From a virus: DNA of 64,000 nt. This document shows positions 1 through 64,000 of this stretch, piece by piece (within the stretch, counting starts at the first letter, position 1; each line of letters starts with the position of its first letter). The stretch lies in the IMG/VR virus record IMGVR_UViG_3300027733_000049, positions 1 through 64,000 of that record, one strand, 5' to 3'. The translations under genes and the position numbers were made by a program. Below the pieces are notes generated by a model. That model did no database searches, was not told the origin of the DNA, and saw only the letters and a list, made by a program, of their open reading frames with translations.

Positions 1-1
1 G

Positions 2-514
2 ATGCAAACAGACGTTAAACAAGGGCATTTAAACCAAAGTGGTTTTTTTGTTCTTGGACGAAATCGTGTTAAAGGCATTTCGTTTTTTGGTACTGGCACG
101 GATGGCACTGTCGTGTTGTTTGATACAGCTTCTGTTCCAGTAACTTCTAGCGTTACCTACGCTCGTTCTGGTACAACTGTAACGGTAACAAAAACTGCTC
201 ACGGCCTGTCTACGGGCAATGTTGTTGGTATTCACTTTGACAGCAATACAAGTCAGTCTGCAACAGATGGCAACTATGTTATCACTGTTGCTTCGTCAAG
301 CACATTTACGCTAACAGACATTAACACCGGAACAATCACTTCTACTGCGGCTTCGTATGTAAGTGGCGGTGGTCGTTGGTTGATGACTTACGAAATAGAC
401 AGTACTGATACTTTTAGTAATGCGCCTATTATTCCGGGTGAAGGAGTATTAGCTACTCAAGGCATTTATGCTTTGATGACCAATATTGACTCAACGCAGA
501 TTTACTATGGCTAA
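2..514 (+). CDS. virion-associated small protein, copy B, with inserted beta domain
   Basis: 170 residues. Its first ~40 and last ~45 residues match the 94-residue protein at 62688 (shared MQTDVK start, IPGEGVL near the end, final FYG/YYG). Between them is an extra segment of about 70 residues, rich in Thr/Ser/Val with a TAHGLSTGNVV motif, typical of phage beta-sandwich inserts; a similar segment lies in the 14963 gene. Position 1 (g) could end an upstream ATG, since the other copy begins ATGATG, so one residue may be missing. Overlaps the next gene by 8 nt. Function unknown; a minor virion or decoration role is inferred only from location. Confidence 0.8.
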   Translation: MQTDVKQGHLNQSGFFVLGRNRVKGISFFGTGTDGTVVLFDTASVPVTSSVTYARSGTTVTVTKTAHGLSTGNVVGIHFDSNTSQSATDGNYVITVASSSTFTLTDINTGTITSTAASYVSGGGRWLMTYEIDSTDTFSNAPIIPGEGVLATQGIYALMTNIDSTQIYYG

Positions 515-830
515 GTCACCAGCATGGCAGAGGAAAGAGGGCAAATCCGAGAAGGGCGGCTTGAACGCCAAGGGGCGAGCCTCGTACAATGCGGCCAACC
601 CCGGGAAACCCGGATTGAAACGTCCTCAACCCGAGGGCGGCTCACGGCGCGACTCCTTTTGCGCCCGCATGGAAGGCATGAAGAAGAAGCTAACCAGCGC
701 AAAGACTGCCAACGACCCGGATTCACGGATCAACAAGTCTTTGAGGGTTTGGAACTGTAAGGATGGGGGCTATGTAACTGCGGCTGATGGCTGCGCTACA
801 AAAGGTAAGACAAAAGGGCGGATGGTGTGA
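507..830 (+). CDS. small basic protein (MAKSPAWQRKEGK family), copy B
   Basis: 107 residues, Lys/Arg/Gly-rich, beginning MAKSPAWQRKEGK and ending ATKGKTKGRMV. I believe this is a phage family of unknown function (DUF6321-like), from memory. The copy at 62965 is very close even in DNA sequence. The ATG at 507 is chosen because it overlaps the upstream stop (ATGGCTAA), exactly as in the other copy. The conserved core has GGSRRDSFCARM, KKLTSAKTANDPDSRINKSL and two Cys near the C-terminus. DNA binding or packaging with DNA is possible from its charge but unproven. Confidence 0.85.
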   Translation: MAKSPAWQRKEGKSEKGGLNAKGRASYNAANPGKPGLKRPQPEGGSRRDSFCARMEGMKKKLTSAKTANDPDSRINKSLRVWNCKDGGYVTAADGCATKGKTKGRMV

Positions 831-1036
831 AACAAGAAAACGTTGAAACCATAAAGCATGTAGCGGATGGTGTAGCCGCTGTTACGGCTATTGGTACGGT
901 AATGCAACTACTTCCTGCGGTTGCCGCACTATTCACAATTGTGTGGACAGGCATGCGAATCGCCGAAATGATCGCGGGTAAACCCTTTGCTGAAATAATC
1001 CGCAGGAAGAAGGCAGACGATGCCATCGACAAGTAA
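827..1036 (+). CDS. small membrane protein, holin-like, copy B
   Basis: 69 residues with a GTG start overlapping the upstream TGA (GTGA). It has two hydrophobic stretches, roughly residues 12-30 and 33-50, then a basic tail (IIRRKK), resembling a small class II holin. The copy at 63276 has the same layout and a shared HDTAKAVADGAA/KHVADGVAAV-like start. A second holin candidate next to the endolysin (14026) makes the lysis role uncertain; it may be a virion or membrane protein. Confidence 0.75.
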   Translation: MKQENVETIKHVADGVAAVTAIGTVMQLLPAVAALFTIVWTGMRIAEMIAGKPFAEIIRRKKADDAIDK

Positions 1037-1436
1037 AAAACAACACAACTTCATGGCAGCAATTGCGAATAACCCCGCGTTTGCCAAGAAAGTTGGAATA
1101 CCGCAAAACGTTGGTAAAGATTTTACTGACGCTGACAAAGGTAAGAAGTTTGGTTCTGGCGGAGCAACCCGTCCAGATGTTCAGAAGGTGAATAAGTCTA
1201 AAACCGATCACGGAAAAATGGCTTTTTTTAAAGAAGGTGGTAATACTATGGCTTCCAAAATGAATCCCGGATTTATGGCAATGATGGCTAAGAAAAAAGC
1301 CGGAGCTAAAGCAGAAATGCCAATGAAAAAGATGGCCGGTGGCGGTTCTGCTTCTAAACGTGCTGACGGTGTTGCTACAAAAGGCAAGACCAAAGGCACA
1401 ATGATTGCCATGAAATACGGCGGCAAAGCCTGCTAA
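1020..1436 (+). CDS. Lys/Gly-rich small virion-type protein, copy B
   Basis: 138 residues. The first ~75 match the partial gene at 63457: MPSTSKKQHNFMAA, then a V-G-I-P segment, then KTDHG..AFFKEGGNTMA. The C-terminal half is low-complexity Met/Lys/Ala/Gly and carries GVATKGKTKGTM, close to the end of the gene at 507. Overlaps the upstream gene by 17 nt. Function unknown. The mix of Lys and GG motifs recurs in other small proteins of this cluster. Confidence 0.8.
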   Translation: MPSTSKKQHNFMAAIANNPAFAKKVGIPQNVGKDFTDADKGKKFGSGGATRPDVQKVNKSKTDHGKMAFFKEGGNTMASKMNPGFMAMMAKKKAGAKAEMPMKKMAGGGSASKRADGVATKGKTKGTMIAMKYGGKAC

Positions 1437-1440
1437 CACC

Positions 1441-1716
1441 ATGATGGCCAGCCGTGGAATGGGGGACATCTCCCCCTCTAAAATGCCCAAGGGCGTCAAG
1501 AAAGCCCGGCGGGACAACACTGACTTTACCCAGTATAAAGAGGGTGGGAAAGTCAACGCCGCTGGCAATTACACAAAGCCCAGTCTTCGCAAGAAGATTG
1601 TGTCTCAAGTAAAGTCAGCAGCAACGCAGGGTACTGGTGCAGGTCAGTGGTCAGCGCGTAAAGCTCAGCTTGTTGCCAAGAAGTACAAGGCGGCAGGCGG
1701 GGGTTACCGAGATTGA
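1441..1716 (+). CDS. small basic protein, DUF5872-like
   Basis: 91 residues. The second half has KPSLRKKIVSQVK, then GAGQWSARKAQLVAKKYK and GGGYRD, which I recall as typical of DUF5872, a small family common in aquatic phages; function unknown. A YKEGGKVN motif lies mid-protein. It follows the previous gene by 4 nt and overlaps the next by 4 nt (TTGA), so translation is probably coupled. Confidence 0.75.
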   Translation: MMASRGMGDISPSKMPKGVKKARRDNTDFTQYKEGGKVNAAGNYTKPSLRKKIVSQVKSAATQGTGAGQWSARKAQLVAKKYKAAGGGYRD

Positions 1717-1946
1717 AAGCGCCTCAGAAATCATTGAAGGACTGGGGCGACCAAAAGTGGAGAACCAAAAGTGGTAAAAAATCTTCTGACACTGGTGAAA
1801 GATACCTTCCAAGCGCTGCGATCAAAAGTCTCAGCGCTAGTGAGTACGCTGCGACGACCAAAGCCAAGCGAGCCGGAAAAGCCGCAGGCAAACAATTCGT
1901 AGCACAACCCAAAACGATTGCAAAGAAAACGGCAGGATTTAGATGA
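1713..1946 (+). CDS. small basic protein, DUF5872-like partner
   Basis: 77 residues with a TTG start overlapping the preceding stop. It contains KDWGDQKWRTKSGKKS, GERYLPSAA and GKQFVAQPKTIAKKT, which resembles the other half of DUF5872-type proteins, so the two adjacent genes may be one protein family encoded in two pieces. Strongly basic. Overlaps the following gene by 4 nt (ATGA). Role unknown. Confidence 0.7.
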   Translation: MKAPQKSLKDWGDQKWRTKSGKKSSDTGERYLPSAAIKSLSASEYAATTKAKRAGKAAGKQFVAQPKTIAKKTAGFR

Positions 1947-2863
1947 CTACTTCTGGAGTTGCAGCGTTTAATCTTGACCTCACAGAGATTGTTGAGGAAG
2001 CGTTTGAACGCGCCGGTTCCGAGATGCGTACAGGCTACGACCTGCGTACCGCCCGTCGTTCATTGAATCTTCTCTTTGCAGACTGGGCAAACCGCGGTAT
2101 CAACATGTGGACATTTGAGCAGGGGACAATTAACCTGACTCCGGGACTGAACACCTATGCCATACCCGTAGACACGGTGGATTTACTTGAGCATGTCATT
2201 CGCACGGGCGCGGGTAGCGCATCCACGCAAGCTGACTTAACAATCACGCGTATTAGTGTTTCTACTTATGCCACGATCCCCAACAAACTGCAACAAGCCA
2301 GACCCATTCAAGTGTGGTTTCAGCGTTTAGATGGCCAGACTTCTTCAATCGGCACCACGCTTAACGGCGGGATTACAGCCACAGACACAACAATCACACT
2401 AACTTCCGTTGCCGGACTTTCAGCTACAGGGTTCTTGTTGGTTGAGTCCGAGACTATCCAGTATGGCTACATCTCTGGCAACGTGCTTTATAACTGCTTC
2501 CGTGGGCAGAACGGCACAACTGCGGCGGCGCATTTAACTGGCGTAGCTGTATACACGCAGAATCTGCCTTCTGTAACCCTCTGGCCAACCCCCGACAACA
2601 GCGTAACGTATCAGTTTGTTTACTGGCGCATGCGCCGAATTGATGATGCTGGTGGGGGTGTACGTACGATGGACGTGCCTTTCCGTTTCCTGCCCTGTTT
2701 GGTGGCAGGGCTTGCGTACTATCTTGCGCTTAAGGTAGAGAATGGTACGCAACGTTTAGATATTCTTAAAGCTCAGTACGACGAAGCTTGGCAAAATGCG
2801 GCGGGTGAAGATCAAGAACATGCGGCTTTGCGGTTTGTTCCACGTCAGATGTACATAAACTAG
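1943..2863 (+). CDS. probable head-tail connector or tail structural protein
   Basis: 306 residues. The N-terminal ~60 residues form a helical segment (LDLTEIVEEAFERAG, YDLRTARRSLNLLFADWANRGINMWT) often seen at the start of phage head-completion/adaptor proteins of gp4/gp11 type; the middle (about 130-210) is a beta-rich Thr-rich insert; the C-terminal part (FRFLPCLVAGLAYYLA) is helical again. Together with the 3689 gene, which has a similar plan, it probably builds the portal-tail junction. Family assignment is by pattern memory only. Confidence 0.6.
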   Translation: MTTSGVAAFNLDLTEIVEEAFERAGSEMRTGYDLRTARRSLNLLFADWANRGINMWTFEQGTINLTPGLNTYAIPVDTVDLLEHVIRTGAGSASTQADLTITRISVSTYATIPNKLQQARPIQVWFQRLDGQTSSIGTTLNGGITATDTTITLTSVAGLSATGFLLVESETIQYGYISGNVLYNCFRGQNGTTAAAHLTGVAVYTQNLPSVTLWPTPDNSVTYQFVYWRMRRIDDAGGGVRTMDVPFRFLPCLVAGLAYYLALKVENGTQRLDILKAQYDEAWQNAAGEDQEHAALRFVPRQMYIN

Positions 2864-2873
2864 CGGTACATAA

Positions 2874-3257
2874 ATGGGCAATCGCTTTGCATCCGGTAAG
2901 AACAGTATCGCCATGTGCGATAGGTGTGGCCAACAGTTTAAATTAACGGCTTTGAAAAAAGAAGTTATCAAGACAAAGCTTTACAATTTGATGGTGTGTG
3001 ATACGTGTTGGGATCCAGATCAGCCGCAGTTGCAGTTGGGTATGTACCCAGTGGATGATCCGCAAGCTGTGCGTAACCCACGCAAGGACACAACGTACGT
3101 CACGGCAGGTGTAAATGCTAGTGGCAGTTTGACTGGCGGTTCGCGGGATGTTCAGTGGGGATGGTCGCCCGTTGGTGGGTCGAGTAATTTTGATGTGAGT
3201 TTGACCCCCAACTACTTGGTGGCAACGACAAATGTTGGTACAGTTACAGTAAATTAA
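2874..3257 (+). CDS. zinc-ribbon virion-cluster protein
   Basis: 127 residues. The N-terminal domain has two CxxC pairs (MCDRCG and VCDTCW, about residues 14-45), a four-Cys zinc ribbon. The C-terminal half is Gly/Ser/Thr-rich and beta-like (DVQWGWSPVGG, then short Val/Thr strands), as in small fibre or decoration domains. No enzyme motif seen. Lies between two connector-like genes, so a minor tail or head-completion role is possible. Confidence 0.7.
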   Translation: MGNRFASGKNSIAMCDRCGQQFKLTALKKEVIKTKLYNLMVCDTCWDPDQPQLQLGMYPVDDPQAVRNPRKDTTYVTAGVNASGSLTGGSRDVQWGWSPVGGSSNFDVSLTPNYLVATTNVGTVTVN

Positions 3258-3268
3258 AGGAGTCTAGT

Positions 3269-3445
3269 ATGGACAAGAAAGATTTAGCCCAAGACAAGAA
3301 GATGATTGGCAGCATGGTTAACAAGCATGAAAGAAAAATGCACCCCGGTAAGCCTGTGACTAAGTTTGCCAAGGGCGGTAAGACCAACGAGATGATGCTT
3401 CAGTATGGCCGTGGTATGGCCAAAGTTACAAATCAGGGGAAATAA
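3269..3445 (+). CDS. small basic protein (58 aa)
   Basis: Short reading frame with a strong ribosome site (AAAGGAG about 7 nt upstream) and a stop two bases before the next ATG. Product MDKKDLAQDKKMIGSMV... is rich in Lys and Met and contains FAKGGKTNE, the same GG-type motif found in its neighbours. Function unknown; fits the family of tiny basic proteins in this virion cluster. Confidence 0.7.
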   Translation: MDKKDLAQDKKMIGSMVNKHERKMHPGKPVTKFAKGGKTNEMMLQYGRGMAKVTNQGK

Positions 3446-3446
3446 C

Positions 3447-3692
3447 ATGGCCAAGGTTAACAATCTACCCGCTTCTGCGTACGCCAAGCCCCACACCATG
3501 AGTGGTGTGCCTGTTGTTGCGTCTACAAATCCCGGCAGTCCCCCAAACCGCAGTAAAGCCGACACCGTTAATATGTCTATTGGTAACATCAGCAAGGCTG
3601 CTGGTAACGAAACCACTAAGACATCCGGTATTGTTACCCGTGGTAACGGCGCGGCTACCAAAGGCATTACGGCTAGAGGCCCGATGGCATGA
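3447..3692 (+). CDS. small protein with C-terminal GAATKG tag
   Basis: 81 residues from the ATG at 3447, preceded by GGGGA. Begins MAKVNNLPASAYAKP; mostly small polar residues; ends GNGAATKGITARGPMA. This end resembles ATKGKTKG ends of the proteins at 507, 1020 and 62965 although the rest is unrelated. Overlaps the next gene by 4 nt (ATGA). Function unknown. Confidence 0.75.
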   Translation: MAKVNNLPASAYAKPHTMSGVPVVASTNPGSPPNRSKADTVNMSIGNISKAAGNETTKTSGIVTRGNGAATKGITARGPMA

Positions 3693-4348
3693 ATTACACC
3701 GCACTCAGCAACGCGATCCAAGCGTACACGGAGAACACGGAAACAAATTTCGTGGCTAATATCCCCGTGTTCGTTACGCAGGCTGAAGAGCGTATATTTA
3801 ATTCGGTACAGTTTCCGTCGCTTCGCCAAAATGTAACGGGGTCAATGACTACAAATAATAAGTACTTGCAGTGCCCCACGGATTTCTTAGCGGTGTATTC
3901 TTTGGCTGTTATTAACGCCAGTGGTGAGTACGAGTACTTGTTGAACAAAGATGTTAACTTCATCCGGCAGGCGTATCCACAGCCCACAGACACAGGGATC
4001 CCTAAGTACTACGCACTGTTTGGCCCACGTTCAGATAACGCAGCCGAGTTGACTTTTATTCTCGGCCCTACGCCAGATGCGGGATACAGTTCTGAGCTTC
4101 ATTATTTCTTCTACCCACCAAGCATTACGGTTTCTCCCTACACTTCATGGCTGGGTGATAACTTTGACCCCGTGCTCTTGTACGCATCTTTGGTTGAGGC
4201 TTACACCTACATGAAGGGTGAGCCGGACATGATGACGCTATACAACCAGAAGTTCATGGAAGCTCTTGCGTTGGCTAAACGTTTGGGTGATGGTATGGAG
4301 CGTCAAGACGCTTATCGTTCTGGTCAGTTCCGTCAGAAGGTAACTTGA
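3689..4348 (+). CDS. probable tail adaptor protein (SU10/gp11-type)
   Basis: 219 residues. Features: helical start (NYTALSNAIQAYTENTE), VFVTQAEERIFNSV, a Pro-rich beta core (PTDFLAVYSLAVI, IPKYYALFGP, LGPTPDAG), and a helical C-terminus (LLYASLVEAYTYMKGEPDMM). This matches my memory of the adaptor family of podovirus SU10 and the tail tubular protein A role: a ring under the portal. The start overlaps the upstream stop. Confidence 0.65.
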   Translation: MNYTALSNAIQAYTENTETNFVANIPVFVTQAEERIFNSVQFPSLRQNVTGSMTTNNKYLQCPTDFLAVYSLAVINASGEYEYLLNKDVNFIRQAYPQPTDTGIPKYYALFGPRSDNAAELTFILGPTPDAGYSSELHYFFYPPSITVSPYTSWLGDNFDPVLLYASLVEAYTYMKGEPDMMTLYNQKFMEALALAKRLGDGMERQDAYRSGQFRQKVT

Positions 4349-4349
4349 T

Positions 4350-4769
4350 ATGTCGATTATTCAGACCCAGACTACCAGTTTTAAGGCAGAGCTTTATCAA
4401 GGTATACACGACTTAACGACTGACGTTATCAAGATTGCTCTGTACACAGCCAGCGCGGATTTAAATGAAACAACAACTGCGTACAGCGCGACCAATGAAG
4501 TAGCTAATACAGGTACTTATTCTGCTGGCGGGGCGACACTAACACCCATCACGGTATCATCTTCAGGGTACACGGCCTATGTGGGCTTCCCGAACATCTC
4601 TTGGACAGGCGCAATTACCGCAAGATGTGCGTTGATTTATAACTCTAGCCAAGGTAACAAATCTGTGGCTGTATTAGACTTTGGGTCTGACAAAACATCT
4701 ACCGTTACATTTACAATCACCATGCCAGCCAACACCGCTACGGCGGCTCTTATTAGGAGTTCAAATTGA
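4350..4769 (+). CDS. minor virion protein, paralogue of 4961
   Basis: 139 residues, beta-rich. Shares with the 4961 gene the plan TTSFK.(E/D)L(Y/F)..(I/V)H, then KIALYT/KAALYI, TTAYSATNEV, an (I/L)YNS(S/T)Q.NK(S/A)VAV strand and a final T.(T/S)..LR/IR. The pair are tandem duplicates separated by a 61-residue gene. Probably a small head or tail surface protein; no catalytic motif. Confidence 0.7.
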   Translation: MSIIQTQTTSFKAELYQGIHDLTTDVIKIALYTASADLNETTTAYSATNEVANTGTYSAGGATLTPITVSSSGYTAYVGFPNISWTGAITARCALIYNSSQGNKSVAVLDFGSDKTSTVTFTITMPANTATAALIRSSN

Positions 4770-4951
4770 TTACCACAACCAAAGGTGAAATGGACGAATC
4801 ATTGCTTGAAAAGCGTGAAGGTTCATTAGATAATGACAACGAAACTACCACATGGGTGGAGTATTGGTTAGAGGGTGAATTAGTTCACCGTTCGGTGCAC
4901 GTACAACTAAAACGTGCAGTTGTAAGTTTTGGTGAAACTGCTGAATTTTAA
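4766..4951 (+). CDS. small acidic protein of unknown function
   Basis: 61 residues. TTG start overlapping the upstream stop, with AGGAG 6 nt before it. Acidic first half (EMDESLLEKREGSLDNDNE), then WVEYWLEGELVHRSV, a beta-like segment. Lies between two paralogous structural genes. No family recognised. Confidence 0.65.
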   Translation: MITTTKGEMDESLLEKREGSLDNDNETTTWVEYWLEGELVHRSVHVQLKRAVVSFGETAEF

Positions 4952-4960
4952 GGAAATATC

Positions 4961-5422
4961 ATGGCAAATACACAAGCAATGACCACTTCATTCAAGGTGG
5001 ACTTATTTAACGCAGTTCATGCGTTTAATGCAACGGGCATTCCTGCCCACACAGTATCAACTGCTGACACGTTCAAAGCGGCTTTGTACATAACAACTGC
5101 TACGATGAACGCATCAACCACAGCCTACAGTGCAACTAATGAAGTGTCCGGTACAGGTTATACCGCTGGCGGTGTGACTGTGACGTTTGGTACAGCACCA
5201 AACAGTTCTGGAACAACATCGTTCTTAACGCCTTCAGCAAGTATTACCTACACCACAGTTACTTTATCAACTTCGTTTGATGCAATGCTTTTGTATAACT
5301 CTACTCAAAGTAATAAGGCTGTGGCTGTTTATACATTCACGGCTCAAACAGTTGCTGCTGGTACGTTTTCACTGACTATGCCAACTAACGATGCATCGAC
5401 CGGATTATTGCGAATTGCATAA
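4961..5422 (+). CDS. minor virion protein, paralogue of 4350
   Basis: 153 residues, same layout as the protein at 4350 with a longer loop between the first two conserved blocks (ATGIPAHTVSTADT). Ser/Thr/Ala-rich beta protein with AVYTFTAQ and a C-terminal STGLLRIA. A clear ribosome site (AAGGAAAT) precedes the ATG. Likely a structural subunit; exact role unknown. Confidence 0.7.
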   Translation: MANTQAMTTSFKVDLFNAVHAFNATGIPAHTVSTADTFKAALYITTATMNASTTAYSATNEVSGTGYTAGGVTVTFGTAPNSSGTTSFLTPSASITYTTVTLSTSFDAMLLYNSTQSNKAVAVYTFTAQTVAAGTFSLTMPTNDASTGLLRIA

Positions 5423-5432
5423 TTGTTAAGTC

Positions 5433-6455
5433 ATGTCCACAGCATGGGGCGCAGGTACATGGGGTAGTAATACTTGGGGTGGTCAACAAGAGGCGCTCAC
5501 AGGTGTATCAGCCACGGGCGCTATTGGAACAGTCGCCCTAGTAATTTCAATTGCGTTATCCGGCGTAGCAGGTACAGGTTCTGTTGGATCAGTTGGGGTT
5601 GCAGAAAGCGTCGCTCTTACTGGTGTAGCGGGTACAGGTTCTGTCGGAACAGTTATTGGCGGTACGACAGCAGATTTGACAGGGGTTAGTGCAACAGGTT
5701 CTGTTGGATCCGTTGGAGTTGCGGAAAGTGTTGCGTTATCTGGTGTAACGGCTACTGGGTCGGCAGGTTCAGTTGGAGTTGCGGAAAGCGTTGCTCTTAC
5801 TGGTGTATCTGGTACAGGCGAAGTTGGAACAGTTGTTTACAGCTTATCAGCAGCTATATCTGGAGTGTCTGGTACAGGTTCTGTTGGATCGGTTGGAATT
5901 GAGGAGAGCGTTGCTCTTACGGGGGTATCTGCTACAGGTCAAGTAGGCACTGAAGGGGTTGCGGAAAGTGTTGCTCTTACTGGTGTATCGGGTACAGGCG
6001 AAATTGGTAGTTTTGGTATTGCAAGAAGCATTACTGGCGTTAGTGCAACTGGTGCGGTTGGATCGGTTGACGGTCAGTTTGTAGCCGGGTTATCTGGGGT
6101 TAGCGCTACTGGCGCGGTTGGATCATTTGGTATTGCACAATCGTTGTCGGGTGTCCAAGCCACAGGTACAGCAGGCAGTGTGGGTGTTGGTGTAGCGCTT
6201 ACGGGTGTGTCAGGCACGGGTCAAGTTGGTACTGAAGAAGTTTCAGAGAGCATTGCACTAAGTGGTGTCAGTGCTACAGGTGCAATAGGTTCTTTTGGAA
6301 TTAGCCTCAGTCTTTCAGGAGTTTCAGCAACCGGACAAGTTGGATCAATCTCGCAAGCATTTGCTTGGAGTGTAATAGATGACACGCAGACTGCAAACTG
6401 GCAGAATATCGGTAACACGCAAACAGCAGCTTGGACTGCTGTTGCAACGACTTAG
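5433..6455 (+). CDS. repeat-built structural (fibre-like) protein
   Basis: 340 residues. After a Trp/Gly start (WGAGTWGSNTWGG) come about 15 repeats of 17-20 residues, consensus LSGVSATGSVGSVGVAESV, reading to about residue 310, then a Trp-containing tail (WSVIDDTQTANW...TAAWTAV). The repeats are near-exact 60-bp units in DNA. Such short Gly/Val/Ser repeats would stack as a beta-solenoid or extended fibre shaft. The WGxGTWG motif also occurs in the nozzle-like protein at 14963. No enzyme motif. Confidence 0.75.
   Translation: MSTAWGAGTWGSNTWGGQQEALTGVSATGAIGTVALVISIALSGVAGTGSVGSVGVAESVALTGVAGTGSVGTVIGGTTADLTGVSATGSVGSVGVAESVALSGVTATGSAGSVGVAESVALTGVSGTGEVGTVVYSLSAAISGVSGTGSVGSVGIEESVALTGVSATGQVGTEGVAESVALTGVSGTGEIGSFGIARSITGVSATGAVGSVDGQFVAGLSGVSATGAVGSFGIAQSLSGVQATGTAGSVGVGVALTGVSGTGQVGTEEVSESIALSGVSATGAIGSFGISLSLSGVSATGQVGSISQAFAWSVIDDTQTANWQNIGNTQTAAWTAVATT
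5490..6350 (+). repeat. coding array of ~60-bp repeats
   Basis: Tandem units of about 51-63 bp, mostly 60 bp, each encoding one LTGVSxTGxVGxVG repeat. The blocks ggtgta(t/g)c.ggtacagg and gttgc(g/a)gaaagcgttgct recur nearly unchanged in the first half, so the array probably expands and contracts by recombination or slippage. Confidence 0.8.
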
Positions 6456-6465
6456 GAGCATTTAA

Positions 6466-7278
6466 ATGGCAGCAACGACGACTCTCTTGGGTTTACTCAC
6501 CCCCACACAAGGAACGCTTTCTGGTACGTGGGGCGACTCAGTCAACTACGGTATTTCTGACTACGTTGACATTGCCATTGCTGGCACATTATCTTTTGCA
6601 GGTGATGGCGCTATTACTCTGGCAAACACTACGGGTAGCTCGTCAGGAAACGCAATAACTTCCACCACAGCGCAGTACATGGTGATTCGCATTACGGGTA
6701 CACAAACTGTTACCAAGGTTATTACTGGCCCTAGTTACAGCAAGCTGTACATGGTGGATCACGCAGGCGCTACTAGCGCAGTAACATTTAAAGCTTCCGG
6801 TCAAACAGGTGTATCTATAGCAGTTGGCGAAAAAGCGTTTGTGTATTACAACGGCACAGATTATGTCAAAGTAGCCACCAGCACGGGTACAGGGTCGGTT
6901 ACAAGCGTGGCGGCCTCAGTACCAAGCATATTTAGCATTGCAGGTAGCCCAATTACTACATCTGGCACATTGGCAATGACGTACTCTGGAACTGCTTTAC
7001 CAGTAGCCAATGGCGGTACAGGTTTAACATCAGGAACTTCTGGTGGTATTTTAGCCTACACAGCCGCTGGCACATTGGCATCGTCTGGTGTGTTGGCACA
7101 GTACGGGGTTGTCATTGGTGGCGGTGCAGGGGCTGTTCCAACGTCAACTGCTGTAGGTACTGCCACTCATGTGTTAACTTCAAACGGCGCTGGAGTTGCA
7201 CCTACCTTTCAAGCACCGGCAGCTTCTGGTTTATCCAGAGCGCAAGTTACTACAATTTCTTTAGTTTTTGGTTTTTAA
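6466..7278 (+). CDS. tail fibre-like protein
   Basis: 270 residues. N-terminal part contains LGLLTPTQGTLSGTWGDSVN, a common start of phage tail-fibre or virion host-interaction proteins, followed by Thr/Ser/Gly-rich beta sequence. The segment PVANGGTGLTSGTSGG is a recurring fibre motif. Likely an attachment or fibre component together with the downstream repeat proteins. Confidence 0.65.
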   Translation: MAATTTLLGLLTPTQGTLSGTWGDSVNYGISDYVDIAIAGTLSFAGDGAITLANTTGSSSGNAITSTTAQYMVIRITGTQTVTKVITGPSYSKLYMVDHAGATSAVTFKASGQTGVSIAVGEKAFVYYNGTDYVKVATSTGTGSVTSVAASVPSIFSIAGSPITTSGTLAMTYSGTALPVANGGTGLTSGTSGGILAYTAAGTLASSGVLAQYGVVIGGGAGAVPTSTAVGTATHVLTSNGAGVAPTFQAPAASGLSRAQVTTISLVFGF

Positions 7279-7287
7279 GGAACAATC

Positions 7288-7674
7288 ATGGCCGCACCAA
7301 ATATTCTTGCTTGCACAACAGCAACACCTCACACAGTTTCTATCACCCCTGCGGATACTTCACGTAACGCTTTGGTGACTGCGCCAGCTTCTGGCTCTGC
7401 GCAGAAGATTAACCAGATCATGGTGTCTAACATTGACGGCACTAACGCGGTCGATGCAACTGTTGAGTTGCGTTTGGCTGATGGTACAACTTACCGCGCT
7501 CTTGGCTCCACAATCTCTGTGCCAGCCGATGCCACGTTGATTATTCTGGATAAGACTACAATGCTTTATTTGCTAGACACCAGCGTAACTGGCGAAGCAA
7601 GTACATTGTGGGCAACCAGCGGTACAACAAGTAAGTTGACTTTTACAGCAAGCTACGAAACCCTTACACCATAA
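7288..7674 (+). CDS. virion structural protein, beta-rich
   Basis: 128 residues with evenly spaced beta-strand-like segments (HTVSITPADTSRNALV, INQIMVSNIDGTNAVDATVELRLADG, ATLIILDKTTMLYLLD). Resembles small baseplate or fibre-joining proteins found beside tail-fibre genes; no catalytic residues. Preceded by AAGGAACA. Family not recognised with confidence. Confidence 0.65.
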   Translation: MAAPNILACTTATPHTVSITPADTSRNALVTAPASGSAQKINQIMVSNIDGTNAVDATVELRLADGTTYRALGSTISVPADATLIILDKTTMLYLLDTSVTGEASTLWATSGTTSKLTFTASYETLTP

Positions 7675-7686
7675 AAGGGGGGCATC

Positions 7687-8892
7687 ATGCCACTACGTCC
7701 TCCTGCTGGGTTTATCTCAGCTTTTTTTGATCCGCTGAAGAATCCTAATGCGCCTACGATTGGTACGGCCACAGGTGGTAATGCTACTGCGTCTGTTGCT
7801 TTTACAGCGCCAGCTAACGTGGGCGGTTCTGCAATCACGGCTTATTATGCTGTTTCCAATCCTGACCAAATTACAACCAGCGGAACATCATCTCCAATTA
7901 CTGCTACGGGATTAGTAAATAACACAGCTTACACATTCAATGTGTGGGCTTTAAACAGTTACGGCCCCGGGGTGTGGAGTGCCGCAAGTAATAGTGTGAC
8001 GCCTTCTGTTCCAACTCGAGCATTGTTTGCTGGTGGTGGACAACCTAGAATTAACAACATTACCTACATCACTGTTGAAACGACAGGAAACACTACAGAT
8101 TTTGGCATACTACAAGATACCAATTTTCAGTTAATGTCTTGCGCATCTACAACACGAGGCATATTTGCTGGCGGTAATGCTAATAATGGACAAACAAACG
8201 CAATTAGATACGTAACAATTGCCACAACAGGTAACACTACCGTTTTTGGTGCATTGGGAAATAATAATGTAATTGCGGCAGGCGCGGTTGCAAACTCCAC
8301 TCGTGGTGTATTTACTGGCGGAAAACAGGCGGCTTCTTTTCTGTCCGCCATGACTTATATAACTATTGCAACAACTGGGGACTCAACAACCTTTGGTAAT
8401 TTGTCAACAACAACCGCATTCTGTGCTAGTTGCTCTTCTCCAACAAGAGGTGTAATTGGTGGCGGTGAAAACGGTAGTAGACTTTCAAGCATCAGTTACA
8501 TTACGATTGCCACAACAGGAAATTCAACATCTTTTGGTAATTTGCTTGATCTTTATTCAGTTATTGCTGGGTGTTCATCTTCCACACGAGGCGTTTTTGG
8601 TGGTGGTCAAACAACAGCGCTTGGAACTGTTAATACAATTCAGTACATCACAATTGCCTCAACAGGAAACTCAACTACTTTTGGGGATTTAATAAACCCA
8701 ACAAATGCTATGTCAGGAACTTCTTCAAATGTACGGGGTGTTTTTTCTGGCGGTTATGTTAGTGGACTTTATAGTAATCAAATTTCATACGTTACCATTG
8801 CATCTACAGGAAACGCGGCATCTTTTGGACAGTTAGCAGTAGAAGTTGCAGATAACACAGCAACATCAAATAATTCTGGGGGGCTTCAATAA
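7687..8892 (+). CDS. FN3 plus six-repeat propeller-like tail protein
   Basis: 401 residues. Residues about 20-105 look like a fibronectin type III domain (GTATGGNATASVAFTAP, AYTFNVWALNSYGPG). The rest is six repeats of about 48 residues, each with (R)G(V/I)FxGG, then ISYITIATTGN-(T/S)TxFG and a Cys/Ser run. Six such units suggest a six-bladed beta-propeller, as in lectin-like receptor-binding domains. The next two genes have the same repeat; TAATG overlap with the next gene. Confidence 0.75.
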   Translation: MPLRPPAGFISAFFDPLKNPNAPTIGTATGGNATASVAFTAPANVGGSAITAYYAVSNPDQITTSGTSSPITATGLVNNTAYTFNVWALNSYGPGVWSAASNSVTPSVPTRALFAGGGQPRINNITYITVETTGNTTDFGILQDTNFQLMSCASTTRGIFAGGNANNGQTNAIRYVTIATTGNTTVFGALGNNNVIAAGAVANSTRGVFTGGKQAASFLSAMTYITIATTGDSTTFGNLSTTTAFCASCSSPTRGVIGGGENGSRLSSISYITIATTGNSTSFGNLLDLYSVIAGCSSSTRGVFGGGQTTALGTVNTIQYITIASTGNSTTFGDLINPTNAMSGTSSNVRGVFSGGYVSGLYSNQISYVTIASTGNAASFGQLAVEVADNTATSNNSGGLQ

Positions 8893-9860
8893 TGCCAAGT
8901 TATTCAGGTGTATGGACACTCCCTGCTCAGTACCAAGCCAAGGGCTTGAACAATTGGCCTGCGCCACCTTTGTACCGTGGGTTGTTTGCTGGTAATCAAA
9001 ACAGCAATCGCAACGTCATTCAATACATTGACATTACCACAACAGGGAATGCTACGTCTTTTGGTGCGCTTACTGCAAACAATGATTCAATGGCGGGTTG
9101 TGGCTCTTCCGTGCGTGGTGTTTTTGGCGGTGGTAATGCTGATGCTGGGGTTGTAAACACAATTCAATATGTAACTTTTGCCGCAACAGGAAATGCTACA
9201 AGTTTTGGACAATTATCAACTACCGCACGATTGTTGGCCGCTGGAAATAATTCTACTCGTGGTGTGTTTGGTGGGGGCTTAGATAGTGGCAGCTCTGTTT
9301 TAACTGCAATGAACTACATTACTATTGGAACTACAGGTAACAGCACTTCATTTGGAACACTGGGTAGCGCAGCATATCAATTAGCCGCTGTTTCTTCTCC
9401 TACAAGAATTGTTTTTGGTGGTGGATATAACAACGGTTTTAGCCCATTTGGTGTGATGCAGTACATTACAACTGCAACAACTGGAAACACTACGTCTTTT
9501 GGCACTCTTAGCCCATCACGAGGCGCACTTGCTGGTTGTTCTTCTAGCACAAGAGGTCTTTTTGGTGGCGGTACTGACGGTAGCATAACTGCATACAACA
9601 CGATTAGCTACATTACGATTGCTACTACTGGAAATACAACATCTTTTGGCAACATGACAACCACTGCTTATTATTTAGCCGCTTGTTCTTCAGAGCTTCG
9701 AGGTGTATTTGCGGGTGGCAAAAACGACAGCAATACCGAATTAAACATTATTGGTTACGTTACGATTGCATCCACTGGCAATGGAACATCTTTTGGTTCA
9801 CTTACTAGCGCAGATGCCCGGCAAGCTGGTTGCTCTAGCTGTGGCGGAGGAGTTCAATAA
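8892..9860 (+). CDS. six-repeat propeller-like tail protein
   Basis: 322 residues. A short Trp/Pro-rich leader (GVWTLPAQYQAKGLNNWPAPP) is followed by six copies of the ~48-residue repeat (RGVFGGG, NTIQYVT.AATGNATSFG, AGCSS). Lacks the FN3 domain of the preceding protein. Starts within the TAATG junction. Probably a paralogue made by tandem duplication; receptor binding is inferred. Confidence 0.75.
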   Translation: MPSYSGVWTLPAQYQAKGLNNWPAPPLYRGLFAGNQNSNRNVIQYIDITTTGNATSFGALTANNDSMAGCGSSVRGVFGGGNADAGVVNTIQYVTFAATGNATSFGQLSTTARLLAAGNNSTRGVFGGGLDSGSSVLTAMNYITIGTTGNSTSFGTLGSAAYQLAAVSSPTRIVFGGGYNNGFSPFGVMQYITTATTGNTTSFGTLSPSRGALAGCSSSTRGLFGGGTDGSITAYNTISYITIATTGNTTSFGNMTTTAYYLAACSSELRGVFAGGKNDSNTELNIIGYVTIASTGNGTSFGSLTSADARQAGCSSCGGGVQ

Positions 9861-10891
9861 TGTCTAAACAATGGCCTGCTGGCATCATCACCCCAACCCC
9901 TGCAACTCCAACAGGGCCGTATCAAAACGGAGCGGCTCCCGGTGTATGGACAATAGGGCAAGCGGCCTTTTGGGTTAAACAAGGTTTGTGGCCGATTGCT
10001 GGTAATGCAGAACCTGTGTGGTATGGAAGTAGGGGCGTGTTTGGTGGAGGTTATAACAACGTCGCAAATGCTTCTACTAATGCAGTAAGTTATATAACAA
10101 TTGCTACCACAGGTAATTCTGCTACTTTTGGTCAATTAACTGTTGCACGATATTCACTTGGAGCCTGCTCCAACGGAAGTAGAGGGGTATTTGCTGGCGG
10201 TTACTCAAGTGCAAATACTAATACTTTAGACTATATAACAATTTCTTCTACAGGTAACGCCACTACTTTTGGCATATTGACTGTTTCACGTACTTATATA
10301 GGTGGTTGCTCTAATAATACTCGTGGCGTGTTTGGTGCTGGGGATAATGTGTCGGGTAGGCAGAGCGTTATAGACTATATAACAATCGCGACAACTGGTA
10401 ATGCTACAAACTTTGGCAATCTTTCTAGTGCTCGTTATGCTCCAGCCGCTTGTGCTAGTGAAACTAGAGGTGTGTGGGGTGGCGGCAATACAGGTTCGGG
10501 TACTAATATCATAGACTACGTAACACTTGCTACAACAGGCAACTCTACTAGCTTTGGACAGTTAACAGCCGCTCGTGACTATGTAACCGCTTCTTCTAGC
10601 AAAACCAGAGGTGTGTTTGGGGGCGGGTATACTGGCACTACGCAGTCAAACACAATTGATTACATAACAATTGCTTCCGCAGGGAATGCTACTTCTTTTG
10701 GTACTTTAACTGCCGCACGTTCTCAACCAGCAGGTTGTTCTGACGGAAGCCGAGGTGTATTTGGTGGGGGCGACCCTACCGGTGTAGGGAATATCATAGA
10801 TTATGTCACTATCGCCACTACAGGAAACGCTACAAGTTTTGGTACTATGACGCCTTCTACTGGTGGCCAAGGCGCTTGTTCTGGTAGTTAA
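9860..10891 (+). CDS. six-repeat propeller-like tail protein
   Basis: 343 residues. N-terminal linker (QWPAGIITPTPATPTGP, then GVWTIGQAAFWVKQGLWP) followed by six repeats with SRGVFGGG, YITIATTGNATSFG and LTxAR segments. Third member of a tandem family at 7687-10891. The leaders differ while the repeats are alike, so the three may dock at different places on the tail. Function inferred from repeats and location. Confidence 0.75.
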   Translation: MSKQWPAGIITPTPATPTGPYQNGAAPGVWTIGQAAFWVKQGLWPIAGNAEPVWYGSRGVFGGGYNNVANASTNAVSYITIATTGNSATFGQLTVARYSLGACSNGSRGVFAGGYSSANTNTLDYITISSTGNATTFGILTVSRTYIGGCSNNTRGVFGAGDNVSGRQSVIDYITIATTGNATNFGNLSSARYAPAACASETRGVWGGGNTGSGTNIIDYVTLATTGNSTSFGQLTAARDYVTASSSKTRGVFGGGYTGTTQSNTIDYITIASAGNATSFGTLTAARSQPAGCSDGSRGVFGGGDPTGVGNIIDYVTIATTGNATSFGTMTPSTGGQGACSGS

Positions 10892-10913
10892 AAATTTATA
10901 ACAGGAGAAATCT

Positions 10914-11732
10914 TTGAACGATCTAGCACTGCAAAACATCTCAACCGCTCTGACTACAACCAAGCCAGAGTACAACGTCATGTTGCAAAACATTGACGCT
11001 AAATTGCCAGCCGTCCTCAAAGGGGCGTCGAACTTCTACAAGGGTCATTCCCAGTTCATGAACGTCACACTTGATGTGACCACACTGACACCCTTGCGTT
11101 CCATTTATCAATCGCTGGCTGAGATTGAGCAGACCAAGAATGCTCTGCAAGAGAACCACATCAAGATGATGAAGACCGATGTTGAGCGTCGCCGCAAAGA
11201 AGCAAAGCTGGCTGAAACCACTGATCCGTTTGACCGTGAGTTGCTAGAGCTTGAGATTCTGGAAGCCAAGTCTGGCGCTGTGAACACCCAGAACTACATG
11301 GAAGGTGCAGTGCGTAAGCTGAACTTCTTCATGAACCAGTACGACAACATCCTCAAGAAGATTGGCAAAACCGAGATTACTGAGGAAGACTACGAGTTGG
11401 AAGAGAAGCGGTATCACGTTATGACCTGCATGAAGCAAGGATTGAACGCCGCTCGTGCGCGTGGTGGTGTGATTGACGAAGGCAACATGATTTACTTGTT
11501 TGACTTGGGTATTAACGCCGCTCAAGCGCAAGCCGAAGTCTTTGCCTACCTGACGATGGAAAACGAGATGATCTCCAATGGTCAACCCCCTACGCATGAA
11601 ATGACTGTCCAGTGGTTAGAAGCCTGCGCCGACAAGTTCCAAGACTGTGCCGAAAAGTTTGCCGCTAACCGTGGCTTTGTGGTGCTGGATCGCCAGTCAT
11701 TGACCAACACTCAGTTGTTGGAGTCCAAATAA
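10914..11732 (+). CDS. helical protein of unknown function
   Basis: 272 residues, TTG start preceded by AGGAGAAA. Long charged helices (AEIEQTKNALQENHIKMMKTDVERRRKEAKLAE is coiled-coil-like), and a Gln/Ala-rich C-terminal half ending in LTNTQLLESK. No recognised domain. It sits between the fibre-like proteins and a glycosyltransferase and is linked to the latter by a TAATG overlap. Could be a virion chaperone or minor structural protein. Confidence 0.7.
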   Translation: MNDLALQNISTALTTTKPEYNVMLQNIDAKLPAVLKGASNFYKGHSQFMNVTLDVTTLTPLRSIYQSLAEIEQTKNALQENHIKMMKTDVERRRKEAKLAETTDPFDRELLELEILEAKSGAVNTQNYMEGAVRKLNFFMNQYDNILKKIGKTEITEEDYELEEKRYHVMTCMKQGLNAARARGGVIDEGNMIYLFDLGINAAQAQAEVFAYLTMENEMISNGQPPTHEMTVQWLEACADKFQDCAEKFAANRGFVVLDRQSLTNTQLLESK

Positions 11733-12439
11733 TGCACTTAGTCATTGGTACACCAATGTATGGTGGGATGTGCTGTAGCGAGTACACACAGTCCCTGCTT
11801 CAGTTACAGAGTGACATGGAGCGAAACGGCCACAAGATGACCTGCGTATTTTTGGGCAATGAGTCTTTGATTCAACGCGCCCGTAATACAGTGGCCCACC
11901 ATTTCTTACAGACTGATGCAAGCCATCTTTTGTTTATTGACGCTGACCAAAAGTTTCGCCCAGTAGATATTGTCAAGATGATCCAAGCAGATAAGGACAT
12001 CATTGCTGGCTGCGTTCCCATGAAGGGCATCAACTGGACTCGGGTGCGTCAGGGCGCTGTGTTAAACCACAAAGAACTGCACAAGCTAACTGGTATCTTT
12101 AATATCAATCCGCTGGAAGGCCACAAGATGGTTCATCCAGAAGAGCCGTTCCAAGTCAAACATGCTGGCACAGGATTTATGTTGATTAAACGTGAGGTTT
12201 TTGAGACACTCAAGCCATACTCTGCCGTTTACACAAATGGTGGGCAGTCCATCCCTGATGGCGAAGAGGTCTATGACTTTTTCCCTGTGGGCGTGACTGA
12301 TGGTAAGTTGTTATCAGAGGATTTTAATTTCTGCCACCTTTACCGCGAACACGGTGGCACTGTTTGGGCCGCACCTTGGTGTGAACTTGGACATTTTGGT
12401 TCGTATCTTTTCAGTGGGCAATACTCACAAGGAGCATGA
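11732..12439 (+). CDS. GT-A type glycosyltransferase
   Basis: 235 residues. Starts HLVIGTPMYGG; residues about 38-72 contain NESLIQRARN and LLFIDAD, with the DxD metal-binding motif at about 70-72, as in GT2/Anp1-like glycosyltransferases. Later HAGTGFMLIKREVF and DFNFCHLYREHGG fit the acceptor-side acidic motif. Would transfer a sugar from a nucleotide donor, perhaps onto virion protein, phage DNA or host surface glycan. Specificity cannot be read from sequence. Confidence 0.8.
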   Translation: MHLVIGTPMYGGMCCSEYTQSLLQLQSDMERNGHKMTCVFLGNESLIQRARNTVAHHFLQTDASHLLFIDADQKFRPVDIVKMIQADKDIIAGCVPMKGINWTRVRQGAVLNHKELHKLTGIFNINPLEGHKMVHPEEPFQVKHAGTGFMLIKREVFETLKPYSAVYTNGGQSIPDGEEVYDFFPVGVTDGKLLSEDFNFCHLYREHGGTVWAAPWCELGHFGSYLFSGQYSQGA

Positions 12440-12440
12440 C

Positions 12441-12782
12441 ATGGCACGTCAAATGATGAAATACCGCCTGACAGCCGAAGGCACAATTCCAGACTTCCTA
12501 TACCTTGGCGAAGATGGTGTAGGTGGTGTTTATGGTGTTGCTGACCCTGCAACCCCTTGGCCTCGTGACTTGGTGCAAGTTGGCATCACAAACGATAACG
12601 CTACTGGCGATTTTGAGGTCATCCCAACCAAAGCTGACCTGTTGGCGTATTTGACATCAGTTAGCGGAAGCTGGACACAGCGCGATCCAGCGAACCCCGG
12701 CGATCCAAATGCCACCATTCCTTTTGATCCTTCAGCCGCTACAGACTGGGCATGGGGTCGTTTAGACGCTCTTAACGCCTAA
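12441..12782 (+). CDS. hypothetical protein, small, acidic
   Basis: 113 residues from the ATG at 12441, preceded by AAGGAGCATGAC. Contains YRLTAEGTIPDFLYLGEDG and DPATPWPRDLVQVGITND, then an Asp/Pro/Ala-rich C-terminus with two Trp. No domain recognised. Located between a glycosyltransferase and a secreted protein. Confidence 0.7.
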   Translation: MARQMMKYRLTAEGTIPDFLYLGEDGVGGVYGVADPATPWPRDLVQVGITNDNATGDFEVIPTKADLLAYLTSVSGSWTQRDPANPGDPNATIPFDPSAATDWAWGRLDALNA

Positions 12783-12791
12783 TCATGCGTA

Positions 12792-13079
12792 ATGCGCTGG
12801 CTCCTTCTGTTACTGCTGTTGGGGCTAGTGGGAGCCGTAGCCAAGAACGGGTGTTACGTTCGGGAGTTCTATGGAATAGGTTACACATTTCACAACCCGA
12901 CCGAGCGACACCAAGAGATGGTAGCGTGGCTAGGCAAAAATGCGCCCTACTGCAAGTCAACGGATTACGTGGTGATTTACAACAATCTGAGCGAATGGGC
13001 GGGGACAGCAGACTCAACAAAGATTAGAGAATTAGTCATACACGGATACAAAGAGGCACTTGAGCGTGAAAAAAAATGA
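12792..13079 (+). CDS. secreted small protein in lysis region
   Basis: 95 residues. MRWLLLLLLLGLVGAVAK is a clear signal peptide or membrane anchor, followed by three Cys and an AWLGKNAPYCKSTDYVVIYNNLSEW segment. No lipobox ahead of the first Cys, so not an obvious spanin lipoprotein. ATGA overlap with the next gene. May be a periplasmic lysis accessory, but no family recognised. Confidence 0.65.
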   Translation: MRWLLLLLLLGLVGAVAKNGCYVREFYGIGYTFHNPTERHQEMVAWLGKNAPYCKSTDYVVIYNNLSEWAGTADSTKIRELVIHGYKEALEREKK

Positions 13080-13312
13080 TCGAGACAATCAGATTATTCC
13101 CAACTGTTCAAGCGTCAGGGTATCCAGACATGCACGACCTTGCCCAGAAGAAGCTGGAGAAACAGCATGAAATTAACAAGGCTCTTGAGCTTGCCAAGCA
13201 AAAGCAGGTGCAGTTACAAGACATAGGTTTTGAGATTTACTGTAAGAAGGTAACGCAAGAGCGCATCCGTATGGAAATATTTACCAACCGCAAACTGGAC
13301 GTATACGCATAA
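13076..13312 (+). CDS. hypothetical helical protein
   Basis: 78 residues, starting at ATGA overlap. Middle is a charged coiled-coil-like helix (HDLAQKKLEKQHEINKALELAKQKQVQLQD). No membrane segment. Within the cluster leading to the endolysin; possibly accessory to lysis or virion assembly. Confidence 0.6.
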   Translation: MIETIRLFPTVQASGYPDMHDLAQKKLEKQHEINKALELAKQKQVQLQDIGFEIYCKKVTQERIRMEIFTNRKLDVYA

Positions 13313-14016
13313 TGGTTACAAAAAAAGCCCCAGCCAAGGTAGCGCCAGTCAAACGGCGTACACCTAAACCCAAGGTAGAAGTCGTTGCCGCCCCTGCGCC
13401 CAAACCTGAAGTCAAGAAAGATGACTCTACCATTGGTAAAGTAATCGGTTTAATTGAATGGGTGGACAATCCATTCAAGCTGTTTACAGTCATCTTGTTG
13501 TCGTTCTTGTTCTTTGCTGGGTACTTTGCTTGGGATTCCCGCACAGTCATCTTGAACGCCATAACAAGCTCAAGTCACCAGCCACAGCTTAAAGAGATCA
13601 AGGTGTTAGAGCACGTAGCTCAAAAGCTACAAAAAGACTTAGAAGCTGAAACGGTGTTGGTTCACAAAGTAACGCTTGTTGTAAATAGCAGGGTTACGCT
13701 ACTTGCGTATGGCCCAAAGGGTCGAGACACCACATTGGATGGCTATAACTCCACTCTGTTTGGCAAAGATGCTACCCGTAATGCCGCCGTCATTGCCATG
13801 ATGAATGGTGAAGTTCATTGCGATAAACTGGTTGTCTCTGGTAAAACATCCGATTGGGAAGAAAAACAAGGTGTAGGCTTTATCTGCCGTGGCAGTATCC
13901 CGCCTGAGATGGGCGCATTTGAAGGTTATATCTCTGTGGGCTTTACCAAAGAACCGCAAGACCTTGGCGCTGTTAAAACCCGTATCAACCTAGCTGCTAC
14001 AGAAATGGCTAAATAA
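13312..14016 (+). CDS. single-pass membrane protein, unknown
   Basis: 234 residues. An N-terminal Lys/Ala/Pro-rich tail of ~40 residues is followed by one transmembrane helix (about residues 60-78, FTVILLSFLFFAGYFAW) and a larger soluble region with two Cys (HCDKLVV, FICRGS). Orientation is likely N-in, with the C-terminal domain in the periplasm. Lies just before holin and endolysin, so it may be a spanin-like or lysis-timing protein, but no motif proves it. Confidence 0.7.
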   Translation: MVTKKAPAKVAPVKRRTPKPKVEVVAAPAPKPEVKKDDSTIGKVIGLIEWVDNPFKLFTVILLSFLFFAGYFAWDSRTVILNAITSSSHQPQLKEIKVLEHVAQKLQKDLEAETVLVHKVTLVVNSRVTLLAYGPKGRDTTLDGYNSTLFGKDATRNAAVIAMMNGEVHCDKLVVSGKTSDWEEKQGVGFICRGSIPPEMGAFEGYISVGFTKEPQDLGAVKTRINLAATEMAK

Positions 14017-14025
14017 GGAGTAATC

Positions 14026-14520
14026 ATGCTTGATATTTTATCTGGGGGCTTAATGGGTTCCATCTTTGGTGGGCTGTTTCGTATGGCCCCCGAGGTGCTG
14101 AAGTTTTTTGACAAGAAAAATGAGCGCCAGCATGAGCTTGCTATGTTTGCCCGTCAATGCGAACTAGAAACACTTCGTGGTCAGCAGAAGTTGGCTGAGA
14201 TTGGGGCACAGCGGGAAGCCGCTATGGACGTTGGTGTCATGGATGCCTTCAATAACGCCATCACTCAACAAGCCGAAATGGTCAAAGCCGCAGGCGGTTG
14301 GGTAGCTAGTCTTTCAGCTTCCGTGCGTCCCGTGGTCACATACTGGGTGCTGTTTGTTTGGTCGTTCATTCACGTATGGTTTGCATGGAACGCATGGGTT
14401 GCTGGTGCGCCTGCTGTAGAAGTGTTTAAGACCATGATGACCCCTGACTTTTCAGCCCTGCTGTCTGGAACTATCAATTATTGGTTCCTTGATAGAACTC
14501 TGAAGCAACGCGGAATATGA
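14026..14520 (+). CDS. holin-like protein (GTA holin 3TM family)
   Basis: 164 residues: a hydrophobic N-terminus (LSGGLMGSIFGGLF), a charged helical middle (RQHELAMFARQCELE), then two membrane helices from SVRPVVTYWVLFVWSFIHVW and a short C-terminal helix ending TINYWFLDRTLKQRG. This end is characteristic of the 3TM holin family first named in gene-transfer agents. It overlaps the endolysin gene by 4 nt, supporting a role in releasing the endolysin through the inner membrane. Confidence 0.8.
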   Translation: MLDILSGGLMGSIFGGLFRMAPEVLKFFDKKNERQHELAMFARQCELETLRGQQKLAEIGAQREAAMDVGVMDAFNNAITQQAEMVKAAGGWVASLSASVRPVVTYWVLFVWSFIHVWFAWNAWVAGAPAVEVFKTMMTPDFSALLSGTINYWFLDRTLKQRGI

Positions 14521-14960
14521 ACCTAGAACTAGCCGCTGAACTGTGCCGCCGGTATGAAGGATATCGGGCCAAGCCCTATCTTTGTCCGGCTGGTGTAGCT
14601 ACGATTGGCTACGGCTCTACCTACTACGCAGATAAACGCAAGGTGACTTTGGAAGACGCTCCGATGGATGAACCCACGGCTAGGGCGCTTTTGATGATTG
14701 AGCTTGAGCACACGTACCTGCCCGGAGTTCTGCGTAACTGCCCCGGCCTGATTACGGACGTTCGTAAGTGCAATGCCATCGTAGATTTCTGCTATAACTT
14801 GGGCACAGGACGCTTGCAAACAAGCACGTTAAAGAGGAAAATCAATGCCAATGATTGGGAAGGGGCAAAAGAACAACTGATGCTCTGGACTAAAGGTGGC
14901 GGCAAGGTATTGCCGGGCTTGTTAAAACGCCGCACGGCTGAGTGCGCACTGCTGGACTAA
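14517..14960 (+). CDS. endolysin, GH24 lysozyme
   Basis: 147 residues. Catalytic Glu at residue 14 (YEGYRAKPYLCPAGVATIGYG) followed by the T4-lysozyme-like Glu-8-x-5-Thr layout: Glu14, Cys23 in the place of T4 Asp20, Thr29. The CPAG variant is common in GH24. Hydrolyses peptidoglycan between MurNAc and GlcNAc. The C-terminal PGLLKRRTAECALL is typical. No signal-anchor, so release depends on the upstream holin. Confidence 0.9.
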   Translation: MNLELAAELCRRYEGYRAKPYLCPAGVATIGYGSTYYADKRKVTLEDAPMDEPTARALLMIELEHTYLPGVLRNCPGLITDVRKCNAIVDFCYNLGTGRLQTSTLKRKINANDWEGAKEQLMLWTKGGGKVLPGLLKRRTAECALLD

Positions 14961-14962
14961 AA

Positions 14963-17080
14963 ATGCCATTACAAAAAATACTGTTCAAACCGGGTGTGAA
15001 CAAAGAGAACACTCGCTACACCAATGAAGGTGGCTGGTACGAAGCCGACAAGGTTCGTTTTCGTCAGGGTAATCCCGAAGTTGTTGGTGGATGGGAGCCT
15101 TACTCTGCGGCTACGTACCAAGGCGTATGCCGGTCTTTATGGAATTGGGTAACGCTAGGTGGCAATAATTTAATTGGCGTTGGCACAAACCTCAAGTTCT
15201 ATCTAAACCAAGGCGGGTTGTATAACGACATCACACCTATTCGGGCATCTAGCACAATTAACAACAACCCGTTTGCAGCTACAAATGGCTCTGCCACAAT
15301 CACAGTAACAGATACAAGTCATGGCGCTATTACAGGTGATTTTGTTACGTTCAGTGGGGCTGTTAGTCTTGGTGGAAACATTACAGCTACGGTGTTAAAC
15401 GCTGAGTATCAAATAACAGTTCTTACTGCAAACACATACACATTCACAGCGTCAGCTACAGCCAATGCAACGGATGCTTCTGGTTCTCCCGGTGGCGGTG
15501 CTTCTGTTGTAGCCGCATATCAGGTCAGTGTTGGCCCCGCTATTCCTGTTGCAATTATAGGTTGGGGCGCTGGTACTTGGGGTCAGACGGCTACAACGTG
15601 GGGCAACGGCGGTACATCTACATCAGCGCTACGTTTGTGGAACCAAATTAACTATGGCCAAGATTTAGTGTACGGCCCCCGCACAGGTGGCATTTACTAC
15701 TGGACTGCCAACAACGGCGTCACTACCCGTGGGGTTCTTTTAAACTCGCTTGGCGGTAATGTTTCGTTTACAAGCGCTTCTCCTACAGTTGTAACCTCAA
15801 CTGTTCTATATACCGAAGGCGCGGCGCTTCAGTTTGCTGCTACTACATCTTTACCCACAGGTATCTCTGCGGCTACAACATACTACGTGTTTGAAGTTAA
15901 TGGGTTGACGTTCAAACTGCTTGATGCAGCGGGGGCAGCAGTTAATACATCTTCCACAGGCACGGGTGTATATGTGTCTTTGATTGTGGATGTGCCGACT
16001 GTGCAAAACAATTTCACGGTGTCTGACAGTTCGCGTTTTGTAATTGCATTTGGCTGTAACGATTATGGCTCAAACGTGCTTGACCCTATGCTGATCCGCT
16101 GGTCAGCGCAAGACGACATCTATAACTGGACACCTGACCCTACCAATCAGGCAGGGTTTATACGTATTTCTCACGGCTCTGAAATTGTAGGCGTTGTACA
16201 AACTCGTCAAGAAATTGTGATGTTTACCGACTCAGCTGTGTACTCACTCCAGTACCTTGGCCCCCCGTACGTGTGGGTACCGCAGTTGCTTGGCGACAAC
16301 ATCTCTATTATGAGTCCTAACTCGGCTGTGATTGCTTCGGGCGTTGTGTACTGGATGGGCGTAGATAAATTCTACGTCTACGATGGCCGCGTCAATACGC
16401 TTAATTGTGACTTGCGCCGTTACGTATTCCAAGATTTAAACCAAGAGCAGGCATTACAAGTATTCTCTGGCACCAACGAAGGCTTTAATGAGGTCTGGTG
16501 GTTCTACTGCTCGGCTAATAGCACTGCGGTTGACAGGTACGTTATTTACAATTACCAAGAAAAAATCTGGTACTACGGCACTATGTCTCGGACTGCTTGG
16601 CTTGACTCTGGGTTACAGGATGTTCCTATTGCGGCAAACTACGTCACGGCTTCGCTCACGGGTAACCTGATTAACCACGAAACAGGCTTAAATGACAATA
16701 CGTCCGGCACTGCTACTGCAATTGATGCTTACATTAGCTCGTCTGAGTTTGACATTGGTGACGGCCATAACTTTGGTTTTGTGTGGCGCGTTTTACCTGA
16801 CTTAAGTTTTGAGAACGCTACTAACACTCCTGCCGCTGTTGCTCCACGGGTAACCATGACGCTGTACGGTTTGAATAACTCAGGCTCTGGAACGACAAGC
16901 AGTGCTAACGGCACAGTTGTAAAGGGTAGCACGTACGTGATTACCGAAGAATTTACAGGCCAGATATTTACCCGCATGCGCGGTCGCCAGATGATCTTTA
17001 AGATTAGCTCAAATCAAGTTAACACTTGTTGGCAACTGGGTGCTCCCCGTATTGACATCAGACCAGACGGCAGACGTTAA
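14963..17080 (+). CDS. tail nozzle-like / DNA-stabilisation structural protein
   Basis: 705 residues from the ATG at 14963. The N-terminus (MPLQKILFKPGVNKENTRYTNEGG, then DKVRFR.GNPE.VGGWE) is typical of large podovirus tail proteins acting as nozzle or stabilisation factors. About residues 110-185 contain an inserted beta domain resembling that of gene 2. WGAGTWG recurs. Later strands such as SAVYSLQYLGPPYVW and VVYWMGVDKFYVYDGR look like propeller blades. It would close the tail below the adaptor ring. Confidence 0.6.
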   Translation: MPLQKILFKPGVNKENTRYTNEGGWYEADKVRFRQGNPEVVGGWEPYSAATYQGVCRSLWNWVTLGGNNLIGVGTNLKFYLNQGGLYNDITPIRASSTINNNPFAATNGSATITVTDTSHGAITGDFVTFSGAVSLGGNITATVLNAEYQITVLTANTYTFTASATANATDASGSPGGGASVVAAYQVSVGPAIPVAIIGWGAGTWGQTATTWGNGGTSTSALRLWNQINYGQDLVYGPRTGGIYYWTANNGVTTRGVLLNSLGGNVSFTSASPTVVTSTVLYTEGAALQFAATTSLPTGISAATTYYVFEVNGLTFKLLDAAGAAVNTSSTGTGVYVSLIVDVPTVQNNFTVSDSSRFVIAFGCNDYGSNVLDPMLIRWSAQDDIYNWTPDPTNQAGFIRISHGSEIVGVVQTRQEIVMFTDSAVYSLQYLGPPYVWVPQLLGDNISIMSPNSAVIASGVVYWMGVDKFYVYDGRVNTLNCDLRRYVFQDLNQEQALQVFSGTNEGFNEVWWFYCSANSTAVDRYVIYNYQEKIWYYGTMSRTAWLDSGLQDVPIAANYVTASLTGNLINHETGLNDNTSGTATAIDAYISSSEFDIGDGHNFGFVWRVLPDLSFENATNTPAAVAPRVTMTLYGLNNSGSGTTSSANGTVVKGSTYVITEEFTGQIFTRMRGRQMIFKISSNQVNTCWQLGAPRIDIRPDGRR

Positions 17081-17730
17081 TGACAACAAACAACCGGATT
17101 ATTAACCCAGCGCCTCCTAACCTGCCGCTGAGCACGGATCAGTATGACCGCCGCTATCAAGATCAGTTTTTAAATATCCTGCGTTTGTACTTTAACCAGC
17201 TACAAAACTCTTTGACAGAACTGCTGGGCAACACAGGCGGCAAATACATTGCGTTTCCTTACGGGGCGTTTCAAGATTCCACAGATCAAACAGCCGCTAG
17301 CACAACTGTTGCCTATCCGGTCACATTTAACACCACAGACTTTTCAAATGGTGTGACTGTAGCCAGCAATAGCAAAATTACTGTGGCTTATGCTGGAATA
17401 TGGAACTTACAGTTTTCCATTCAACTGACAAACACTACAAACGCTTCTCAAGACGTAGACATTTGGTTTCGGGTCAATGGCACAAACGTGGCTAATTCAA
17501 ACAGCCGTTTTGGTTTAGCCGCAAGAAAATCTCCCGGTGATCCATACCACATTATTGCGGCGCTTAATTATTTTGTAAGTTTAAATGCAACTGACTATGT
17601 TGAGATAGTGTGGAGAACGACTGATACGGGTGTTTCTATTGAGCAATATCCCGCCAGTGCCAGCCCCACACGACCAGCAATTCCATCAGCCATTGCCACA
17701 CTTTCGTTTGTGTCTGCGCTCCCAGCATGA
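17080..17730 (+). CDS. virion protein with C1q/TNF-like jelly-roll
   Basis: 216 residues. The first ~50 form a helical anchor (YDRRYQDQFLNILRLYFNQLQNSL); from about residue 65 is a beta sandwich with TVAYPVTFNTTDFSNGVTV, AGIWNLQFSIQLTNTT and DVDIWFRVNG, the layout of a C1q-like trimerising domain. Likely a short fibre or knob on head or tail. Begins within a 1-nt TAATG overlap. Confidence 0.65.
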   Translation: MTTNNRIINPAPPNLPLSTDQYDRRYQDQFLNILRLYFNQLQNSLTELLGNTGGKYIAFPYGAFQDSTDQTAASTTVAYPVTFNTTDFSNGVTVASNSKITVAYAGIWNLQFSIQLTNTTNASQDVDIWFRVNGTNVANSNSRFGLAARKSPGDPYHIIAALNYFVSLNATDYVEIVWRTTDTGVSIEQYPASASPTRPAIPSAIATLSFVSALPA

Positions 17731-17764
17731 TATTATTAAATAACCCCCATTTTGAGAGGCAAAA

Positions 17765-20221
17765 ATGAGCCTACAACACGCTGCCCATCATTTAGCGTCA
17801 CAAGGTCGTGGACCTGACGATACGCTCGTCCATATGTCCCACCGTGAAGTGCGGAGCCTACAAGATATTGCACGGGCAAATGGCGGTTCGTTGACCATTA
17901 ATCCTGAGACTGGCCTTGTTGAAGCTGGGTTCTTGACTAACCTTTTGCCTATGATTGCAGGGGCAGCTTTGACGGCAACTGGGGTTGGTGCGCCTTTAGC
18001 GGCTTTGATGGTGGGCGGGTTCCAAACTGCTCGTACTGGCAGTTTAGAAAAAGGTCTCATGGCGGGACTTGGGGCTTATGGTGGCGCTGGGTTAGCGGGT
18101 GGACTGTCTGCTTCCGCTGGGGCGGCAGAAGCTGCTAATCCTGCTGCAAACCTTGCAGGTAAAGCTGTTCCTCCAATTGAACAAATTAACCCCTCTAATG
18201 CGTTATCAGTAACTGATAAACTTAAATATGGTATTCAGGGTCTTGGCACGGAAACAGGACGCAATGCCGCTCTTAATGCAATGGGTGGTGGGTTTGGAGC
18301 CGCTAAAACCGCAGGTATGGCGTTAGCCCCCGTACTTACAGACACTGGCGATCAAAAAGCCCCGCCTTCAGACAACGAGCAGTACAACTTTGAGTACGAT
18401 CCCGGACGTGTGGAAAACCCTGATGAAGGGTATACAGGCGCATTTACTGGCGAACGTACGCACTTTAAACCAAGCTATACACGACTACCTAATACCAGAG
18501 TGACTGGGATGCGTGATGGCGGTCCAGCTTATTCTGACGACAGTGGCGTTTCATTTTATGACGACGATGAAAATGTAAAAAGATATGCAGGTGAGACTGG
18601 TAGCGTAGTTAAAGACGACAAAGATAAAGCAGTCGGTATACAAGGGGCCGCTGCCGCCAAAAACTACGTACCGTTTGAATATCCAGCAACAGCAGCGCAA
18701 CCTGCCGGAAGCGTCCAACCTGTTGCAGCAAATCCGTTTTACACAATGACGGGCCAATCTGCTGATGCGTACAGATACTTGATGGGTTTAGGACCGCAAA
18801 CAAAAGGCCCAACTGTAGTTAAACCGCCTGTTATTACAGACGCTCCCGTGACTACTGAAAAACCCGTAGTCACTACAAGACCAGTTGTTACATTAGGTCC
18901 AGTAATTACTACTCCGTTTGAGACGTTTACGGAAGAAGAAACGACCGGTGAGTTGACTACCTTTGAAGACGATACAACCGAGGAAGAAACAACCGAGGAA
19001 GAAGAAACGACCGGTGAGTTGACTACCTTTGAAGACGATACAACCGAGGAAGAAGAAACGACCACTGAAGAAGAATACACAACCAGTGAGTTGACTACCT
19101 TTGAAGATGATACAACCGAAGAAGAAACGACCACTGAAGAAGAATACACAACCGAAGAAACTACGCTTTCTATTTATAGAGAACCAACTGTCACTATTGG
19201 TGACCCCAATATAACAATAGAGGACTTTACGTTTCCAGACTTTACGGTAGAACAAGTTACCGTAGACAAAACTGACAAATCTTTTTGGGATGATCCTAAT
19301 TTGGTAGACGTTGGTCCTTCAAGAGGCTTAATTAAAAATCAAGAAGAATTAGATGAATCATTTGACAAATATTTAGCAACTAATACAGATAGTCTTTTTG
19401 GAGGTTGTCCTGCGCCTTGGATCAACATTTTGATGGCGGACGGGGGCCTTGTAAAAGCTGGCGACATTAAACCCGGTATGCAAGTCTATACACGGCATGA
19501 AACCACCAATGAGTGGGGCGTCTACCCTGTGACTGCTATGGAGATGGGTGAAGACAATCGCTGGGAAGTGGTGTTAGAAGACGGACGTATTTTTGTTGGT
19601 ACGTTCAACCACCGCGTGCATACTGATGATAACTGGACTGAGATTCGTAATCTAAAAGCAGGTGACAAACTTGTTCAGCCAGAAGGCTTTGGAATTGTTA
19701 AATCTAACAAAGAATTAGACCACGGCCCAGTTGTCAAAATTACTGTTGCTGATGCGCATACATATATTTCTGAAGGCTTCCTGTCACACAATGTAAAAAT
19801 TATGGATGGTTATGATTTAGACGGGAGTTTTGATTTCCGTGGCGGTTCTGGCGGGGGCGGTAAGTACTATGACGATTTTAGTAGCCAAGCCATGGCTGCT
19901 GGTGGTATGACGTCCCCAATGATTCGTGGTCTAAGTGATCTTGGTGGCTACTCCGATGGTGGTCGTCTGTTACGTGGCCCCGGCGATGGTGTATCTGACA
20001 GCATCCCTGCAACAATTGGTGGCAAACAACCTGCACGCCTAGCTGATGGTGAGTTTGTAATTCCGGCACGGATTGTGTCTGAATTGGGTAACGGCTCAAC
20101 CGAAGCTGGCGCACGTAAACTGTACGCCATGATGGAGCGTATCCAAGCTGCCCGTGGCAAAACAGTTGGTAAAAACCGTGTGGCTGCAAATTCGCGTGCT
20201 GATAGGCATCTGCCCGTATGA
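17765..20221 (+). CDS. large virion-type protein with Glu/Thr repeats and Hint domain
   Basis: 818 residues. In order: helical and Gly/Ala-rich hydrophobic N-terminus (NLLPMIAGAALTATGVGAPL, about 55-75, then glycine-rich helices); a disordered acidic region; Pro/Val/Thr stretch (350-385); Glu/Thr repeats at about 389-465; a Hint domain from Cys548 to Asn676; and a Gly-rich C-terminus containing LADGEFVIPARIVSELGNGS, a motif frequent in phage internal virion proteins. The Hint domain could cut or splice the protein; see separate entry. Confidence 0.7.
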   Translation: MSLQHAAHHLASQGRGPDDTLVHMSHREVRSLQDIARANGGSLTINPETGLVEAGFLTNLLPMIAGAALTATGVGAPLAALMVGGFQTARTGSLEKGLMAGLGAYGGAGLAGGLSASAGAAEAANPAANLAGKAVPPIEQINPSNALSVTDKLKYGIQGLGTETGRNAALNAMGGGFGAAKTAGMALAPVLTDTGDQKAPPSDNEQYNFEYDPGRVENPDEGYTGAFTGERTHFKPSYTRLPNTRVTGMRDGGPAYSDDSGVSFYDDDENVKRYAGETGSVVKDDKDKAVGIQGAAAAKNYVPFEYPATAAQPAGSVQPVAANPFYTMTGQSADAYRYLMGLGPQTKGPTVVKPPVITDAPVTTEKPVVTTRPVVTLGPVITTPFETFTEEETTGELTTFEDDTTEEETTEEEETTGELTTFEDDTTEEEETTTEEEYTTSELTTFEDDTTEEETTTEEEYTTEETTLSIYREPTVTIGDPNITIEDFTFPDFTVEQVTVDKTDKSFWDDPNLVDVGPSRGLIKNQEELDESFDKYLATNTDSLFGGCPAPWINILMADGGLVKAGDIKPGMQVYTRHETTNEWGVYPVTAMEMGEDNRWEVVLEDGRIFVGTFNHRVHTDDNWTEIRNLKAGDKLVQPEGFGIVKSNKELDHGPVVKITVADAHTYISEGFLSHNVKIMDGYDLDGSFDFRGGSGGGGKYYDDFSSQAMAAGGMTSPMIRGLSDLGGYSDGGRLLRGPGDGVSDSIPATIGGKQPARLADGEFVIPARIVSELGNGSTEAGARKLYAMMERIQAARGKTVGKNRVAANSRADRHLPV
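18931..19160 (+). repeat. coding Glu/Thr repeat block
   Basis: Three imperfect copies of a unit encoding TGELTTFEDDTTEEE or TSELTTFEDDTTEEE, with GAAGAAGAAACGACC-type DNA between them, giving an acidic, disordered linker of about 75 residues. Purine-rich simple DNA, prone to length change. Confidence 0.75.
19406..19792 (+). other. Hint (intein-like) domain, 129 residues
   Basis: Residues 548-676 of the protein at 17765. Seen directly: Cys548 after GG (block A, CPAPWINILMADGG), TFNH at 613-616 (block B TxxH), LKAGDKL, then DAHTYISEGFLSHN with His675-Asn676 (blocks F and G). The residue after Asn is Val, not Cys/Ser/Thr, so it resembles a bacterial intein-like or Hint autoprocessing module and not a canonical splicing intein. 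No homing endonuclease insert. Confidence 0.75.
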
Positions 20222-20622
20222 ATATTGAGCGTGTAGACGTTGCGCATGTCCATCATGTGTGGCCTTTGGTAGAGGGGCATATCTTCTCCGCCCTTGAGCA
20301 TTCAAAAGGCGACTACACGCTGGATCAGGTTAAAACGCTAGTAGCCCTAGGTAACTGGACGCTATTGGTTGCTGTAGATGATAATGGCGTACATGGTGCG
20401 GCAACAGTTGATTTTTTTAATCGGCCCAATGACCGTATAGCATTTATTACAGCCATAGGTGGGCATTTAGTATCTAGTCCTGATTCAGTTGAGCAACTTA
20501 AAAAACTGCTTGGATCTTTTGGGGCTACATGTATAGAAGGTGCGGCAAGAGAATCGATTGCACGTTTATGGTCAAGGTACGGCTTTGAAGAGAAGTACCG
20601 AATTGTAGGAGTAAAAATATGA
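20218..20622 (+). CDS. GNAT-like acetyltransferase fold protein
   Basis: 134 residues, ATGA overlap. N-terminal VDVAHVHHVWPLVEGHIFSALEHS and central WTLLVAVDDNGVHGAATVDFF, with C-terminal ARESIARLWSRYGFEEKYRIV, are the typical GNAT layout. Similar small proteins lie just before the internal core genes in T7-like phages (gp13 position). The acetyl-CoA loop is poorly conserved, so an enzymatic role is uncertain; an assembly role is possible. Confidence 0.65.
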   Translation: MNIERVDVAHVHHVWPLVEGHIFSALEHSKGDYTLDQVKTLVALGNWTLLVAVDDNGVHGAATVDFFNRPNDRIAFITAIGGHLVSSPDSVEQLKKLLGSFGATCIEGAARESIARLWSRYGFEEKYRIVGVKI

Positions 20623-22745
20623 GCGGTGGCGGAAGCAGCAGTGGGACATCCACGCAAATACAAGACGTACCAGATTGGGCAAAACCGTATGCTAAGACTG
20701 CGCTAGGGCAGGCATCCCAATTAACGGATATTACTAAGAACCCGTACCAGTCGTATACGGGTGATCGTACTGCGCAGTTTACGCCTTTGCAGCAACAGTC
20801 CTACCAAGGTGCTGCGGCTATGCAGGCTGGCCCGCAAGCGTTTCAATCGCAAGTTGGTCAGTACATGTCTCCGTACATGCAACAAGTTGTGGAACGTCAA
20901 CAACAAGATGCTACACGCCAAGCTGGTATTGCAGAACAAGCTCAGAAAGCTCAAGCTGCTCGTATGGGTGCGTTTGGTGGTAGCGGTGACTATTTAGCTC
21001 GTGGTCAAGCTGCGTCTGCTTTGGCTCGCCAAAAGGGTGATATTCAAGCCCAAGGATTACAAGCGGCTTTTGGTAACGCAACCAACCAGTACAACCAAGG
21101 TCAAAGCCAAAACATGGCGATTAACCAGTTGCAAAATCAATATGGTGGTCAGCAACAGCAACAAGTACAGAACATTCTTAGTCAGCAACAGCAAGACTTC
21201 CAAGACCAGAAGCGTTATCCATATCAGCAATTAGAGTTTATGTCTGGTTTGATGCGTGGCACGCCCATGGGTACTGTGTCCTCAATGTATCAAGCTCCCG
21301 GTAGTGCGTTAGGCCAAGTTGCAGGTCTAGGCATGGGTGCATATGGACTATCCCAGATGGGTATGAAGTTTGCCGATGGGGGCGCTGTTGGTTATGCGGG
21401 TGGTGGTTATGCTGATGGTGGGAGCGTTGACCACCCAGATAATGTTGCCTCTATTGTTCATACATTAAGTGATTTGCAACTTGCACATGCTGAACAGGCC
21501 GCAAAAGCCCGAGGTGATGTCGAACAGTTAGATGCAATTGAAAAAGAAAAAGCTATGCGTGCGTCTGAACGTGGCGGCATGGCAGGCGCATTTAACAGCC
21601 TTCCCGAGGAACAGCAAGAGCATATGTTGGCGGGTGGTGGTATGGCGGTTGCCTTTAAAAAAGGCGGTGATGAAGGTGAAAATACATACTTTCAAGACCC
21701 TATGGGTGCGCCATCTGTTTCTGAAGGTCGTGCGCCAAGCGCGGCAGACTTTGTACCTGACTTTCGTCAAAACGTAACAGAAGGTGAGTCATACACCCCC
21801 GGCCTACGTGGGATGTTGTTTGGCTACGATGTGAAAAAACCCGCACCAAAAGAAGAGAAGCCTAAAGAAACACCGTACGATCCAAGCACTGCTACACGTC
21901 GTTCGGACTTTGACGGTAAGAAACAGCAAATTAGTCCCGTTGTCAAACGCGGAATTTCTGAACTTGCGGCCTCACGTGGTCTGTCAGAAGACGACCTGAT
22001 GGAGTCCACCAAAAAAATGATGGCGTACTTTGATTCTCGTAGCAAGCCAGAGATGGACAAGCTACAAGCCATGATTGACCAAGGTGCGGGTGAGTCAAAA
22101 GAAATTAAAGAACAGGCGCTTGGTAGAGCACTTGCTAAATATGGTTTTGACTGGGCGGCTAAAGCATCTCAGCCCGGGGCACGTTTCCTTGGTAGTGCTT
22201 CCGCCGCCGCTCCATCTATTGCAGAGTCTGTAGCTGAAAGCCAAAAGCTTGAACAAGCCGCTAAACAAAATCAACTCAAGCTTAATATGTCTATGCAACA
22301 GTTTCGTATTGCACAGAGCAAGGGCGATGAGCGTGCAGCTATGTCTTGGGCACAGCAAGTACGTCAGTTAAAACAATTTGACCAACAGATCGATCTTAAA
22401 CGTCAAGAACTTGGCATCCATGCGGCTGGTATTTCTCAAAAGAATCAGCAGTTCAATGCCATGATGGGCGCACGTATGGCGTCTGCTGGGGCACAAAATA
22501 AACAAGCTCAAGCACGCTTGGCTAAAGTTGGTACTGACGCCGCGTTTAAATACGATGAGTCAAACCGTCGTATTAAAGATGAGTTGATTAAACAACACGG
22601 TCCTGTTGCAGGCGAAGCTCTGTACAGGCAGGGTCGAAAGAATTATATTAATGAGGCAATGCAGTCCACTTCTGACTCTATGTTAGACAGCCGTGGTAGC
22701 GAAGGTAGTAGCGCTCGTAATGTATTTGATCTGTTGGAAGACTAA
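20619..22745 (+). CDS. internal virion (ejection) protein
   Basis: 708 residues, Gln/Ala/Gly-rich. N-terminal motif DVPDWAKPYAKTALGQ and the long Gln-rich helical region (QQQQVQNILSQQQQDFQ) are typical of podovirus internal core proteins. Middle has FADGGAVGYAGGGYADGGS and AFKKGGDEG; the C-terminal third is again helical (LEQAAKQNQLKLNMSMQQF). Follows the GNAT-like gene and precedes the giant protein, as in T7 gp14-gp16 order. It probably leaves the capsid with the DNA to form a channel. Confidence 0.7.
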   Translation: MSGGGSSSGTSTQIQDVPDWAKPYAKTALGQASQLTDITKNPYQSYTGDRTAQFTPLQQQSYQGAAAMQAGPQAFQSQVGQYMSPYMQQVVERQQQDATRQAGIAEQAQKAQAARMGAFGGSGDYLARGQAASALARQKGDIQAQGLQAAFGNATNQYNQGQSQNMAINQLQNQYGGQQQQQVQNILSQQQQDFQDQKRYPYQQLEFMSGLMRGTPMGTVSSMYQAPGSALGQVAGLGMGAYGLSQMGMKFADGGAVGYAGGGYADGGSVDHPDNVASIVHTLSDLQLAHAEQAAKARGDVEQLDAIEKEKAMRASERGGMAGAFNSLPEEQQEHMLAGGGMAVAFKKGGDEGENTYFQDPMGAPSVSEGRAPSAADFVPDFRQNVTEGESYTPGLRGMLFGYDVKKPAPKEEKPKETPYDPSTATRRSDFDGKKQQISPVVKRGISELAASRGLSEDDLMESTKKMMAYFDSRSKPEMDKLQAMIDQGAGESKEIKEQALGRALAKYGFDWAAKASQPGARFLGSASAAAPSIAESVAESQKLEQAAKQNQLKLNMSMQQFRIAQSKGDERAAMSWAQQVRQLKQFDQQIDLKRQELGIHAAGISQKNQQFNAMMGARMASAGAQNKQAQARLAKVGTDAAFKYDESNRRIKDELIKQHGPVAGEALYRQGRKNYINEAMQSTSDSMLDSRGSEGSSARNVFDLLED

Positions 22746-22747
22746 AC

Positions 22748-25700
22748 ATGATTATCAATCTGCCCAAACTTGGGGACGTTGAGTTTCCAGATAATGTCAC
22801 GCCCGAACAGTTAAATGGGTTGTTGGGCAAATTGTCTGAAAAATATGATTTCCGTTTACCAAAGCCAGAAGCAAGTTTAGGTACGATTGCAAAGCGTGGT
22901 GTGATGCGTTCTTTGGGAGAAACAGGTATCGCGTTTGGCGATCTGGCTCCCGCAATGCTCAACGAGTTTGTTGGTGGTGATAAAGAATATACGCAGCGCC
23001 AGATGGGTGAAGCGCAAGCTTCCCGTGAAGAACTTCAACGTAAGTACCCCACACGGTTTAAATCTTACAAAAACATTGACAGCCCATTTGAAGCAATTGA
23101 ATACGGTGCTGAAACTTTAGGCGAGCTAATCCCCACTGCCGCTACTACCATGATCCCCGGTGCAGGTGCAGGTGTTGTAGGTGGCAGAATGGCGGCAGGC
23201 AATGTAATGCGTTCTGCCTTGCAAGCTGGCCCACTATCCCGTGCGGGTATGGCTACGGCACAAACTGCCGCCAAAGAAGCCGGTCAAGTTGCAGGTCGCC
23301 GTGCTATGTATGCAGGCAACTACATGGGTTCATTTGCGCAAAACGCCCCTGAAGTCTTTGAAGGTATTTACCAAGAAACTGGCAAGTTTGAACCGGGGAT
23401 TGCCGCCCTTGCAGGTGGTATTAGTTCTGTGTTGGACTCTATTGTCCCAACTAAAGTCATGGATCAACTTGGCACATATGGCAAATTAAAGCTCGTTGAG
23501 AAGTTGGCTAAAGAATCGGGTGCGGCCCCCAATGTGTGGAAGCGTATTGGCATCGATGCCGCTAAGACTGCGGCTACGGAAGGCTTAACTGAGTCTGCAC
23601 AAGAATCAATTGGTGCATATGCAGAACAAGTCGCAGGCAGTGCCAAGGGCATACTAGATCCCGAGAACATCCAACGCTACAAAGAATCATTTGTTAAAGG
23701 TGCTATTGGTGGTTCAGCTTTTGCCGTGCCTCAAGCTGTGTCTCAGTACCGCACAATTAAACGTGATCAGTTTGCAACTAAAGAAGCACAAGATGCTTTG
23801 GCACAGCAAGATCAACTTGCAAAACAGCAGGCTCAACAGCCAACAGCTATGCAACAACAAGTGATGAAAGCCGCGCAGCCCCAGCCCGGTGTTCCTCGCA
23901 CACAGGAAGAACTTGAGGAAGCTTTTAGATACACGCAAGAAGAGTTGGGCATCTTACAGAAGCGTATGGATGAGTCACGTCCCGGCTCACCAGCTTATGC
24001 AGAATTGGATGCCGCAATCAAAGCTAAACAAGTTGAAGCAGATAAGATCAGCCAAGAGAAAGCCAAAACCAGTGTGTTTGCTGCCGCCAAACCAAATGAA
24101 CAAGGTTTGTATCCCGCACAACAACCGGTTGATGTCAACACAGTTAAGTCATTAGGTGTTAACCCTACATCTAAAGCTGCTCAATCATTAATGGGGCTTG
24201 ACTTAAACACACCTGAAGGTGTGACTACGTTTGTACAAACACTTGAAGATCCGGGCTACAAGGGTAGTATTAATGAAGCCGCATACAACAGCCTCGTATC
24301 TACATTTGACCCCGCCACAGTTGCGACGGCTAGAGAAAGCCTCAAAGGAGCGCCCAATGTTGCAAGACCTAACGCCCCAACAGGTGGAACAAGCACTAAG
24401 GTGGCTAGCCAGCCCAGTGGTGGACAGCCCACCGCAGGAGCTACTACATCTAAACGAGATGGAATGGTTTCTACTGGACAGAATGTTGACAACACTGTTG
24501 GTGGAGAAGGACAGCCAACCACTCCAGTAGCCACATTCCAGACATCTAAGGGCAGTACCTACATTGTTGGTACAGATGGTAAAACAAGTCGTACCAAACT
24601 CTCCCCCGGAAAAGGACAAGGAGAGACATACGAGCCACACACTGCCTTGTTTGTAAACCCCGGTGACCATACTGAAATCTTAAGTGACATGCAAGGTGGT
24701 ATGGGCGACCACTCTGTCCGTTTGGGTTATATGGCAAACGGCAAGTTTGTTCAAATACAGAGCATTTCTGAAATACCTGATGGTGCAGAACCTAAAGTTG
24801 GAGTGTTTAATAAGAAGACTGGCGCAACTGTTGGGATGTACGGTGCCGCAACTGCACCTGCAATGGGGTTGCATCCAGTTGAAAAGTTGTACAAAACTGA
24901 TGGTACTGCATCGACCCACGTTGGCAATTCAATTACTAAGATTGATAAAGCAGTTGCAGAGGAAAGCCAAGAGCTAGACCCGCTTTTTGAATATGCGGTG
25001 TCTTTGATCCAAACAGGTGTTGAACCTACGCCTAGCGCCCTTGCAAAAGAACTTGATATTGATCAAGAACGTGCTTTGGAAATCTTGGCGCAGATGGATT
25101 CTGAAGGTATGTTTGACGAGATTGCTAAACAAAATGCAATTGAGGTGGGCAAACGTAAACCACCACCCAAACAACCACCTGTAGGTACAGTTAAGACAAT
25201 TAACATCCCGCAAGAAGAAGTGGTGACTGAAGTTGATAAAACCAACGCTTCTGATAAAGAAAAAGTCAAAGCGCTTGCTGATTCAAAGAGTAAAACTCCC
25301 AAGGAAAAAGACGCCCGTGCATATTTTGGGCGGTTAGAACTTGGTTTAGCGCTTCGCACTATTGCCAATGACTTGGTACTTCAGCCTACGAGATACCGCA
25401 ACTCATTGATGACGAGCCTTAAAGACAGCCCCGAAGGTGCGGAACCACTTTTTAAAGATGAAGCAGAAGCTAAACTGCATCGTGGTCAGGGTGGTGTACA
25501 TACCCGTAACGCATCTGAGTGGGTGCGTGAAAACCTGTCGCCTAAGAATGTTGCCTACATGGATAAGTGGGTTGCGCAATATACAAAAGAAGACCAACGT
25601 GCACAACGGTTTTCAAAGAAGTTTGAAAAACAACAAGAACAAAGAGCCAACGTAGAAACGCAGGTTAAAGAAGAATCTCAAGCCGCTAAAAAGCAAGGCG

Positions 25701-28700
25701 AGTATGTGCCTACCGCAGAAGAAGCCGCAGAAGCCGCCGCCACAGAGACTTTGGTAGAAAAGGGCAAGAAGAACCTACAAACTCTTGCATACGAGTTAGA
25801 GAATGACTTGTATGGCAGTGACGAAGATTTGCTTGCCTCCAAAGATATTGCCGCGCTGTTCAACCAAGCGCACCCCGTTGTGCTTGACCTACTTGCTCGC
25901 GGTCAACTGACCCGTGCCCTGCAATCGCTGTCGGATACTGCCTCATCAGAGTTTGTTCGTAGAACTGCGGAAACTTTGTCCAAGGTTACTGGCACTACCA
26001 AACTTGTGTATGGCGCAAAGGAGTCTAGGTTTGACCCTGCGACTAACACCGTTTATCTACGTGATAGTGCGACCGACTACGAAATTTTGCATGAGATGTC
26101 CCATGCCGGTTTGTCCCACATAATCTCCAACCCATCGCATCCAGTTACAAAACAACTGGGTCAAATCTTTGCGCAAATCAAAGGTGATATTGATGGTGCA
26201 TATGGTGCAAAGAACTTACAAGAATTTGTAGCAGAAGCTTGGAGTAACGAAGACTTCAGGGGCCACTTAAAAGAAAAGTACGCTCCCGGCAACAAGTTGT
26301 CTGTTTGGGACAAGATCATGAACGTCCTACGTCGCATGATTGGTTACCCTCCCAAGACACAGGAGTCTGTGCTTGATAGCGTTGATCGCATGTTGAACCA
26401 AATTGCCAGTGTTGCGCCCGACATGCGTAAGGGAGATTCTCTGTATGCACAAGCTATGCAACACCCCAACTTGGCTCAAAAAGTTATGGGGAAAGTGGAC
26501 GACGTAATCCAGCAGCAGCAGGTTATGACTCCAGAGCGTGCCGCTGAATGGGTGGGTAAAGCTGAAAACATGGGCATCAGTTTCCGTTCTGCCATGCAAA
26601 GGTTCTTAAACCTCTCAGCGCTAGGGCAAGTGGGTAGTAACTACGTTGGACGTGATGCAATTACGTTTTCCGATAAGGTCAACGAGATGGCGGGTTACTA
26701 CGAAAACTTGATGAACAAACTCAAGCCTCTGGTTGACCGTGAAGAAGCATTTGCTAAGACTGACCGTTATCAATTTTGGTCTACCCTTGTGAACGACTCT
26801 ACTGTGGAGGATGTAAATCCTACCGCACCACGCAAAAACTATGAAGGTTCTCCAGAGAAGCTGGCCGCATGGGATCAGTTGAACAGACGCTACAACACGT
26901 TGACCGATACAGAAAAGAAACTGTACAACGATCACTTCAGTGCGTTCAAGGAAATGTTCAAAGAACTGAAAGCTTCTATTAGAGGCAGTCTGAACCAGAC
27001 TTTCCGCAACGAAGATGGATCACCTGATGATGCCCGTATATCGTCTGCCTATGAAAAGATCATGGACAAGATTACAAAGATGGGCATCGATCACTACTCA
27101 CCTTTGTATCGTCATGGCTCGTTTTGGCTAGTCTACACAGACAAGAATACCAATGAGTCTGTATCAAAACTGTTTGAAAGCCAAGCAGAACGAAGACTTG
27201 AACGTAATAAGTTGGAAACCGAGGGGCATACTGGCTTTGATGAGCCTGTGCGTATGGATCAGATGAAATCCAAATCTGTTCCACGTGGAACAGTTGCCGC
27301 AGATATTGTGAAGATCATGAAAGACGGTAACGCGGATGAGAAGGCTATCGATGCCTTCTATCAACTTATTGTCAGTGCCCTGCCAGAGACCAGCGTGCTC
27401 AAGTCGTTTCAAAAACGTAAGAACACCCCCGGCTACATAGATGATGCGGCACTGGCGTTTACCAACGTCACAAGCAACATGGCACGTCAGTTGTCCCGCA
27501 TGAAGTACAACGAAGAACTCAAAGGCTTGGTTGATAAGATGCGTACGACTGTGGGTCAAAGTCGTGGCAAGGATGCCTTGCGTGGTGCTGAAGTTGTAAA
27601 AGAACTAGAAGCACGTCGTGAGTTTGCGATGAACCCCACCCTGTCTGACATATCACGCTATGCAAGTGGGGGGGCTTTTTACTTTAACTTGGCAGGTAAC
27701 ATTTCATCTGCTGTGGTCAACTTAGTACAAACCCCAATGGCGACTTACCCTCAACTTGGTGGTGAGTATGGCTACTTAGAGGCAGGTAGGGCATTGATTG
27801 CGGCTACCAAATTGTATGGATCATCAGGGTTATCCCGTATAGTCACTGACATAAATGGTCAGCAGTCCACAGAAAAAGCCATGTTGTCTGTTGAAAACCT
27901 TGTCAATGCAGGTAAAGCCCCGCAGTACAAAGAACTTGTAAAACGTCTGAATGAATTGGGCTTCTTACAAAATACAACAATGCGTGAGGCGTTGGAAGCA
28001 AGCAACCGTGGCGAAATCAACAAGGGTAAGTCTTCGGATCTAATGAACGATGTTACCCAAAAGGCTACGTTCCTGTTCCACCATGCCGAGCGTGCCAACC
28101 GTGAAGTCTCTGCAATCGCTACGTACGACTTAGAAATGCAGAAGCTGAAAAACAACAAGCAGATGAACGATGAGCAAAAGCAGGCTCAAGCAATTGAAAA
28201 AGCAGTGCGTATGTTGGAATTCACGCACGGTGCAAGTCACACAGAATCTGCCCCCAGTATTGGTCACTCCGACATTGGTAAGATTTTGACAGTGTTCAAG
28301 CGTTTTGGTTTCACCATGTATTACATGTTGTTTGACACAATCCGCAGATCACTTCCAATAGCAGGTGCTACTGGTAAAGAACTTGAGGGTATTCAAGCGG
28401 CTCGTCGCCAACTGATTGGCACATACGGCATGGCAGGGATCTTTGCAGGTGCTAAAGGTTTGCCCTTGTATTGGGTTGCTGAGTTGGCATACAACGCATT
28501 GAACGATGACGACGAAGATGACTTTGATGCTGTCATGCGTAAATATCTTGGTGAGCTTGCGTTTAAAGGACCTGTTAATTACTTTACTAACTTAGGCATT
28601 GCAGATCGCGTGGGTTGGACTGACCTAATCTACCGTGAAAACAAAGGTGATAAAGCCGATGCAAGTGCCTTGAGCCAATTTGTAGAGAGCGTGTTGGGTG

Positions 28701-29233
28701 CGCCATACTCTGTGGTTAATAGCTTGTATCGTGCCAAACAACTAGCATCTGAAGGGCATACAGAGCGTGCAGTTGAAGCGGCACTGCCCATTGGTCTGCG
28801 TAACATCCTCAAAGGTGGACGCTATGCCGTTGAAGGTGCAAATACATTACGTGGTGACCCAGTGATGGGTGAGATCAACGGATACAACGCCGCCATGCAA
28901 GTTATGGGATTTGCCCCTGCTGACTTGATGGCACAGTACGAAGAAAACGCCTACGCCAAGAAAAAGGGCGACACCATTAGCGGTATGGAGAAGAAGTACC
29001 TCAAACAGTATTACGTTGCTGACCGCATGGGAGACTATGAACGTGCTGATGAGTTGCGTCAGAAGTTGTATGACTTAGGTGACAAGTACCCTGAGTTGAA
29101 AATTACTGAATCCACGATTACAAAGTCTGTTAAAAATCGGGATCGCATCTCAGAGGATATGTATCACGGGGTGCAGTTGAATAAGAAGCTACGCCCAATT
29201 ATTGAACGTGATATTGCAGAACTGCGTGACTGA
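22748..29233 (+). CDS. giant internal virion protein with metallopeptidase motif
   Basis: 2161 residues, last gene of the rightward block. N-terminal ~270 residues are Gly/Ala-rich and amphipathic (TAATTMIPGAGAGVVGG, GSFAQNAPEVFEGIYQETG), suited to membrane interaction. About residues 330-440 are coiled and Gln-rich. A zinc-metallopeptidase-like motif HEMSH lies at 1115-1119 after TVYLRDSATDYEIL. The remainder is helical with a hydrophobic segment near 1895-1925. Size and position fit the T7 gp16-type ejection protein; no transglycosylase motif identified. Confidence 0.7.
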   Translation: MIINLPKLGDVEFPDNVTPEQLNGLLGKLSEKYDFRLPKPEASLGTIAKRGVMRSLGETGIAFGDLAPAMLNEFVGGDKEYTQRQMGEAQASREELQRKYPTRFKSYKNIDSPFEAIEYGAETLGELIPTAATTMIPGAGAGVVGGRMAAGNVMRSALQAGPLSRAGMATAQTAAKEAGQVAGRRAMYAGNYMGSFAQNAPEVFEGIYQETGKFEPGIAALAGGISSVLDSIVPTKVMDQLGTYGKLKLVEKLAKESGAAPNVWKRIGIDAAKTAATEGLTESAQESIGAYAEQVAGSAKGILDPENIQRYKESFVKGAIGGSAFAVPQAVSQYRTIKRDQFATKEAQDALAQQDQLAKQQAQQPTAMQQQVMKAAQPQPGVPRTQEELEEAFRYTQEELGILQKRMDESRPGSPAYAELDAAIKAKQVEADKISQEKAKTSVFAAAKPNEQGLYPAQQPVDVNTVKSLGVNPTSKAAQSLMGLDLNTPEGVTTFVQTLEDPGYKGSINEAAYNSLVSTFDPATVATARESLKGAPNVARPNAPTGGTSTKVASQPSGGQPTAGATTSKRDGMVSTGQNVDNTVGGEGQPTTPVATFQTSKGSTYIVGTDGKTSRTKLSPGKGQGETYEPHTALFVNPGDHTEILSDMQGGMGDHSVRLGYMANGKFVQIQSISEIPDGAEPKVGVFNKKTGATVGMYGAATAPAMGLHPVEKLYKTDGTASTHVGNSITKIDKAVAEESQELDPLFEYAVSLIQTGVEPTPSALAKELDIDQERALEILAQMDSEGMFDEIAKQNAIEVGKRKPPPKQPPVGTVKTINIPQEEVVTEVDKTNASDKEKVKALADSKSKTPKEKDARAYFGRLELGLALRTIANDLVLQPTRYRNSLMTSLKDSPEGAEPLFKDEAEAKLHRGQGGVHTRNASEWVRENLSPKNVAYMDKWVAQYTKEDQRAQRFSKKFEKQQEQRANVETQVKEESQAAKKQGEYVPTAEEAAEAAATETLVEKGKKNLQTLAYELENDLYGSDEDLLASKDIAALFNQAHPVVLDLLARGQLTRALQSLSDTASSEFVRRTAETLSKVTGTTKLVYGAKESRFDPATNTVYLRDSATDYEILHEMSHAGLSHIISNPSHPVTKQLGQIFAQIKGDIDGAYGAKNLQEFVAEAWSNEDFRGHLKEKYAPGNKLSVWDKIMNVLRRMIGYPPKTQESVLDSVDRMLNQIASVAPDMRKGDSLYAQAMQHPNLAQKVMGKVDDVIQQQQVMTPERAAEWVGKAENMGISFRSAMQRFLNLSALGQVGSNYVGRDAITFSDKVNEMAGYYENLMNKLKPLVDREEAFAKTDRYQFWSTLVNDSTVEDVNPTAPRKNYEGSPEKLAAWDQLNRRYNTLTDTEKKLYNDHFSAFKEMFKELKASIRGSLNQTFRNEDGSPDDARISSAYEKIMDKITKMGIDHYSPLYRHGSFWLVYTDKNTNESVSKLFESQAERRLERNKLETEGHTGFDEPVRMDQMKSKSVPRGTVAADIVKIMKDGNADEKAIDAFYQLIVSALPETSVLKSFQKRKNTPGYIDDAALAFTNVTSNMARQLSRMKYNEELKGLVDKMRTTVGQSRGKDALRGAEVVKELEARREFAMNPTLSDISRYASGGAFYFNLAGNISSAVVNLVQTPMATYPQLGGEYGYLEAGRALIAATKLYGSSGLSRIVTDINGQQSTEKAMLSVENLVNAGKAPQYKELVKRLNELGFLQNTTMREALEASNRGEINKGKSSDLMNDVTQKATFLFHHAERANREVSAIATYDLEMQKLKNNKQMNDEQKQAQAIEKAVRMLEFTHGASHTESAPSIGHSDIGKILTVFKRFGFTMYYMLFDTIRRSLPIAGATGKELEGIQAARRQLIGTYGMAGIFAGAKGLPLYWVAELAYNALNDDDEDDFDAVMRKYLGELAFKGPVNYFTNLGIADRVGWTDLIYRENKGDKADASALSQFVESVLGAPYSVVNSLYRAKQLASEGHTERAVEAALPIGLRNILKGGRYAVEGANTLRGDPVMGEINGYNAAMQVMGFAPADLMAQYEENAYAKKKGDTISGMEKKYLKQYYVADRMGDYERADELRQKLYDLGDKYPELKITESTITKSVKNRDRISEDMYHGVQLNKKLRPIIERDIAELRD

Positions 29234-29236
29234 ATG

Positions 29237-29265
29237 AAAAAACCCTCCGGTTTTTAGCCGGAGGG
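29237..29265 (-). terminator. intrinsic terminator at convergent ends
   Basis: Perfect 8-bp stem CCCTCCGG / CCGGAGGG with a 7-nt loop. On the - strand it is followed by TTTTTT, so it should end the leftward early operon. On the + strand there is no T-run after it, so termination of the virion operon there would be weaker. Confidence 0.85.
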
Positions 29266-29332
29266 AAAGATCAGGAAGATCAGCAACTGGAAGGAGAGGA
29301 GATCAAGTTGCTAGGCGAACTCTATCACATGA

Positions 29333-29533
29333 TCATCCAATGCGCCAGACTCTCACACCCTGTGTGCCGTTTTCCAAACAAAAGCGTGACTTGACAGTCA
29401 TATTTCGCTTTCGTGCTTCTTGCTTTATATCCTCTGCCAACTTTTCAGGGTCTAGCGTCGGGATATAAAACGAACTACCAATTATAAACTTGTGCCATTC
29501 TATAATAACTGGCACACCGCTATTGTGGATCAT
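29333..29533 (-). CDS. small protein, last gene of leftward operon
   Basis: 66 residues from the ATG at 29533, which overlaps the end of the primase gene by 14 nt; the His-rich upstream extension is likely out-of-frame noise. Product contains GSSFYIPTL, LAEDIKQEARKRNM and ends GVRVWRIG. The pattern (helix then a strand with RVWR) resembles small DNA-binding proteins but no family is certain. Confidence 0.7.
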   Translation of the reverse strand: MIHNSGVPVIIEWHKFIIGSSFYIPTLDPEKLAEDIKQEARKRNMTVKSRFCLENGTQGVRVWRIG

Positions 29534-32381
29534 CTGATGGTGATGGTGGTGTATCTTCCGGATCAAGTACTGTTGCTTTTGCGCAATCGATTACCAAAGC
29601 ACTTACAGATGGCGTGGTCATATCTGATCCACGGGACATGGCTTTCTTGACAACACCAAGCGATGCACCCAGTTTATTCAGGTCATCAACCAACGATTTG
29701 TATGAAACTTGATTGTCGCTACACCAGTCCCGCAGTATCTTGACTGTGATAAATAGATGCTTGGTATCAGGCTCGTACCGAGTAATCAATTCTCCACGGG
29801 GTTCCCGTATCGGCACTTCGAACAGCCCTGACCGTTTGTCAGATGTGCTTTTAACAATCAACATATTGTTGTTGTGCTTGTTCAAAAATAATCCTAGGTG
29901 TGCCATTGGACCTGACGCGCCGGGGCGCACTTCAACTCTCATCCTACCAATTGTTTCCACAGCCCACTTATACACTGCTGCCACATCAATGTTGTGAAGT
30001 CCTAACTTCTTTGTAATTAAACCGGAAGTGATGGCACATGCCGCCTTCGCAGACCAAAAGCGTTCACGCTGAGTAAGCCCTGCCGCCTTGTCAAACTTGC
30101 GTTGGATTTTCTCCAACATCTTTTTAACTTCAGGCAGATTGGTAATGACGTAGCGAATGAATACTTCACCTGCCACACCGTAGTTGTCGTACATAGCGTT
30201 GAAAGCCGAATCAGACTCAGCCTTCGTCATGTTGTCGGTCTTAGAGATTGTGAACTCCAAGATACGCATTAACTCACCTTCAGGGAAGTCCTTCAAGTTG
30301 AACAACTGATCGTACAAGCTCTTGTTGCCTGATGTAATTGCTATCAAAGCCCAGCGCAGTGTATTGCTACGCTCTGCATTAACTTGTGACTGCATACGGT
30401 TACGCCCCCGACCATGCGTAATGCTGTACGCCATGTTGCTAACTTCTTCGTCAGCCATGTTGGTCAACTCATCAATCGTTGCAGGCAAATTACCAAGAAT
30501 AGAAACACGGTGCATACGGGCAAGGTACTTGTCCTCCTGATTCATCAAGGTCTCAATAGGGCGACCCCAAATGCTGTTGACCATGTGCTGAACCGTGGTC
30601 TTGCCCACACCCGAGCCGTTGTTAGTCAGGTGGATGATGCCGCCACTGAGGTTAGTGAACTTGAACAACGCAGAACCAAATCCTGCAAACAAAATAAATG
30701 CACGGTCTTCGTTACCGGCACGGGAGTAGTTGTTAGCCAACTTAGCCCACTCATGGATCGTACCTTTCTTGGAATACATAGCCGCCAACTCAGCCGTTGC
30801 CGATGATGATGGGCTGTAGTTGACCCCTGCCGCAGTGATCTCACGGTTGCCTACGACAAACGTTTCATCGTTATCACACCAACCAAATTGTTGACGTGCC
30901 TTTTCTGCTTCTGATAGTTGCTGTAATTCATTTACCCATCGGGTGATATATGCCATAAGTCCATCCAATCTTTTGTTATATGCGGTAACCCCTTGATAAG
31001 CCAGTACTTCACGGAACTTGTCCTTTGACAGCACACTCGCCAACGGGCAGGAAAATTCACGGATTCCATCTTTAGGCATGTGTAACCGCATCCATAAAGA
31101 TTCACCCGTATCAGGGTCAGTAAGTCGTTTGACTACATACAAGTCGTATTCATAAATCAACGTATCTCGTTCTTCTTCATCGTCCTCGTCCTTCTTCTTG
31201 GCTTTATCAGACTGGATTCCACGCTTGTACACGCCACCATTCTTTCCACGAAAATACGGAAATGGGTACTCCGGAATCTCAACTGTAATTTCTTCTTCCA
31301 ACGTAGCATTGCGCATTACTACAATGTTGTCCTCTGCGGTAGCCTCTGCAATCTGCGAACCAATCTGAATGGGCGATGTGATCTTGCCTTTGTTGGGACA
31401 GTCAACGCATCCATCAGGATTTAGCCCTGCAAAAGTAGAACACTTGTATGGCTTTGTAAGTAATAGGTTTGCTTTGTCCCGTGTTTCTTTTGGGTCGTAC
31501 TCAGGGTGACCATGCGAAATCTTGTGGATAGCCAACTCACCATCTTCACAATTTACAGCAATCGACAGCCCTGCTCTCCACAACGGCTCTTCAGTAGCCT
31601 CTTGGTTTCGATACACTGAAACAAGTTGTGCGCAACCTTTACCTTGTGCGCTCTTACGCATGATCGTTCCAAACCGTGACACGCTGTTACCCATCAAAGC
31701 ACGGGTCGTTGCATCCATTGGTTGTTTACGTACAGGGGTAGCAAACGGTAGATCAGCATCCCCATCGTCCACTGTGATACCAACGATAGCTTGGAATCTG
31801 CTGAACTCTATGGGTTGTGAACTCACCAAAACATTTACGGGTTTGGGTGGTGAGTCCTTGAAGTTTAATGTTTCCGGTACTCGTAGGATGCGAGCTGCAT
31901 CGGCTGTAACAGCGGGATCTGCATACAAGTTGTAGGAAGCACAGAACTTCTTAAACGCTTCAGCAGTTGGCTTCCAATCGTTGTAGAAAATTGTTTCTGT
32001 TAATGCCCAGTATGCGTGAACGCCACGCCCTGAGTTTATAAGTGTTGGTCTTGGGAGTCCGGTTGTCTGTACAAACTGTTTGAGTGCATCTATTGCTTGT
32101 GCTTGTGTTTCATAGGGCTTGTTATCACCGCAATCAAGGTCAAGCCAAAAGGCTTTGAACCATTTTGCGTTCTGCGCTGTACGTCCTTCTGAAACGTTCA
32201 GATATTTTGCACATCCAAAGTACGCATCGTATCCTTGTGCAATTAGTCCTTCTACTACACCGTCAATCTCTTCTAATGTCTCTACAAAAGTCTGTCTAGG
32301 CGCACCCTTCTTCAACCCCACCACACAGTACATGCCATCAGGGGCAAGCACCGATGAGAGAAAGGGAATCCTTGAGGTCAT
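29520..32381 (-). CDS. primase-helicase (AEP-like N-terminus, SF3/DUF927-like ATPase)
   Basis: 953 residues. AEP-like primase signs: FWLDLDCG (acidic pair, 81-83), SGRGVHAYW (117-125), and DAARILRVPETLNFKD (161-176). A Cys cluster (Cys314, 325, 328) may bind zinc. The ATPase has Walker A GSGVGKTT at 589-596 and Walker B ATIDE soon after. It should make primers and unwind DNA at the fork, working with the family A polymerase. A weak site (AAGAG) precedes the ATG. Confidence 0.8.
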   Translation of the reverse strand: MTSRIPFLSSVLAPDGMYCVVGLKKGAPRQTFVETLEEIDGVVEGLIAQGYDAYFGCAKYLNVSEGRTAQNAKWFKAFWLDLDCGDNKPYETQAQAIDALKQFVQTTGLPRPTLINSGRGVHAYWALTETIFYNDWKPTAEAFKKFCASYNLYADPAVTADAARILRVPETLNFKDSPPKPVNVLVSSQPIEFSRFQAIVGITVDDGDADLPFATPVRKQPMDATTRALMGNSVSRFGTIMRKSAQGKGCAQLVSVYRNQEATEEPLWRAGLSIAVNCEDGELAIHKISHGHPEYDPKETRDKANLLLTKPYKCSTFAGLNPDGCVDCPNKGKITSPIQIGSQIAEATAEDNIVVMRNATLEEEITVEIPEYPFPYFRGKNGGVYKRGIQSDKAKKKDEDDEEERDTLIYEYDLYVVKRLTDPDTGESLWMRLHMPKDGIREFSCPLASVLSKDKFREVLAYQGVTAYNKRLDGLMAYITRWVNELQQLSEAEKARQQFGWCDNDETFVVGNREITAAGVNYSPSSSATAELAAMYSKKGTIHEWAKLANNYSRAGNEDRAFILFAGFGSALFKFTNLSGGIIHLTNNGSGVGKTTVQHMVNSIWGRPIETLMNQEDKYLARMHRVSILGNLPATIDELTNMADEEVSNMAYSITHGRGRNRMQSQVNAERSNTLRWALIAITSGNKSLYDQLFNLKDFPEGELMRILEFTISKTDNMTKAESDSAFNAMYDNYGVAGEVFIRYVITNLPEVKKMLEKIQRKFDKAAGLTQRERFWSAKAACAITSGLITKKLGLHNIDVAAVYKWAVETIGRMRVEVRPGASGPMAHLGLFLNKHNNNMLIVKSTSDKRSGLFEVPIREPRGELITRYEPDTKHLFITVKILRDWCSDNQVSYKSLVDDLNKLGASLGVVKKAMSRGSDMTTPSVSALVIDCAKATVLDPEDTPPSPSDDPQ

Positions 32382-32429
32382 TGTTCGCTCTTAAAAAATA
32401 CCGATAACCTACTGGCGATAGGTTAAAAG

Positions 32430-32687
32430 TCAAATTGTTGATTGGTTGCTTTTGGCTCTGAGTGTCTTGATGACTTCGGCAATCGTTTCTCGCATCTTGG
32501 GGTGGGGCAATGATCTGCCCAAGAACCACATATATGCCGCTTGCCTTGATACACCAATATATTCAGCTACATCTTGCACCGGAATGTCTCGGTCAATACA
32601 TATGCGTCCAAGTTGCACACCAATATGTTTTTGGTCTGCCGCCTTGTTTGCTTGTATAAACTTTCGTGAATAGCCTGTGTTGTTCAT
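32430..32687 (-). CDS. HTH DNA-binding protein (Cro/CI-like)
   Basis: 85 residues. Helix-turn-helix: IPVQDVAEYIGVSRQAAYMWFLG, about residues 35-57, followed by helices ETIAEVIKTLRAK. One-domain, like Cro or small repressors. It is one of two obvious regulators in the window and so a candidate for binding the 17-bp palindromes, although none lie beside it. Starts at ATG without a clear ribosome site. Confidence 0.75.
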   Translation of the reverse strand: MNNTGYSRKFIQANKAADQKHIGVQLGRICIDRDIPVQDVAEYIGVSRQAAYMWFLGRSLPHPKMRETIAEVIKTLRAKSNQSTI

Positions 32688-32751
32688 AGTGAAGGTGGGG
32701 GTACTAACCGCTCGTCCGCAAGCAAAAATTGCACGGCTTTCCCCCCGATAT

Positions 32752-32991
32752 TTATAAATTTATATCACTCACAAGTCCGTAAGTGCCACGATTCCACAAA
32801 AGGGTTTGCACCCTTGTAGCACCCAAACGAATTAGTTCTTCTTCACTGAAGCGTTGCTTAGTAACACGGGGATACCCCGGTCCTACAAACACACTACCGT
32901 TACGAAAGTGCGGTACATAAACCACTTCACCAAACTTCAAAGCAGTTTGGAATTCACGTGGTGCAGAGTCAGAAGTGTTACGTCTAGACAT
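32752..32991 (-). CDS. hypothetical protein
   Basis: 79 residues, starting in the TAATG junction after the upstream gene. Contains EVVYVPHFRNGSVFVGPGYPRV and EELIRLGATRVQTLLWNRG. No family recognised. Lies between the ssDNA-binding candidate and the HTH regulator. Confidence 0.65.
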   Translation of the reverse strand: MSRRNTSDSAPREFQTALKFGEVVYVPHFRNGSVFVGPGYPRVTKQRFSEEELIRLGATRVQTLLWNRGTYGLVSDINL

Positions 32992-33869
32992 TACTCAGCC
33001 CAATCATCTAAGATTGCATCCACATCTTTTGGTGCGGCTTTCTTAACACGCTTTGTTGGCTCGACTTCAGGGGCTACTTCAGCCTCAACCTTTGGTGCGG
33101 CTTTTGGCGCAGGGGCTTCAATGGCTTTGGATTTCACACCATCTGTCTGTGCAACAGTAGAAGCAGTAGCGGCTTTGGCATCTGCGGACTGACCCTTCTC
33201 CTGACAAGTTGTCATCTCCTCTTCTTCCAAAGGACGCACGGCTTTGAACGTCAGCTTGGGTGTTGCACTTGCAGTATCAAAGCGCATCTCTGTCACGACT
33301 GCTGTAACTGGCAGACCATGACCGCCCAAGAACTTAGCATAAGCCTGCAAAGGCATCTTGCCATTCTCAGCGTTACCAAAGATTGACTGCGCAGGAAGCG
33401 TCAGTTGATACACATCTCCTTGGAGATCGTTCTCAAGGGTAACTGCCAATCGTTGGCTGTAACGGCAAGCACGACCATTGCCCTGTCCTGAACCTGCAAT
33501 GTTTTGTGGGCAGTTAGCGCACTTCGATGCTTGTGGTTCATCAACTTTAGTATCAGGGGTGACACCATCGTTTGACCAACATGTGGGGGCAACATTTTTG
33601 CCTTCTTCATAAGTACCTTCATAGTAGCTACGTGAAACGTGGGGGTTAGCCGCAACGATCACAATGTTCATTGAACGATCTTCGTTCTGTGCAATCTCTT
33701 TACCGTCAACAAGCATACGGAATACATTGCCACGGATTGAGATGCGCTTACCAGTTGAGCCGCTACCACTAGAACCCATGAGGGCTTTTGTAGTTGCATC
33801 CAATTCTAGATTGCGTAAGTGTGCGGGTAAATTGTTACCACCTTTTGAAAATAGAGTCATTGCTGTCAT
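32991..33869 (-). CDS. probable ssDNA-binding protein with Cys cluster
   Basis: 292 residues. N-terminal half includes RISIRGNVFRMLVDGKE (OB-like strand), a Cys set (CWSNDG, KCANCPQN, ACRYSQR, about residues 95-138) and LTLPAQSIFGNAENG. The C-terminal ~75 residues are Ala/Lys/Pro/Glu-rich and disordered, ending in an acidic tip (DAILDDWAE), as in SSB proteins that recruit partners through an acidic tail. Ribosome site AGGAG before ATG. Upstream of the primase gene in the transcript. Confidence 0.55.
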   Translation of the reverse strand: MTAMTLFSKGGNNLPAHLRNLELDATTKALMGSSGSGSTGKRISIRGNVFRMLVDGKEIAQNEDRSMNIVIVAANPHVSRSYYEGTYEEGKNVAPTCWSNDGVTPDTKVDEPQASKCANCPQNIAGSGQGNGRACRYSQRLAVTLENDLQGDVYQLTLPAQSIFGNAENGKMPLQAYAKFLGGHGLPVTAVVTEMRFDTASATPKLTFKAVRPLEEEEMTTCQEKGQSADAKAATASTVAQTDGVKSKAIEAPAPKAAPKVEAEVAPEVEPTKRVKKAAPKDVDAILDDWAE

Positions 33870-33884
33870 TTAGTTTCTCCTGAG

Positions 33885-34118
33885 TTAAAGAGCGATCCAT
33901 TCGCCATTGTGATCCACGTACTGTGTATCGAGATTACCGTCACACCATGTAATGATGTGTCCGATTGATGGGACTTGTTCTACAAAGAACTTGATAGTCC
34001 TTGTCATGTCAGTGCAATTGCCAGCAGGCATGTGAACGTGACCCACATTCTTTATTAGGTCGTAGGTTACGTTTGTAACTTCACACCCAAAATAGTGGTG
34101 ATCAATAGCACTACTCAT
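33885..34118 (-). CDS. hypothetical protein
   Basis: 77 residues, rich in His, Cys and aromatic residues (DHHYFGCEVTNV, HVHMPAGNC, IITWCDGN). Start overlaps the stop of the excisionase-like gene (ATGA), with AGGAG upstream. No motif recognised; metal binding is possible from Cys/His content but not patterned. Confidence 0.65.
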   Translation of the reverse strand: MSSAIDHHYFGCEVTNVTYDLIKNVGHVHMPAGNCTDMTRTIKFFVEQVPSIGHIITWCDGNLDTQYVDHNGEWIAL

Positions 34119-34291
34119 TTAGTGTCTCCTGATGTATTTGTCATGGCTTCAAGGTCTGAGCGTTTGACTCGTACCTTTGTGCCTACTTTGAAATGCGGAA
34201 TCTTTCCCGCACGGATTAGCGCATAGACCGTCTGTCGAGAGACACGCAAGTATTTTGCTACCTCTTCAACGGTCAGAGTTTCAACTTCCAT
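34115..34291 (-). CDS. excisionase-type HTH protein (58 aa)
   Basis: Short frame with a strong ribosome site (AGGAGG, 7 nt from ATG). Product MEVETLTVEEVAKYLRVSRQ, then TVYALIRAGKIPHFKVG and VRVKRSDLEAM, is the classic MerR/excisionase-like winged HTH (about residues 6-50). It may bind DNA as an excisionase or as a regulator of the early operon. Overlaps the upstream gene by 11 nt and the next by 4 nt. Confidence 0.85.
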   Translation of the reverse strand: MEVETLTVEEVAKYLRVSRQTVYALIRAGKIPHFKVGTKVRVKRSDLEAMTNTSGDTK

Positions 34292-34688
34292 TTGAAGTCC
34301 TCCTGATGGTTACAGAATATTTAGAATCGACATTCATGCCAATTGGCATCATGTCGGGGTTTTCGTCAAGCAACTGTCTCATCGTGGTCTGACTGATGCG
34401 CTTCTCTAAAAGTTCAGGCATCTTGTGTTCCATGATGAAGTTGTGCATGGCTTGCCAATCACTTGTCCAGTAACGGGTTTTGACACCACGTATTACCGTA
34501 CCGTGTTGGGTTTTAAGACTATCAGCACCAACGGATTTACAGAGGTCAAGCAATCTGCCTTCCACTGTTTCCATCTGTTCTTTTATAGTCCCGTCCTGCT
34601 CTTCGTACTCTCGCAGAAGTTCAGCACGTTTGTCCCGCATTTTTATGTATGCGGTGACAAGTCTATCAGCCGAAATGGTTTCGGTCAT
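34281..34688 (-). CDS. hypothetical helical protein
   Basis: 135 residues. First ~50 residues are a charged coiled-coil (AYIKMRDKRAELLREYEEQDGTI). Later: TRYWTSDWQAMHNFIMEH and MMPIGMNVDSKYSVTIRR. Similar proteins are seen near SSB and recombination genes in phages, but I cannot assign a family. Strong AGGAGAGG site. Begins a sub-operon downstream of the promoter at 34.7 kb. Confidence 0.65.
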   Translation of the reverse strand: MTETISADRLVTAYIKMRDKRAELLREYEEQDGTIKEQMETVEGRLLDLCKSVGADSLKTQHGTVIRGVKTRYWTSDWQAMHNFIMEHKMPELLEKRISQTTMRQLLDENPDMMPIGMNVDSKYSVTIRRTSNGS

Positions 34689-34714
34689 GTTCCTCTCCTT
34701 CTATTTATGTTTTG

Positions 34715-34742
34715 ATATTACACCTAAATTTTACAATGTCAA
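34715..34742 (-). promoter_or_regulatory. leftward promoter candidate
   Basis: On the - strand: TTGACA (34742-34737), 16-bp spacer, TAATAT (34720-34715). It lies just after the SNF2 helicase stop and about 27 nt ahead of the next start codon, so it could boost the replication sub-operon (34688 leftward). Confidence 0.55.
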
Positions 34743-34748
34743 GAGTTA

Positions 34749-36296
34749 TTATCTCAGTAGTTCCCCGTATAACTGAATAATTTTGTGATGTATATCAACC
34801 TTGCTGTTGAGCATGGTGTACATACGTCTCTCGACTCCACTACCTTGCAGATGCACGACGGTCGTAGGGTTCTTTTGCCCTGCTCTGTGTACCCGTGCGT
34901 TGCATTGCAAATACGTTTCCACGGACATCACTGGACTCCAATACACAATTGTGTTTGCGGCATGGAGTGTGACACCGTGTGATGCGGCTTGCGGTTGGAT
35001 GACCAACACTTGCAAGTCATTCTTTGTTTGGAAGCGTTCAAATATTTCAGAACGCTTTGATGCAGATACCCCACCATGAATTACAGTAGTAGGATACCCA
35101 TGTTTCTTTAAATCGTCAGCTACAACTTCAATAGCATGACGATAGGGTACGAACACCAGAACCTTGTGACTTGATTCCTCTATAACTTCTCGTAGTATGG
35201 CTAAACGATTGCTTGCATCAAAGTGAATCACCTCGCCTGTATCTGAATACACAGCACCACCTGATAGTTGTAGTAGCTTATTCAAATTAGCCGCAGCATT
35301 TACTGTTGTTATCTCCTCACCTGCCGCTTGCACTATCAATTGCTTGCGTAGCAGTTCGTAGTATTTCGTTTGCTGTGCCGTAAGCGGTACATCTCGTGTG
35401 ACATAAGTCATCTCAGGCAAGTCAAGACATTCTTCTTTTGTAAATCGTATTGCGGGTTGCAACGCCTTATACACCACGTTGTCTGCATCAGGTTTTGGAA
35501 CCCACTTAAACTGAGTGACCTTATTCATAACCTGATCTCTAAAGCCTCCAAAGAATCTAGGGACTCCATCAGGGTTTACAAGTTTGGCGATGCCGTATGC
35601 GTCTGTTGGTGACTGTGATGCAGGCGTGCCAGTTAACATCCACAGCCATGTATCGGGCGTGACTAGTTTGCTCAACACCTTCCAACGTCTTGTCTGTGGA
35701 TTTTTATATGCGTTAGCCTCGTCAATGACGATTAGATCAAAGCCACCCTGTGCAATGGTGTCCGCAATGATCTCTACACCATCGTAATTCACAATAATAA
35801 ATTCAGCCTCACCTTTAATTATTTCTTTACGCTTCTCAGGCTTGCCATACGCAACATCCACCTTGCGGTGCATAGCGAATTTGAACAAGTCATTACGCCA
35901 AGCGGAATCCATAATCGATAGTGGGCATATCACAAGCACACGTTTTATGCGATTGAGTGTCATCAGGTAATCAGCCGCCCATATCACTGAAGCAGTTTTA
36001 CCAGTGCCTTGTTCATTAAAACAAAATGCGCGTCTGTGTAACGTCAAGAACGAGGAAGTTTCTCGTTGGTGATCGAACGGTTTAAATAGCCCGGGCCACT
36101 TGTATGATGCGTTTATCGGTGAAGGTATTGGTATGCGTAAGTTCTTCAGAACTATGGCTTCCTCTAACCCCCAGTTAACTAACACATCTGAATGTCCATC
36201 AAATGTTTGTATTACCTTACTCTTTGGGATCACAGTTGTGATGCGATCCGGATTGCGTACCTTGAGCAATACTGCTCTGTTATCTATGATCTCCAT
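34749..36296 (-). CDS. SNF2-type DEAD/DEAH helicase
   Basis: 515 residues from ATG 36296 (GGAG 5 nt upstream); a TTG at 36323 would add nine residues including CLKC. Walker A EQGTGKTASV at about 95-104; DEAx motif LIVIDEANAYKNP; motif III LTGTPAS; C-terminal half with FVPYRHAIEVV, VIHGGVSASKR, VLVIQPQAASHGVTL and motif VI NARVHRAGQKN. These are the SNF2 helicase motifs. Phage SNF2-like proteins are thought to move on dsDNA or remodel replication intermediates. Confidence 0.85.
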   Translation of the reverse strand: MEIIDNRAVLLKVRNPDRITTVIPKSKVIQTFDGHSDVLVNWGLEEAIVLKNLRIPIPSPINASYKWPGLFKPFDHQRETSSFLTLHRRAFCFNEQGTGKTASVIWAADYLMTLNRIKRVLVICPLSIMDSAWRNDLFKFAMHRKVDVAYGKPEKRKEIIKGEAEFIIVNYDGVEIIADTIAQGGFDLIVIDEANAYKNPQTRRWKVLSKLVTPDTWLWMLTGTPASQSPTDAYGIAKLVNPDGVPRFFGGFRDQVMNKVTQFKWVPKPDADNVVYKALQPAIRFTKEECLDLPEMTYVTRDVPLTAQQTKYYELLRKQLIVQAAGEEITTVNAAANLNKLLQLSGGAVYSDTGEVIHFDASNRLAILREVIEESSHKVLVFVPYRHAIEVVADDLKKHGYPTTVIHGGVSASKRSEIFERFQTKNDLQVLVIQPQAASHGVTLHAANTIVYWSPVMSVETYLQCNARVHRAGQKNPTTVVHLQGSGVERRMYTMLNSKVDIHHKIIQLYGELLR

Positions 36297-36502
36297 GCCA
36301 TCTCCAATAGCGTTGCACTTCAAACACGGTGTTTGAAGGAAAATCCCCGTCTTTCCGAGGTGTCAGTCAGTTCCCAACTGAAAGGAATGTCGTACTGACT
36401 GGTGCGGTTATTCCATGAAACAGGATGTTAGTCCTCGGTCTTGCTATCACTCACACCTTACTTCGCTTGACTCACGTAATTCAAATACAATCAATCTCCA
36501 AC
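36297..36502 (-). other. 206-bp gap with stem-loops ahead of SNF2 gene
   Basis: No convincing frame. On the - strand: CAGTCAGT pairs with ACTGACTG, and inside that TCAGTT-GGG-AACTGA forms a 6-bp hairpin. I saw no consensus promoter. Could be a structured 5' untranslated region, a processing site or an attenuator. Confidence 0.45.
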
Positions 36503-36763
36503 TTACGCCATCGACTTATCAGACTTGCGCCTGAAAGAACGATTCTTTGAGGGGGCTTGCAACTTATAACCGTCTGCATTACTGCCACCCTTTGATAAGG
36601 CTTTGACGTGGGCAACATCTTTACCCGTGCGGTCAACGCCCTTCTTATCTAATGCTCGTCTAGCACGCTGTCGCTCCATACGGGCTTCATGCGCACCTGA
36701 ACGTTTTTTCTCTAAATCCCATTCGTGTTTAGCGTCACGATCCGTTTTGTTTTTGTACGGCAT
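36503..36763 (-). CDS. HNH-like endonuclease, short
   Basis: 86 residues, very basic N-terminal half (Arg/Lys with few aromatic residues), then GKDVAHVKALSKGGSNADGYKL, the core of short phage HNH-like proteins (H followed by xPLSKGGSN-type loop and N). Final residues PSKNRSFRRKSDKSMA. A nuclease or nicking role is likely but the full HNH triad is not clear. Start is adjacent to the previous stop. Confidence 0.6.
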   Translation of the reverse strand: MPYKNKTDRDAKHEWDLEKKRSGAHEARMERQRARRALDKKGVDRTGKDVAHVKALSKGGSNADGYKLQAPSKNRSFRRKSDKSMA

Positions 36764-37450
36764 TTATCCGTTCCTTCCATTGTGTGAACAATCTAGCACA
36801 GGACACCACGCTTTGCAAGTGAAGTTTTGTTTGGGATTAAACACCCCAGTTTCATACGCAGTCTCTCTCGATACTAACGAACCATCTAACTCTGAAAACA
36901 CTTCTAAACCAGTTGATGCTTGGTACTCAGACCGTACAAAATCTTTACACACGACAAACAACAAGCCAGCCTTAACACGTTCTATCTCGGGAAAGTGTAG
37001 GAACACGCAGGCAGACATGAGGGCTAACTGTTTTGGGTCAGCGTACCTACTGCTCTTGCCCGTCTTGTAGTCAATGATTCGTGCGTCTTTCTTCTCGGTG
37101 TCTAAGATAACCAAGTCTGCTACACCACGATACCAAACTTCTTTATCAAAGAATCCACAAGGGGCAAGGCGTCCATCCACCTTCTTGATGCCCATCTTGT
37201 GTTCACATAACTTCTCACCTTTCATGTTGGCTAACTTCTGCAACATCGACTCCATGTACGAATACTTGGCAGGGATCGGTGTACCGTCTTTGATATATTT
37301 TTCAGCCGCAAGGTGTACGTCAGTCCCGTACATCATTGCTTCGCTCTCAGGCTCCTTAATATCTTTCACCACACGCAAGTGGTAATACTTCTTAGGACAC
37401 TGATCGAACAGCGAAAGACTTGAGTAACTCCATGCAGGCACTTTGACCAT
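36764..37450 (-). CDS. PD-(D/E)XK nuclease, RecB/Cas4-like
   Basis: 228 residues. Motifs: SYSSLSLFDQCPKKYYH (typical start), GTDVHLAAEKYI, WYRGVADLVIL, ARIIDYKTGKSSR (catalytic D-x-K), QLALMSACVFLHFP, and a C-terminal Cys set (CKAWCPVLDCSHN) that in Cas4/AddB-type enzymes binds an Fe-S cluster. 5'-3' exonuclease for recombination or end processing is likely. ATG 37450 chosen from the TAATG overlap with the polymerase stop. Confidence 0.85.
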   Translation of the reverse strand: MVKVPAWSYSSLSLFDQCPKKYYHLRVVKDIKEPESEAMMYGTDVHLAAEKYIKDGTPIPAKYSYMESMLQKLANMKGEKLCEHKMGIKKVDGRLAPCGFFDKEVWYRGVADLVILDTEKKDARIIDYKTGKSSRYADPKQLALMSACVFLHFPEIERVKAGLLFVVCKDFVRSEYQASTGLEVFSELDGSLVSRETAYETGVFNPKQNFTCKAWCPVLDCSHNGRNG

Positions 37451-39267
37451 TAACAATCTCCGTATGAGGCTCCGAACCCTGATTCACAATTTAGTGGGAC
37501 ACCTTCAGCCCACTGTGGCACGAACCGCATACATTCTTCAACATATGCAACAGCTTCGACGGCTTGCTCTATTGGAGCTACGCACGCCACAGCATCGTGT
37601 ACAGTGAGTACAACACGGTATCTCTTCGCAATCTTTAGCATCTGCTCACCAATTATGCAACGTGCCAAGCCCTGACAAATGTTCTCTGTCAACTTGCCCC
37701 CGTACAGCTTTACTGAGCCTCTGCGTGAATCATAAATATACTGCTCTTTACCATCTTTGTCTTTAAATTTTTTCAAGTTAGGGTATCTTTGGTACATCCC
37801 GTTGGGCATGAGAACCCCGTCCTTGCCTATGGTCACAGCCCCATTACCCCATGTGGCAGTACGCCCCTTGGACAGCGCCTCAATTGCCTTGTTCCCACTT
37901 TGCCACAACGAGGGTATCCACGGGTACGTCTCACGGTACACGTCTATGACCCGCTTGGATGCGTCATCTTCAATGTCCACTCCAAACGTCTTGAGTTGCG
38001 CTTTAAATTTAGGCGCTCCCATGCCGTACCCCGCACCCAAAATGGTTGTTTTTCCAACAAACCTTTCGCCCTTATTGATTTCTTCGACATCCTTGTTGTA
38101 TATAGCAGACGCCATGATTTTGTATACATCCTTGCCATCTCTGAAAGCCTCCACTAAGTCTGTCTGCCCTGCAAACCAAGCCAACACACGGGCTTCAATC
38201 TGCGCTGAGTCACAGTCAATAATTACATGACCCTCGGGTGCAAGGATAGACCGCTTGATCTTGCCTGCGTTATCGCCCCGTGAGGGAAGGTTTTGAAAGT
38301 TCAACTTGTCAGCCCCACCCCACCGTCCCGTGTGGGCGGCATAGTAAGACAGAGGTACAGGTATCAGTCCTCGGGAGGCAATCCCAAGCAGGCGTTCGGT
38401 ACGAGTCTCCTCAAGCGTAGTCTTGTTACCCAACCGTGCGGCAACAAGTAACTGCACCCTCTCATCAGGATGTTCAGCCAAAGCCTTGAACCCTTCATCA
38501 GACTTAGCCAGTGCCAACGTCTCCCTGCCCGTGGTCAAACTAATCTTCATGGGCGGCTCAACCCCAAGTTCTCCTAGTAACTTGGCAAACTTCTGATTGG
38601 ACATGAGGTTGTCCAAGTCAGTCGTTGTATCGTTGATTAGGTCCTGCTTACGTTTCTTGACGTGTACAAGATGTTGCTCCAAGACGGGTACATCCAAGCG
38701 CAGGACCGGCTCTGTAAACATACGCACGGTCAGATCAATCAGTTTCAACTCGACCTTCTGAAACATCGGGAGCAACGTCAGGAACAAATCGTACGTCAGG
38801 TCAACGTCATTGACGCAGTACCTTGCATACATTTTCATTTGGTGGATAGGAAAGTCAGTACGTCTAATGCCTAGCGCATTGATGACCTCATCTCCTTTCT
38901 CACCCAAGTTGTAGTACTTGACCAACTTAGCCAAACTGTTACCGACCTCAGTACCGTGTACGGCACGTGCCATGCTCAATGTATCTGCAATAGCTTTGGG
39001 TTTAATACCAAGAACCCAATTCAATATAGACATATCGAACATGGCATTGTGGGCAACAACCATGCTGTTGTCCCAGTCATACCGCAACAACTGTTGACGT
39101 AACAGTTCATGCTCGCCAGAAAAGAATCGTGTCTTTTCATCGTTGACCTTGACGCCTACGCCAATGATCTCAAACCTTGGATCACGCACGTACTCCTCTG
39201 TGGTGATCTTTGATAATGAAAACTCTTTGTCGTAGTACGTCTCAAAGTCTATGGTGATAACATCCAT
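37450..39267 (-). CDS. DNA polymerase, family A, with 3'-5' exonuclease
   Basis: 605 residues. DEDD-type exonuclease: IDFETYY (about 6-12), VAHNAMFDMS, YCVNDVDLTY. Polymerase: VIIDCDSAQIEARVLAW (motif A), FVGKTTILGAGYGMGAPKF (motif B), VVLTVHDAVACV (motif C). In motif C the usual HDE is HDA; the catalytic Asp is kept. No 5'-nuclease domain, as usual for phage polymerases of this size. Central replicative enzyme of the early operon. Confidence 0.9.
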   Translation of the reverse strand: MDVITIDFETYYDKEFSLSKITTEEYVRDPRFEIIGVGVKVNDEKTRFFSGEHELLRQQLLRYDWDNSMVVAHNAMFDMSILNWVLGIKPKAIADTLSMARAVHGTEVGNSLAKLVKYYNLGEKGDEVINALGIRRTDFPIHQMKMYARYCVNDVDLTYDLFLTLLPMFQKVELKLIDLTVRMFTEPVLRLDVPVLEQHLVHVKKRKQDLINDTTTDLDNLMSNQKFAKLLGELGVEPPMKISLTTGRETLALAKSDEGFKALAEHPDERVQLLVAARLGNKTTLEETRTERLLGIASRGLIPVPLSYYAAHTGRWGGADKLNFQNLPSRGDNAGKIKRSILAPEGHVIIDCDSAQIEARVLAWFAGQTDLVEAFRDGKDVYKIMASAIYNKDVEEINKGERFVGKTTILGAGYGMGAPKFKAQLKTFGVDIEDDASKRVIDVYRETYPWIPSLWQSGNKAIEALSKGRTATWGNGAVTIGKDGVLMPNGMYQRYPNLKKFKDKDGKEQYIYDSRRGSVKLYGGKLTENICQGLARCIIGEQMLKIAKRYRVVLTVHDAVACVAPIEQAVEAVAYVEECMRFVPQWAEGVPLNCESGFGASYGDC

Positions 39268-39545
39268 CAGAAGTTCAACCCGTAGAACGCTTGGATGTGG
39301 GCTTCAAAGTCTTTCTTATTAAAGATACCCATCTCACCCGTCTCACGGTAACCAATGCCAAACATCCCATCGGTTGTGTCCCATATTAGATAGTCACCAA
39401 ACACGATGGCTTTACCCTGCGGTATGGTCTCAACACCATAGTGTCCACGCATCTGCCCATCGGCAAGCACCTCACCAAATATTGGCGGTGCATCCCGTGC
39501 TACGTTTTCTAATCTTGTGTGTAATACATTCTTGATCTTACTCAT
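39267..39545 (-). CDS. hypothetical protein
   Basis: 92 residues from ATG 39545, preceded by GGAGGTTAAT; the longer frame would overlap the gene before it. Contains PPIFGEVLADGQMRGHYGVETIP, KAIVFGDYLIWDTTDG and a final helix DFEAHIQAFYGLNF. Compact alpha/beta; no family recognised. Next to the polymerase gene. Confidence 0.7.
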   Translation of the reverse strand: MSKIKNVLHTRLENVARDAPPIFGEVLADGQMRGHYGVETIPQGKAIVFGDYLIWDTTDGMFGIGYRETGEMGIFNKKDFEAHIQAFYGLNF

Positions 39546-39546
39546 A

Positions 39547-40170
39547 TTAACCTCCAAACATTTCTTTAAGTGCGATGTGTAACGCACGGGCTTGCTTGAC
39601 CGTCAGGCTATCAAGCACATCATCCACGCTCCATTCAGTAGGTTGCTCGACCTTTGTACTGTTAGCCTTGAACTTCTCTACCAAGTCTGAGATGGAATGG
39701 TTTTCGTACTGTACGAAACTCTTAGGCATTTCTTTCATTGCCTTCTTCTGCTCCTTCACAGCACGGGCATGGGCGGCACGGGCTACCGCCTTACTACGTT
39801 CCTCTTTAGCTTTTGCCTGTAATGTTTTACGGTCTGCTTCAGGAATCACCGTGTACGCATAGACGTAACGCCCATCAATACGTTCTGTTGATTGCGAACG
39901 GGTAACATAAAACCTATCCGAAAACTGCTTGAGCATTGATGATGTAAAACTCAACGGTACATCGGGATGTAACACCGACAACTTGTTACGTAATCCAATG
40001 CTAGTGATTCCCGGGTTCTGCTCAATAACCGCCAATATACGATTTGTTATAGAGCTTTGTTTCTTCTCGTCTTTAGTTGTGTTTACCACTTTAATTTCCT
40101 CCTGTTGTGATTGATCTTCCTCGTCCCACATTTGTAGAACTTTCTTCATTTCGTCAGCTATTGATCCCAC
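39547..40170 (-). CDS. hypothetical protein, winged-helix-like centre
   Basis: 207 residues, GTG start with GGAGG upstream. Acidic N-terminus, then SSITNRILAVIEQNPGITSIGLRNKLSV, which looks like a winged helix (about 40-95), then a Lys/Ala-rich helix (AKEERSKAVARAAHARAVKEQKKAMKE) and an acidic helical end. A palindrome copy (39702-39718) lies inside the frame at the codons for SFVQYEN. Probably DNA-interacting. Confidence 0.65.
   Translation of the reverse strand: MGSIADEMKKVLQMWDEEDQSQQEEIKVVNTTKDEKKQSSITNRILAVIEQNPGITSIGLRNKLSVLHPDVPLSFTSSMLKQFSDRFYVTRSQSTERIDGRYVYAYTVIPEADRKTLQAKAKEERSKAVARAAHARAVKEQKKAMKEMPKSFVQYENHSISDLVEKFKANSTKVEQPTEWSVDDVLDSLTVKQARALHIALKEMFGG
39702..39718. promoter_or_regulatory. 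17-bp palindrome inside gene
   Basis: TTTCGTACTGTACGAAA inside the 39547 gene; the leftmost copy, more than 5 kb from the next. Confidence 0.75.
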
Positions 40171-40474
40171 TTTGATCCCTCCATTCTTGTGTGATGTGAT
40201 CTAAAATTTCCTGAACTTCTATCAGGTTCTCCTCATTGACGACAATGGCAAAGCCACCGGCATCTTTGATCTGCGCTATGTTTCTGTCTTGCAGTGCAGT
40301 GGTCTTGCCCTTGCCTGCTTTACATTCGATAGCAATAAATCTTCCCATGTAGCAGGCAACAATGTCGGGTATACCTGCTGATCCATACCCCCCTGCTATT
40401 GGGTAGAAGCAATACGCCCCTGCATCTTTAAGCAAGGCTACTACTTTGGTCTTTACTTTTTTCTCGGGTGTCAT
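40154..40474 (-). CDS. VRR-NUC domain nuclease
   Basis: 106 residues. VRR-NUC layout: GYGSAGIPDIVACYMGRFIAIECKAGKGK carries the PD...ExK catalytic residues (about 31-55), followed by ALQDRNIAQIKDAGGFAIVV. Free-standing VRR-NUC proteins of phages are structure-specific or Holliday-junction-type nucleases. Overlaps the upstream gene by 47 nt and the next by 17 nt; AGGAG precedes the ATG. Confidence 0.85.
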   Translation of the reverse strand: MTPEKKVKTKVVALLKDAGAYCFYPIAGGYGSAGIPDIVACYMGRFIAIECKAGKGKTTALQDRNIAQIKDAGGFAIVVNEENLIEVQEILDHITQEWRDQSGINS

Positions 40475-40646
40475 TCTCTACTCCTTTCAGTTGTGCTTCG
40501 TAATATTTCAAGGGTAACCTTGCCTTGGCTTTCAAGTGTTTGCGTAACCAATCAGCACCGCCCATGTCTTGAAATATCAACCAATCTAAATCTGACATCC
40601 GCACTTGGCGTCCTATTAGTGGCATTGGTGGTTTAGGTCTTGGCAT
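40428..40646 (-). CDS. small protein, partner of VRR-NUC gene
   Basis: 72 residues. MPRPKPPMPLIGRQVRMSDLDW then GGADWLRKHLKAK, a pattern I associate with small RHH- or HTH-like phage proteins (RQVRMSD...W..F...GG..WLR). Lys-rich C-terminus lies in the 47-nt overlap with the nuclease gene, so the reading frame is doubly used there. Confidence 0.65.
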   Translation of the reverse strand: MPRPKPPMPLIGRQVRMSDLDWLIFQDMGGADWLRKHLKAKARLPLKYYEAQLKGVENDTREKSKDQSSSLA

Positions 40647-40656
40647 TAGTTTCCTT

Positions 40657-41259
40657 TCAAATTTTCATAAGAGTTGTGTTGTCTCCGGTAGCTACTGTCG
40701 TGTAGCCCAATTCTTTGTACTTCAATATGGTGTCTACCACTTCTTTGGGAGAGGTCAAAGAATTCGATTCAAATTTAATTATCTTTGCCGGTCTGCTTTT
40801 TTCTTTCTTGAGTACTTCCAAATAACTGGACAGAATCACGCAGTCATGCCCTTCAGTATCTACCTTTAACAAAGCGCAGTCATCTACTTGATACATACCA
40901 AACAATGTCTCAACAGAATACATTGGGATTTGTTTAGATGTGAACACATCAACTGGATCAATGTTTCTTTTTGTTAAAACTTTTACAACTGTGGGGTGAT
41001 ACGAACTGATACTGTTACAACCACGTACCCACCAAGGTAAGCCATGTTTGCTTATGACCTCTTCTGATAAATAAAATACTTCTGCCACACCATCGTGATC
41101 TGATATTGCGGATAGTACTTTATGCACATGGGGTTTACATGGCAACCTGTTAAGGTAATAAAGTATTGGATCGACTGACAGCCCTATTGAATCGTCCATA
41201 CATTTTTGAATCACAGTATCAAAATCAGATGTACCTATTTCAATAAAGTCATACTTCAT
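40657..41259 (-). CDS. FkbM-family methyltransferase
   Basis: 200 residues. FIEIGTSDFDT (SAM-binding loop with Gly-x-Ser), then ALLKVDTEGHDCVIL, the diagnostic FkbM motif. Preceded by a segment with HKVLSAISDHDG. O-methylation of sugars or peptides is the family activity; here, alongside two glycosyltransferases, it may decorate a glycan. ATGA overlap with the preceding gene. Confidence 0.85.
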   Translation of the reverse strand: MKYDFIEIGTSDFDTVIQKCMDDSIGLSVDPILYYLNRLPCKPHVHKVLSAISDHDGVAEVFYLSEEVISKHGLPWWVRGCNSISSYHPTVVKVLTKRNIDPVDVFTSKQIPMYSVETLFGMYQVDDCALLKVDTEGHDCVILSSYLEVLKKEKSRPAKIIKFESNSLTSPKEVVDTILKYKELGYTTVATGDNTTLMKI

Positions 41260-41459
41260 CGCTTCATACCTCTTACATAAGCGGCAAAACTCATAGCAGT
41301 ATCACCAAAGTATTTCATGGCATCAAACTCCTTGGCAACTTCTTCTATCGTGGCGTTGCGTATCTCATCTACCAACCCAACCTTTACGGTATGTTCTTTG
41401 TCACGGTAATCGTAGTGTGCGCAACCACGTTCCCAACAACCTTTGTCCATTAGCGTCAT
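41256..41459 (-). CDS. hypothetical protein
   Basis: 67 residues, ATGA overlaps at both ends. Starts MTLMDKGCWERGCAHYDYRDKEH, with two Cys, followed by helical NATIEEVAKEFDAMKYFG. No family recognised. Confidence 0.6.
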   Translation of the reverse strand: MTLMDKGCWERGCAHYDYRDKEHTVKVGLVDEIRNATIEEVAKEFDAMKYFGDTAMSFAAYVRGMKR

Positions 41460-41779
41460 GTGTTCTTCTCCTTGAGTTTGGCTTCAATGGCTCGGGCAAA
41501 TTCAAACCTGTTTGCGTATGGCATCGTATTACTGATGGCAAATATTTCCGCATCATCCGTCAGCCCTACCCACTTACGTTCAGGCAATGGATGCCCTGCG
41601 TGTTTGTAGGCTTCGTCACGCCAAAGTTGCGCTCGTTGTTTGTTGTACTCACAGCTTGGGCAAGGGCGCACGTATTCTTGAATGTCATCATCCTCCATAG
41701 TTATCTGCATTTGTATTTGTCGTTTACGCCAACCACTTTGAATCTTCTCAACATCTTCGGGTGTGTGTGATCTTTTCAT
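41456..41779 (-). CDS. hypothetical protein
   Basis: 107 residues. Basic N-terminus (EDVEKIQSGWRKRQIQMQ), CPSCEYNKQRAQLWRDEAYK with a single CxxC, then helical NRFEFARAIEAKLKEK. Possibly zinc-binding with partner residues elsewhere. No family recognised. Overlaps next gene by 4 nt. Confidence 0.6.
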   Translation of the reverse strand: MKRSHTPEDVEKIQSGWRKRQIQMQITMEDDDIQEYVRPCPSCEYNKQRAQLWRDEAYKHAGHPLPERKWVGLTDDAEIFAISNTMPYANRFEFARAIEAKLKEKNT

Positions 41780-41800
41780 CTTGGTGCATCCTCATGGTTA

Positions 41801-42805
41801 TCAGGGTTGAACTTCGGTTGCTTCGTACCCTTGTCTTTCGGGTTCGGAAACGGGGGGAACGGTGGTGTCATTCTTTTTCTCCTCTTCCCAAGCGGTTCGC
41901 AATGCTCTACCACTTAGCTTTTTGTTTAAATAATCTATGCCTGAAAATTCAATGTACTCTTGCATGGTGCGTACTCTGCCTAACCCATACACTCCCATAT
42001 CTTTACCGTTAACCAAATCTTCAAGCCGCCTTGTTGTACGCTTTTGTAATTCACCCCAATGTACAACTCGTTCTTGGGTAATATCTTTATCCCAGTGCCT
42101 CGGACGCTCCCCATACAAATGGTGCATAGGAAGGTGTGGCACATGAAATATGTCGTAGCCATGCGTAAATGCTCTTAACGCCATGGCTTGTTCCTCTCCA
42201 TTGAAATACATATACGGGTCGTATGGCACATCGTACACAAACTTACCCTGTGTAAAAAGGCAACCACCCGCAAGGTGTATCCCACGAATCGGTGTATCAC
42301 GCTTAACTCTCGTTGCTACAAACTTCAGCTTCGAATGTTTAGGTTCGAACTGTTGTGCTTTGGATGAAACAATATGTACCAACACCTCCCTGCACATACG
42401 CCTCACAATCTTTCCCTCCTTGCGTTCAAACGATGCAGGGTAACTAGACACTATGCACTTGGGGTTTATCTTTGCACACTCGGTAGCGGCATTGATTAAC
42501 TTCTCATCCCAATCTTGGTCGAATACTGAATGAGCATCGATCTGAAAGAACCAATCCTCATCGTTGTACATCGCCATACATAATGACCTTGCCCAACACG
42601 CACCTCGAGATTCTCTTGGATCAATACCAACATACTGAATCTTCTTGCTCAGTGCATCGCTCACCTTGAGTCGCTCGTTTTCATACGCTTGTTCTACAAC
42701 ACCAAACGACAAACCATTTGGGTCTTTCGCCTTATTCAATGCTTGCAGTACGGTGTGTTTAAGCATCTCATCTCGGTAGGATGCGATGCTGATGTAGATG
42801 CTCAT
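41801..42805 (-). CDS. GlcNAc-type glycosyltransferase
   Basis: 334 residues. IYISIASYRDEML at the start, RGACWARSLCMAMYNDEDWFFQIDAH with the metal-binding D-A-H at about 90-92, then RGIHLAGGCLFTQGKFVYDVPYDP, YFNGEEQAMALRAFTHGYDIFH. This is the layout of the Skp1-type GlcNAc transferase family (GT60), found also in large viruses. The C-terminal ~35 residues are disordered. Transfers GlcNAc or a related sugar to an unknown acceptor. Confidence 0.85.
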   Translation of the reverse strand: MSIYISIASYRDEMLKHTVLQALNKAKDPNGLSFGVVEQAYENERLKVSDALSKKIQYVGIDPRESRGACWARSLCMAMYNDEDWFFQIDAHSVFDQDWDEKLINAATECAKINPKCIVSSYPASFERKEGKIVRRMCREVLVHIVSSKAQQFEPKHSKLKFVATRVKRDTPIRGIHLAGGCLFTQGKFVYDVPYDPYMYFNGEEQAMALRAFTHGYDIFHVPHLPMHHLYGERPRHWDKDITQERVVHWGELQKRTTRRLEDLVNGKDMGVYGLGRVRTMQEYIEFSGIDYLNKKLSGRALRTAWEEEKKNDTTVPPVSEPERQGYEATEVQP

Positions 42806-42993
42806 TGGTTGTTTGCTTCCCGCATTATGTCGTTGATAATTTTCTTGATCTTTCCATACGCATCTGCCTTGGTGTATGGCATCTGCAATATGCTTTCGAT
42901 CTCACGCAAAGCGTCATAGTATTCACCACCCTTCATTGCGTGCTGTAACTTATCCTCGTCCTCGGGGTAGGCAAATTCAAGTACTGCTTTCAT
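42802..42993 (-). CDS. small helical protein
   Basis: 63 residues: MKAVLEFAYPEDEDKLQHAMKGG, YYDALREIESILQM, then IKKIINDIMREANNQ. All-helical and charged. Overlaps the next gene by 4 nt and the previous by 17 nt. Resembles short phage proteins of unknown function near polymerase genes. Confidence 0.65.
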   Translation of the reverse strand: MKAVLEFAYPEDEDKLQHAMKGGEYYDALREIESILQMPYTKADAYGKIKKIINDIMREANNQ

Positions 42994-43168
42994 TTACTCT
43001 CTCGCTTATTGGTGTCCACCCAAACCGTTTCCATGTGGCTTGCACATCTGCACCAGTTGTCCACACATATCGTGGATCATTGGCAGGAATGGTTGGCTCT
43101 GTGCGCTTAGAGAAAGGCACGGGGGGTAGTGGTATAGCAGGGTACGTATATTTAGGCTGTGCGCTCAT
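42977..43168 (-). CDS. small proline-rich protein
   Basis: 63 residues; Pro-rich first half (PAIPLPPVPFSKRTEPTIPAND) then RYVWTTGADVQATWKRFGWTP, a short Trp-containing segment. GGAGAT before the ATG. No family recognised. Confidence 0.6.
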   Translation of the reverse strand: MSAQPKYTYPAIPLPPVPFSKRTEPTIPANDPRYVWTTGADVQATWKRFGWTPISERVNESST

Positions 43169-43463
43169 GTTGATCTCCTTCTTCTATGTAATACAAACGG
43201 TCGTGGACTTTGAATCCAACGCCCTTAATTAAGTTTCCCTCGGGTGCTATCCGCAAGATAGACACCGCCTCCATGATCCATCGTTCAACATCCTCTTGCG
43301 GGATATTTTTTCTTATCTTATTGTCATTAACACTTGGCATTGTAAAGTCTACTACATCAAATGTACCATCGTCATTGATAGAAACCCTATAACTATCACC
43401 TTTTGTTTCTATCATGTTGATCATTACTTCCATCCAAACATCCTTAGCTTCTTTGTAGTTCAT
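43152..43463 (-). CDS. hypothetical protein
   Basis: 103 residues. N-terminal helix with Met (WMEVMINMIETKG), then beta-like YRVSINDDGTFDVVDFTM, and a C-terminal VGFKVHDRLYYIEEGDQ. ATGA overlap with the gene before. Unknown. Confidence 0.6.
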   Translation of the reverse strand: MNYKEAKDVWMEVMINMIETKGDSYRVSINDDGTFDVVDFTMPSVNDNKIRKNIPQEDVERWIMEAVSILRIAPEGNLIKGVGFKVHDRLYYIEEGDQHERTA

Positions 43464-44341
43464 ACGAACACCCAGTACTTATCATTGTCGATCTTGTAGC
43501 CAACATCCATGAGTGCAGTCTTACTACCTTCGTTGATCTGCAACACCGCAATCTTATCCCTGATACTCTCAGGAACATCTTGTAGGTTGAACACTACGGT
43601 AGGCTCAGTGTCTCCCTCGTAGCGATACTCAACCTTATCGGTCTTAGCCCACACAAAACACTTGCGTGGTTTGTAGTTATCCATAGCTTGTAACTCTGCA
43701 CCTTGCTCTCTCAAGATGTGTAGGCTTTTCCTAAATGATTCTGTGGCGGGGGTATAGCCTGCTTGCACCATGAAATGCAACTCTTTAAGTATGTCGTCCC
43801 TCTGCATACGGGACGCTTCATACAACTTGTTCTGTGCAGGTTCTTTCATGTTGGCTATCGCACGCTCTAGATCAACGCCTGTCGATGCTACTACTTCAGT
43901 AAATGATTTAGGCTTGAGATACTGAAGTGCGTTCTTCACACCATTGGCAAACTTCTTGGTTGTCTTGATGCGATACCCCTCGCTGTACGATGCGTACTTC
44001 TCATTCATGATGCGGTCGGACTCCACAACATACATCATTTCTTTCTTGTCATTTAACTCAAGACCAATCTTACCAACACGCACAGTTGGGCAGTCCCTAT
44101 ACGCAACCGCTAAGTCTGCAAATACAAAGTACTCCAAGCCGTTGTACCGTGCGGGGCGGTAATCAGTATGCACAATCATGTCGGATCGTTTGTACTTGAT
44201 CTCGTTATAGAACTTCAAGAGTGTGCCTGTCACGGGAATATCACCAAGCCAAAACCCGTGGTTGTTTTGCTTGGCAGTATCAATGAGCGACACCAAACGG
44301 TCGTACTCGTATGTACCTTTGTAATCGTCTTTGCTAATCAT
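43460..44341 (-). CDS. hypothetical protein
   Basis: 293 residues from ATG 44341, preceded by GGAGGGCTTAA. Features: KRSDMIVHTDYRPARYNGLEYFVFADLAV, KIGLELNDKKEMMYVV, a helical middle, and a final DVGYKIDNDKYWVFV strand. No catalytic motif recognised. It forms a coupled group with a tiny membrane peptide and the gene at 44442. Confidence 0.65.
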   Translation of the reverse strand: MISKDDYKGTYEYDRLVSLIDTAKQNNHGFWLGDIPVTGTLLKFYNEIKYKRSDMIVHTDYRPARYNGLEYFVFADLAVAYRDCPTVRVGKIGLELNDKKEMMYVVESDRIMNEKYASYSEGYRIKTTKKFANGVKNALQYLKPKSFTEVVASTGVDLERAIANMKEPAQNKLYEASRMQRDDILKELHFMVQAGYTPATESFRKSLHILREQGAELQAMDNYKPRKCFVWAKTDKVEYRYEGDTEPTVVFNLQDVPESIRDKIAVLQINEGSKTALMDVGYKIDNDKYWVFV

Positions 44342-44343
44342 GA

Positions 44344-44445
44344 TTAAGCCCTCCAATAAAATAAATCTAACAACACAACAACTAGACCGAGTAAAAATAC
44401 TACTCGCTCTACCTTATCAATCCATGTCCAGTTATTCCAACTCAT
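44344..44445 (-). CDS. 33-residue membrane peptide
   Basis: Short frame with GGAGAGTC before the ATG and start overlapping the previous TGA (ATGA). Product MSWNNWTWIDKVERV followed by VFLLGLVVVLLDLFYW, one transmembrane helix. Its stop lies just ahead of the following gene's ATG. Likely translated in the early operon; a host-membrane role is a guess. Confidence 0.65.
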   Translation of the reverse strand: MSWNNWTWIDKVERVVFLLGLVVVLLDLFYWRA

Positions 44446-45419
44446 TTGACTCTCCTTCCATTTGAATAAAACGGTACGCCTACATCCACTGCCACTTGTT
44501 TGTATGGTTTTGTTAGTCGATATAGATACTCACCACGCAACCTACTCTCAAGATGCTCACGGTCAGGGTATGTAGGTTCTGACACATGATTACTACCTGA
44601 CCAAGTATGCTTCCACCTAGTATGTATAACAAACATCGCCTCAACTGCGTGCATCCACTTCTCACCAAACTCTTCGCCTTCGTTACGCACCAACCAATCG
44701 GCTTTGTCTAAAAGTTCATCCATGCTGTGCTTAAATCGCCAATCTCTGTTCTCATTCTCGGGTGTTACAAACGGACTCATGATCTCGTAGTAATTTAAGA
44801 ACGGCTCAAGTTCTTGGTACACCTTCTTAACTTTCTCACGATCAATCAACAACTTGTGTTCGGGTATGCCACCAATAACTTCGTAGAATGTTTTACCCTC
44901 ACGTTCGTACGGTACGAAAGTCATTCTCTGCCCATCTTGGTAATAGTAGTTCTTCGAGCCATCGGGTTGATCTGCACACACATATTGTTTAGAACCAAAC
45001 TTAACGTAACTAAGCCCTCTTGGAAACAACGCGCCTAACATACCCCATGTAGTGTATGTGTGCATCCATTTAGGTGTGAACTCAAAACGCCCATCGGGGC
45101 AAACCATCAATACTGGATAGTAATCTTCAGCGTACCCTGTCACAGTAACTTTGCCTGTCGCTTGATCTCGTGAATGATTTGCATAGACCGAGCAAAACGC
45201 CATGCCGTACTTGTCACCCTCTTTACGCCATATCTCGAACGTACGATGACGATCAGTCAATGGACGATGATCTGTCATGCCATGCTTTACACGCTGACCA
45301 ATCAATGGCTTGACGCTCTCATACTTCTTTTTGGTTGTCTCGTAATCAACCATGCAGATGTTGTACCCACGATAACCAAGCCTATCGTAAACACTAGAAG
45401 GTTCCGGTAATTTTTTCAT
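44442..45419 (-). CDS. hypothetical protein, possibly part of MoxR/VWA module
   Basis: 325 residues, aromatic-rich (YRGYNICMVDYETTKKKYE, GYAEDYYPVLMV, YYYQDGQRMTF). No family recognised. Like the three genes upstream of it, it is preceded by the 17-bp palindrome (45452-45468, 33 nt before the start) and AAAGGAAC, so it may be co-regulated with the DUF3150/MoxR/VWA genes. A degenerate palindrome also lies within it at 44903. Confidence 0.65.
   Translation of the reverse strand: MKKLPEPSSVYDRLGYRGYNICMVDYETTKKKYESVKPLIGQRVKHGMTDHRPLTDRHRTFEIWRKEGDKYGMAFCSVYANHSRDQATGKVTVTGYAEDYYPVLMVCPDGRFEFTPKWMHTYTTWGMLGALFPRGLSYVKFGSKQYVCADQPDGSKNYYYQDGQRMTFVPYEREGKTFYEVIGGIPEHKLLIDREKVKKVYQELEPFLNYYEIMSPFVTPENENRDWRFKHSMDELLDKADWLVRNEGEEFGEKWMHAVEAMFVIHTRWKHTWSGSNHVSEPTYPDREHLESRLRGEYLYRLTKPYKQVAVDVGVPFYSNGRRVK
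44903..44919. promoter_or_regulatory. 17-bp palindrome, one mismatch, inside gene
   Basis: GTTCGTACGGTACGAAA (first base differs). Lies within the 44442 gene at the codons for TFVPYE. Confidence 0.6.
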
Positions 45420-45451
45420 GATGTTCCTTTCAAAAAATAATGAATGGGAAG

Positions 45452-45468
45452 TTTCGTACTGTACGAAA
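45452..45468. promoter_or_regulatory. 17-bp palindrome
   Basis: TTTCGTACTGTACGAAA, with G/C flanks extending symmetry to 19 bp; 33 nt before the start of the 44442 gene. Confidence 0.85.
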
Positions 45469-45491
45469 CCGCCCTCAGAGATACCTGTAAC

Positions 45492-46673
45492 TTAGTCAAC
45501 GTAGATGACTGCACCAGTAGTAGGTGTGGGCTTGTACCCACCGACAACACACCACAAGACGGGATGTTCCCACTTGCCCCAACTACCGACATAACCATCG
45601 GTCAACACGACAACACACTCGGGCTTGATGCCACGTTCCTTGATGTACACGGGGATACACGCAGGATCAGTACCACCGCCACCCGCAGGCTTAGTTGATG
45701 ACACCAATTTATCTTGGTGATCACGGTCATATACTTCATGACCTGCAACCTCTGTGTCCCAGTACAACAGATCAACAAGTTCAGGTGAGACGTTGGCACA
45801 GATAGCCTGCACCTCAGTCAGAAACTTGTTCACCTCTGTATCACCAATAGAGCCTGACATATCGACACCAATTACGATACGCCCCATGCTCTCGGACACA
45901 GTAGAGGGCATATACATATCGTGCTGTAACCATCTACGATTAACACGTTGCCATGTGGATATATCCTTACCCACAGCCAATGATGAGATGAAGTCACGCA
46001 ACTGTTCACGCCAGTCAACCTTGGGTTCGAGCAACGCACCGATCTCACGGGACAAGTTACCACCCATCTTGCCTGCATGGATTTGACCTTGACGGATTGC
46101 TTGGTTCACCTCTTTGATGTGATCCTCAATCTCTTGCTGTGTCATGTCGCCTGTGTCCCAATCGTGTGAGTCAAAGCCACCTGCACCCTCATCACCATCT
46201 TCACCGCCACCACCCCCACCGCCTTGCTTGAGGATGTTGAATACTTCCTGTGAGTCCATGCCACGGAACTTCTCGCTGAGTAAGCCCATCTTAGGTAATA
46301 CAACAAACCCATTCGTTGCCTTCTCAATGTCCTTGATGATGAGGTTGATCACATAGTCACAAGCCATGTTCGCACACTTAGCGTGTTCCTCATACAGATG
46401 CTTCCACAAGAACGTATGCTGAAACAACTTGTGTAGATTCTCATGCAAGATAACGCCACGCAACTCAGCATCGGGCAGAGCTTCAACAAACTCTTTGCCA
46501 TAGATACAGTCGATGCCGTTGGTGCAAGCTGTTGGCACAGTCTCATCTACACGGTACTTGCCTACCATAATGACGCCTGCATACTCCATCGTTGCCTTGT
46601 GTGCCATTAACTCCACATGAGCACGCTCAATGCGCTTAAGCGCAGTTAGAGATTGTGTTGCTGTTATAAACAT
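45492..46673 (-). CDS. VWA-domain protein with peptidase-like N-terminus
   Basis: 393 residues. N-terminal DUF2201-type metallopeptidase-like domain with HENLH at 77-81 and CANMACDYVINLI. A Gly/Asp-rich linker (about 151-168) leads to a C-terminal VWA domain with MIDAS DMSGS at 271-275 and PAGGGGTDP. The MoxR ATPase gene is upstream in the transcript: this pair is a MoxR-VWA system, known to remodel proteins or load metal in other settings. CobT-like function is an alternative. Confidence 0.85.
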   Translation of the reverse strand: MFITATQSLTALKRIERAHVELMAHKATMEYAGVIMVGKYRVDETVPTACTNGIDCIYGKEFVEALPDAELRGVILHENLHKLFQHTFLWKHLYEEHAKCANMACDYVINLIIKDIEKATNGFVVLPKMGLLSEKFRGMDSQEVFNILKQGGGGGGGEDGDEGAGGFDSHDWDTGDMTQQEIEDHIKEVNQAIRQGQIHAGKMGGNLSREIGALLEPKVDWREQLRDFISSLAVGKDISTWQRVNRRWLQHDMYMPSTVSESMGRIVIGVDMSGSIGDTEVNKFLTEVQAICANVSPELVDLLYWDTEVAGHEVYDRDHQDKLVSSTKPAGGGGTDPACIPVYIKERGIKPECVVVLTDGYVGSWGKWEHPVLWCVVGGYKPTPTTGAVIYVD

Positions 46674-46709
46674 AATGATTTCCTTTCATGGTTAAAGATG
46701 TTGGGGGGC

Positions 46710-46726
46710 TTTCGTACTGTACGAAA
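46710..46726. promoter_or_regulatory. 17-bp palindrome
   Basis: TTTCGTACTGTACGAAA with C/G flanks, in the gap between the MoxR stop and VWA start, 37 nt before the start codon. Confidence 0.85.
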
Positions 46727-46749
46727 GGGGTCCCCACGATTTACTACTA

Positions 46750-47829
46750 TTACTTACGAGCAAACAAGTAATTGTTGTCAGCCGCCCACTTAGCGAATCT
46801 AGGATTCGTTGCCGCAATCGTACGCTTGGGACACATATCGGACATGACGCTACGAGCGAACAAGCCTTGTGCTTCCTTAGACATACGAGGTAAGAACTGC
46901 ATCCAAGCATCCATCGTGGACTTCTCAATGCGCTGTACCGCTTTGGCAATCAACATACAACCCGCAGGGGCAGATGTAGGTACAGTCGCAGTAGTTGGAG
47001 ACTTGATAAGGTCATCCCAGTTAGTCAACTGCGTATCCAACTTAATCATGGTCAACAAGTTGTGCATTGCCTTCTCACCTACTGTACCCTTCAGGGCATG
47101 ACACATCACATCGTCACCCAAGATCATGGTGCGCTTGATAACATCCGATGCTGTCTCTAAAGATCTTGGTGTAACGAACGCCATACGCACATCACGGGGA
47201 TCATTGATGTATGTGTTCTGACGTGGATCTTCGTAGTCCTCGAACGATGCCAACATCTCAGGGAACTCTTGCACAGTCGCAATGACCACAGGGTGAAAGC
47301 CATTGTTGATGCCGTACTGCATAACTTCTTCAGCATTAGGCTTGCCAACACGAACCTGAATCACACGGTTACGAGCATGGGGCGGTACGTTATCACCGAT
47401 ACCTTCTATCGATAAGTTGGTAGTCGCAAACACAATACCATCCAAGTCCCATATACCCAATGAACGCTCTTGCATAAGACGCAGGCAGGCATTGAGTACA
47501 CCGCCCTTGGCTTTGCCGATCTCATCGAGCATCATCACAACCTTCTTACCCTTGAAGTGCAAACCGAATTCCTCATTAGGCACAAAGCGGCACACCTCAA
47601 CACCATCAATGTCCTTGATCTTGGGAACCATGAAGTCACCAACATCTTTGGTAGTGATGTCAACGTAGCAAAAGAAATGATCCTTCAACTCAGGCTTGTT
47701 GCGTAGCATCTTCAGGATAGATGACTTACCAATACCCATCTCACCTTGCGCTAAGACGGTACGCACATCACCAACAGCCGCAATCAAGTCAGCAGTTTGT
47801 GACAGGGACAAAGATTTATACATAGACAT
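46750..47829 (-). CDS. MoxR-like AAA+ ATPase
   Basis: 359 residues. Walker A GEMGIGKSS at 29-37, Walker B VVMMLDEIGKA at 97-107, sensor 1 IVFATTNLS, Arg finger region VPPHARNRVI. Sequence style fits MoxR or CobS AAA+ proteins that partner with VWA proteins. The C-terminal ~110 residues form a helical domain without motif. ATP hydrolysis would drive substrate remodelling together with the VWA protein. Preceded by AAAGGAATC and, 67 nt upstream, a palindrome. Confidence 0.85.
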   Translation of the reverse strand: MSMYKSLSLSQTADLIAAVGDVRTVLAQGEMGIGKSSILKMLRNKPELKDHFFCYVDITTKDVGDFMVPKIKDIDGVEVCRFVPNEEFGLHFKGKKVVMMLDEIGKAKGGVLNACLRLMQERSLGIWDLDGIVFATTNLSIEGIGDNVPPHARNRVIQVRVGKPNAEEVMQYGINNGFHPVVIATVQEFPEMLASFEDYEDPRQNTYINDPRDVRMAFVTPRSLETASDVIKRTMILGDDVMCHALKGTVGEKAMHNLLTMIKLDTQLTNWDDLIKSPTTATVPTSAPAGCMLIAKAVQRIEKSTMDAWMQFLPRMSKEAQGLFARSVMSDMCPKRTIAATNPRFAKWAADNNYLFARK

Positions 47830-47895
47830 GGTTGATTCCTTTCAAAGAATTAAAAAACAACTTACACAATAAAACAACTAACACACAAGGGCAAG

Positions 47896-47912
47896 TTTCG
47901 TACAGTACGAAA
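47896..47912. promoter_or_regulatory. 17-bp palindrome
   Basis: TTTCGTACAGTACGAAA with G/C flanks; between DUF3150-like stop and MoxR start, 67 nt before the start codon. Confidence 0.85.
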
Positions 47913-47927
47913 CCGCCCACCCATAAC

Positions 47928-48797
47928 TTACAGAGAGAACTTGTCGAGCAACGCATCGACCTTGTTCTTGGTTTGCTCACGCAACATATCTGATTCACGC
48001 AATGACTGTGCATCTACATGACGCATGGTGTCCTCCAACTCCATACGCATGGCTTCCAACTTCAGATCACCACCGATGTTGAAGTGCTTGAGCAACTGAC
48101 ACAACTCAACAGCGTTATCTACAAGCGAGTCACGAAAGATTTTGCGCTTGCCATCTTCGGTATCACCAAGTCGCTCTGACATGGCAGTCAACACACCATG
48201 CAACCTATCCCACGCATCACGCATTGCATCGTTGAGCCGTGATGACAGCACACCTTCGTAATGATCCTGCATCTCACGCAAGCCTTCCTCACCAATGTCT
48301 ACACGAAAGTCACCTGCCATAGGCAATGGTGTAAACGCATATCGAAAGCCGAACTTGCCCACGATCTGATCACGGTGCGGATAGTCCTCACGATTGAATA
48401 GATCACCAAGTTGAAAAGCCGCCGCCGCAACAAGCGTGTCGTACTCATTAAGAAAGTTGTTGACAGATGTTGCGAACTGCGTCTCGTACTCGGACAGCCG
48501 TGACTTGTAGTCAATGAACGATGCCATGTTCAGCACACGATCACCGTTGTCACCCCATGGCTGTGTCACCGTGTAGTGCCATGTACGAATCGCACTCGCA
48601 ACTTTGTTGATCTCCTCCAACTTACCCGAACCTGCTAATAGGTTCTTGTTGTAGTTGCCCGCCCGAGTCTTGGTGCTGTTTTGTTGGTCAACTTCTTCAG
48701 AGACACGCTTGTCCAACTTACGCCCAGTCCATACGGACATAGACAGATTCACGATCAGGGCAGAGCCTGACAACTTAGATACGTTTACTTGTTCCAT
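47928..48797 (-). CDS. DUF3150-like protein
   Basis: 289 residues. N-terminal LIVNLSMSVWTGRKLDKRVSEEV, then TVTQPWGDNGDRVLNM, LGDLFNREDYPHRD and DFRVDIGEEGLREM, a pattern I recall for DUF3150; helical C-terminus. Such proteins occur next to phage MoxR-VWA pairs and may be the third subunit or adaptor. First gene after a perfect promoter at 48.9 kb, with a palindrome between. Confidence 0.75.
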   Translation of the reverse strand: MEQVNVSKLSGSALIVNLSMSVWTGRKLDKRVSEEVDQQNSTKTRAGNYNKNLLAGSGKLEEINKVASAIRTWHYTVTQPWGDNGDRVLNMASFIDYKSRLSEYETQFATSVNNFLNEYDTLVAAAAFQLGDLFNREDYPHRDQIVGKFGFRYAFTPLPMAGDFRVDIGEEGLREMQDHYEGVLSSRLNDAMRDAWDRLHGVLTAMSERLGDTEDGKRKIFRDSLVDNAVELCQLLKHFNIGGDLKLEAMRMELEDTMRHVDAQSLRESDMLREQTKNKVDALLDKFSL

Positions 48798-48835
48798 GAT
48801 ATTTCCCTTTCATGTTTCATTACATTTCAATATGC

Positions 48836-48852
48836 TTTCGTACCGTACGAAA
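48836..48852. promoter_or_regulatory. 17-bp palindrome
   Basis: TTTCGTACCGTACGAAA; 39 nt before the DUF3150-like start and about 33-49 nt downstream of the predicted start site of the 48.9-kb promoter. Confidence 0.85.
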
Positions 48853-48891
48853 CCACATCACCTTACACACAATACTACCTAACCAACCTAT

Positions 48892-48920
48892 ATTATAACA
48901 GATCAACATAGCTATGTCAA
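48892..48920 (-). promoter_or_regulatory. perfect sigma70-type leftward promoter
   Basis: On the - strand: TTGACA (48920-48915), 17-bp spacer, TATAAT (48897-48892), identical to consensus. It drives the DUF3150/MoxR/VWA module separately from the main early promoter. Confidence 0.85.
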
Positions 48921-48924
48921 TCTA

Positions 48925-49125
48925 TCACTTACTGGCACGTGATTCAACTTCAGCCCGTGCCTTCTTGCACTCACGCACAAACGTCTCCCGATCCTCATCG
49001 TTGTCGATGAAGTGCGTAATAAATTTGCGTGCGGCATGAACTTCCCGCTTGGCGTCAATCAAGAAACCTGTAACCAGTACAGCCCACCCCAACAACACCA
49101 ACTCAATCAATGTGAACTCAATCAT
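48925..49125 (-). CDS. small membrane protein
   Basis: 66 residues from the ATG at 49125, with GGAGG 6 nt upstream. N-terminal TM helix (IELVLLGWAVLVTGFLI) then a soluble basic/acidic helix (AKREVHAARKF, DEDRETFVRECKKARAEVE). A single-pass inner-membrane protein, N-out or N-in not determined. Unknown role. Confidence 0.7.
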   Translation of the reverse strand: MIEFTLIELVLLGWAVLVTGFLIDAKREVHAARKFITHFIDNDEDRETFVRECKKARAEVESRASK

Positions 49126-49246
49126 GCTTACCTCCATTTAAGTTGTTACGTATTACCCACCGAGCGTCAATGCGACTAGCAAACCATTTGCTCAATCGTT
49201 GGCACTCGTACCCTTCACACTCATCCTGCAATAACCCGTACGTCAT
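49118..49246 (-). CDS. small protein (42 aa)
   Basis: Short frame beginning in an ATGA overlap with the gene before (GGGAGG upstream) and ending 8 nt into the following gene. Product starts MTYGLLQDECEGYECQRLSKW. Coupled on both sides, so real translation is likely; function unknown. Confidence 0.6.
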   Translation of the reverse strand: MTYGLLQDECEGYECQRLSKWFASRIDARWVIRNNLNGGKHD

Positions 49247-49479
49247 TCATCCTCCCATTTAATAACATTGCGTGTTTCATACTCAAACCATTCCTGTTGT
49301 GTGTACGGGAAACGCCCATACTCTTTGCGGAACATAACTGCATCGCAGTCAGGGCATCCCTTCATATACGTCTTGCATGGCTTGACGTCACGAATAAACC
49401 ACATCGTGTTGCTGTCACCCATGAATGGCGGGTTTGCCATGCGTGCCAATATCTTGTGCTTGTTCTTGCGTACTTTCAT
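49243..49479 (-). CDS. small Cys-containing protein
   Basis: 78 residues. Very basic start (MKVRKNKHKILARMANPP), MWFIRDVKPCKTYMKGCPDCDAV (three Cys, a possible half zinc site), aromatic middle, acidic end KWEDE. Unknown. Confidence 0.6.
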   Translation of the reverse strand: MKVRKNKHKILARMANPPFMGDSNTMWFIRDVKPCKTYMKGCPDCDAVMFRKEYGRFPYTQQEWFEYETRNVIKWEDE

Positions 49480-49482
49480 TTG

Positions 49483-49656
49483 TTAACCTCCTAAGTTCCA
49501 AGATTTAGGGGGTATCTGTTTCAATACCTCCCTTGCGCACTCAATGTCGTGAGACAAGGTTTCAATCATTGACCCCTCTTCTATGTAACTGTCGGCTGAC
49601 TGCATGAGGTTGTTCAACGCTTCACCTAACAGTTCAATCTTTTCTGCATCAGTCAT
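49483..49656 (-). CDS. small protein (57 aa)
   Basis: Short frame with ATGA overlap with the gene before it. Product MTDAEKIELLGEALNNLMQS, ... AREVLKQIPPKSWNLGG; helical, acidic. Reads like the small phage proteins of the DUF of 'TDAEKIELL' type. Function unknown. Confidence 0.65.
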   Translation of the reverse strand: MTDAEKIELLGEALNNLMQSADSYIEEGSMIETLSHDIECAREVLKQIPPKSWNLGG

Positions 49657-49889
49657 ATATCACTCCTTAAGTTCTTTTGGTTTGTTTGTTTTAGCGTGAT
49701 ACTTATTGCCGCTTTTGTAACGTACATATATCCGCCCTTTTGATACTCTTGCACCACAGTCCACGACTTGCGCTCTACTTGTGCGGCTTGCTCACCACAC
49801 ATCAAACACAATCGGTAACCATTACCCCACCGTTCGATGTGTATGTCATCACCACATTCACGGCACTCTCTCCAATCAGAATGGAACAT
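49653..49889 (-). CDS. zinc-ribbon protein
   Basis: 78 residues. Two CxxC pairs, ECRECGD and LCLMCGE, about residues 8-32, form a zinc ribbon; the rest is SWTVVQEYQKGGYMYV and a polar tail. GAGGAGAT before the ATG. May bind nucleic acid or a protein partner. Confidence 0.7.
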   Translation of the reverse strand: MFHSDWRECRECGDDIHIERWGNGYRLCLMCGEQAAQVERKSWTVVQEYQKGGYMYVTKAAISITLKQTNQKNLRSDI

Positions 49890-50250
49890 CTTGCATCTCC
49901 TCTACTACTTTCGTACTGTACGAAATCAAACCCACCGAACCTTCACGCTGTACTACCTGCATATCCTCCAAGCACAACGATGTGGTACGTACACATGGGT
50001 GTAGCTGTGTCTTGTGCTTAGTTGTTGTACGGCTGTACTTGGTGCTGTTCTCGTACCATGTGTCCGACAATGGCTCGTATATAAACAATGGGAAGTTGTA
50101 GCGATACGAATACACGACATACCGTTTCACAATGTCCCGTGTCCCGTCAATGCCTTGCTCGTACCACTCACTAAAGATGTTCGAACCTCTGAACACCTTG
50201 TGTTCTCTTACATACTCCCGAGCATCACGGTTTGCTATGTGCTTAGTCAT
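49876..50250 (-). CDS. hypothetical protein
   Basis: 124 residues from ATG 50250 with GGGGAAAC upstream. Contains NRDAREYVREHKVF, NIFSEWYEQG and YVVYSYRYNFPLFIYE; beta-rich middle. A palindrome copy (49909-49925) is inside its last part. The longer frame upstream covers the palindrome at 50261 and is not used. Confidence 0.6.
   Translation of the reverse strand: MTKHIANRDAREYVREHKVFRGSNIFSEWYEQGIDGTRDIVKRYVVYSYRYNFPLFIYEPLSDTWYENSTKYSRTTTKHKTQLHPCVRTTSLCLEDMQVVQREGSVGLISYSTKVVEEMQDVPF
49909..49925. promoter_or_regulatory. 17-bp palindrome inside gene
   Basis: TTTCGTACTGTACGAAA within the 3' end of the 49876 gene and about 20 nt before the start of the zinc-ribbon gene. Confidence 0.8.
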
Positions 50251-50260
50251 TTGTTTCCCC

Positions 50261-50277
50261 TTTCGTACGGTACGAAA
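50261..50277. promoter_or_regulatory. 17-bp palindrome
   Basis: TTTCGTACGGTACGAAA, in the short gap 11 nt ahead of the 49876 gene start, close to its ribosome site. Confidence 0.8.
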
Positions 50278-50282
50278 CCGCT

Positions 50283-50447
50283 TTACGCATACCATTTATA
50301 AATGCGGTGATACTCATCCACCACATCACCATACCCAAGTGTGAAAAGTAATTGGCACAAGACAACATCCGCTTCCTTGTGCGCTACCTCTACATCAAGG
50401 TCTTTCCCTAATGTCTTTAGCGTTTCGATTGCTTCTTCTCTCGTCAT
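50283..50447 (-). CDS. small protein (54 aa)
   Basis: Short frame with ATGA overlap with the gene before. Product MTREEAIETLKTLGKDLD..., helical, with LCQLLFTLGYGDVVDEY and KWYA at the end. A typical early phage small protein. Function unknown. Confidence 0.65.
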   Translation of the reverse strand: MTREEAIETLKTLGKDLDVEVAHKEADVVLCQLLFTLGYGDVVDEYHRIYKWYA

Positions 50448-50851
50448 TCCTCTACCTCCTGTGGTGTGTATGTCATGTCATAAAAACCTGATGCGTATTG
50501 GCTGTCCTGCTTGCCGAATCGGAAACCTACGTATCTGTACGTACCATCGGGGCGTTTGCTACACGCATAGAAAAACCCTTTCGGATACTGCGATCTGTAC
50601 AGCATGGCGTTCCTCGCCCATTGCGCACGGGTTTGTTCAATCCTTGCGTCTTTCCATTCATCGTAATAACCGCCTGCATACCAGTCGTTGATCTCGTATC
50701 GAGCACGATACAAGTCCCAGTCCTCATACTTGTGGTTTTGCAACCACTCAGGCACAACATCTGCAAGTGCGTTGTACATCTCGTAATCACTCAGCACGAT
50801 GCTGTCAGGGAACTCGCCCATCTGCGCTTCCAATAATGATTTGTATTTCAT
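50444..50851 (-). CDS. hypothetical protein
   Basis: 135 residues from ATG 50851, six nt after AGGGAG. Aromatic and charged: LSDYEMYNALADVVPEWLQNHKYEDWDLYRARY, then WARNAMLYRSQYPKGFFYAC and VGFRFGKQDSQYA. No family recognised. Confidence 0.65.
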   Translation of the reverse strand: MKYKSLLEAQMGEFPDSIVLSDYEMYNALADVVPEWLQNHKYEDWDLYRARYEINDWYAGGYYDEWKDARIEQTRAQWARNAMLYRSQYPKGFFYACSKRPDGTYRYVGFRFGKQDSQYASGFYDMTYTPQEVEE

Positions 50852-51030
50852 TTCCATTCTCCCTTCATTAACTTCTGTTCGTCACGTCTAGCTACTTTCA
50901 ACGCTTTCGTACGGTACGAATCTAGCTTGACATTATTCTGTCGGTCAGAAGTTGTATCGCTGACAAAGCCACACCACAACATCTTGTCACGATGTTTGTT
51001 ATTGATTAACTTGCGTTCGAGCTTGTTCAT
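50848..51030 (-). CDS. small basic protein, first of leftward operon
   Basis: 60 residues; AAAGGAC before the ATG. MNKLERKLINNKHRDKMLW then KLDSYRTKALKVARRDEQKLMK. Highly basic. A degenerate palindrome (50905) lies inside the frame. It is the first open frame after the leader from the 51.8-kb promoter. Confidence 0.65.
   Translation of the reverse strand: MNKLERKLINNKHRDKMLWCGFVSDTTSDRQNNVKLDSYRTKALKVARRDEQKLMKGEWK
50905..50921. promoter_or_regulatory. 17-bp palindrome, one mismatch
   Basis: TTTCGTACGGTACGAAT, last base differs; inside the 50848 gene. Confidence 0.65.
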
Positions 51031-51237
51031 GAGAGTCCTTTCGGTTGGTTGATTGAATAGTGGTCATGACGCCACCGCATAGCACACAACCAAGTGTGCT
51101 ACACGCTATCGTCTCTTACGGGTTAGAGTCAACATAACCCGCTGTCGTAATTGGTAGTTCTGTTGTGACTTGTACGCATGGCTTGAGCATTTGGTTTTTT
51201 ACTAACTGCGATAGTGTTTGTCGTTGCCACATCTCCC

Positions 51238-51254
51238 GTTCGTACAGTACGAAA
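51238..51254. promoter_or_regulatory. 17-bp palindrome, one mismatch
   Basis: GTTCGTACAGTACGAAA, first base differs. In the leader between the 51.8-kb promoter and the first gene. Confidence 0.65.
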
Positions 51255-51661
51255 GGCTTGGCTTCCTAGTGGTTGTTGGTATGTGTTCGGCATTGTCATA
51301 GGACATACTTCGGGTTTCCCCAAGATTGATAGTCCCGTGTTGTGTATATAGACAACACTCTCACATACATACTCCACGTTAGGGCTGTTGCGTTATTAGC
51401 GCAGAGCAACCCACACATTTAGGCAGTATCTACATTAGCTTGCACATCGCTATCGGTTGTGTTCGGTGCGATACAGCACACTACTAACCTACACCACGAT
51501 GTACTCCGACTGACTACGGAACGCCTATTCACTCCATGTAAGGTGTCATGGGTGAGTACATATCGTGGGCTTCGCAATCCATCCTATACATATACACCTG
51601 TCAACCTGTGGGCTTCTTGCATCAAGCAAGCGGCAGTTTGGTTCGTTGCGGTTACCCCAAC

Positions 51662-51678
51662 TTTCGTACAGTACGAAA
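51662..51678. promoter_or_regulatory. 17-bp palindrome
   Basis: TTTCGTACAGTACGAAA with C/G flanks, in the leader of the leftward operon. Confidence 0.8.
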
Positions 51679-51737
51679 GCCAGAGAGGTTGCAACTGGTC
51701 TAGCAGATTTTTAAAGAGCGTGTGGTGTACCACCGAC

Positions 51738-51754
51738 TTTCGTACTGTACGAAA
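51738..51754. promoter_or_regulatory. 17-bp palindrome
   Basis: TTTCGTACTGTACGAAA with C/G flanks, about 26-42 nt downstream of the predicted start of the 51.8-kb promoter. Confidence 0.85.
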
Positions 51755-51786
51755 GCGTCATAGGGAAATGTTCCAAATGAGCTTTA

Positions 51787-51815
51787 ATTATACTAGGTTT
51801 ACGCTACTTTGTCAA
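51787..51815 (-). promoter_or_regulatory. perfect sigma70-type leftward early promoter
   Basis: On the - strand: TTGACA (51815-51810), 17-bp spacer, TATAAT (51792-51787). Faces the leftward operon beginning at 51030. Same architecture as the 48.9-kb promoter, with a palindrome just downstream. Confidence 0.85.
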
Positions 51816-51856
51816 GCTGTTACTAGTTAGATATGGGGGGTATAACAGCACATTAG

Positions 51857-52159
51857 TTCTGCAATATTCTAGAGGGGAGAATAAAGGTAAGTCGTTGATT
51901 CATAAGGGTTTATTGATGCTTTTTTTTGTTTTATTCTAATATTCTTGGTTTTTGGGGTTAAGCGAGACAATAAGCAAAGGTGAACAAGAACACGAGAAAA
52001 CATCTGTGTGCATACACGTAAGAATGTATAAATACCAAAATAAATTTGGGGTGTATATATATTTATTTAAAGAATAATAGAATAATAGGGGTCAAAACCT
52101 TTGCAAGTGCTTGATTTCATTGAGGTTTGTTTTATTCTCATGCAGAGAATATTGCAGAA
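51857..52159. repeat. AT-rich segment bracketed by perfect 14-bp inverted repeat
   Basis: TTCTGCAATATTCT at 51857-51870 and its exact reverse complement at 52146-52159, separated by 275 bp of AT-rich DNA with further ATTCT/AGAAT runs and TATATATATTTATTT. Typical of replication-origin layouts, but no origin protein site is identified. Confidence 0.65.
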
Positions 52160-52196
52160 TAATTAGCGAGTAATACGGCATCGTACTGCCGTTACG

Positions 52197-52213
52197 TTTC
52201 GTACAGTACGAAA
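52197..52213. promoter_or_regulatory. 17-bp palindrome
   Basis: TTTCGTACAGTACGAAA, just beyond the AT-rich segment. Confidence 0.8.
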
Positions 52214-52251
52214 GTTCTAAGTTTCAGCACGTCCCACAAAGAGGTTACAGG

Positions 52252-52268
52252 TTTCGTACGGTACGAAA
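52252..52268. promoter_or_regulatory. 17-bp palindrome
   Basis: TTTCGTACGGTACGAAA, overlapping the end of the first AGGTTACAGGTTTC repeat. Confidence 0.8.
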
Positions 52269-52354
52269 GTCAAGCTGGTATAAGTAGTAGTATCTGTAAC
52301 ACTATCTAGTGACACGCAGTACGACCCACAGTAAGGTTACAGGTTTCCGTGGGG

Positions 52355-52371
52355 TTTCGTACTGTACGAAA
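52355..52371. promoter_or_regulatory. 17-bp palindrome
   Basis: TTTCGTACTGTACGAAA, 8 nt after the second AGGTTACAGGTTTC repeat. Confidence 0.8.
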
Positions 52372-52462
52372 GTTTGGTGGGTGTTGAGCGACCCACGATG
52401 TGCATACTGCCCACATCTTGTACGGCACGCGGTAAGGTTACAGGTTTCAAAAGTTTGAGACG

Positions 52463-52494
52463 AAAAAAAACCCCCAACCTTTCGGTCAGGGGTT
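52463..52494 (-). terminator. intrinsic terminator of the 52508 gene
   Basis: On the - strand: AACCCCTGACC, GAAA tetraloop, GGTTGGGGGTT, then TTTTTT. An 11-bp stem with two G-T pairs, right after the leftward gene at 52508-53014, making it a single-gene unit. Confidence 0.85.
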
Positions 52495-52507
52495 TTGGGA
52501 CTGAAGA

Positions 52508-53014
52508 TTACTTCAGTTTGATGCCAGAGGCTTCAAGGTAAGATTTGATCCCTTCATGCAAGGTATCAAACTCAGCGTTTTCATAACTTGTTTGCAAGTC
52601 ATCCATGAAGCCTTCGAAGTCAGCGTCACGATAAACAGTTGCCAGTTTATCTGCAAACTCTTTTTTGCCTTTGGCGGCATTGGACGTGCCGCCTGCTTTC
52701 TTAGCACGTTGCAAGTTCCAATCGGTGACTGGCTTGCCTGATTCGACCGCCTTTTTAAAGGTGGGCAAATAGGTTTTCTGCGCCGTGCTTTGAGTCAAGC
52801 CTGAAGCCATGCAACCATCGACAAAGGCAGTTGCCAAACCGCAACCAGTACCATCCTTTTTGTAAGTGCCAATCTTTGCCTTGGCTTTATGCAAAGCCAA
52901 GATGTTGTTATTGGCTTCAGTCTTAAAAGCTTCAGCAGATGCCAAAGCTTTATTCATGTTGCCAACAGATGCGCCACAGGCTTGCGCCAAGGATGTCAGG
53001 GAAAGTGCGCTCAT
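52508..53014 (-). CDS. isolated early gene, unknown function
   Basis: 168 residues from ATG 53014, preceded by AAAGGAAAC. Ala/Lys-rich helical protein: MSALSLTSLAQACGASVGNM, ALHKAKAKIG, KDGTGCGLATAFVDGCMASG, and an acidic C-terminal half (YRDADFEGFMDDLQTSYENAEFD). Own terminator downstream and a palindrome upstream (53124). Position at the head of the early region and its isolation suggest strong early or lysogeny-type expression. No domain recognised. Confidence 0.8.
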   Translation of the reverse strand: MSALSLTSLAQACGASVGNMNKALASAEAFKTEANNNILALHKAKAKIGTYKKDGTGCGLATAFVDGCMASGLTQSTAQKTYLPTFKKAVESGKPVTDWNLQRAKKAGGTSNAAKGKKEFADKLATVYRDADFEGFMDDLQTSYENAEFDTLHEGIKSYLEASGIKLK

Positions 53015-53123
53015 GATGTTTCCTTTCAAAGAGCATCGGGGGAAACGAACGTCTCCGCAACCGACAACTGAACTGTACCTGAACCATACCAGTTTGCACG
53101 GGATAGCCCTACCCTTACAGCAT

Positions 53124-53140
53124 TTTCGTACTGTACGAAA
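53124..53140. promoter_or_regulatory. 17-bp palindrome
   Basis: TTTCGTACTGTACGAAA, about 110 nt ahead of the start of the 52508 gene. I could not find a clear consensus promoter near it. Confidence 0.8.
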
Positions 53141-53333
53141 GTCGATACCCCCACCCCCAAGATATAGGGATTGGTTCCATGGCGAGTATGTGTACTGAGA
53201 ATTGCTCGTTACAACACCATTTTTCAAATCACCCATACATATATACAAACAAAAACACACCCCCCATCTATGTTAGATGTAGTTCAAACATACCTCAACA
53301 TCTTGAGGGGGGTACCCCCATACGAAAACGTCT

Positions 53334-53351
53334 GTACTTATTAATAAGTAC
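53334..53351. promoter_or_regulatory. 18-bp perfect palindrome
   Basis: GTACTTATTAATAAGTAC, different from the 17-bp family but sharing the GTAC ends. It lies upstream of the rightward promoter candidate and may be a distinct operator. Confidence 0.55.
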
Positions 53352-53406
53352 CAACACAAAAACACCCCCCGGTAAGGGGACCCAAAAGGGTAGTCGTAAA
53401 AAAATT

Positions 53407-53435
53407 TTGTATTTTTTAAAATTTGATGGTACAGT
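53407..53435 (+). promoter_or_regulatory. rightward promoter candidate for packaging genes
   Basis: TTGTAT (53407-53412), 17-bp spacer, TACAGT (53430-53435) with TGG just before it (extended -10). About 33 nt ahead of the terminase small subunit start. Sequence evidence only. Confidence 0.5.
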
Positions 53436-53467
53436 CGCCCCATTCCCGTTAACCTCGGTGCAAAAAT

Positions 53468-54103
53468 TTGGACGCGATTCTTGTTACACCAGAATTAAAT
53501 GTGCCCCCGCCATCTAAGATGACAAGCGAGGAGATTCACGATTTGCGTGAACGGGCGCAGCGTCTCTTTAATACAGTAGAGTTCTTAGAAGCCAACGGTC
53601 TGGATACATCCAACCTTCAAGTTTCAAGCACAGACAAAAAAGCTGTAAGGGCTGTGTTTACAGACAGTCCTACTGGGGATCCTAAAGACGTTAATACACC
53701 GGCACGTGCCTTGATGCTCAAGGCGTTGTTGGATGAATACGACTTCGATGTGATACGGAACGCACAGCAGCTGCGCTCTTATATAAAGCTTAAGCTGTTG
53801 GAGCTAAGTACATCTAACCAAGAAAAGACACAACTCAAGGCACTGGACATGTTGGGCAAATTGTCGGACGTGGGGGCCTTTGTTGAACGGATCGAAGTCA
53901 ATATAACTCACCGTACAACAGAAGAGTTGGAGAACGAGTTGGCCAGAAAGCTCACTGCATACATGAGTGACATCATTGATGTGGACACAAAAGATGTGTT
54001 AGCCAGTTATGACCCCTTACCAGATGCACCAGCAGTTGAAGTAATTGATCTGGATGCAGAACTGGGTGAAGTTGTCTTGGACGACGAGGGTGTGGATGAC
54101 TGA
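53468..54103 (+). CDS. probable terminase small subunit
   Basis: 211 residues from a TTG at 53468; the first ATG is at 53519. N-terminal helical segment (TSEEIHDLRERAQRLFNTVEFLEANGL), then ALMLKALLDEYDFDVIRNAQQLRSYIKLKLLELS, LKALDMLGKLSDVGAFVERIEVN and an acidic tail. Immediately precedes TerL with an 8-nt overlap, which is the main evidence. Would recognise packaging sites and stimulate TerL. Confidence 0.7.
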   Translation: MDAILVTPELNVPPPSKMTSEEIHDLRERAQRLFNTVEFLEANGLDTSNLQVSSTDKKAVRAVFTDSPTGDPKDVNTPARALMLKALLDEYDFDVIRNAQQLRSYIKLKLLELSTSNQEKTQLKALDMLGKLSDVGAFVERIEVNITHRTTEELENELARKLTAYMSDIIDVDTKDVLASYDPLPDAPAVEVIDLDAELGEVVLDDEGVDD

Positions 54104-55661
54104 GCATCGCAAAATATTTGAAGACCCTGAAGTAATTGAACGGGTAAGGCAGATGACCCCCGTTCAGTTGCAGGCACTGGTCAGAAGGTTCCCAGTTGAT
54201 GAACAGTCAGCGGTCACAGAAATACTAGAAGAACTCAAGACCCGTAAGATTCGCGCAAAAGCACAAGACGACTTCATGGAGTTTGTGGGGGCGGTGTGGC
54301 CGACGTTCATTAATGGGGCGCACCACCGAAGAATGGCCAAGGCGTTTGAAGAAGTTGCCAATGGGACGGTGAAAAGGCTGATCATTAACATGCCACCACG
54401 CCATACCAAGTCAGAATTTGCCTCGTACCTGCTCCCAGCTTGGTTTTTAGGTAAATTTCCGCATAAAAAAGTGATCCAAACGTCCCATACAGCTGAATTG
54501 GCGACTGGATTTGGCCGAAAAGTGCGAAATTTGGTCGATTCTGAGGCTTATAAGCGTATTTTTCCCACAATTGAGCTTCAAACTGACTCAAAAGCTGCGG
54601 GGCGGTGGAACACAAACTTCGGTGGCGACTATTTTGCGATCGGTGTTGGCGGTGCAGTGACTGGTAAGGGCGCTGACGTACTAATAATAGATGACCCGCA
54701 CTCAGAACAAGAGGCCGCGATCGGTGCATACAACCCAGAGGTGTATGACAAGGTGTATGAGTGGTACACGTCCGGTCCTCGGCAACGTCTTCAGCCGGGT
54801 GGGGCGATTGTGATCGTTATGACACGCTGGTCACTGCGTGATTTGACCGCTCAAGTGATAAAAGCAGCCGCCCAAAGGGGTGGTGAAGAGTGGAAAGTCA
54901 TTGAATTTCCGGCAATTTTGCCCAATGAAAAACCACTTTGGCCTGAGTTTTGGCCCTTAGATCAGTTAATTTCACTGCGTGATGAGTTGCCAAGTGGCAA
55001 GTGGATGGCTCAATATCAGCAGCAGCCAACGTCAGAACAAGGCGCGATTGTCAAAAGAGAGTGGTGGAAGTGGTGGGAAGATGATCGTCCGCCGTCATGT
55101 AGTTTTATTATTCAGTCTTGGGACACAGCACATGAGCTTAAGAAGATCAATGACTATTCTGCGGTGACAACGTGGGGGGTATTCTACGACCAAGAGGATC
55201 GAAATCTACCTAATTTGATCCTGTTAAATGCAGCCAAGCGCCGGGTGGAGTTCCCAGAGTTAAAAGCATGGGCGTTTGAAGAATGGGAAGAATGGGACCC
55301 CGATTCGTTCTTGGTTGAGAAAAAAGCGGCAGGTGCGCCACTCATTCAGGAATTTCGAGCAATGGGAATCCCAGTCCAAGAATTCAGTCCCGGCAAGGGA
55401 CAAGACAAGATCACCAGACTAAATGCAGTTGCAGATATATTCAGGTCAGGTAAAGTATGGGCACCGCAGACACGCTGGGCGGAAGAACTCGTGGACGAAG
55501 TTGCGTCTTTTCCATCTGGAGAACATGATGACTTGGTTGACTCGATGACATTAGCGCTCATGCGTTTTAGGCAAGGTGGGTATCTCAAACTTCCAAGTGA
55601 TGAAGAAGACGAGATTCAATGGTTCAAAGGTTACCGCCGTGAGCGGTTTTACACAGTTTAA
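54096..55661 (+). CDS. terL: terminase large subunit
   Basis: 521 residues from ATG 54096. ATPase: Walker A-like PPRHTKSEF at about 100-108, Walker B DVLIIDDPH at 194-202. Nuclease: SWDTAHELK, an acidic LVEKKAAG segment, and DDLVDSM near the C-terminus. Packages DNA into proheads through the portal and cuts concatemers. Longer frames upstream are not needed, as the ATG overlaps TerS by 8 nt, the usual coupling. Confidence 0.95.
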   Translation: MTEHRKIFEDPEVIERVRQMTPVQLQALVRRFPVDEQSAVTEILEELKTRKIRAKAQDDFMEFVGAVWPTFINGAHHRRMAKAFEEVANGTVKRLIINMPPRHTKSEFASYLLPAWFLGKFPHKKVIQTSHTAELATGFGRKVRNLVDSEAYKRIFPTIELQTDSKAAGRWNTNFGGDYFAIGVGGAVTGKGADVLIIDDPHSEQEAAIGAYNPEVYDKVYEWYTSGPRQRLQPGGAIVIVMTRWSLRDLTAQVIKAAAQRGGEEWKVIEFPAILPNEKPLWPEFWPLDQLISLRDELPSGKWMAQYQQQPTSEQGAIVKREWWKWWEDDRPPSCSFIIQSWDTAHELKKINDYSAVTTWGVFYDQEDRNLPNLILLNAAKRRVEFPELKAWAFEEWEEWDPDSFLVEKKAAGAPLIQEFRAMGIPVQEFSPGKGQDKITRLNAVADIFRSGKVWAPQTRWAEELVDEVASFPSGEHDDLVDSMTLALMRFRQGGYLKLPSDEEDEIQWFKGYRRERFYTV

Positions 55662-55670
55662 GGAATAGTC

Positions 55671-58166
55671 ATGTTGGACAAAGCACTGTATCAGACACCC
55701 GAAGGGTATGGCTCAATGGGACAAGACCCCATTGAAATTGAAATTGAAAACCCTGATGAGGTCAGTATTGGCATTGGTGGTATGGAGATTAATTTAAAGC
55801 CAGAACGTGAAACAGCAGATGACTTTGATGTTAACTTGGCAGAATATTTAGATGATTCATATTTGCAGTCTTTGGGTGAAGAACTTGTAGAAGACTTTGA
55901 TAAAGACATCAACGACCGCAAAGATTGGATGCAGACTTATGTGGATGGTTTGAAGTTACTTGGTTTAAAATATGAGGACAGGACAGAGCCATGGCAAGGT
56001 GCATGTGGTGTATTCCACCCACTGCTCACTGAGTCAGTTGTTCGCTTCCAAAGTGAAGGCATCATGGAGACATTCCCTGCTGCTGGCCCTGTTAAGACTG
56101 TTATTCTTGGTAAAGACACACCTGAAAAAGAAGATGCAGCCACTCGCGTGCGCGAGGACATGAATTATCAACTTACAGATGTGATGTATGAGTACCGTCC
56201 AGAACATGAAAAGATGTTGTGGAATCTGCCAATCGCAGGATCGGCATTCAAGAAGGTGTACTACGACCCAGCCAAAGGCCGTCAGATGGCAGTGTTTATT
56301 CCTGCAGAAGACATTGTCGTGCCTTATGGCGCGTCTAACTTAGAGACATCCCCCCGCGTAGCGCATGTGATGCGTAAGACAGAGAACGAGATTTTGCAGT
56401 TGCAAGATGCTGGGTTCTACATGGACATTGAGTTGGGTGATCCCACACATGAGCTTGATGACATTGAGAAGCAAAAAGCTGAAGAGACGGGCATGTCTGC
56501 GATTGATGATGATCGCTTCCGCATTTTGGAGATGCACGTTGATATTGACTTGCCCGGCTACGAGCATAAGAACAAGAAGGGTAAGCCCACTGGGATTGCT
56601 CTGCCTTATGTAATTACAGTTGAGAAGGGCACTCGTAAGATTTTGGCAGTGCGCCGCAACTGGTACGAGGGTGATGAGCTGCATATGAAGCGCCAGCACT
56701 TTGTACATTACCAATATATACCGGGGTTTGGCTTCTATGGATACGGACTTATCCACCTCATCGGCGGTTACGCTAAGTCAGCGACTATGCTCATACGTCA
56801 GTTGGTTGACGCTGGCACTTTGTCTAATCTACCCGGTGGTCTTAAGTCTCGCGGTCTACGGATCAAGGGGGACGACACACCGATTGCACCGGGTGAATGG
56901 CGAGACGTGGATGTGCCCTCCGGCAGTATTAGAGACAACATTTTGCCTCTGCCCTACAAAGAACCAAGTCAGGTTCTTTACACACTGTTTGACCGCATAG
57001 TTCAAGAAGGTCGTCAGTTTGCGTCCGCTGGTGACATGAAGGTGAGTGACATGAGTGCGCAAGCGCCTGTGGGAACTACCTTGGCAATTTTGGAGCGTAC
57101 TCTTAAAGTGATGGGCGCTGTGCAAGCTCGTATGCACTACACAATGAAGCAAGAGTTCAAACTCTTGAAAGTGATCATTGCAGAGTTCACACCTGATGAG
57201 TATTCGTACGAACCAGAAGAAGGCTCACGCAAAGCACGTAGATCAGACTATGACAGCGTAGATGTGATCCCCGTGTCAGATCCTAATGCGTCAACAATGG
57301 CGCAGAAAATCGTGCAGTATCAAGCTGCACTGCAGTTAGCGCAAACAGCGCCGCAACTCTACAACTTACCCCTCTTACATCGCCAGATGATTGAGGTGCT
57401 AGGCATCAAGAATGCCAACAAACTGATCCCAGTTGATGAAGATCAAGTACCAACAGATCCAATTACTGAGAACCAAAACCTGCTGACAATGAAGCCCGTC
57501 AAAGCGTTTATGGAACAAAACCATGAAGCGCACATCAAGTCTCACATGGCAGCAATACAAAACCCCAAGATTATGCAGTTGATGCAGATGAACCCACAGG
57601 CGCAGGCTATTCAAGCTGCGGCAATGGCTCACATCAACGAGCACATTGCGTTTGAGTATCGTCGTCAGATTGAAGAAGAGATGGGTCATATCCTCCCAAC
57701 AGAGGACCAAAACAAAGCAGTGCCGCCAGAGTTGGCAGATCAGATTGCGTCTATGGTAGCGCAAGCGTCAGAGAAGTTGATGCAGCGCGACACGCAAGAA
57801 GCCAAACAACAACAAGCCCAGCAGCAGATGCAGGACCCAGTTGTGCAGATGCAGATGCAAGAACTCCAGCTCAAAGGTCAAGAGTTGCAGCTTAAACAGC
57901 AGAAGCAACAGATTGATGCGGCAGAGAAAGCCGATCGCATTCGTGTGGAAGAGTCTCGCATTGAGGCTCAGAAACAGATTGCTGCAATGCAGGTCGCGGC
58001 TACAGCCGCTGCAAACAAAGACAAGGCACAACGCCAACAGGAAACTGAAGGCATGCGTATTGGTGCAGAAATCGCCAAGCACAAAGCACAGATGTCTTCA
58101 CAAAACGCGCAACGGGCAGCGCAGTCTAAACAGCCTAGCAAATTCCCTAAAAAGGAAACTGAGTGA
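55671..58166 (+). CDS. portal protein
   Basis: 831 residues. Acidic N-terminus, then WQGACGVFHPLLTESVVRFQ, a core with FGYGLIHLIGGYAKSATMLIRQLVDAGTLSN, DRIVQEGRQFASAGD and APVGTTLAILERTLKVM, typical of large portal proteins of podoviruses. C-terminal ~180 residues are Gln-rich coiled helices (QQQAQQQMQDPVVQMQMQE), the barrel or crown region. Forms the dodecamer at the capsid vertex. Confidence 0.9.
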   Translation: MLDKALYQTPEGYGSMGQDPIEIEIENPDEVSIGIGGMEINLKPERETADDFDVNLAEYLDDSYLQSLGEELVEDFDKDINDRKDWMQTYVDGLKLLGLKYEDRTEPWQGACGVFHPLLTESVVRFQSEGIMETFPAAGPVKTVILGKDTPEKEDAATRVREDMNYQLTDVMYEYRPEHEKMLWNLPIAGSAFKKVYYDPAKGRQMAVFIPAEDIVVPYGASNLETSPRVAHVMRKTENEILQLQDAGFYMDIELGDPTHELDDIEKQKAEETGMSAIDDDRFRILEMHVDIDLPGYEHKNKKGKPTGIALPYVITVEKGTRKILAVRRNWYEGDELHMKRQHFVHYQYIPGFGFYGYGLIHLIGGYAKSATMLIRQLVDAGTLSNLPGGLKSRGLRIKGDDTPIAPGEWRDVDVPSGSIRDNILPLPYKEPSQVLYTLFDRIVQEGRQFASAGDMKVSDMSAQAPVGTTLAILERTLKVMGAVQARMHYTMKQEFKLLKVIIAEFTPDEYSYEPEEGSRKARRSDYDSVDVIPVSDPNASTMAQKIVQYQAALQLAQTAPQLYNLPLLHRQMIEVLGIKNANKLIPVDEDQVPTDPITENQNLLTMKPVKAFMEQNHEAHIKSHMAAIQNPKIMQLMQMNPQAQAIQAAAMAHINEHIAFEYRRQIEEEMGHILPTEDQNKAVPPELADQIASMVAQASEKLMQRDTQEAKQQQAQQQMQDPVVQMQMQELQLKGQELQLKQQKQQIDAAEKADRIRVEESRIEAQKQIAAMQVAATAAANKDKAQRQQETEGMRIGAEIAKHKAQMSSQNAQRAAQSKQPSKFPKKETE

Positions 58167-58360
58167 ACGACTACAAAACATTGGCCTATGTAGCCAAAGA
58201 AATTGTAAAACAGCGAGAGACATACGAGACCGCAGTTCAACGCGGTAGCGCTAAAGACTACGCTGAATACAAGAACCTCTGCGGAATAATCCAAGGTCTA
58301 ACGACCGCAGAGTCAATACTTAACGACCTTGTGCAAAAAATGGAGAAAATGGATGACTGA
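58163..58360 (+). CDS. small helical protein
   Basis: 65 residues, GTG start overlapping the portal stop (GTGA). NDYKTLAYVAKEIVKQRETYETAVQRGSAKDYAEYKNLCGIIQGL, helical, typical of small proteins between portal and scaffold in aquatic phages; often unnamed. Overlaps the next gene by 8 nt. Confidence 0.75.
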   Translation: MNDYKTLAYVAKEIVKQRETYETAVQRGSAKDYAEYKNLCGIIQGLTTAESILNDLVQKMEKMDD

Positions 58361-58763
58361 ATTTGACGTTGCAGCGGTTGATCTGTCCGGCATTCTTAAT
58401 ACAAATGCTGAACAAAAAGCCAAGCAATTGCCTGAACCTAAGACGTTTCACGTTTTATGCGTTGTGCCAGAAGCTATGGAAGAGTACGCCGATAGCGAAG
58501 TAGGCATCATTAAAGCTGGTCAATCCATGCACTACGAAGAAATACTGACCCCAGTATTATTTGTAGTCAAGCTTGGGCCTGACTGCTACAAAGATCCAAC
58601 CCGGTTCCCTAGTGGGCCGAGCTGCAAGGAAGGTGATTTTGTCATCGTCCGCCCTAATTCAGGCACGCGCCTGAAGATTCATGGCCGAGAGTTCCGCATC
58701 ATCAATGATGATTCAATCGAAGCCGTTGTTGAAGATCCGCGTGGAATTGCCCGCGCTGCATAA
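58353..58763 (+). CDS. GroES-like co-chaperonin
   Basis: 136 residues. After a short variable start comes KTFHVLCVVPEAMEEYADSEVGIIKAG, then LFVVKLGPDCYKD, KEGDFVIVRPNSGTRLKI and FRIINDDSIEAVVED: the GroES/gp31 fold order with a mobile-loop-like EVGIIKAG segment and a final EAVV strand. It probably replaces or modifies host GroES to fold the capsid protein, which is encoded shortly downstream. Confidence 0.85.
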   Translation: MTEFDVAAVDLSGILNTNAEQKAKQLPEPKTFHVLCVVPEAMEEYADSEVGIIKAGQSMHYEEILTPVLFVVKLGPDCYKDPTRFPSGPSCKEGDFVIVRPNSGTRLKIHGREFRIINDDSIEAVVEDPRGIARAA

Positions 58764-58771
58764 GGAAAAAT

Positions 58772-59776
58772 ATGGCACAAGCTGAATTTGAAGGCGAAGA
58801 TTTTGAATTCCCTCATGAGAAGGAAGAAAAAACAAAAGCCGTAAAAGAAGACAATTTCAAGATTGAAATTGAAGATGACACCCCTCCCGCAGACCGTGGT
58901 CGTAAAGCTGCGCCCCCTCCAGAGGACGTTTCTGATGACGAGTTGTCCTCGTACGATGAGAAAGTTCAGTCACGTTTAAAGAAATTTACACGTGGTTATC
59001 ATGATGAACGTCGCGCAAAAGAGACAGCTGAACGCGAACGGCAAGCGGCAGAAGACTTTGCCCGTCAGGTGTTTGAAGAGAATAAACGCCTGAAACAACA
59101 ACTATCACACGGTAGTAAAGCTTTTATTGCAACTTCTAAGTCAGCCGCACAGGTTGAATTGGAGTCCGCTGAGAAGAAATTTAAAGCCGCCTACGAAACA
59201 GGCGACGCCGATGCTTTAACAGCCGCCCAGAAGGAAATTTCCAAGGCAACCTTAAAACTGGACAAAGCGGAGACCATGAAACCAATTGAGGTGGAGAAGG
59301 AACCTAAGTTCCAACCTCCAGCTCGAGAAGAAGCCCAACAGCCTAAAGTCAGCCCACGTACCCAAAAATGGATCAATTCCAACAACGATTGGTTTGGAAA
59401 TGATGATGAAATGACAATGACTGCTATGGGTATTGACAAGAAGTTACAACGCGAGTATGGTGCAGATTATGTTGGCACGGAAGAATACTTCCGTACGGTT
59501 GATAAAACCATGCGCAAACGCTTTCCTGAGTATTTTGAAGATGCTCAGAGCCATGAGGACGAAGATGCCCCGCCTCAAAGAAGAAGGGCAGAACCGGTTG
59601 AAGAGGATGAACCTCCACGCCGTGCAAAATCATCTGCAGTGGTAGCTCCAGCTTCCCGCAGTACTCCACCTAATCGCATTAGGCTGAAGGCATCACAAGT
59701 TGCGTTGGCTCGCAAGCTTGGAGTGACTCCAGAAGAATATGCAAGACAGGTTGCTTTAATTAATAGAGGTGAATGA
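58772..59776 (+). CDS. scaffolding protein
   Basis: 334 residues, highly charged. Acidic N-terminus (FEGEDFEFPHEKEEKT), long coiled region (FTRGYHDERRAKETAERERQAAEDF, LKKTLKLDKAETM-like), disordered Pro/Glu middle, basic C-terminal helix RIRLKASQVALARKLG. Position between co-chaperonin and capsid genes and charge pattern fit an internal scaffold that guides head assembly. Confidence 0.75.
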   Translation: MAQAEFEGEDFEFPHEKEEKTKAVKEDNFKIEIEDDTPPADRGRKAAPPPEDVSDDELSSYDEKVQSRLKKFTRGYHDERRAKETAERERQAAEDFARQVFEENKRLKQQLSHGSKAFIATSKSAAQVELESAEKKFKAAYETGDADALTAAQKEISKATLKLDKAETMKPIEVEKEPKFQPPAREEAQQPKVSPRTQKWINSNNDWFGNDDEMTMTAMGIDKKLQREYGADYVGTEEYFRTVDKTMRKRFPEYFEDAQSHEDEDAPPQRRRAEPVEEDEPPRRAKSSAVVAPASRSTPPNRIRLKASQVALARKLGVTPEEYARQVALINRGE

Positions 59777-59778
59777 AT

Positions 59779-60234
59779 ATGGCCGAAACACAAAATCGTT
59801 TAAGTCGTGAGTTGGAAACCCGTAAGGCTGCTTACCGCCCAGAAGCGTGGCGTCCGCCTGAAACACTTCCTATGCCCGAGGATCGCCCCGGTTGGAAGCA
59901 TCGGTATATTCGACTCAGTACGATGGGCCAAGCTGATGCCAGCAACATTTCCTCAAAAATGCGTGAAGGATACGAACCCTGCAAAGCAGAAGAATATCCC
60001 GAGCTGATGATGCACGCTGCCACTGAAGGTCGCTTTAAAGGCGGCATTGAGATTGGTGGTCTATTGTTATGCCGAATCCCTGCAGAGTTTATGGAGCAAC
60101 GTGCTAAATATTACGAGCAGCAGAGCAAGTCTCAAGTGGATTCAGTTGACAATAATTTCCTTCGTGAAAATGATCCTAGGATGCCTCTTTTCTCAGAAAA
60201 GAAAACCAAGGTCACTTTCGGTTCTGGTTCTTAA
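59779..60234 (+). CDS. conserved head-region protein
   Basis: 151 residues; ATG at 59779 rather than 59773, because AGAGGTG sits 7 nt ahead. Contains DRPGWKHRYIRLSTMGQADASN and MREGYEPCKAEEYPEL, GGIEIGGLLLCRIP, and a polar C-terminus, a family I associate with podovirus head clusters, role unknown. Confidence 0.7.
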   Translation: MAETQNRLSRELETRKAAYRPEAWRPPETLPMPEDRPGWKHRYIRLSTMGQADASNISSKMREGYEPCKAEEYPELMMHAATEGRFKGGIEIGGLLLCRIPAEFMEQRAKYYEQQSKSQVDSVDNNFLRENDPRMPLFSEKKTKVTFGSGS

Positions 60235-60250
60235 AATATAGGAGTCTTTT

Positions 60251-61075
60251 ATGGCTTATCCGGTTGTTGACGCCCCTTACGGGCTAAAACCGATCAATTT
60301 GATCGGAGGTCAGGTCTTTGCGGGTTCTACTCGTGATTACCCGATCACTAACGGTTACAGCACGGCTATTTTCTACGGCGATTACGTAGGATTGTCTCGT
60401 GGTGAAATCGTGCGTCTGTCTGTGTCTACTGGCACAGCAGGCAATCAAACAGGTATCTTCTTGGGATGCCGTTACACAAACCCCGTCACTAAACAGTTGA
60501 CTTTCTCGCAATACTGGCCCGCATCAACTGCGGCTGGTGATGCAGTAGCTATTGTTGCTGATGATCCTGACCAAGTGTTCAAGGGTGTTGTTTGTTCTGC
60601 TACTACCGCTGTTGCTTCTGGCGCTCGCGCCATGATTGGCCAAAACTTGGCCATGATTAACAACACAGGTAGCACTACAACTGGCAATTCCAAGAATGCC
60701 ATTCTCGCACCTAACGATACTCCCGCTACTACATCATCCTTGCCCGTTCGCGTGCTTGGTTTGGTGCCTGATACGGCTGTTTCACTTGGAACTGTGACTT
60801 ACACCAGCATTTCTACCGCTACTGTAACTTGCTCGGCTCTGCCGTTTGCGTTACCCGTTGGTACAGACGTTGGCTCGTTGGACTCTTCTGGAAACTATGT
60901 TTCTTCGGGTTCTTTCGTTGACACCGCCGCATCTGCCGGTGCTACATCGTTTATTTTGAACCAAGCTCCTGTTGCTACATTGAACACTACTATTGTGTTG
61001 ATGCAGTACCCAGAGATTCTGGTCAAGATCAACTTTGGTCAGCATCAGTATTATGCTGGTACCAGCATTGCTTAA
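60251..61075 (+). CDS. head-region structural protein
   Basis: 274 residues, beta-rich and Thr/Ser/Ala/Gly-rich: PYGLKPINLIGGQVFAGSTRDYPI, FLGCRYTNPVTKQLTFSQYWPA, and the C-terminal PEILVKINFGQHQYYAG. Sits between the scaffold group and the capsid gene. May be a capsid decoration or second major head protein. No family named with confidence. Confidence 0.7.
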   Translation: MAYPVVDAPYGLKPINLIGGQVFAGSTRDYPITNGYSTAIFYGDYVGLSRGEIVRLSVSTGTAGNQTGIFLGCRYTNPVTKQLTFSQYWPASTAAGDAVAIVADDPDQVFKGVVCSATTAVASGARAMIGQNLAMINNTGSTTTGNSKNAILAPNDTPATTSSLPVRVLGLVPDTAVSLGTVTYTSISTATVTCSALPFALPVGTDVGSLDSSGNYVSSGSFVDTAASAGATSFILNQAPVATLNTTIVLMQYPEILVKINFGQHQYYAGTSIA

Positions 61076-61088
61076 GGAGTAACTTAAA

Positions 61089-62000
61089 ATGGCAATTTCA
61101 CGCGCACAACTACTTAAGGAACTCCTGCCCGGCCTGAACGCATTGTTCGGTATGGAGTACGCACGCTACGGTGAAGAACATAAAGAAATTTATGAGACTG
61201 AAACCTCTGAGCGTTCCTTCGAAGAAGAGACCAAGCTGTCTGGTTTCTCTGCTGCACCAGTCAAAAACGAGGGTTCTGCCATCGCTTATGACAATGCTCA
61301 AGAGGCATGGACAACTCGCTACAACCACGAAACCATCGCTTTAGGCTTCTCCATCACGGAAGAAGCTGTGGAAGATAACTTGTATGACTCCTTGTCTGCT
61401 CGTTACACCAAAGCATTGGCCCGTGCTATGGCTTACACCAAACAGGTTAAAGCTGCCGCCGTTATTAATAACGGTTTCAGCGCAGCCTATGTTGGTGGCG
61501 ACGGCGTACCTTTGTATAGCACTGCTCACCCCCTGATCTCAGGTGGTACGAACAGCAATCGTCCTTCTACTGCCGCTGATTTGAACGAGACTTCTTTGGA
61601 AGCCGCCGTTATTCAAATCGCTGCTTGGACAGACGAGCGTGGTCTTTTGATCGCTGCTAAACCAAAGAAATTGATTGTTCCTCCAGCCCTGCAATTCGTT
61701 GCGACTCGTTTGTTGGAAACCAGCCTCCGTGTTGGCACAACTGACAACGACATCAACGCGTTGAAGAACAACGGTTCAATCCCTGAAGGCTACACCATTA
61801 ACCACTACCTGACCGACACAAACGGCTGGTATTTGACTACTGATGTACCTAACGGTCTGAAGCACTTCATCCGCTCTCCTTTGGAGAACAAGATGGACGG
61901 TGACTTCGACACAGGTAACGTTCGTTACAAGGCCCGTGAGCGTTATAGCTTCGGCTGGTCTGATCCGTTGGGCACTTTTGGCTCACCCGGTTCGTCCTGA
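61089..62000 (+). CDS. major capsid protein
   Basis: 303 residues. N-terminal RAQLLKELLPGLNALFGMEYARYGEEHKEIYETETS, core WTTRYNHETIALGFSITEEAVEDNLY, TKALARAMAYTKQVKAAAVINNG, GVPLYSTAHPLISGGTNSN, C-terminal RYKARERYSFGWSDPLGTFGSPG: the Mu gpT-like HK97-fold capsid protein pattern. Followed by two terminator-like hairpins, in keeping with strong expression. Confidence 0.85.
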   Translation: MAISRAQLLKELLPGLNALFGMEYARYGEEHKEIYETETSERSFEEETKLSGFSAAPVKNEGSAIAYDNAQEAWTTRYNHETIALGFSITEEAVEDNLYDSLSARYTKALARAMAYTKQVKAAAVINNGFSAAYVGGDGVPLYSTAHPLISGGTNSNRPSTAADLNETSLEAAVIQIAAWTDERGLLIAAKPKKLIVPPALQFVATRLLETSLRVGTTDNDINALKNNGSIPEGYTINHYLTDTNGWYLTTDVPNGLKHFIRSPLENKMDGDFDTGNVRYKARERYSFGWSDPLGTFGSPGSS

Positions 62001-62007
62001 TAAATTA

Positions 62008-62053
62008 AATATTTCTTCGGAAATATTGGAAGGGGGCCTTGTGCCCCCTTTTT
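62008..62053 (+). terminator. hairpin pair after capsid gene
   Basis: First hairpin AATATTTC-TTCG-GAAATATT (62008-62027); second AAGGGGGC-CTTGT-GCCCCCTT (62030-62050) followed by TTT. Likely an intrinsic terminator or processing site separating capsid mRNA from downstream genes. Confidence 0.8.
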
Positions 62054-62088
62054 ATTTGGTGTATATTGACTTTAATCCGGGCTTTCCG

Positions 62089-62131
62089 GTGCATCAAACA
62101 GTCCCGGCTGACGACATACAGATTGATGCAC
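62089..62131 (+). repeat. 9-bp inverted repeat in leader
   Basis: GTGCATCAA (62089-62097) and TTGATGCAC (62123-62131), loop of 25 nt, just upstream of the gene at 62156. May form a stem in the 5' untranslated region. Confidence 0.5.
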
Positions 62132-62155
62132 TTAACTTGTATGTAAGGAATTATC

Positions 62156-62644
62156 ATGGGATTCGCAACTCACCTAGGCCCTTGGCTGCTTGGCACTGTT
62201 AAAAACACTACCGGCACCACTGCTGGCACGATCCGCAACATGGGCGCAACTGTTGTTACACAGACTGGCGTGACCACTGTTAACGATACAACTGCTACTA
62301 CATTGTTTGTGTTGCCCGCTGGCGCAATGATTAACAACTTCCTAGTGAACATTACTACTGCCTACGCAGGTACTACTGGTAACACAATCACTGTGAAGAT
62401 TGGCTCTACAACTCTGGGTACTGTTGGTGGTGCTACCACTACGCCTTTGTCTGTTGGCCGCGCAACGTTCACTATCACTGACGCAAGCATTGCTACTTAT
62501 CAGAGCGTAGGTTCAACTGATGCAATCGTTACAGTAACTTACGCCTGTGCTGGTACAGCCAGTGGCGGTGCAGCAAGTATTACTTGTGTTTACACTGTGC
62601 GCGATAGCGACGGTTCAGCTAATCCTTCGTCTTCTGCTGCTTAA
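62156..62644 (+). CDS. virion structural protein, Thr-rich
   Basis: 162 residues, with AAGGAATTATC before the ATG. Almost all small and polar beta residues: GTIRNMGATVVTQTGVTTVNDTTATTLFVLPAGAMI, GNTITVKIGSTTLG, VTYACAGTASGGAAS. Fits a head-decoration or fibre subunit; no family recognised. Followed by a GGGGGC-TTCG-GCCCCC hairpin. Confidence 0.7.
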   Translation: MGFATHLGPWLLGTVKNTTGTTAGTIRNMGATVVTQTGVTTVNDTTATTLFVLPAGAMINNFLVNITTAYAGTTGNTITVKIGSTTLGTVGGATTTPLSVGRATFTITDASIATYQSVGSTDAIVTVTYACAGTASGGAASITCVYTVRDSDGSANPSSSAA

Positions 62645-62652
62645 TTAGTCTA

Positions 62653-62668
62653 GGGGGCTTCGGCCCCC
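62653..62668 (+). terminator. UUCG hairpin between virion genes
   Basis: GGGGGC-TTCG-GCCCCC, perfect 6-bp stem, followed by ATTTAC. Without a T-run it may act as an mRNA stabiliser or partial terminator. Confidence 0.6.
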
Positions 62669-62687
62669 ATTTACAAGGAGATTAATT

Positions 62688-62972
62688 ATGATGCAGACAG
62701 ACGTAAAAGCCGTCCATTTGGATGCAAGCGGTGTGGGTTTTGCAGGCCGTACCAGAGTTCGTGGTTATCAAGTTGCTCCCGGCGGTACTGCTGGTGAAAT
62801 TCAATTTTACGATAATGCAACCACTAATGCTGGCAACAATTTGCTAACTCTACACGTTACAACTAACACAGCCGTTATTGCAACATTGATACCCGGTGAA
62901 GGTGTATTGTTTCAAAACGGGTTTTACGTAGTGTTACCAACAAACGCCTCTATCACGGTGTTCTATGGCTAA
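62688..62972 (+). CDS. virion-associated small protein, copy A
   Basis: 94 residues, with CAAGGAG upstream of ATGATG. Shares its ends with the protein at position 2 (MQTDVK, IPGEGVL, VFYG), but lacks the inserted beta domain there. Compact beta protein (GEIQFYDNATTNAG). First gene of the copy-A cassette. Function unknown. Confidence 0.8.
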   Translation: MMQTDVKAVHLDASGVGFAGRTRVRGYQVAPGGTAGEIQFYDNATTNAGNNLLTLHVTTNTAVIATLIPGEGVLFQNGFYVVLPTNASITVFYG

Positions 62973-63279
62973 GAGTCCAGCATGGCAGAGGAAAGAAGGC
63001 AAGAACCCCAAGGGTGGCTTGAACGCCAAGGGGCGAGCCTCTGCGAAAGCGCAAGGCATGAACTTGAAACGTCCCCAGCCAGAAGGCGGCTCCCGGCGCG
63101 ACTCTTTCTGTGCGAGGATGAGTGGCATGAAAAAGAAGCTAACCAGCGCAAAGACAGCCAACGACCCGGATTCAAGGATCAATAAATCTTTGAGGGCGTG
63201 GAATTGTGCTGATGGTGGTTACGTTTCTGCTGCTGATGGTTGTGCTACCAAAGGCAAAACAAAAGGACGTATGGTATGA
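62965..63279 (+). CDS. small basic protein (MAKSPAWQRKEGK family), copy A
   Basis: 104 residues; the 8-nt overlap with the preceding gene (ATGGCTAA) is the same as in copy B. Core GGLNAKGRAS, KRPQPEGGSRRDSFCARM, TSAKTANDPDSRINKSL, and the same ending DGCATKGKTKGRMV. Nucleotide similarity with 507-830 is high in long blocks. Unknown function. Confidence 0.85.
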   Translation: MAKSPAWQRKEGKNPKGGLNAKGRASAKAQGMNLKRPQPEGGSRRDSFCARMSGMKKKLTSAKTANDPDSRINKSLRAWNCADGGYVSAADGCATKGKTKGRMV

Positions 63280-63473
63280 CTGAACATCACGACACGGCTA
63301 AAGCAGTTGCAGATGGCGCAGCAGTCTTGACGACTATTGGCGTTATGGCTACATGGCTCCCGCCTTTGGCTTCTCTATTTACGATCATTTACCTTGGTCT
63401 TCGTATTTGGGAGTCTGAAACCGTTCGCGGTATGACCAAACGCAAAGGGGATTCAAATGCCAGCGACGAGTGA
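63276..63473 (+). CDS. small membrane protein, holin-like, copy A
   Basis: 65 residues from ATG 63276 in an ATGA overlap. Hydrophobic core AAVLTTIGVMATWLPPLASLFTIIYLGLRIW, charged tail MTKRKGDSNASDE. Same layout as copy B at 827, which starts GTG. Holin or other membrane role inferred. Confidence 0.7.
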   Translation: MTEHHDTAKAVADGAAVLTTIGVMATWLPPLASLFTIIYLGLRIWESETVRGMTKRKGDSNASDE

Positions 63474-64000
63474 AAAACAAAAGCGTTTCATGGACGCCGC
63501 TGCACACAACCCAAAGTTTGCAAAAGCTGTTGGTATACCAACGTCTGTTGCTAAAGAGTTTAGTGGAGCAAGCAAAGGTATGAGTTTTGGTAAGGGCGCA
63601 CCTAGCTCCCGCGCTGAAGTTCAAGCTGTAAATAAACCAAAGACCGACCATGGTGGATCGGCTTTCTTTAAAAAAGGTGGTAATACCATGGCTACAAAAG
63701 GCGTAAACCCATTTGCTAAATTCGAAAAGTCTGGTAAAGACATTGAGAAGAAAAGCATGAAAGAAGGCTCCAAAAAAGAAGAAGCTTTTGATCGTAAACA
63801 AATGATGGGCATGAAGAAAATGGCTGAAGGTGGCATGACAGACAAAGCCCAAGATAAAGCCATGATCAAAAAAGCTTTTAAACAGCACGACATGCAAGAG
63901 CACAAAGGTGGTAAAGGTACAGCTTTGAAATTGGCTAAAGGCGGCGATGCTAAGTACATGTCTTTTGGTTCTAAGGGTCAGCCAGCTGGTATGAAGCCGG
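63457..64000 (+). CDS. Lys/Gly-rich small virion-type protein, copy A (runs off the end)
   Basis: Open to the window end, at least 181 residues; the stop is outside. MPATSEKQKRFMDAAAHNPKFAKAVGIP matches the start of the 1020 gene, then KTDHGGSAFFKKGGNTMATKG. The extension beyond is Lys/Met-rich (KQMMGMKKMAEGGMTDKAQ). Overlaps the previous gene by 17 nt, as in copy B. Longer than copy B (138 residues), so the copies differ in their C-termini. Confidence 0.8.
   Translation, partial: MPATSEKQKRFMDAAAHNPKFAKAVGIPTSVAKEFSGASKGMSFGKGAPSSRAEVQAVNKPKTDHGGSAFFKKGGNTMATKGVNPFAKFEKSGKDIEKKSMKEGSKKEEAFDRKQMMGMKKMAEGGMTDKAQDKAMIKKAFKQHDMQEHKGGKGTALKLAKGGDAKYMSFGSKGQPAGMKP

What the first reader, a model, noticed from the sequence alone, without database searches (positions are those of the whole stretch)
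19406..19792. Hint (intein-like) domain inside a large virion-type protein
Cys548, TxxH (613-616) and His675-Asn676 are all present at the expected spacing in a 129-residue mini-domain. The following Val is not a splicing nucleophile, so cleavage or unusual splicing of the kind reported for bacterial intein-like domains is likely. It sits between an acidic Glu/Thr repeat and a Gly-rich C-terminus, so autoprocessing could release a part during assembly or DNA ejection.
Basis: partly seen in the sequence, partly recalled or inferred. Interest (0 to 1): 0.75.

Follow-up and report, generated by a model that had tools for sequence, protein, structure and literature searches.

The report
Phage tail self-cutting protein domain
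A phage structural gene carries a real, complete, intein-like self-cutting domain that belongs to a little-noticed family sitting at the ends of phage tail proteins, and nearly every member keeps a lysine two residues past the cut site where ordinary inteins keep a cysteine, serine or threonine at the first residue.

Summary
Residues 548-676 (19406-19792) of an intact 818-codon ORF form a Hint domain: PT-HINT E 1e-9, AlphaFold2 pLDDT 93.6, Z about 21 to DnaB mini-inteins and the Tetrahymena BIL2 domain. Cys548, Thr613, His616, His675 and Asn676 are present. The next residue, Val677, is no nucleophile.

It is an insertion: 70 distinct close homologues of the host protein found lack it, and L023 shows a near-exact empty site.

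The domain belongs to a phage family found across 38 clusters (<70% identity). The host proteins are mostly tail-tip, tail-assembly or tail-fibre proteins, and the Hint is usually the C-terminus, leaving only 4-14 residues after the Asn. In a census whose DNA patterns did not use the C-terminus, position +1 is variable (I/V/L/T/M/A/F/Y/K), but +2 is Lys in 31 of 32 clusters; the 32nd has Lys at +1. Three phage inteins used as controls have T/S at +1 and no Lys.

Best reading: a type-A BIL-like autoprocessing module that cuts at Gly547-Cys548 and Asn676-Val677. Unproven but testable: Lys678 captures the thioester as an isopeptide. New variant of a known kind.

The parts
17765..20221 (+). Host ORF, 818 aa, putative virion protein carrying the Hint domain
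   Evidence: homologues
17765..18118 (+). Conserved N-terminal region (residues 1-118) shared with Hint-less homologues
18932..19154 (+). Tandem repeat (66 bp unit, about 3.2 copies) encoding the acidic Glu/Thr-rich linker
   Evidence: the linker differs in content between homologues
19400..19405 (+). Gly546-Gly547 immediately before the scissile bond; end of the matching stretch in the empty-site homologue L023 (SSLFGG)
19406..19792 (+). Hint domain, residues 548-676
19406..19408 (+). Cys548, block A nucleophile (38/38 clusters)
19601..19612 (+). Block B TxxH: Thr613 (T or S in 38/38) and His616 (38/38)
19757..19759 (+). His665, block F (H 24, R 7, G 6, M 1 of 38)
19787..19792 (+). His675-Asn676, block G terminal His-Asn
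19793..19798 (+). Val677 (+1, variable) and Lys678 (+2, Lys in 37/38 clusters)
19793..20218 (+). C-terminal part, residues 677-818, which cleavage after Asn676 would release
19991..20176 (+). Conserved C-terminal domain (residues 743-804) present in most Hint-less homologues; a separate downstream gene in L038, L041, L064, L066

Best explanation
A complete, selected Hint autoprocessing domain has been inserted in the Gly-containing linker between the N-terminal and C-terminal parts of a phage structural protein. After folding, Cys548 attacks the Gly547-Cys548 bond (N-S acyl shift, helped by Thr613 and His616) to give a thioester, and Asn676, helped by His675, cyclises and breaks the Asn676-Val677 bond. 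With no Cys, Ser or Thr at +1, the normal intein branched intermediate cannot form, so the main products should be separate pieces (N part 1-547, Hint, C part 677-818), with some joining of the two parts by amine attack on the thioester, as in type A BIL domains. The nearly invariant Lys at +2 most probably takes part in resolving the thioester or assisting the C-terminal step. Shown here: fold, complete catalytic residues, conservation, insertion, purifying selection, tail-protein context of the family. Inferred: that the reactions occur, their order, the products, and any role in assembly or infection.
For: Fold: AlphaFold2 mean pLDDT 93.6 from a 27-row alignment; Z 21.6 to DnaB mini-intein 1mi8, 21.3 to BIL2 6y75, 19.6 to a Clostridium BIL domain 2lwy, 18.4 to Hedgehog 1at0. 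Catalytic residues: Cys 38/38, T/S 38/38, His 38/38, terminal His-Asn in all full-length members (no sequence was dropped for lacking HN). Selection: window versus L002 Hint dN 0.126 while synonymous sites are saturated (pS 0.80). Insertion: L023 reads SSLFGG then a Gly-rich stretch and GGGGKYFDD where the window has SLFGG-Hint-GGSGGGGKYYDD. Cleavage rather than splicing is hinted at by four homologues in which the C-terminal domain is a separate adjacent gene, and by most family members having only 4-14 residues after Asn, so that there is little to splice on. Type A BILs with His-Asn and no +1 nucleophile form the N-terminal thioester, cleave and splice weakly (PMC4031507).
Against: No biochemical data. 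Branched or hydrophobic +1 residues such as Val are expected to slow Asn cyclisation in inteins (own knowledge). Block F Asp/His is not conserved throughout the family, so step rates may differ. The host protein could not be modelled (pLDDT 51), so what would be released, and its use, is unknown. Hint-less homologues are the rule, so processing is not essential to this protein family.
Confidence: 0.66

Rival explanations
1. Isopeptide (lysine-resolved) processing: the side-chain amine of Lys678 attacks the Cys548 thioester, so the N part becomes joined through an isopeptide bond to Lys at +2, and Asn cyclisation then frees the Hint. In C-terminal members this would leave a tail protein ending in Gly linked to a short lysine peptide; acting between subunits it would cross-link tail proteins.
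For: Lys at +2 in 31/32 clusters from scans whose patterns did not use the C-terminus, Lys at +1 in the remaining one, while +1 and +3 onward vary and the tail is often only 4-6 residues. Three phage inteins used as controls have HN-T, HN-S, HN-S and no Lys at +2. The structurally close BIL2 domain of Tetrahymena is reported to form an isopeptide bond to a lysine of the C-flanking ubiquitin-like domain (PMC8616854; fold match).
Against: No chemistry shown; Lys amines are normally protonated and weak nucleophiles for this step. Lys could instead be structural or aid Asn cyclisation.
Confidence: 0.2
2. A true intein that excises itself and rejoins the two parts efficiently, restoring the Hint-less protein.
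For: Clean insertion with a near-exact empty site; complete block A, B and G residues; intein profile matches.
Against: No Cys/Ser/Thr at +1 in the window; +1 varies in the family. It lies in a variable low-complexity linker, not a conserved active site; no homing endonuclease segment in 129 residues. Most relatives have no C-terminal part worth rejoining. Removal at Asn676 would leave about 16 extra residues compared with L023.
Confidence: 0.1
3. A degenerate Hint kept as an inert folded spacer or binding domain.
For: Hint-less homologues are common; +1 nucleophile absent.
Against: Every catalytic residue is conserved across 38 clusters down to about 30% identity, together with strong purifying selection.
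Confidence: 0.1
4. A polymorphic-toxin pre-toxin HINT that releases a C-terminal toxin.
For: Best Pfam match is PT-HINT; such HINT domains sit just before C-terminal toxin domains (PMC3482391).
Against: The C-terminal part is a conserved domain found in nearly all complete Hint-less homologues and in a separate gene in others, and no toxin family matched. Most relatives have no domain after the Hint.
Confidence: 0.03

Closest known systems
Type A bacterial intein-like (BIL) domains (PMC4031507; structure 2lwy)
   Same: About 130-residue Hint fold, N-terminal Cys, TxxH, terminal His-Asn, no conserved +1 nucleophile, in variable proteins
   Different: Phage tail or virion proteins as hosts, usually extreme C-terminal, Gly-rich upstream linker, nearly invariant Lys at +2
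Tetrahymena BUBL1 BIL2 domain (6Y75, 6TMM; PMC8616854)
   Same: Z 21.3 over 136 residues; a lysine on the C-terminal side is the proposed acceptor in BIL2
   Different: BIL2 lysine lies in a following ubiquitin-like domain; here the lysine is two residues after the Asn; no ubiquitin-like domains here
Class 1 inteins of phages, such as Corynebacterium phage terminase
   Same: Fold, blocks A, B and G
   Different: Inteins checked here have T or S at +1 and lie in conserved enzyme genes
PT-HINT (PF07591) of polymorphic toxins
   Same: Highest Pfam match, over the cut-off
   Different: No toxin domain follows; hosts are phage structural proteins
Hedgehog Hog-Hint
   Same: Z 18.4; C-terminal position in most family members; Gly then Cys junction
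   Different: No sterol-recognition region seen; His-Asn retained

Membership tests
Hint superfamily | Hedgehog/intein fold | tested here: met
   AF2 pLDDT 93.6; Z 15-21.6 to inteins, BILs and Hedgehog
Hint superfamily | N-terminal Cys/Ser and block B T/S-xx-H | tested here: met
   Cys548, T613-xx-H616; invariant C and H, T/S in 38 clusters
Type A BIL domain | C-terminal His-Asn without conserved +1 nucleophile | tested here: met
   HN-V in window; +1 = I,V,L,T,M,A,F,Y,K across clusters
Type A BIL domain | Auto-cleavage with minor splicing | not testable with these tools
   needs expression and mass spectrometry
Type A BIL domain | Falls in one clade with described type A BILs | not tested
Intein | Cys/Ser/Thr at +1 | tested here: not met
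   Val677
Intein | Insertion in a conserved site with empty-site homologues | tested here: inconclusive
   Empty-site homologue L023 exists, but the site is a variable Gly-rich linker and the fit is not residue-exact
Intein | Efficient splicing | not testable with these tools
   needs experiment
PT-HINT of polymorphic toxins | Profile match over cut-off | tested here: met
   39.1 bits versus 27.7
PT-HINT of polymorphic toxins | Toxin domain after the HINT | tested here: not met
   no toxin family in the C part; the same domain occurs in Hint-less homologues
BIL2-type lysine conjugation | Isopeptide bond to a lysine | not testable with these tools
   only conservation of Lys at +2 is shown

The most novel reading that the evidence does not exclude
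Phage tails use a dedicated Hint family that resolves its thioester with a built-in lysine at +2, making an isopeptide instead of a normal splice, either tagging the C-terminus of tail proteins or cross-linking virion subunits: enzyme-free, ATP-free covalent protein joining in phage particles.
Probability: 0.18. Interest if true: 0.85.

Novelty: new variant of a known kind. Interest (0 to 1): 0.55.

Why it matters
Inteins are usually discussed as parasites of replication and packaging genes, and BIL domains mostly in bacterial proteins. A conserved Hint family at the ends of phage tail-tip, tail-assembly and fibre proteins would be a separate, functional use of the fold, possibly a self-contained maturation step for virions. 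The conserved lysine gives one clean mutation to test whether it is a new resolution chemistry, which could also be a protein-joining tool. Members lie in genomes of Myxococcus, Corallococcus, Pyxidicoccus and Sphingomonas strains, so tests in cultured hosts may be possible.

Tried and rejected
Scanning bacterial genomes with the two-row alignment A1 found no relatives; the broad alignment A3 had no stretch conserved enough to scan with; a tighter set, A5, worked. Modelling the host protein (L082 with 33 homologues) gave pLDDT 51, so no fold claim is made and no fold search was run. Plasmid searches gave only three weak toxin-type HINT or Neisseria hits, not fetched, and none for the Sphingomonas member. 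Literature searches found no description of this tail Hint family, but only open-access papers are held. Rejected: polymorphic toxin; homing intein; chance motif. The Lys+2 count was repeated on hits found with patterns that exclude the C-terminus, because the first wide scan used an SHN[VIM]K pattern.

Full report
WHAT IS THERE. The window is 64000 bases of a 74238-base IMG/VR virus record. The ORF at 17765-20221 encodes 818 residues without interruption. Residues 548-676 match PT-HINT (39.1 bits, cut-off 27.7), the intein C-terminal model TIGR01443 (just over its cut-off for the domain alone) and, weakly, solved mini-inteins and a BIL domain. A profile of 28 relatives matches solved BIL domains and inteins at E 1e-7 to 1e-10. 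The predicted structure is confident (pLDDT 93.6, pTM 0.86) and superposes on DnaB mini-inteins, Tetrahymena BIL2, a Clostridium BIL and Hedgehog at Z 18-21.6.

THE HOST PROTEIN. A scan with the N-terminal 178 residues gave 80 loci, from which 70 distinct homologous proteins other than the window's were read; 18 of these run off their contig. None of the 70 shows the Hint. The C-terminal domain (743-804) is in the same ORF in 48 complete forms without Hint, and in four cases (L038, L041, L064, L066) it is a separate gene starting right after the first one stops. L023 is a near neighbour without the insert: its SSLFGG runs into a Gly-rich stretch and KYFDD where the window has SLFGG, the Hint, about 16 further residues and GGSGGGGKYYDD. 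Later scans found further members of this host family that do carry the Hint: L133 and, cut by contig ends, L113 and L134. In the Hint tree the window groups with L002 (97/84), whose host protein shares with the window's only the Hint region and a 20-residue PARLxxGEFVIPA motif placed at the other end of the protein, and not with L133/L134. So the module appears to have moved between unrelated virion genes or been gained more than once (inference).

THE FAMILY. Scans of viral contigs and genomes gave 97 full-length Hint ORFs (some of them the same contig fetched twice) in 38 clusters below 70% identity. Where host proteins match PHROGs they are mostly tail proteins: tail assembly protein I type (phrog_32), tail tip J type (phrog_31, phrog_1101, phrog_5616), tail fibres and others; a few match head or unknown families. 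One matches the GTA 'megatron' model well below its cut-off. Genome hits are in Pyxidicoccus, Myxococcus and Corallococcus, which carry two Hint proteins about 2-2.5 kb apart, and in Sphingomonas. A Gly-rich linker usually precedes the Cys. In most the Hint is the C-terminus: 27 of 32 clusters have 14 or fewer residues after the Asn. The window, L009, L133, L134, L002 and L099 are among the exceptions with longer C parts.

THE LYSINE. The first wide scan used a C-terminal pattern containing SHN[VIM]K and could have created the signal. I therefore repeated it with alignments of the N-terminal half only, and kept hits from scans without that pattern. In those 32 clusters +1 is I13, V5, L4, T3, M2, A2, F1, Y1, K1; +2 is K in 31, and the one exception has K at +1; +3 and beyond vary. 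Three phage inteins read as controls have HN-TE, HN-SG and HN-SS. A residue outside the domain, after a variable +1 and often a few residues from the protein's end, kept this strictly, suggests function.

HOW IT MOST LIKELY WORKS. From established Hint chemistry (PMC4031507), Cys548 forms a thioester and Asn676 cyclises. Without a +1 nucleophile, type A BILs mostly cleave, and a little ligation follows when the freed amine attacks the thioester. That is my best reading here. The separately encoded C-terminal domain in four relatives is consistent with the two parts working as separate chains. BIL2, among the best structural matches, is reported to form an isopeptide to a lysine on its C-terminal flank (PMC8616854), which makes the Lys+2 model reasonable but unproven. 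Purifying selection is strong (dN 0.126 with saturated synonymous sites), so an inert relic is unlikely.

LIMITS. No reaction is shown. The host protein's own fold and place in the virion are unknown; structural context comes from neighbours and from family members. Membership in type A BILs was tested by motif and fold only, not by phylogeny. The literature held is open access only, and none of it described this family.

Noticed in passing
L038:4402-6603, L041:4051-6354, L064:4268-6277, L066:6001-8028: Hint-less homologues of the host protein instead end in a poly-Gly stretch followed by 'CCFIMLEARYGDGTMD...' (about 115 residues), another Gly-then-Cys module at a comparable place; no Pfam or NCBIfam match.
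   Followed up: partly
window 19991-20176; L002 around 4423-4620; L099:3141-4130: The 'GEFVIPA' motif domain travels with Hint proteins: C-terminal in the window protein, N-terminal in L002, a separate upstream gene in L099. Function unknown.
   Followed up: partly
L106, L107, L108, L109, L111, L126-L129: Myxobacterial tail clusters encode two Hint-ended proteins about 2-2.5 kb apart, the first a tail assembly protein I type.
   Followed up: partly
L009:2-7768: A Hint lies about 127 residues before the end of a protein of at least 2589 residues that looks tape-measure-like by length and its 'GGIASG..VGEQGPELADF' C-terminus (own reading; no PHROG match).
   Followed up: no
window 22748-29233: 2161-residue ORF without Pfam match containing 'EILHEMSHAGLSH', an HExxH-like metallopeptidase motif; possibly a large internal virion protein.
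   Followed up: no
window 18932-19154: 66 bp tandem repeat encoding the Glu/Thr linker; homologues have different repeats at this place (Asp/Thr in L023, Pro/Glu in L019 and L031).
   Followed up: partly

What the first reader, a model, noticed from the sequence alone, without database searches (positions are those of the whole stretch)
44442..48920. DUF3150 / MoxR ATPase / VWA module with its own operators and a fourth unknown gene
AAA+ (GEMGIGKS), VWA (MIDAS DMSGS, plus HENLH) and DUF3150-like proteins are adjacent and similarly arranged in other phages, function unsettled. Here every gene in 44442-48797 has a palindrome and an AAAGGA site before it, and a dedicated promoter, and the 325-residue gene at 44442 shares this design. 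This suggests a four-gene system, perhaps remodelling a host complex, metal-chelatase-like, or defence-like.
Basis: partly seen in the sequence, partly recalled or inferred. Interest (0 to 1): 0.72.

Follow-up and report, generated by a model that had tools for sequence, protein, structure and literature searches.

The report
Phage early-gene switch with swappable operators
The four neighbouring phage genes are real and three of them form a conserved set, but the repeated DNA signs in front of them belong to a virus-wide control switch, a small new protein and its matching palindromes, whose recognition code has been swapped again and again between related viruses.

Summary
DUF3150, MoxR-like AAA+ and HExxH/MIDAS vWA genes form one conserved, co-directional block (31 of 34 distinct related contigs). 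The 325-aa gene follows vWA in 10 of 30 near and 27 of 32 distant contigs: an old neighbour, not an obligatory fourth subunit. "A promoter per gene" fails: only DUF3150 has one.

The palindrome is not module-specific. The window holds 16 copies (TTCGTACNGTACGAA), all in the leftward early region. Relatives carry other palindromes at equivalent places, one class per phage, about 16 classes in all. One protein tracks the class: the 168-aa gene at 52508-53014, a family without Pfam match. Between contigs with near-identical core genes it diverges when the operator class differs; no other tested gene does. Residues in its predicted helix-turn-helix predict the class in 44 of 44 records with two or more sites (rule fitted post hoc; one held-out contig passed). 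One genome carries two paralogues and both operator sets.

I read this as a stoperator-like repressor network with switchable specificity, in phages without detectable integrase, controlling a MoxR-vWA-DUF3150 remodelling machine. Binding and repression are inferred.

The parts
47928..48797 (-). DUF3150-family protein, 289 aa, first gene of the operon
   Evidence: Pfam PF11348 E 1.5e-4; 14 of 15 homologues match; operator within 150 nt upstream in 35 of 35 contigs
46750..47829 (-). MoxR-like AAA+ ATPase, 359 aa, Walker A GEMGIGKS
   Evidence: phrog_1297 ATPase E 2.2e-37; Walker A and the DE of Walker B invariant in 17 sequences
45492..46673 (-). vWA protein with N-terminal HExxH metallopeptidase-like domain, 393 aa
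   Evidence: DUF2201_N and DUF2201; 24% identical to N4 gp25 over 380 columns, E 2e-20
44442..45419 (-). 325-aa uncharacterised phage protein, frequent downstream neighbour of vWA
   Evidence: 10 of 30 near contigs, 27 of 32 distant contigs; fold seen in uncharacterised Caudovirales proteins, BFVD E 1.9e-6
52508..53014 (-). g525: 168-aa proposed operator-binding regulator, predicted helix-turn-helix at residues 59-92
   Evidence: tracks operator class; AF2 pLDDT 84.8; no Pfam family
48892..48920 (-). consensus promoter TTGACA-17-TATAAT of the module operon
   Evidence: 12 of 12 positions
48836..48852 (.). operator, about +35 of the module promoter, 39 nt before DUF3150
   Evidence: exact palindrome
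47896..47912 (.). operator between DUF3150 and AAA+
   Evidence: exact palindrome
46710..46726 (.). operator between AAA+ and vWA
   Evidence: exact palindrome
45452..45468 (.). operator between vWA and the 325-aa gene
   Evidence: exact palindrome
44903..44919 (.). operator inside the 325-aa gene (15-bp core exact)
53124..53140 (.). operator 110 nt before g525 (autoregulation proposed)
   Evidence: exact palindrome
52355..52371 (.). operator in the non-coding early leader
52252..52268 (.). operator in the non-coding early leader
52197..52213 (.). operator in the non-coding early leader
51787..51815 (-). second consensus promoter TTGACA-17-TATAAT
   Evidence: 12 of 12 positions
51738..51754 (.). 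operator about +28 of the second promoter
51706..51719 (-). rrn-like boxA between two operators of the leader
51662..51678 (.). operator in the non-coding early leader
51238..51254 (.). operator in the non-coding early leader (15-bp core exact)
50905..50921 (.). operator at the 3' end of a small gene, 48 nt before the gene 50444-50857 (15-bp core exact)
50261..50277 (.). operator before a small early gene
49909..49925 (.). operator 20 nt before the gene 49653-49889
39702..39718 (.). most downstream operator, inside the gene 39547-40170

Best explanation
The palindromes are DNA operators of a phage-encoded dimeric regulator, the 168-aa protein g525. It is made from the first early gene and has an operator 110 nt upstream of itself. 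It binds all 16 sites of the leftward early region: about 30 nt downstream of the strong early promoters, and in gaps between genes far from any promoter. There it most likely blocks initiating and elongating RNA polymerase, as mycobacteriophage stoperators do, and so turns early transcription down. The DUF3150 operon is its most regularly controlled target. Specificity lies in a few residues of the helix-turn-helix and of the following [DE]W[NG] turn; they are exchanged between phages together with the operators. The controlled DUF3150, MoxR-like and vWA proteins most likely form one ATP-driven remodelling machine that acts early, during takeover or replication; the 325-aa protein is an optional partner. 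Shown here: the operators, their class switching, and their covariation with g525. Inferred: binding, repression, roadblock, and the function of the machine.
For: Each contig uses mainly one palindrome class, in 2-16 copies. Residues around YL..F and [DE]W[NG] of g525 predict the class in 49 of 51 records and in 44 of 44 with two or more sites. The class changes at least 10 times on a DUF3150+AAA tree of 35 contigs. In pairs with core similarity 0.93-1.0, g525 similarity is 0.75 (same class, n=30) against 0.39 (different class, n=9); the ten other families, two of which define the bin, differ by -0.03 to 0.05. One 60,129-bp record holds two g525 paralogues and both cognate operator sets. L023/L034, L101 and L027 share nearly the same C-terminal half but differ in the recognition region and in class. 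DNA rather than RNA: the innermost pair flanking the single central base is complementary in 312 of 313 sites, and the centre takes all four bases. AF2 gives helices 59-70 and 75-92 with the specificity residues in the second helix and its following turn. 54 strict promoters on the early strand, 2 on the other; 53 have a nearby operator, and 49 operator starts fall at +27 to +39 of an estimated start site. Further classes with g525-like genes in distant contigs and a palindrome network in isolate MinM2.
Against: No binding or expression data. The residue rule was fitted to the same contigs; only L138 was a held-out pass. L114 and L118, one operator each, break it. No known fold matched the g525 model. 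Stoperators of L5 are asymmetric and orientation-dependent (PMC9283540, passages); these are palindromes. No tyrosine integrase in 14 of 14 records, so the usual reason for such a repressor is missing. Only genes within about 8 kb were compared as candidate partners; a whole-genome comparison of five records was uninformative. In L188, L190 and others with operator arrays no g525-like gene was found in the held stretch.
Confidence: 0.7

Rival explanations
1. A four-gene system with its own operators: DUF3150, MoxR, vWA and the 325-aa protein form one complex and the palindromes mark it.
For: Gene order vWA then the 325-aa family is kept in 27 of 32 distant contigs; all four window genes have an operator upstream.
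Against: 20 of 30 near contigs lack it behind vWA; an operator precedes it only in the window and L005, and in none of eight other near contigs checked; 11 of 16 window operators lie elsewhere.
Confidence: 0.12
2. The palindromes act as RNA hairpins between genes (processing sites or control of translation), read by g525 or by a host factor.
For: They lie between genes of one transcript, often just before the ribosome site: 126 of 313 lie within 60 nt of an SD-ATG, against 16% at random places.
Against: The pair next to a one-base centre cannot form in RNA, yet it is complementary in 312 of 313 sites and changes as C.G to T.A between classes. The partner protein has a predicted helix-turn-helix. 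The fixed place at +27 to +39 of promoters suits DNA binding.
Confidence: 0.1
3. g525 binds the operators but is not a repressor: it activates, anchors an antitermination complex, or organises the early DNA.
For: The other early promoter is followed by an rrn-like boxA in 22 of 37 contigs, so factors that load on elongating polymerase may be at play; no integrase was found.
Against: Operators sit downstream of promoters that already match the consensus, a poor place for an activator; g525 has an operator before its own gene, as autorepressors do.
Confidence: 0.2
4. The MoxR-vWA-DUF3150 module is a cobaltochelatase-like (CobST) or a defence/conflict system carried as cargo.
For: Viral AAA+/vWA pairs have been called CobS/CobT and linked to cobalamin (PMC8651126, passages); MoxR-vWA conflict systems are described (PMC7159879, search listing only).
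Against: No PADLOC match for the six proteins tested and no NCBIfam match over its cut-off for the five tested; the trio is a regular part of the early side of these genomes, as N4 gp24-gp25 is, not sporadic cargo.
Confidence: 0.1

Closest known systems
Stoperators and immunity repressors of Cluster A mycobacteriophages (L5, Bxb1)
   Same: Many copies of one site spread through the genome and in short gaps between genes; one small phage protein; each phage group with its own site consensus; a site before the regulator's own gene (PMC6550527 and PMC9283540, passages)
   Different: Palindromic instead of asymmetric sites; no detectable protein relationship; no integrase seen; sites only in the early arm in the records listed; classes switched between near-identical genomes together with the recognition segment
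N4 gp24-gp25 (AAA+ ATPase and its neighbour), core genes of N4-like phages
   Same: Adjacent AAA+ and vWA genes upstream of helicase and DNA polymerase; gp25 is homologous to the window's vWA protein (24%, E 2e-20); gp24 (AAA+ ATPase) and gp25 stand in the panproteome table (PMC7650795, passage)
   Different: No DUF3150 annotated beside them in N4 or SBP1
MoxR-vWA pair with fused metallopeptidase in group 2.2 jumbo phages
   Same: Same pair and same N-terminal metallopeptidase fusion; chaperone role proposed (PMC7824862, passage)
   Different: There a role in virion assembly is proposed; here the genes lie in the early operon and are joined by DUF3150
Repeated intergenic motifs of Nostoc cyanophages A-1 and N-1
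   Same: A repeated motif between genes, 43 and 21 copies, stoperators suggested, no integrase (PMC4916379, passages)
   Different: Asymmetric motifs, no regulator identified

Membership tests
Stoperator/immunity-repressor system (L5 type) | One site type in many copies, many far from promoters, in gaps between genes | tested here: met
   16 in the window; 6-16 in each of 13 further records
Stoperator/immunity-repressor system (L5 type) | Asymmetric site oriented with transcription, bound by a monomeric repressor | tested here: not met
   Sites are palindromes, 312 of 313 complete to the innermost pair
Stoperator/immunity-repressor system (L5 type) | Temperate phage with integrase or partition locus | tested here: inconclusive
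   Tyrosine integrase PF00589 in 0 of 14 records, controls positive; serine integrase and ParABS were not searched for, and records may be fragments
Stoperator/immunity-repressor system (L5 type) | Regulator binds the sites and stops elongation | not testable with these tools
   Only covariation and a predicted helix-turn-helix
MoxR AAA+ ATPases | Walker A/B AAA+ core next to a vWA partner gene | tested here: met
   phrog_1297 E 2.2e-37; invariant GEMGIGKS; adjacent vWA. Pfam AAA_5 only E 0.034, under its cut-off
N4 gp24-gp25-like pair | Homology of the vWA partner and adjacency to AAA+ | tested here: met
   E 2e-20 to N4 gp25; gene order in N4
Cobaltochelatase CobST | CobS/CobT family match or a CobN partner gene | tested here: inconclusive
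   No Cob family among NCBIfam or Pfam hits; CobN was not searched for
Known anti-phage defence systems | Match to a PADLOC model | tested here: not met
   0 of 6 proteins at E<=1

The most novel reading that the evidence does not exclude
A large group of apparently lytic, mostly freshwater phages carries superinfection immunity without lysogeny: a small repressor of a new family silences the early region of any co-infecting phage of the same operator class, and this drives repeated class switching by exchange of the recognition segment, caught half-way in a genome with two regulators and two operator sets. The protein-operator pairs amount to a natural recognition code of more than a dozen specificities.
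Probability: 0.35. Interest if true: 0.86.

Novelty: new variant of a known kind. Interest (0 to 1): 0.72.

Why it matters
It gives a regulator, its sites and its specificity residues for a phage group known almost only from metagenomes, and an isolate with a comparable network (Synechococcus phage MinM2 and its twin records) for experiments. How immunity-type specificity switches is a long-standing question, studied in few temperate phages; here at least ten switches among 35 contigs, a likely domain exchange and an apparent intermediate can be tested directly. It also places the MoxR-vWA-DUF3150 module under early, tightly controlled expression, which argues against a purely late assembly role.

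Tried and rejected
Four-gene system: see rivals. Regulator candidates other than g525: ten other gene families within about 8 kb show no class effect; genes further away were not properly tested (the five-record comparison was uninformative because the genomes are too divergent; the 0.0 similarity of g525 between G008 and G007 there is an artefact of cutting G007 at 60 kb). Fold of g525: Foldseek and VIA-align on PDB gave nothing (best Z 4.1, rmsd 4.5, 85 residues, chorismate mutase), so its fold is open. Fold of the 325-aa protein: nothing in PDB; only uncharacterised phage proteins in BFVD. DUF3150 and AAA+ profiles: no PDB match; vWA: nothing credible. Close isolates by nucleotide: none; 325-aa protein and g525 in GenBank phages: none by tblastn; AAA+ in plasmids: two weak matches. 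The 325-aa protein alone as a viral-contig query: none confirmed. Rfam in the leader: nothing over gathering. Bacterial homes: the DUF3150 profile found 3 distant loci in genome contigs and no near relative, so no prophage of this lineage was seen. MinM2 MM2_92/MM2_72 as g525 relatives: no HMM hit; their likeness to each other was judged by eye. Contigs without detected DUF3150 were a control for palindromes: 21 such loci plus SBP1, HTVC027P and DSL-LC04 gave at most 5 copies, the same GCACCANNNTGGTGC in several, which I did not explain. Literature: searches showed me no report of these operators or of the g525 family; the library lacks most subscription papers. Dropped rows: the hit at 5186 (3 mismatches) was not counted as an operator; L250, L252 and L253 were left out as repeats of listed contigs; some of its 43 loci are still near-copies of each other; vWA starts were located in only 26 contigs and the window's own was missed by the script.
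Full report
What is in the window. The window is bases 1-64000 of a 74,238-bp virus record. No close GenBank phage exists by nucleotide; the large terminase is 47-57% identical to those of phage DSL-LC04, phage 023Pt_psg01, Pelagibacter phages HTVC027P and HTVC023P and cyanophage MinM2. Most structural genes run rightward and the early/replication genes leftward. The four genes of the finding are present as described, with two corrections: the SD of DUF3150 is AAAGGG, and only DUF3150 has a recognisable promoter, a full-consensus TTGACA-17-TATAAT at 48920-48892. That scan found 18 promoter-like sites in the region against 25.8 expected, so weaker matches carry no weight; the two full-consensus ones do.

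The module. In 34 distinct related contigs DUF3150, AAA+ and vWA lie in this order on one strand in 31; in L028 and L029 the contig ends first, and in L035 DUF3150 is not found. The trio is also adjacent in a Bartonella choladocola chromosome and a Hoeflea MAG and, in another order, in cyanophage MinM2. vWA homologues are found in 666 GenBank phages; N4 gp25 is homologous, and its neighbour gp24 is the AAA+ ATPase. PHROGs calls the vWA family 'HNH endonuclease'; the motifs are HExxH and MIDAS, so the label looks wrong. The 325-aa family follows vWA in 10 of 30 near contigs where the place can be read and in 27 of 32 distant ones, where DUF3150 is detected in only 12. It goes with vWA more than with DUF3150 and can be lost.

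The operators. The 15-bp core TTCGTACNGTACGAA occurs 16 times, from 39703 to 53139; 12 lie between genes and 4 inside reading frames as I drew them, two of these 20 and 48 nt before a next start. Related contigs have another palindrome at the same places: TTCATACNGTATGAA, TTCCCACNGTGGGAA or TTCATATNATATGAA. Each of 13 further large records has 6-16 such sites, reversed-pattern control 0 (its list of places was cut). Over 37 contigs I counted 313 sites by their six outer pairs; the seventh pair, next to a single free centre base, is complementary in 312, and the centre is C 126, T 72, G 60, A 55. A one-base loop is impossible in RNA, so a DNA dyad read by a dimer is the natural reading.

The partner. 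I asked which gene changes with the operator class. In contig pairs whose DUF3150 and AAA+ are nearly identical (similarity 0.93-1.0), g525 falls from 0.75 (same class, 30 pairs) to 0.39 (different class, 9 pairs); the ten other families with enough pairs differ by -0.03 to 0.05, and two of them define the bin. The recognition text is: TYL with DWN for GTAC; VYL or a one-residue-shorter NYL with DWN for ATAC; NYL with EWN for ATAT; KKTAQNYLSL with DWG for CCAC. I wrote this rule into the notebook before the next scan, but that scan brought only one new near contig with g525, L138, which passed. Over all records the rule is right in 49 of 51, and in 44 of 44 with at least two sites (34 distinct segments); L114 and L118 fail with one site each. 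The class changes at least 10 times on the core tree (shuffled mean 18.7), so common descent alone does not explain the match. Record IMGVR_UViG_3300022752_000073 has two g525 paralogues, one of each type, with ATAT sites at 3792, 59095 and 59980 and CCAC sites at 135, 1048, 1164, 1717, 2464 and 60096; the ATAT site at 3792 is the one before DUF3150. The nearly identical C-terminal halves of L023, L027 and L101 with differing recognition regions point to exchange of the DNA-binding part.

Structure. AF2 with 29 sequences (pLDDT 84.8, pTM 0.54) gives an all-helical protein: a long helix 6-43, then helices 59-70 and 75-92, a turn with D98-W99-N100, and a C-terminal bundle. T81 and D98-N100 (numbering) are where the classes differ. 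This looks like a helix-turn-helix with a dimerising helix, but no PDB fold matched, no Pfam family matched any of 29 members convincingly, and no NCBIfam model did.

How it may act. On the early strand of 37 contigs there are 54 promoters with at most one mismatch to TTGACA-(16-18)-TATAAT, on the other strand 2. 53 have an operator nearby and 49 operator starts lie at +27 to +39 of a start site taken as six bases after the -10 box. Operators lie within 150 nt before DUF3150 in 35 of 35, before AAA+ in 29 of 37 and before vWA in 13 of 26 contigs where the start could be placed. A site this far downstream, and sites between genes without promoters, suit a block to elongation. A boxA-like GCTCTTTAA(A/C)AA, as I recall it from rrn leaders, follows the other early promoter by 34-91 nt in 22 of 37 contigs; raw boxA counts alone are weak (41 early, 29 opposite, 18 shuffled). 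If the early polymerase is antiterminated, repeated roadblocks would make sense; this is inference. With no tyrosine integrase in 14 of 14 records and no near relative in the species genomes scanned with one query, lysogeny is not the evident purpose. Pure timing would not need class switching; conflict between co-infecting phages would. That is my boldest reading and it is untested.

How far it reaches. In 43 more distant DUF3150 loci (some near-copies of each other) 25 have a palindrome of their own in four or more copies and 29 in three or more, shuffles at most 2: TCCCTATNATAGGGA, TCGGGACNGTCCCGA, CTAGACNNGTCTAG, GATATACNGTATATC, GGGTACNNGTACCC, CGTTACNNGTAACG, TACTGTCNGACAGTA and others. 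An iterated g525 profile finds 15 members there (a few from repeated contigs), 11 with the operator 22-158 nt upstream. Isolate MinM2 has 12 exact GGTTCAGNCTGAACC in 26 kb, 21 with up to two mismatches, none in five shuffles; 10 of the 21 lie 18-28 nt before an annotated start codon. Its first early gene MM2_92 and MM2_72 before MoxR look like paralogues and are candidate regulators, without profile support.

Compared with what is known. The layout resembles the L5 stoperators (PMC6550527, PMC9283540, passages only), but site symmetry, protein family and probably life style differ. A repeated intergenic motif in Nostoc phages was suggested to be stoperators (PMC4916379, passages). The metallopeptidase-vWA-MoxR pair in phages was described for jumbo phages (PMC7824862, passage). 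I file the regulator as a new variant of the stoperator kind, and the trio as a DUF3150-bearing variant of the N4 gp24-gp25 type of pair.

Noticed in passing
window 51031-52507, boxA-like at 51706-51719 (- strand): About 1.5 kb with hardly any coding sequence, a consensus promoter, six operators, an rrn-like boxA and three GAAACCTGTAACC repeats near the operators; perhaps an antitermination leader or a non-coding RNA.
   Followed up: partly
window 52467-52496 (- strand): Strong intrinsic-terminator-like hairpin just after g525, so the regulator gene seems to be its own short transcript.
   Followed up: no
IMGVR_UViG_3300022752_000073 (G004; L101, L111, L027): Two g525 paralogues of different specificity and both operator sets in one genome, possibly an intermediate of class switching.
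   Followed up: partly
L023:1226: Hybrid operator TTCATATGGTATGAA, half ATAT and half ATAC, the only site of 313 with a broken innermost pair.
   Followed up: no
L212 (Synechococcus phage MinM2, OQ594354.1 34000-60000): Isolate with a palindrome network GGTTCAGNCTGAACC beside MoxR, DUF3150 and vWA; three records of 65,014 bp under different host names (MinM2, Pag-Yong1, Pra-JY27) give the same DUF3150 match.
   Followed up: partly
window 19406-19792 (+ strand): HINT (intein-like) domain inside an 818-aa protein of the structural region, PF07591 E 2.5e-8.
   Followed up: partly
window 7687-10891 (+ strand): Three consecutive ORFs built of the same short repeat (RGVFGGG....ITIATTGN..), apparently paralogous tail or fibre proteins.
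   Followed up: no
window 41801-42805 and 40657-41259 (- strand): GlcNAc-type glycosyltransferase (PF11397, E 1.9e-54) and a weak FkbM-methyltransferase-like protein inside the early operon.
   Followed up: no
L158, L163, L164, L165, L171, L174, L177, L178, L180: GCACCANNNTGGTGC in 2-5 copies in several contigs that have AAA+ and vWA but no detected DUF3150; meaning unknown.
   Followed up: no
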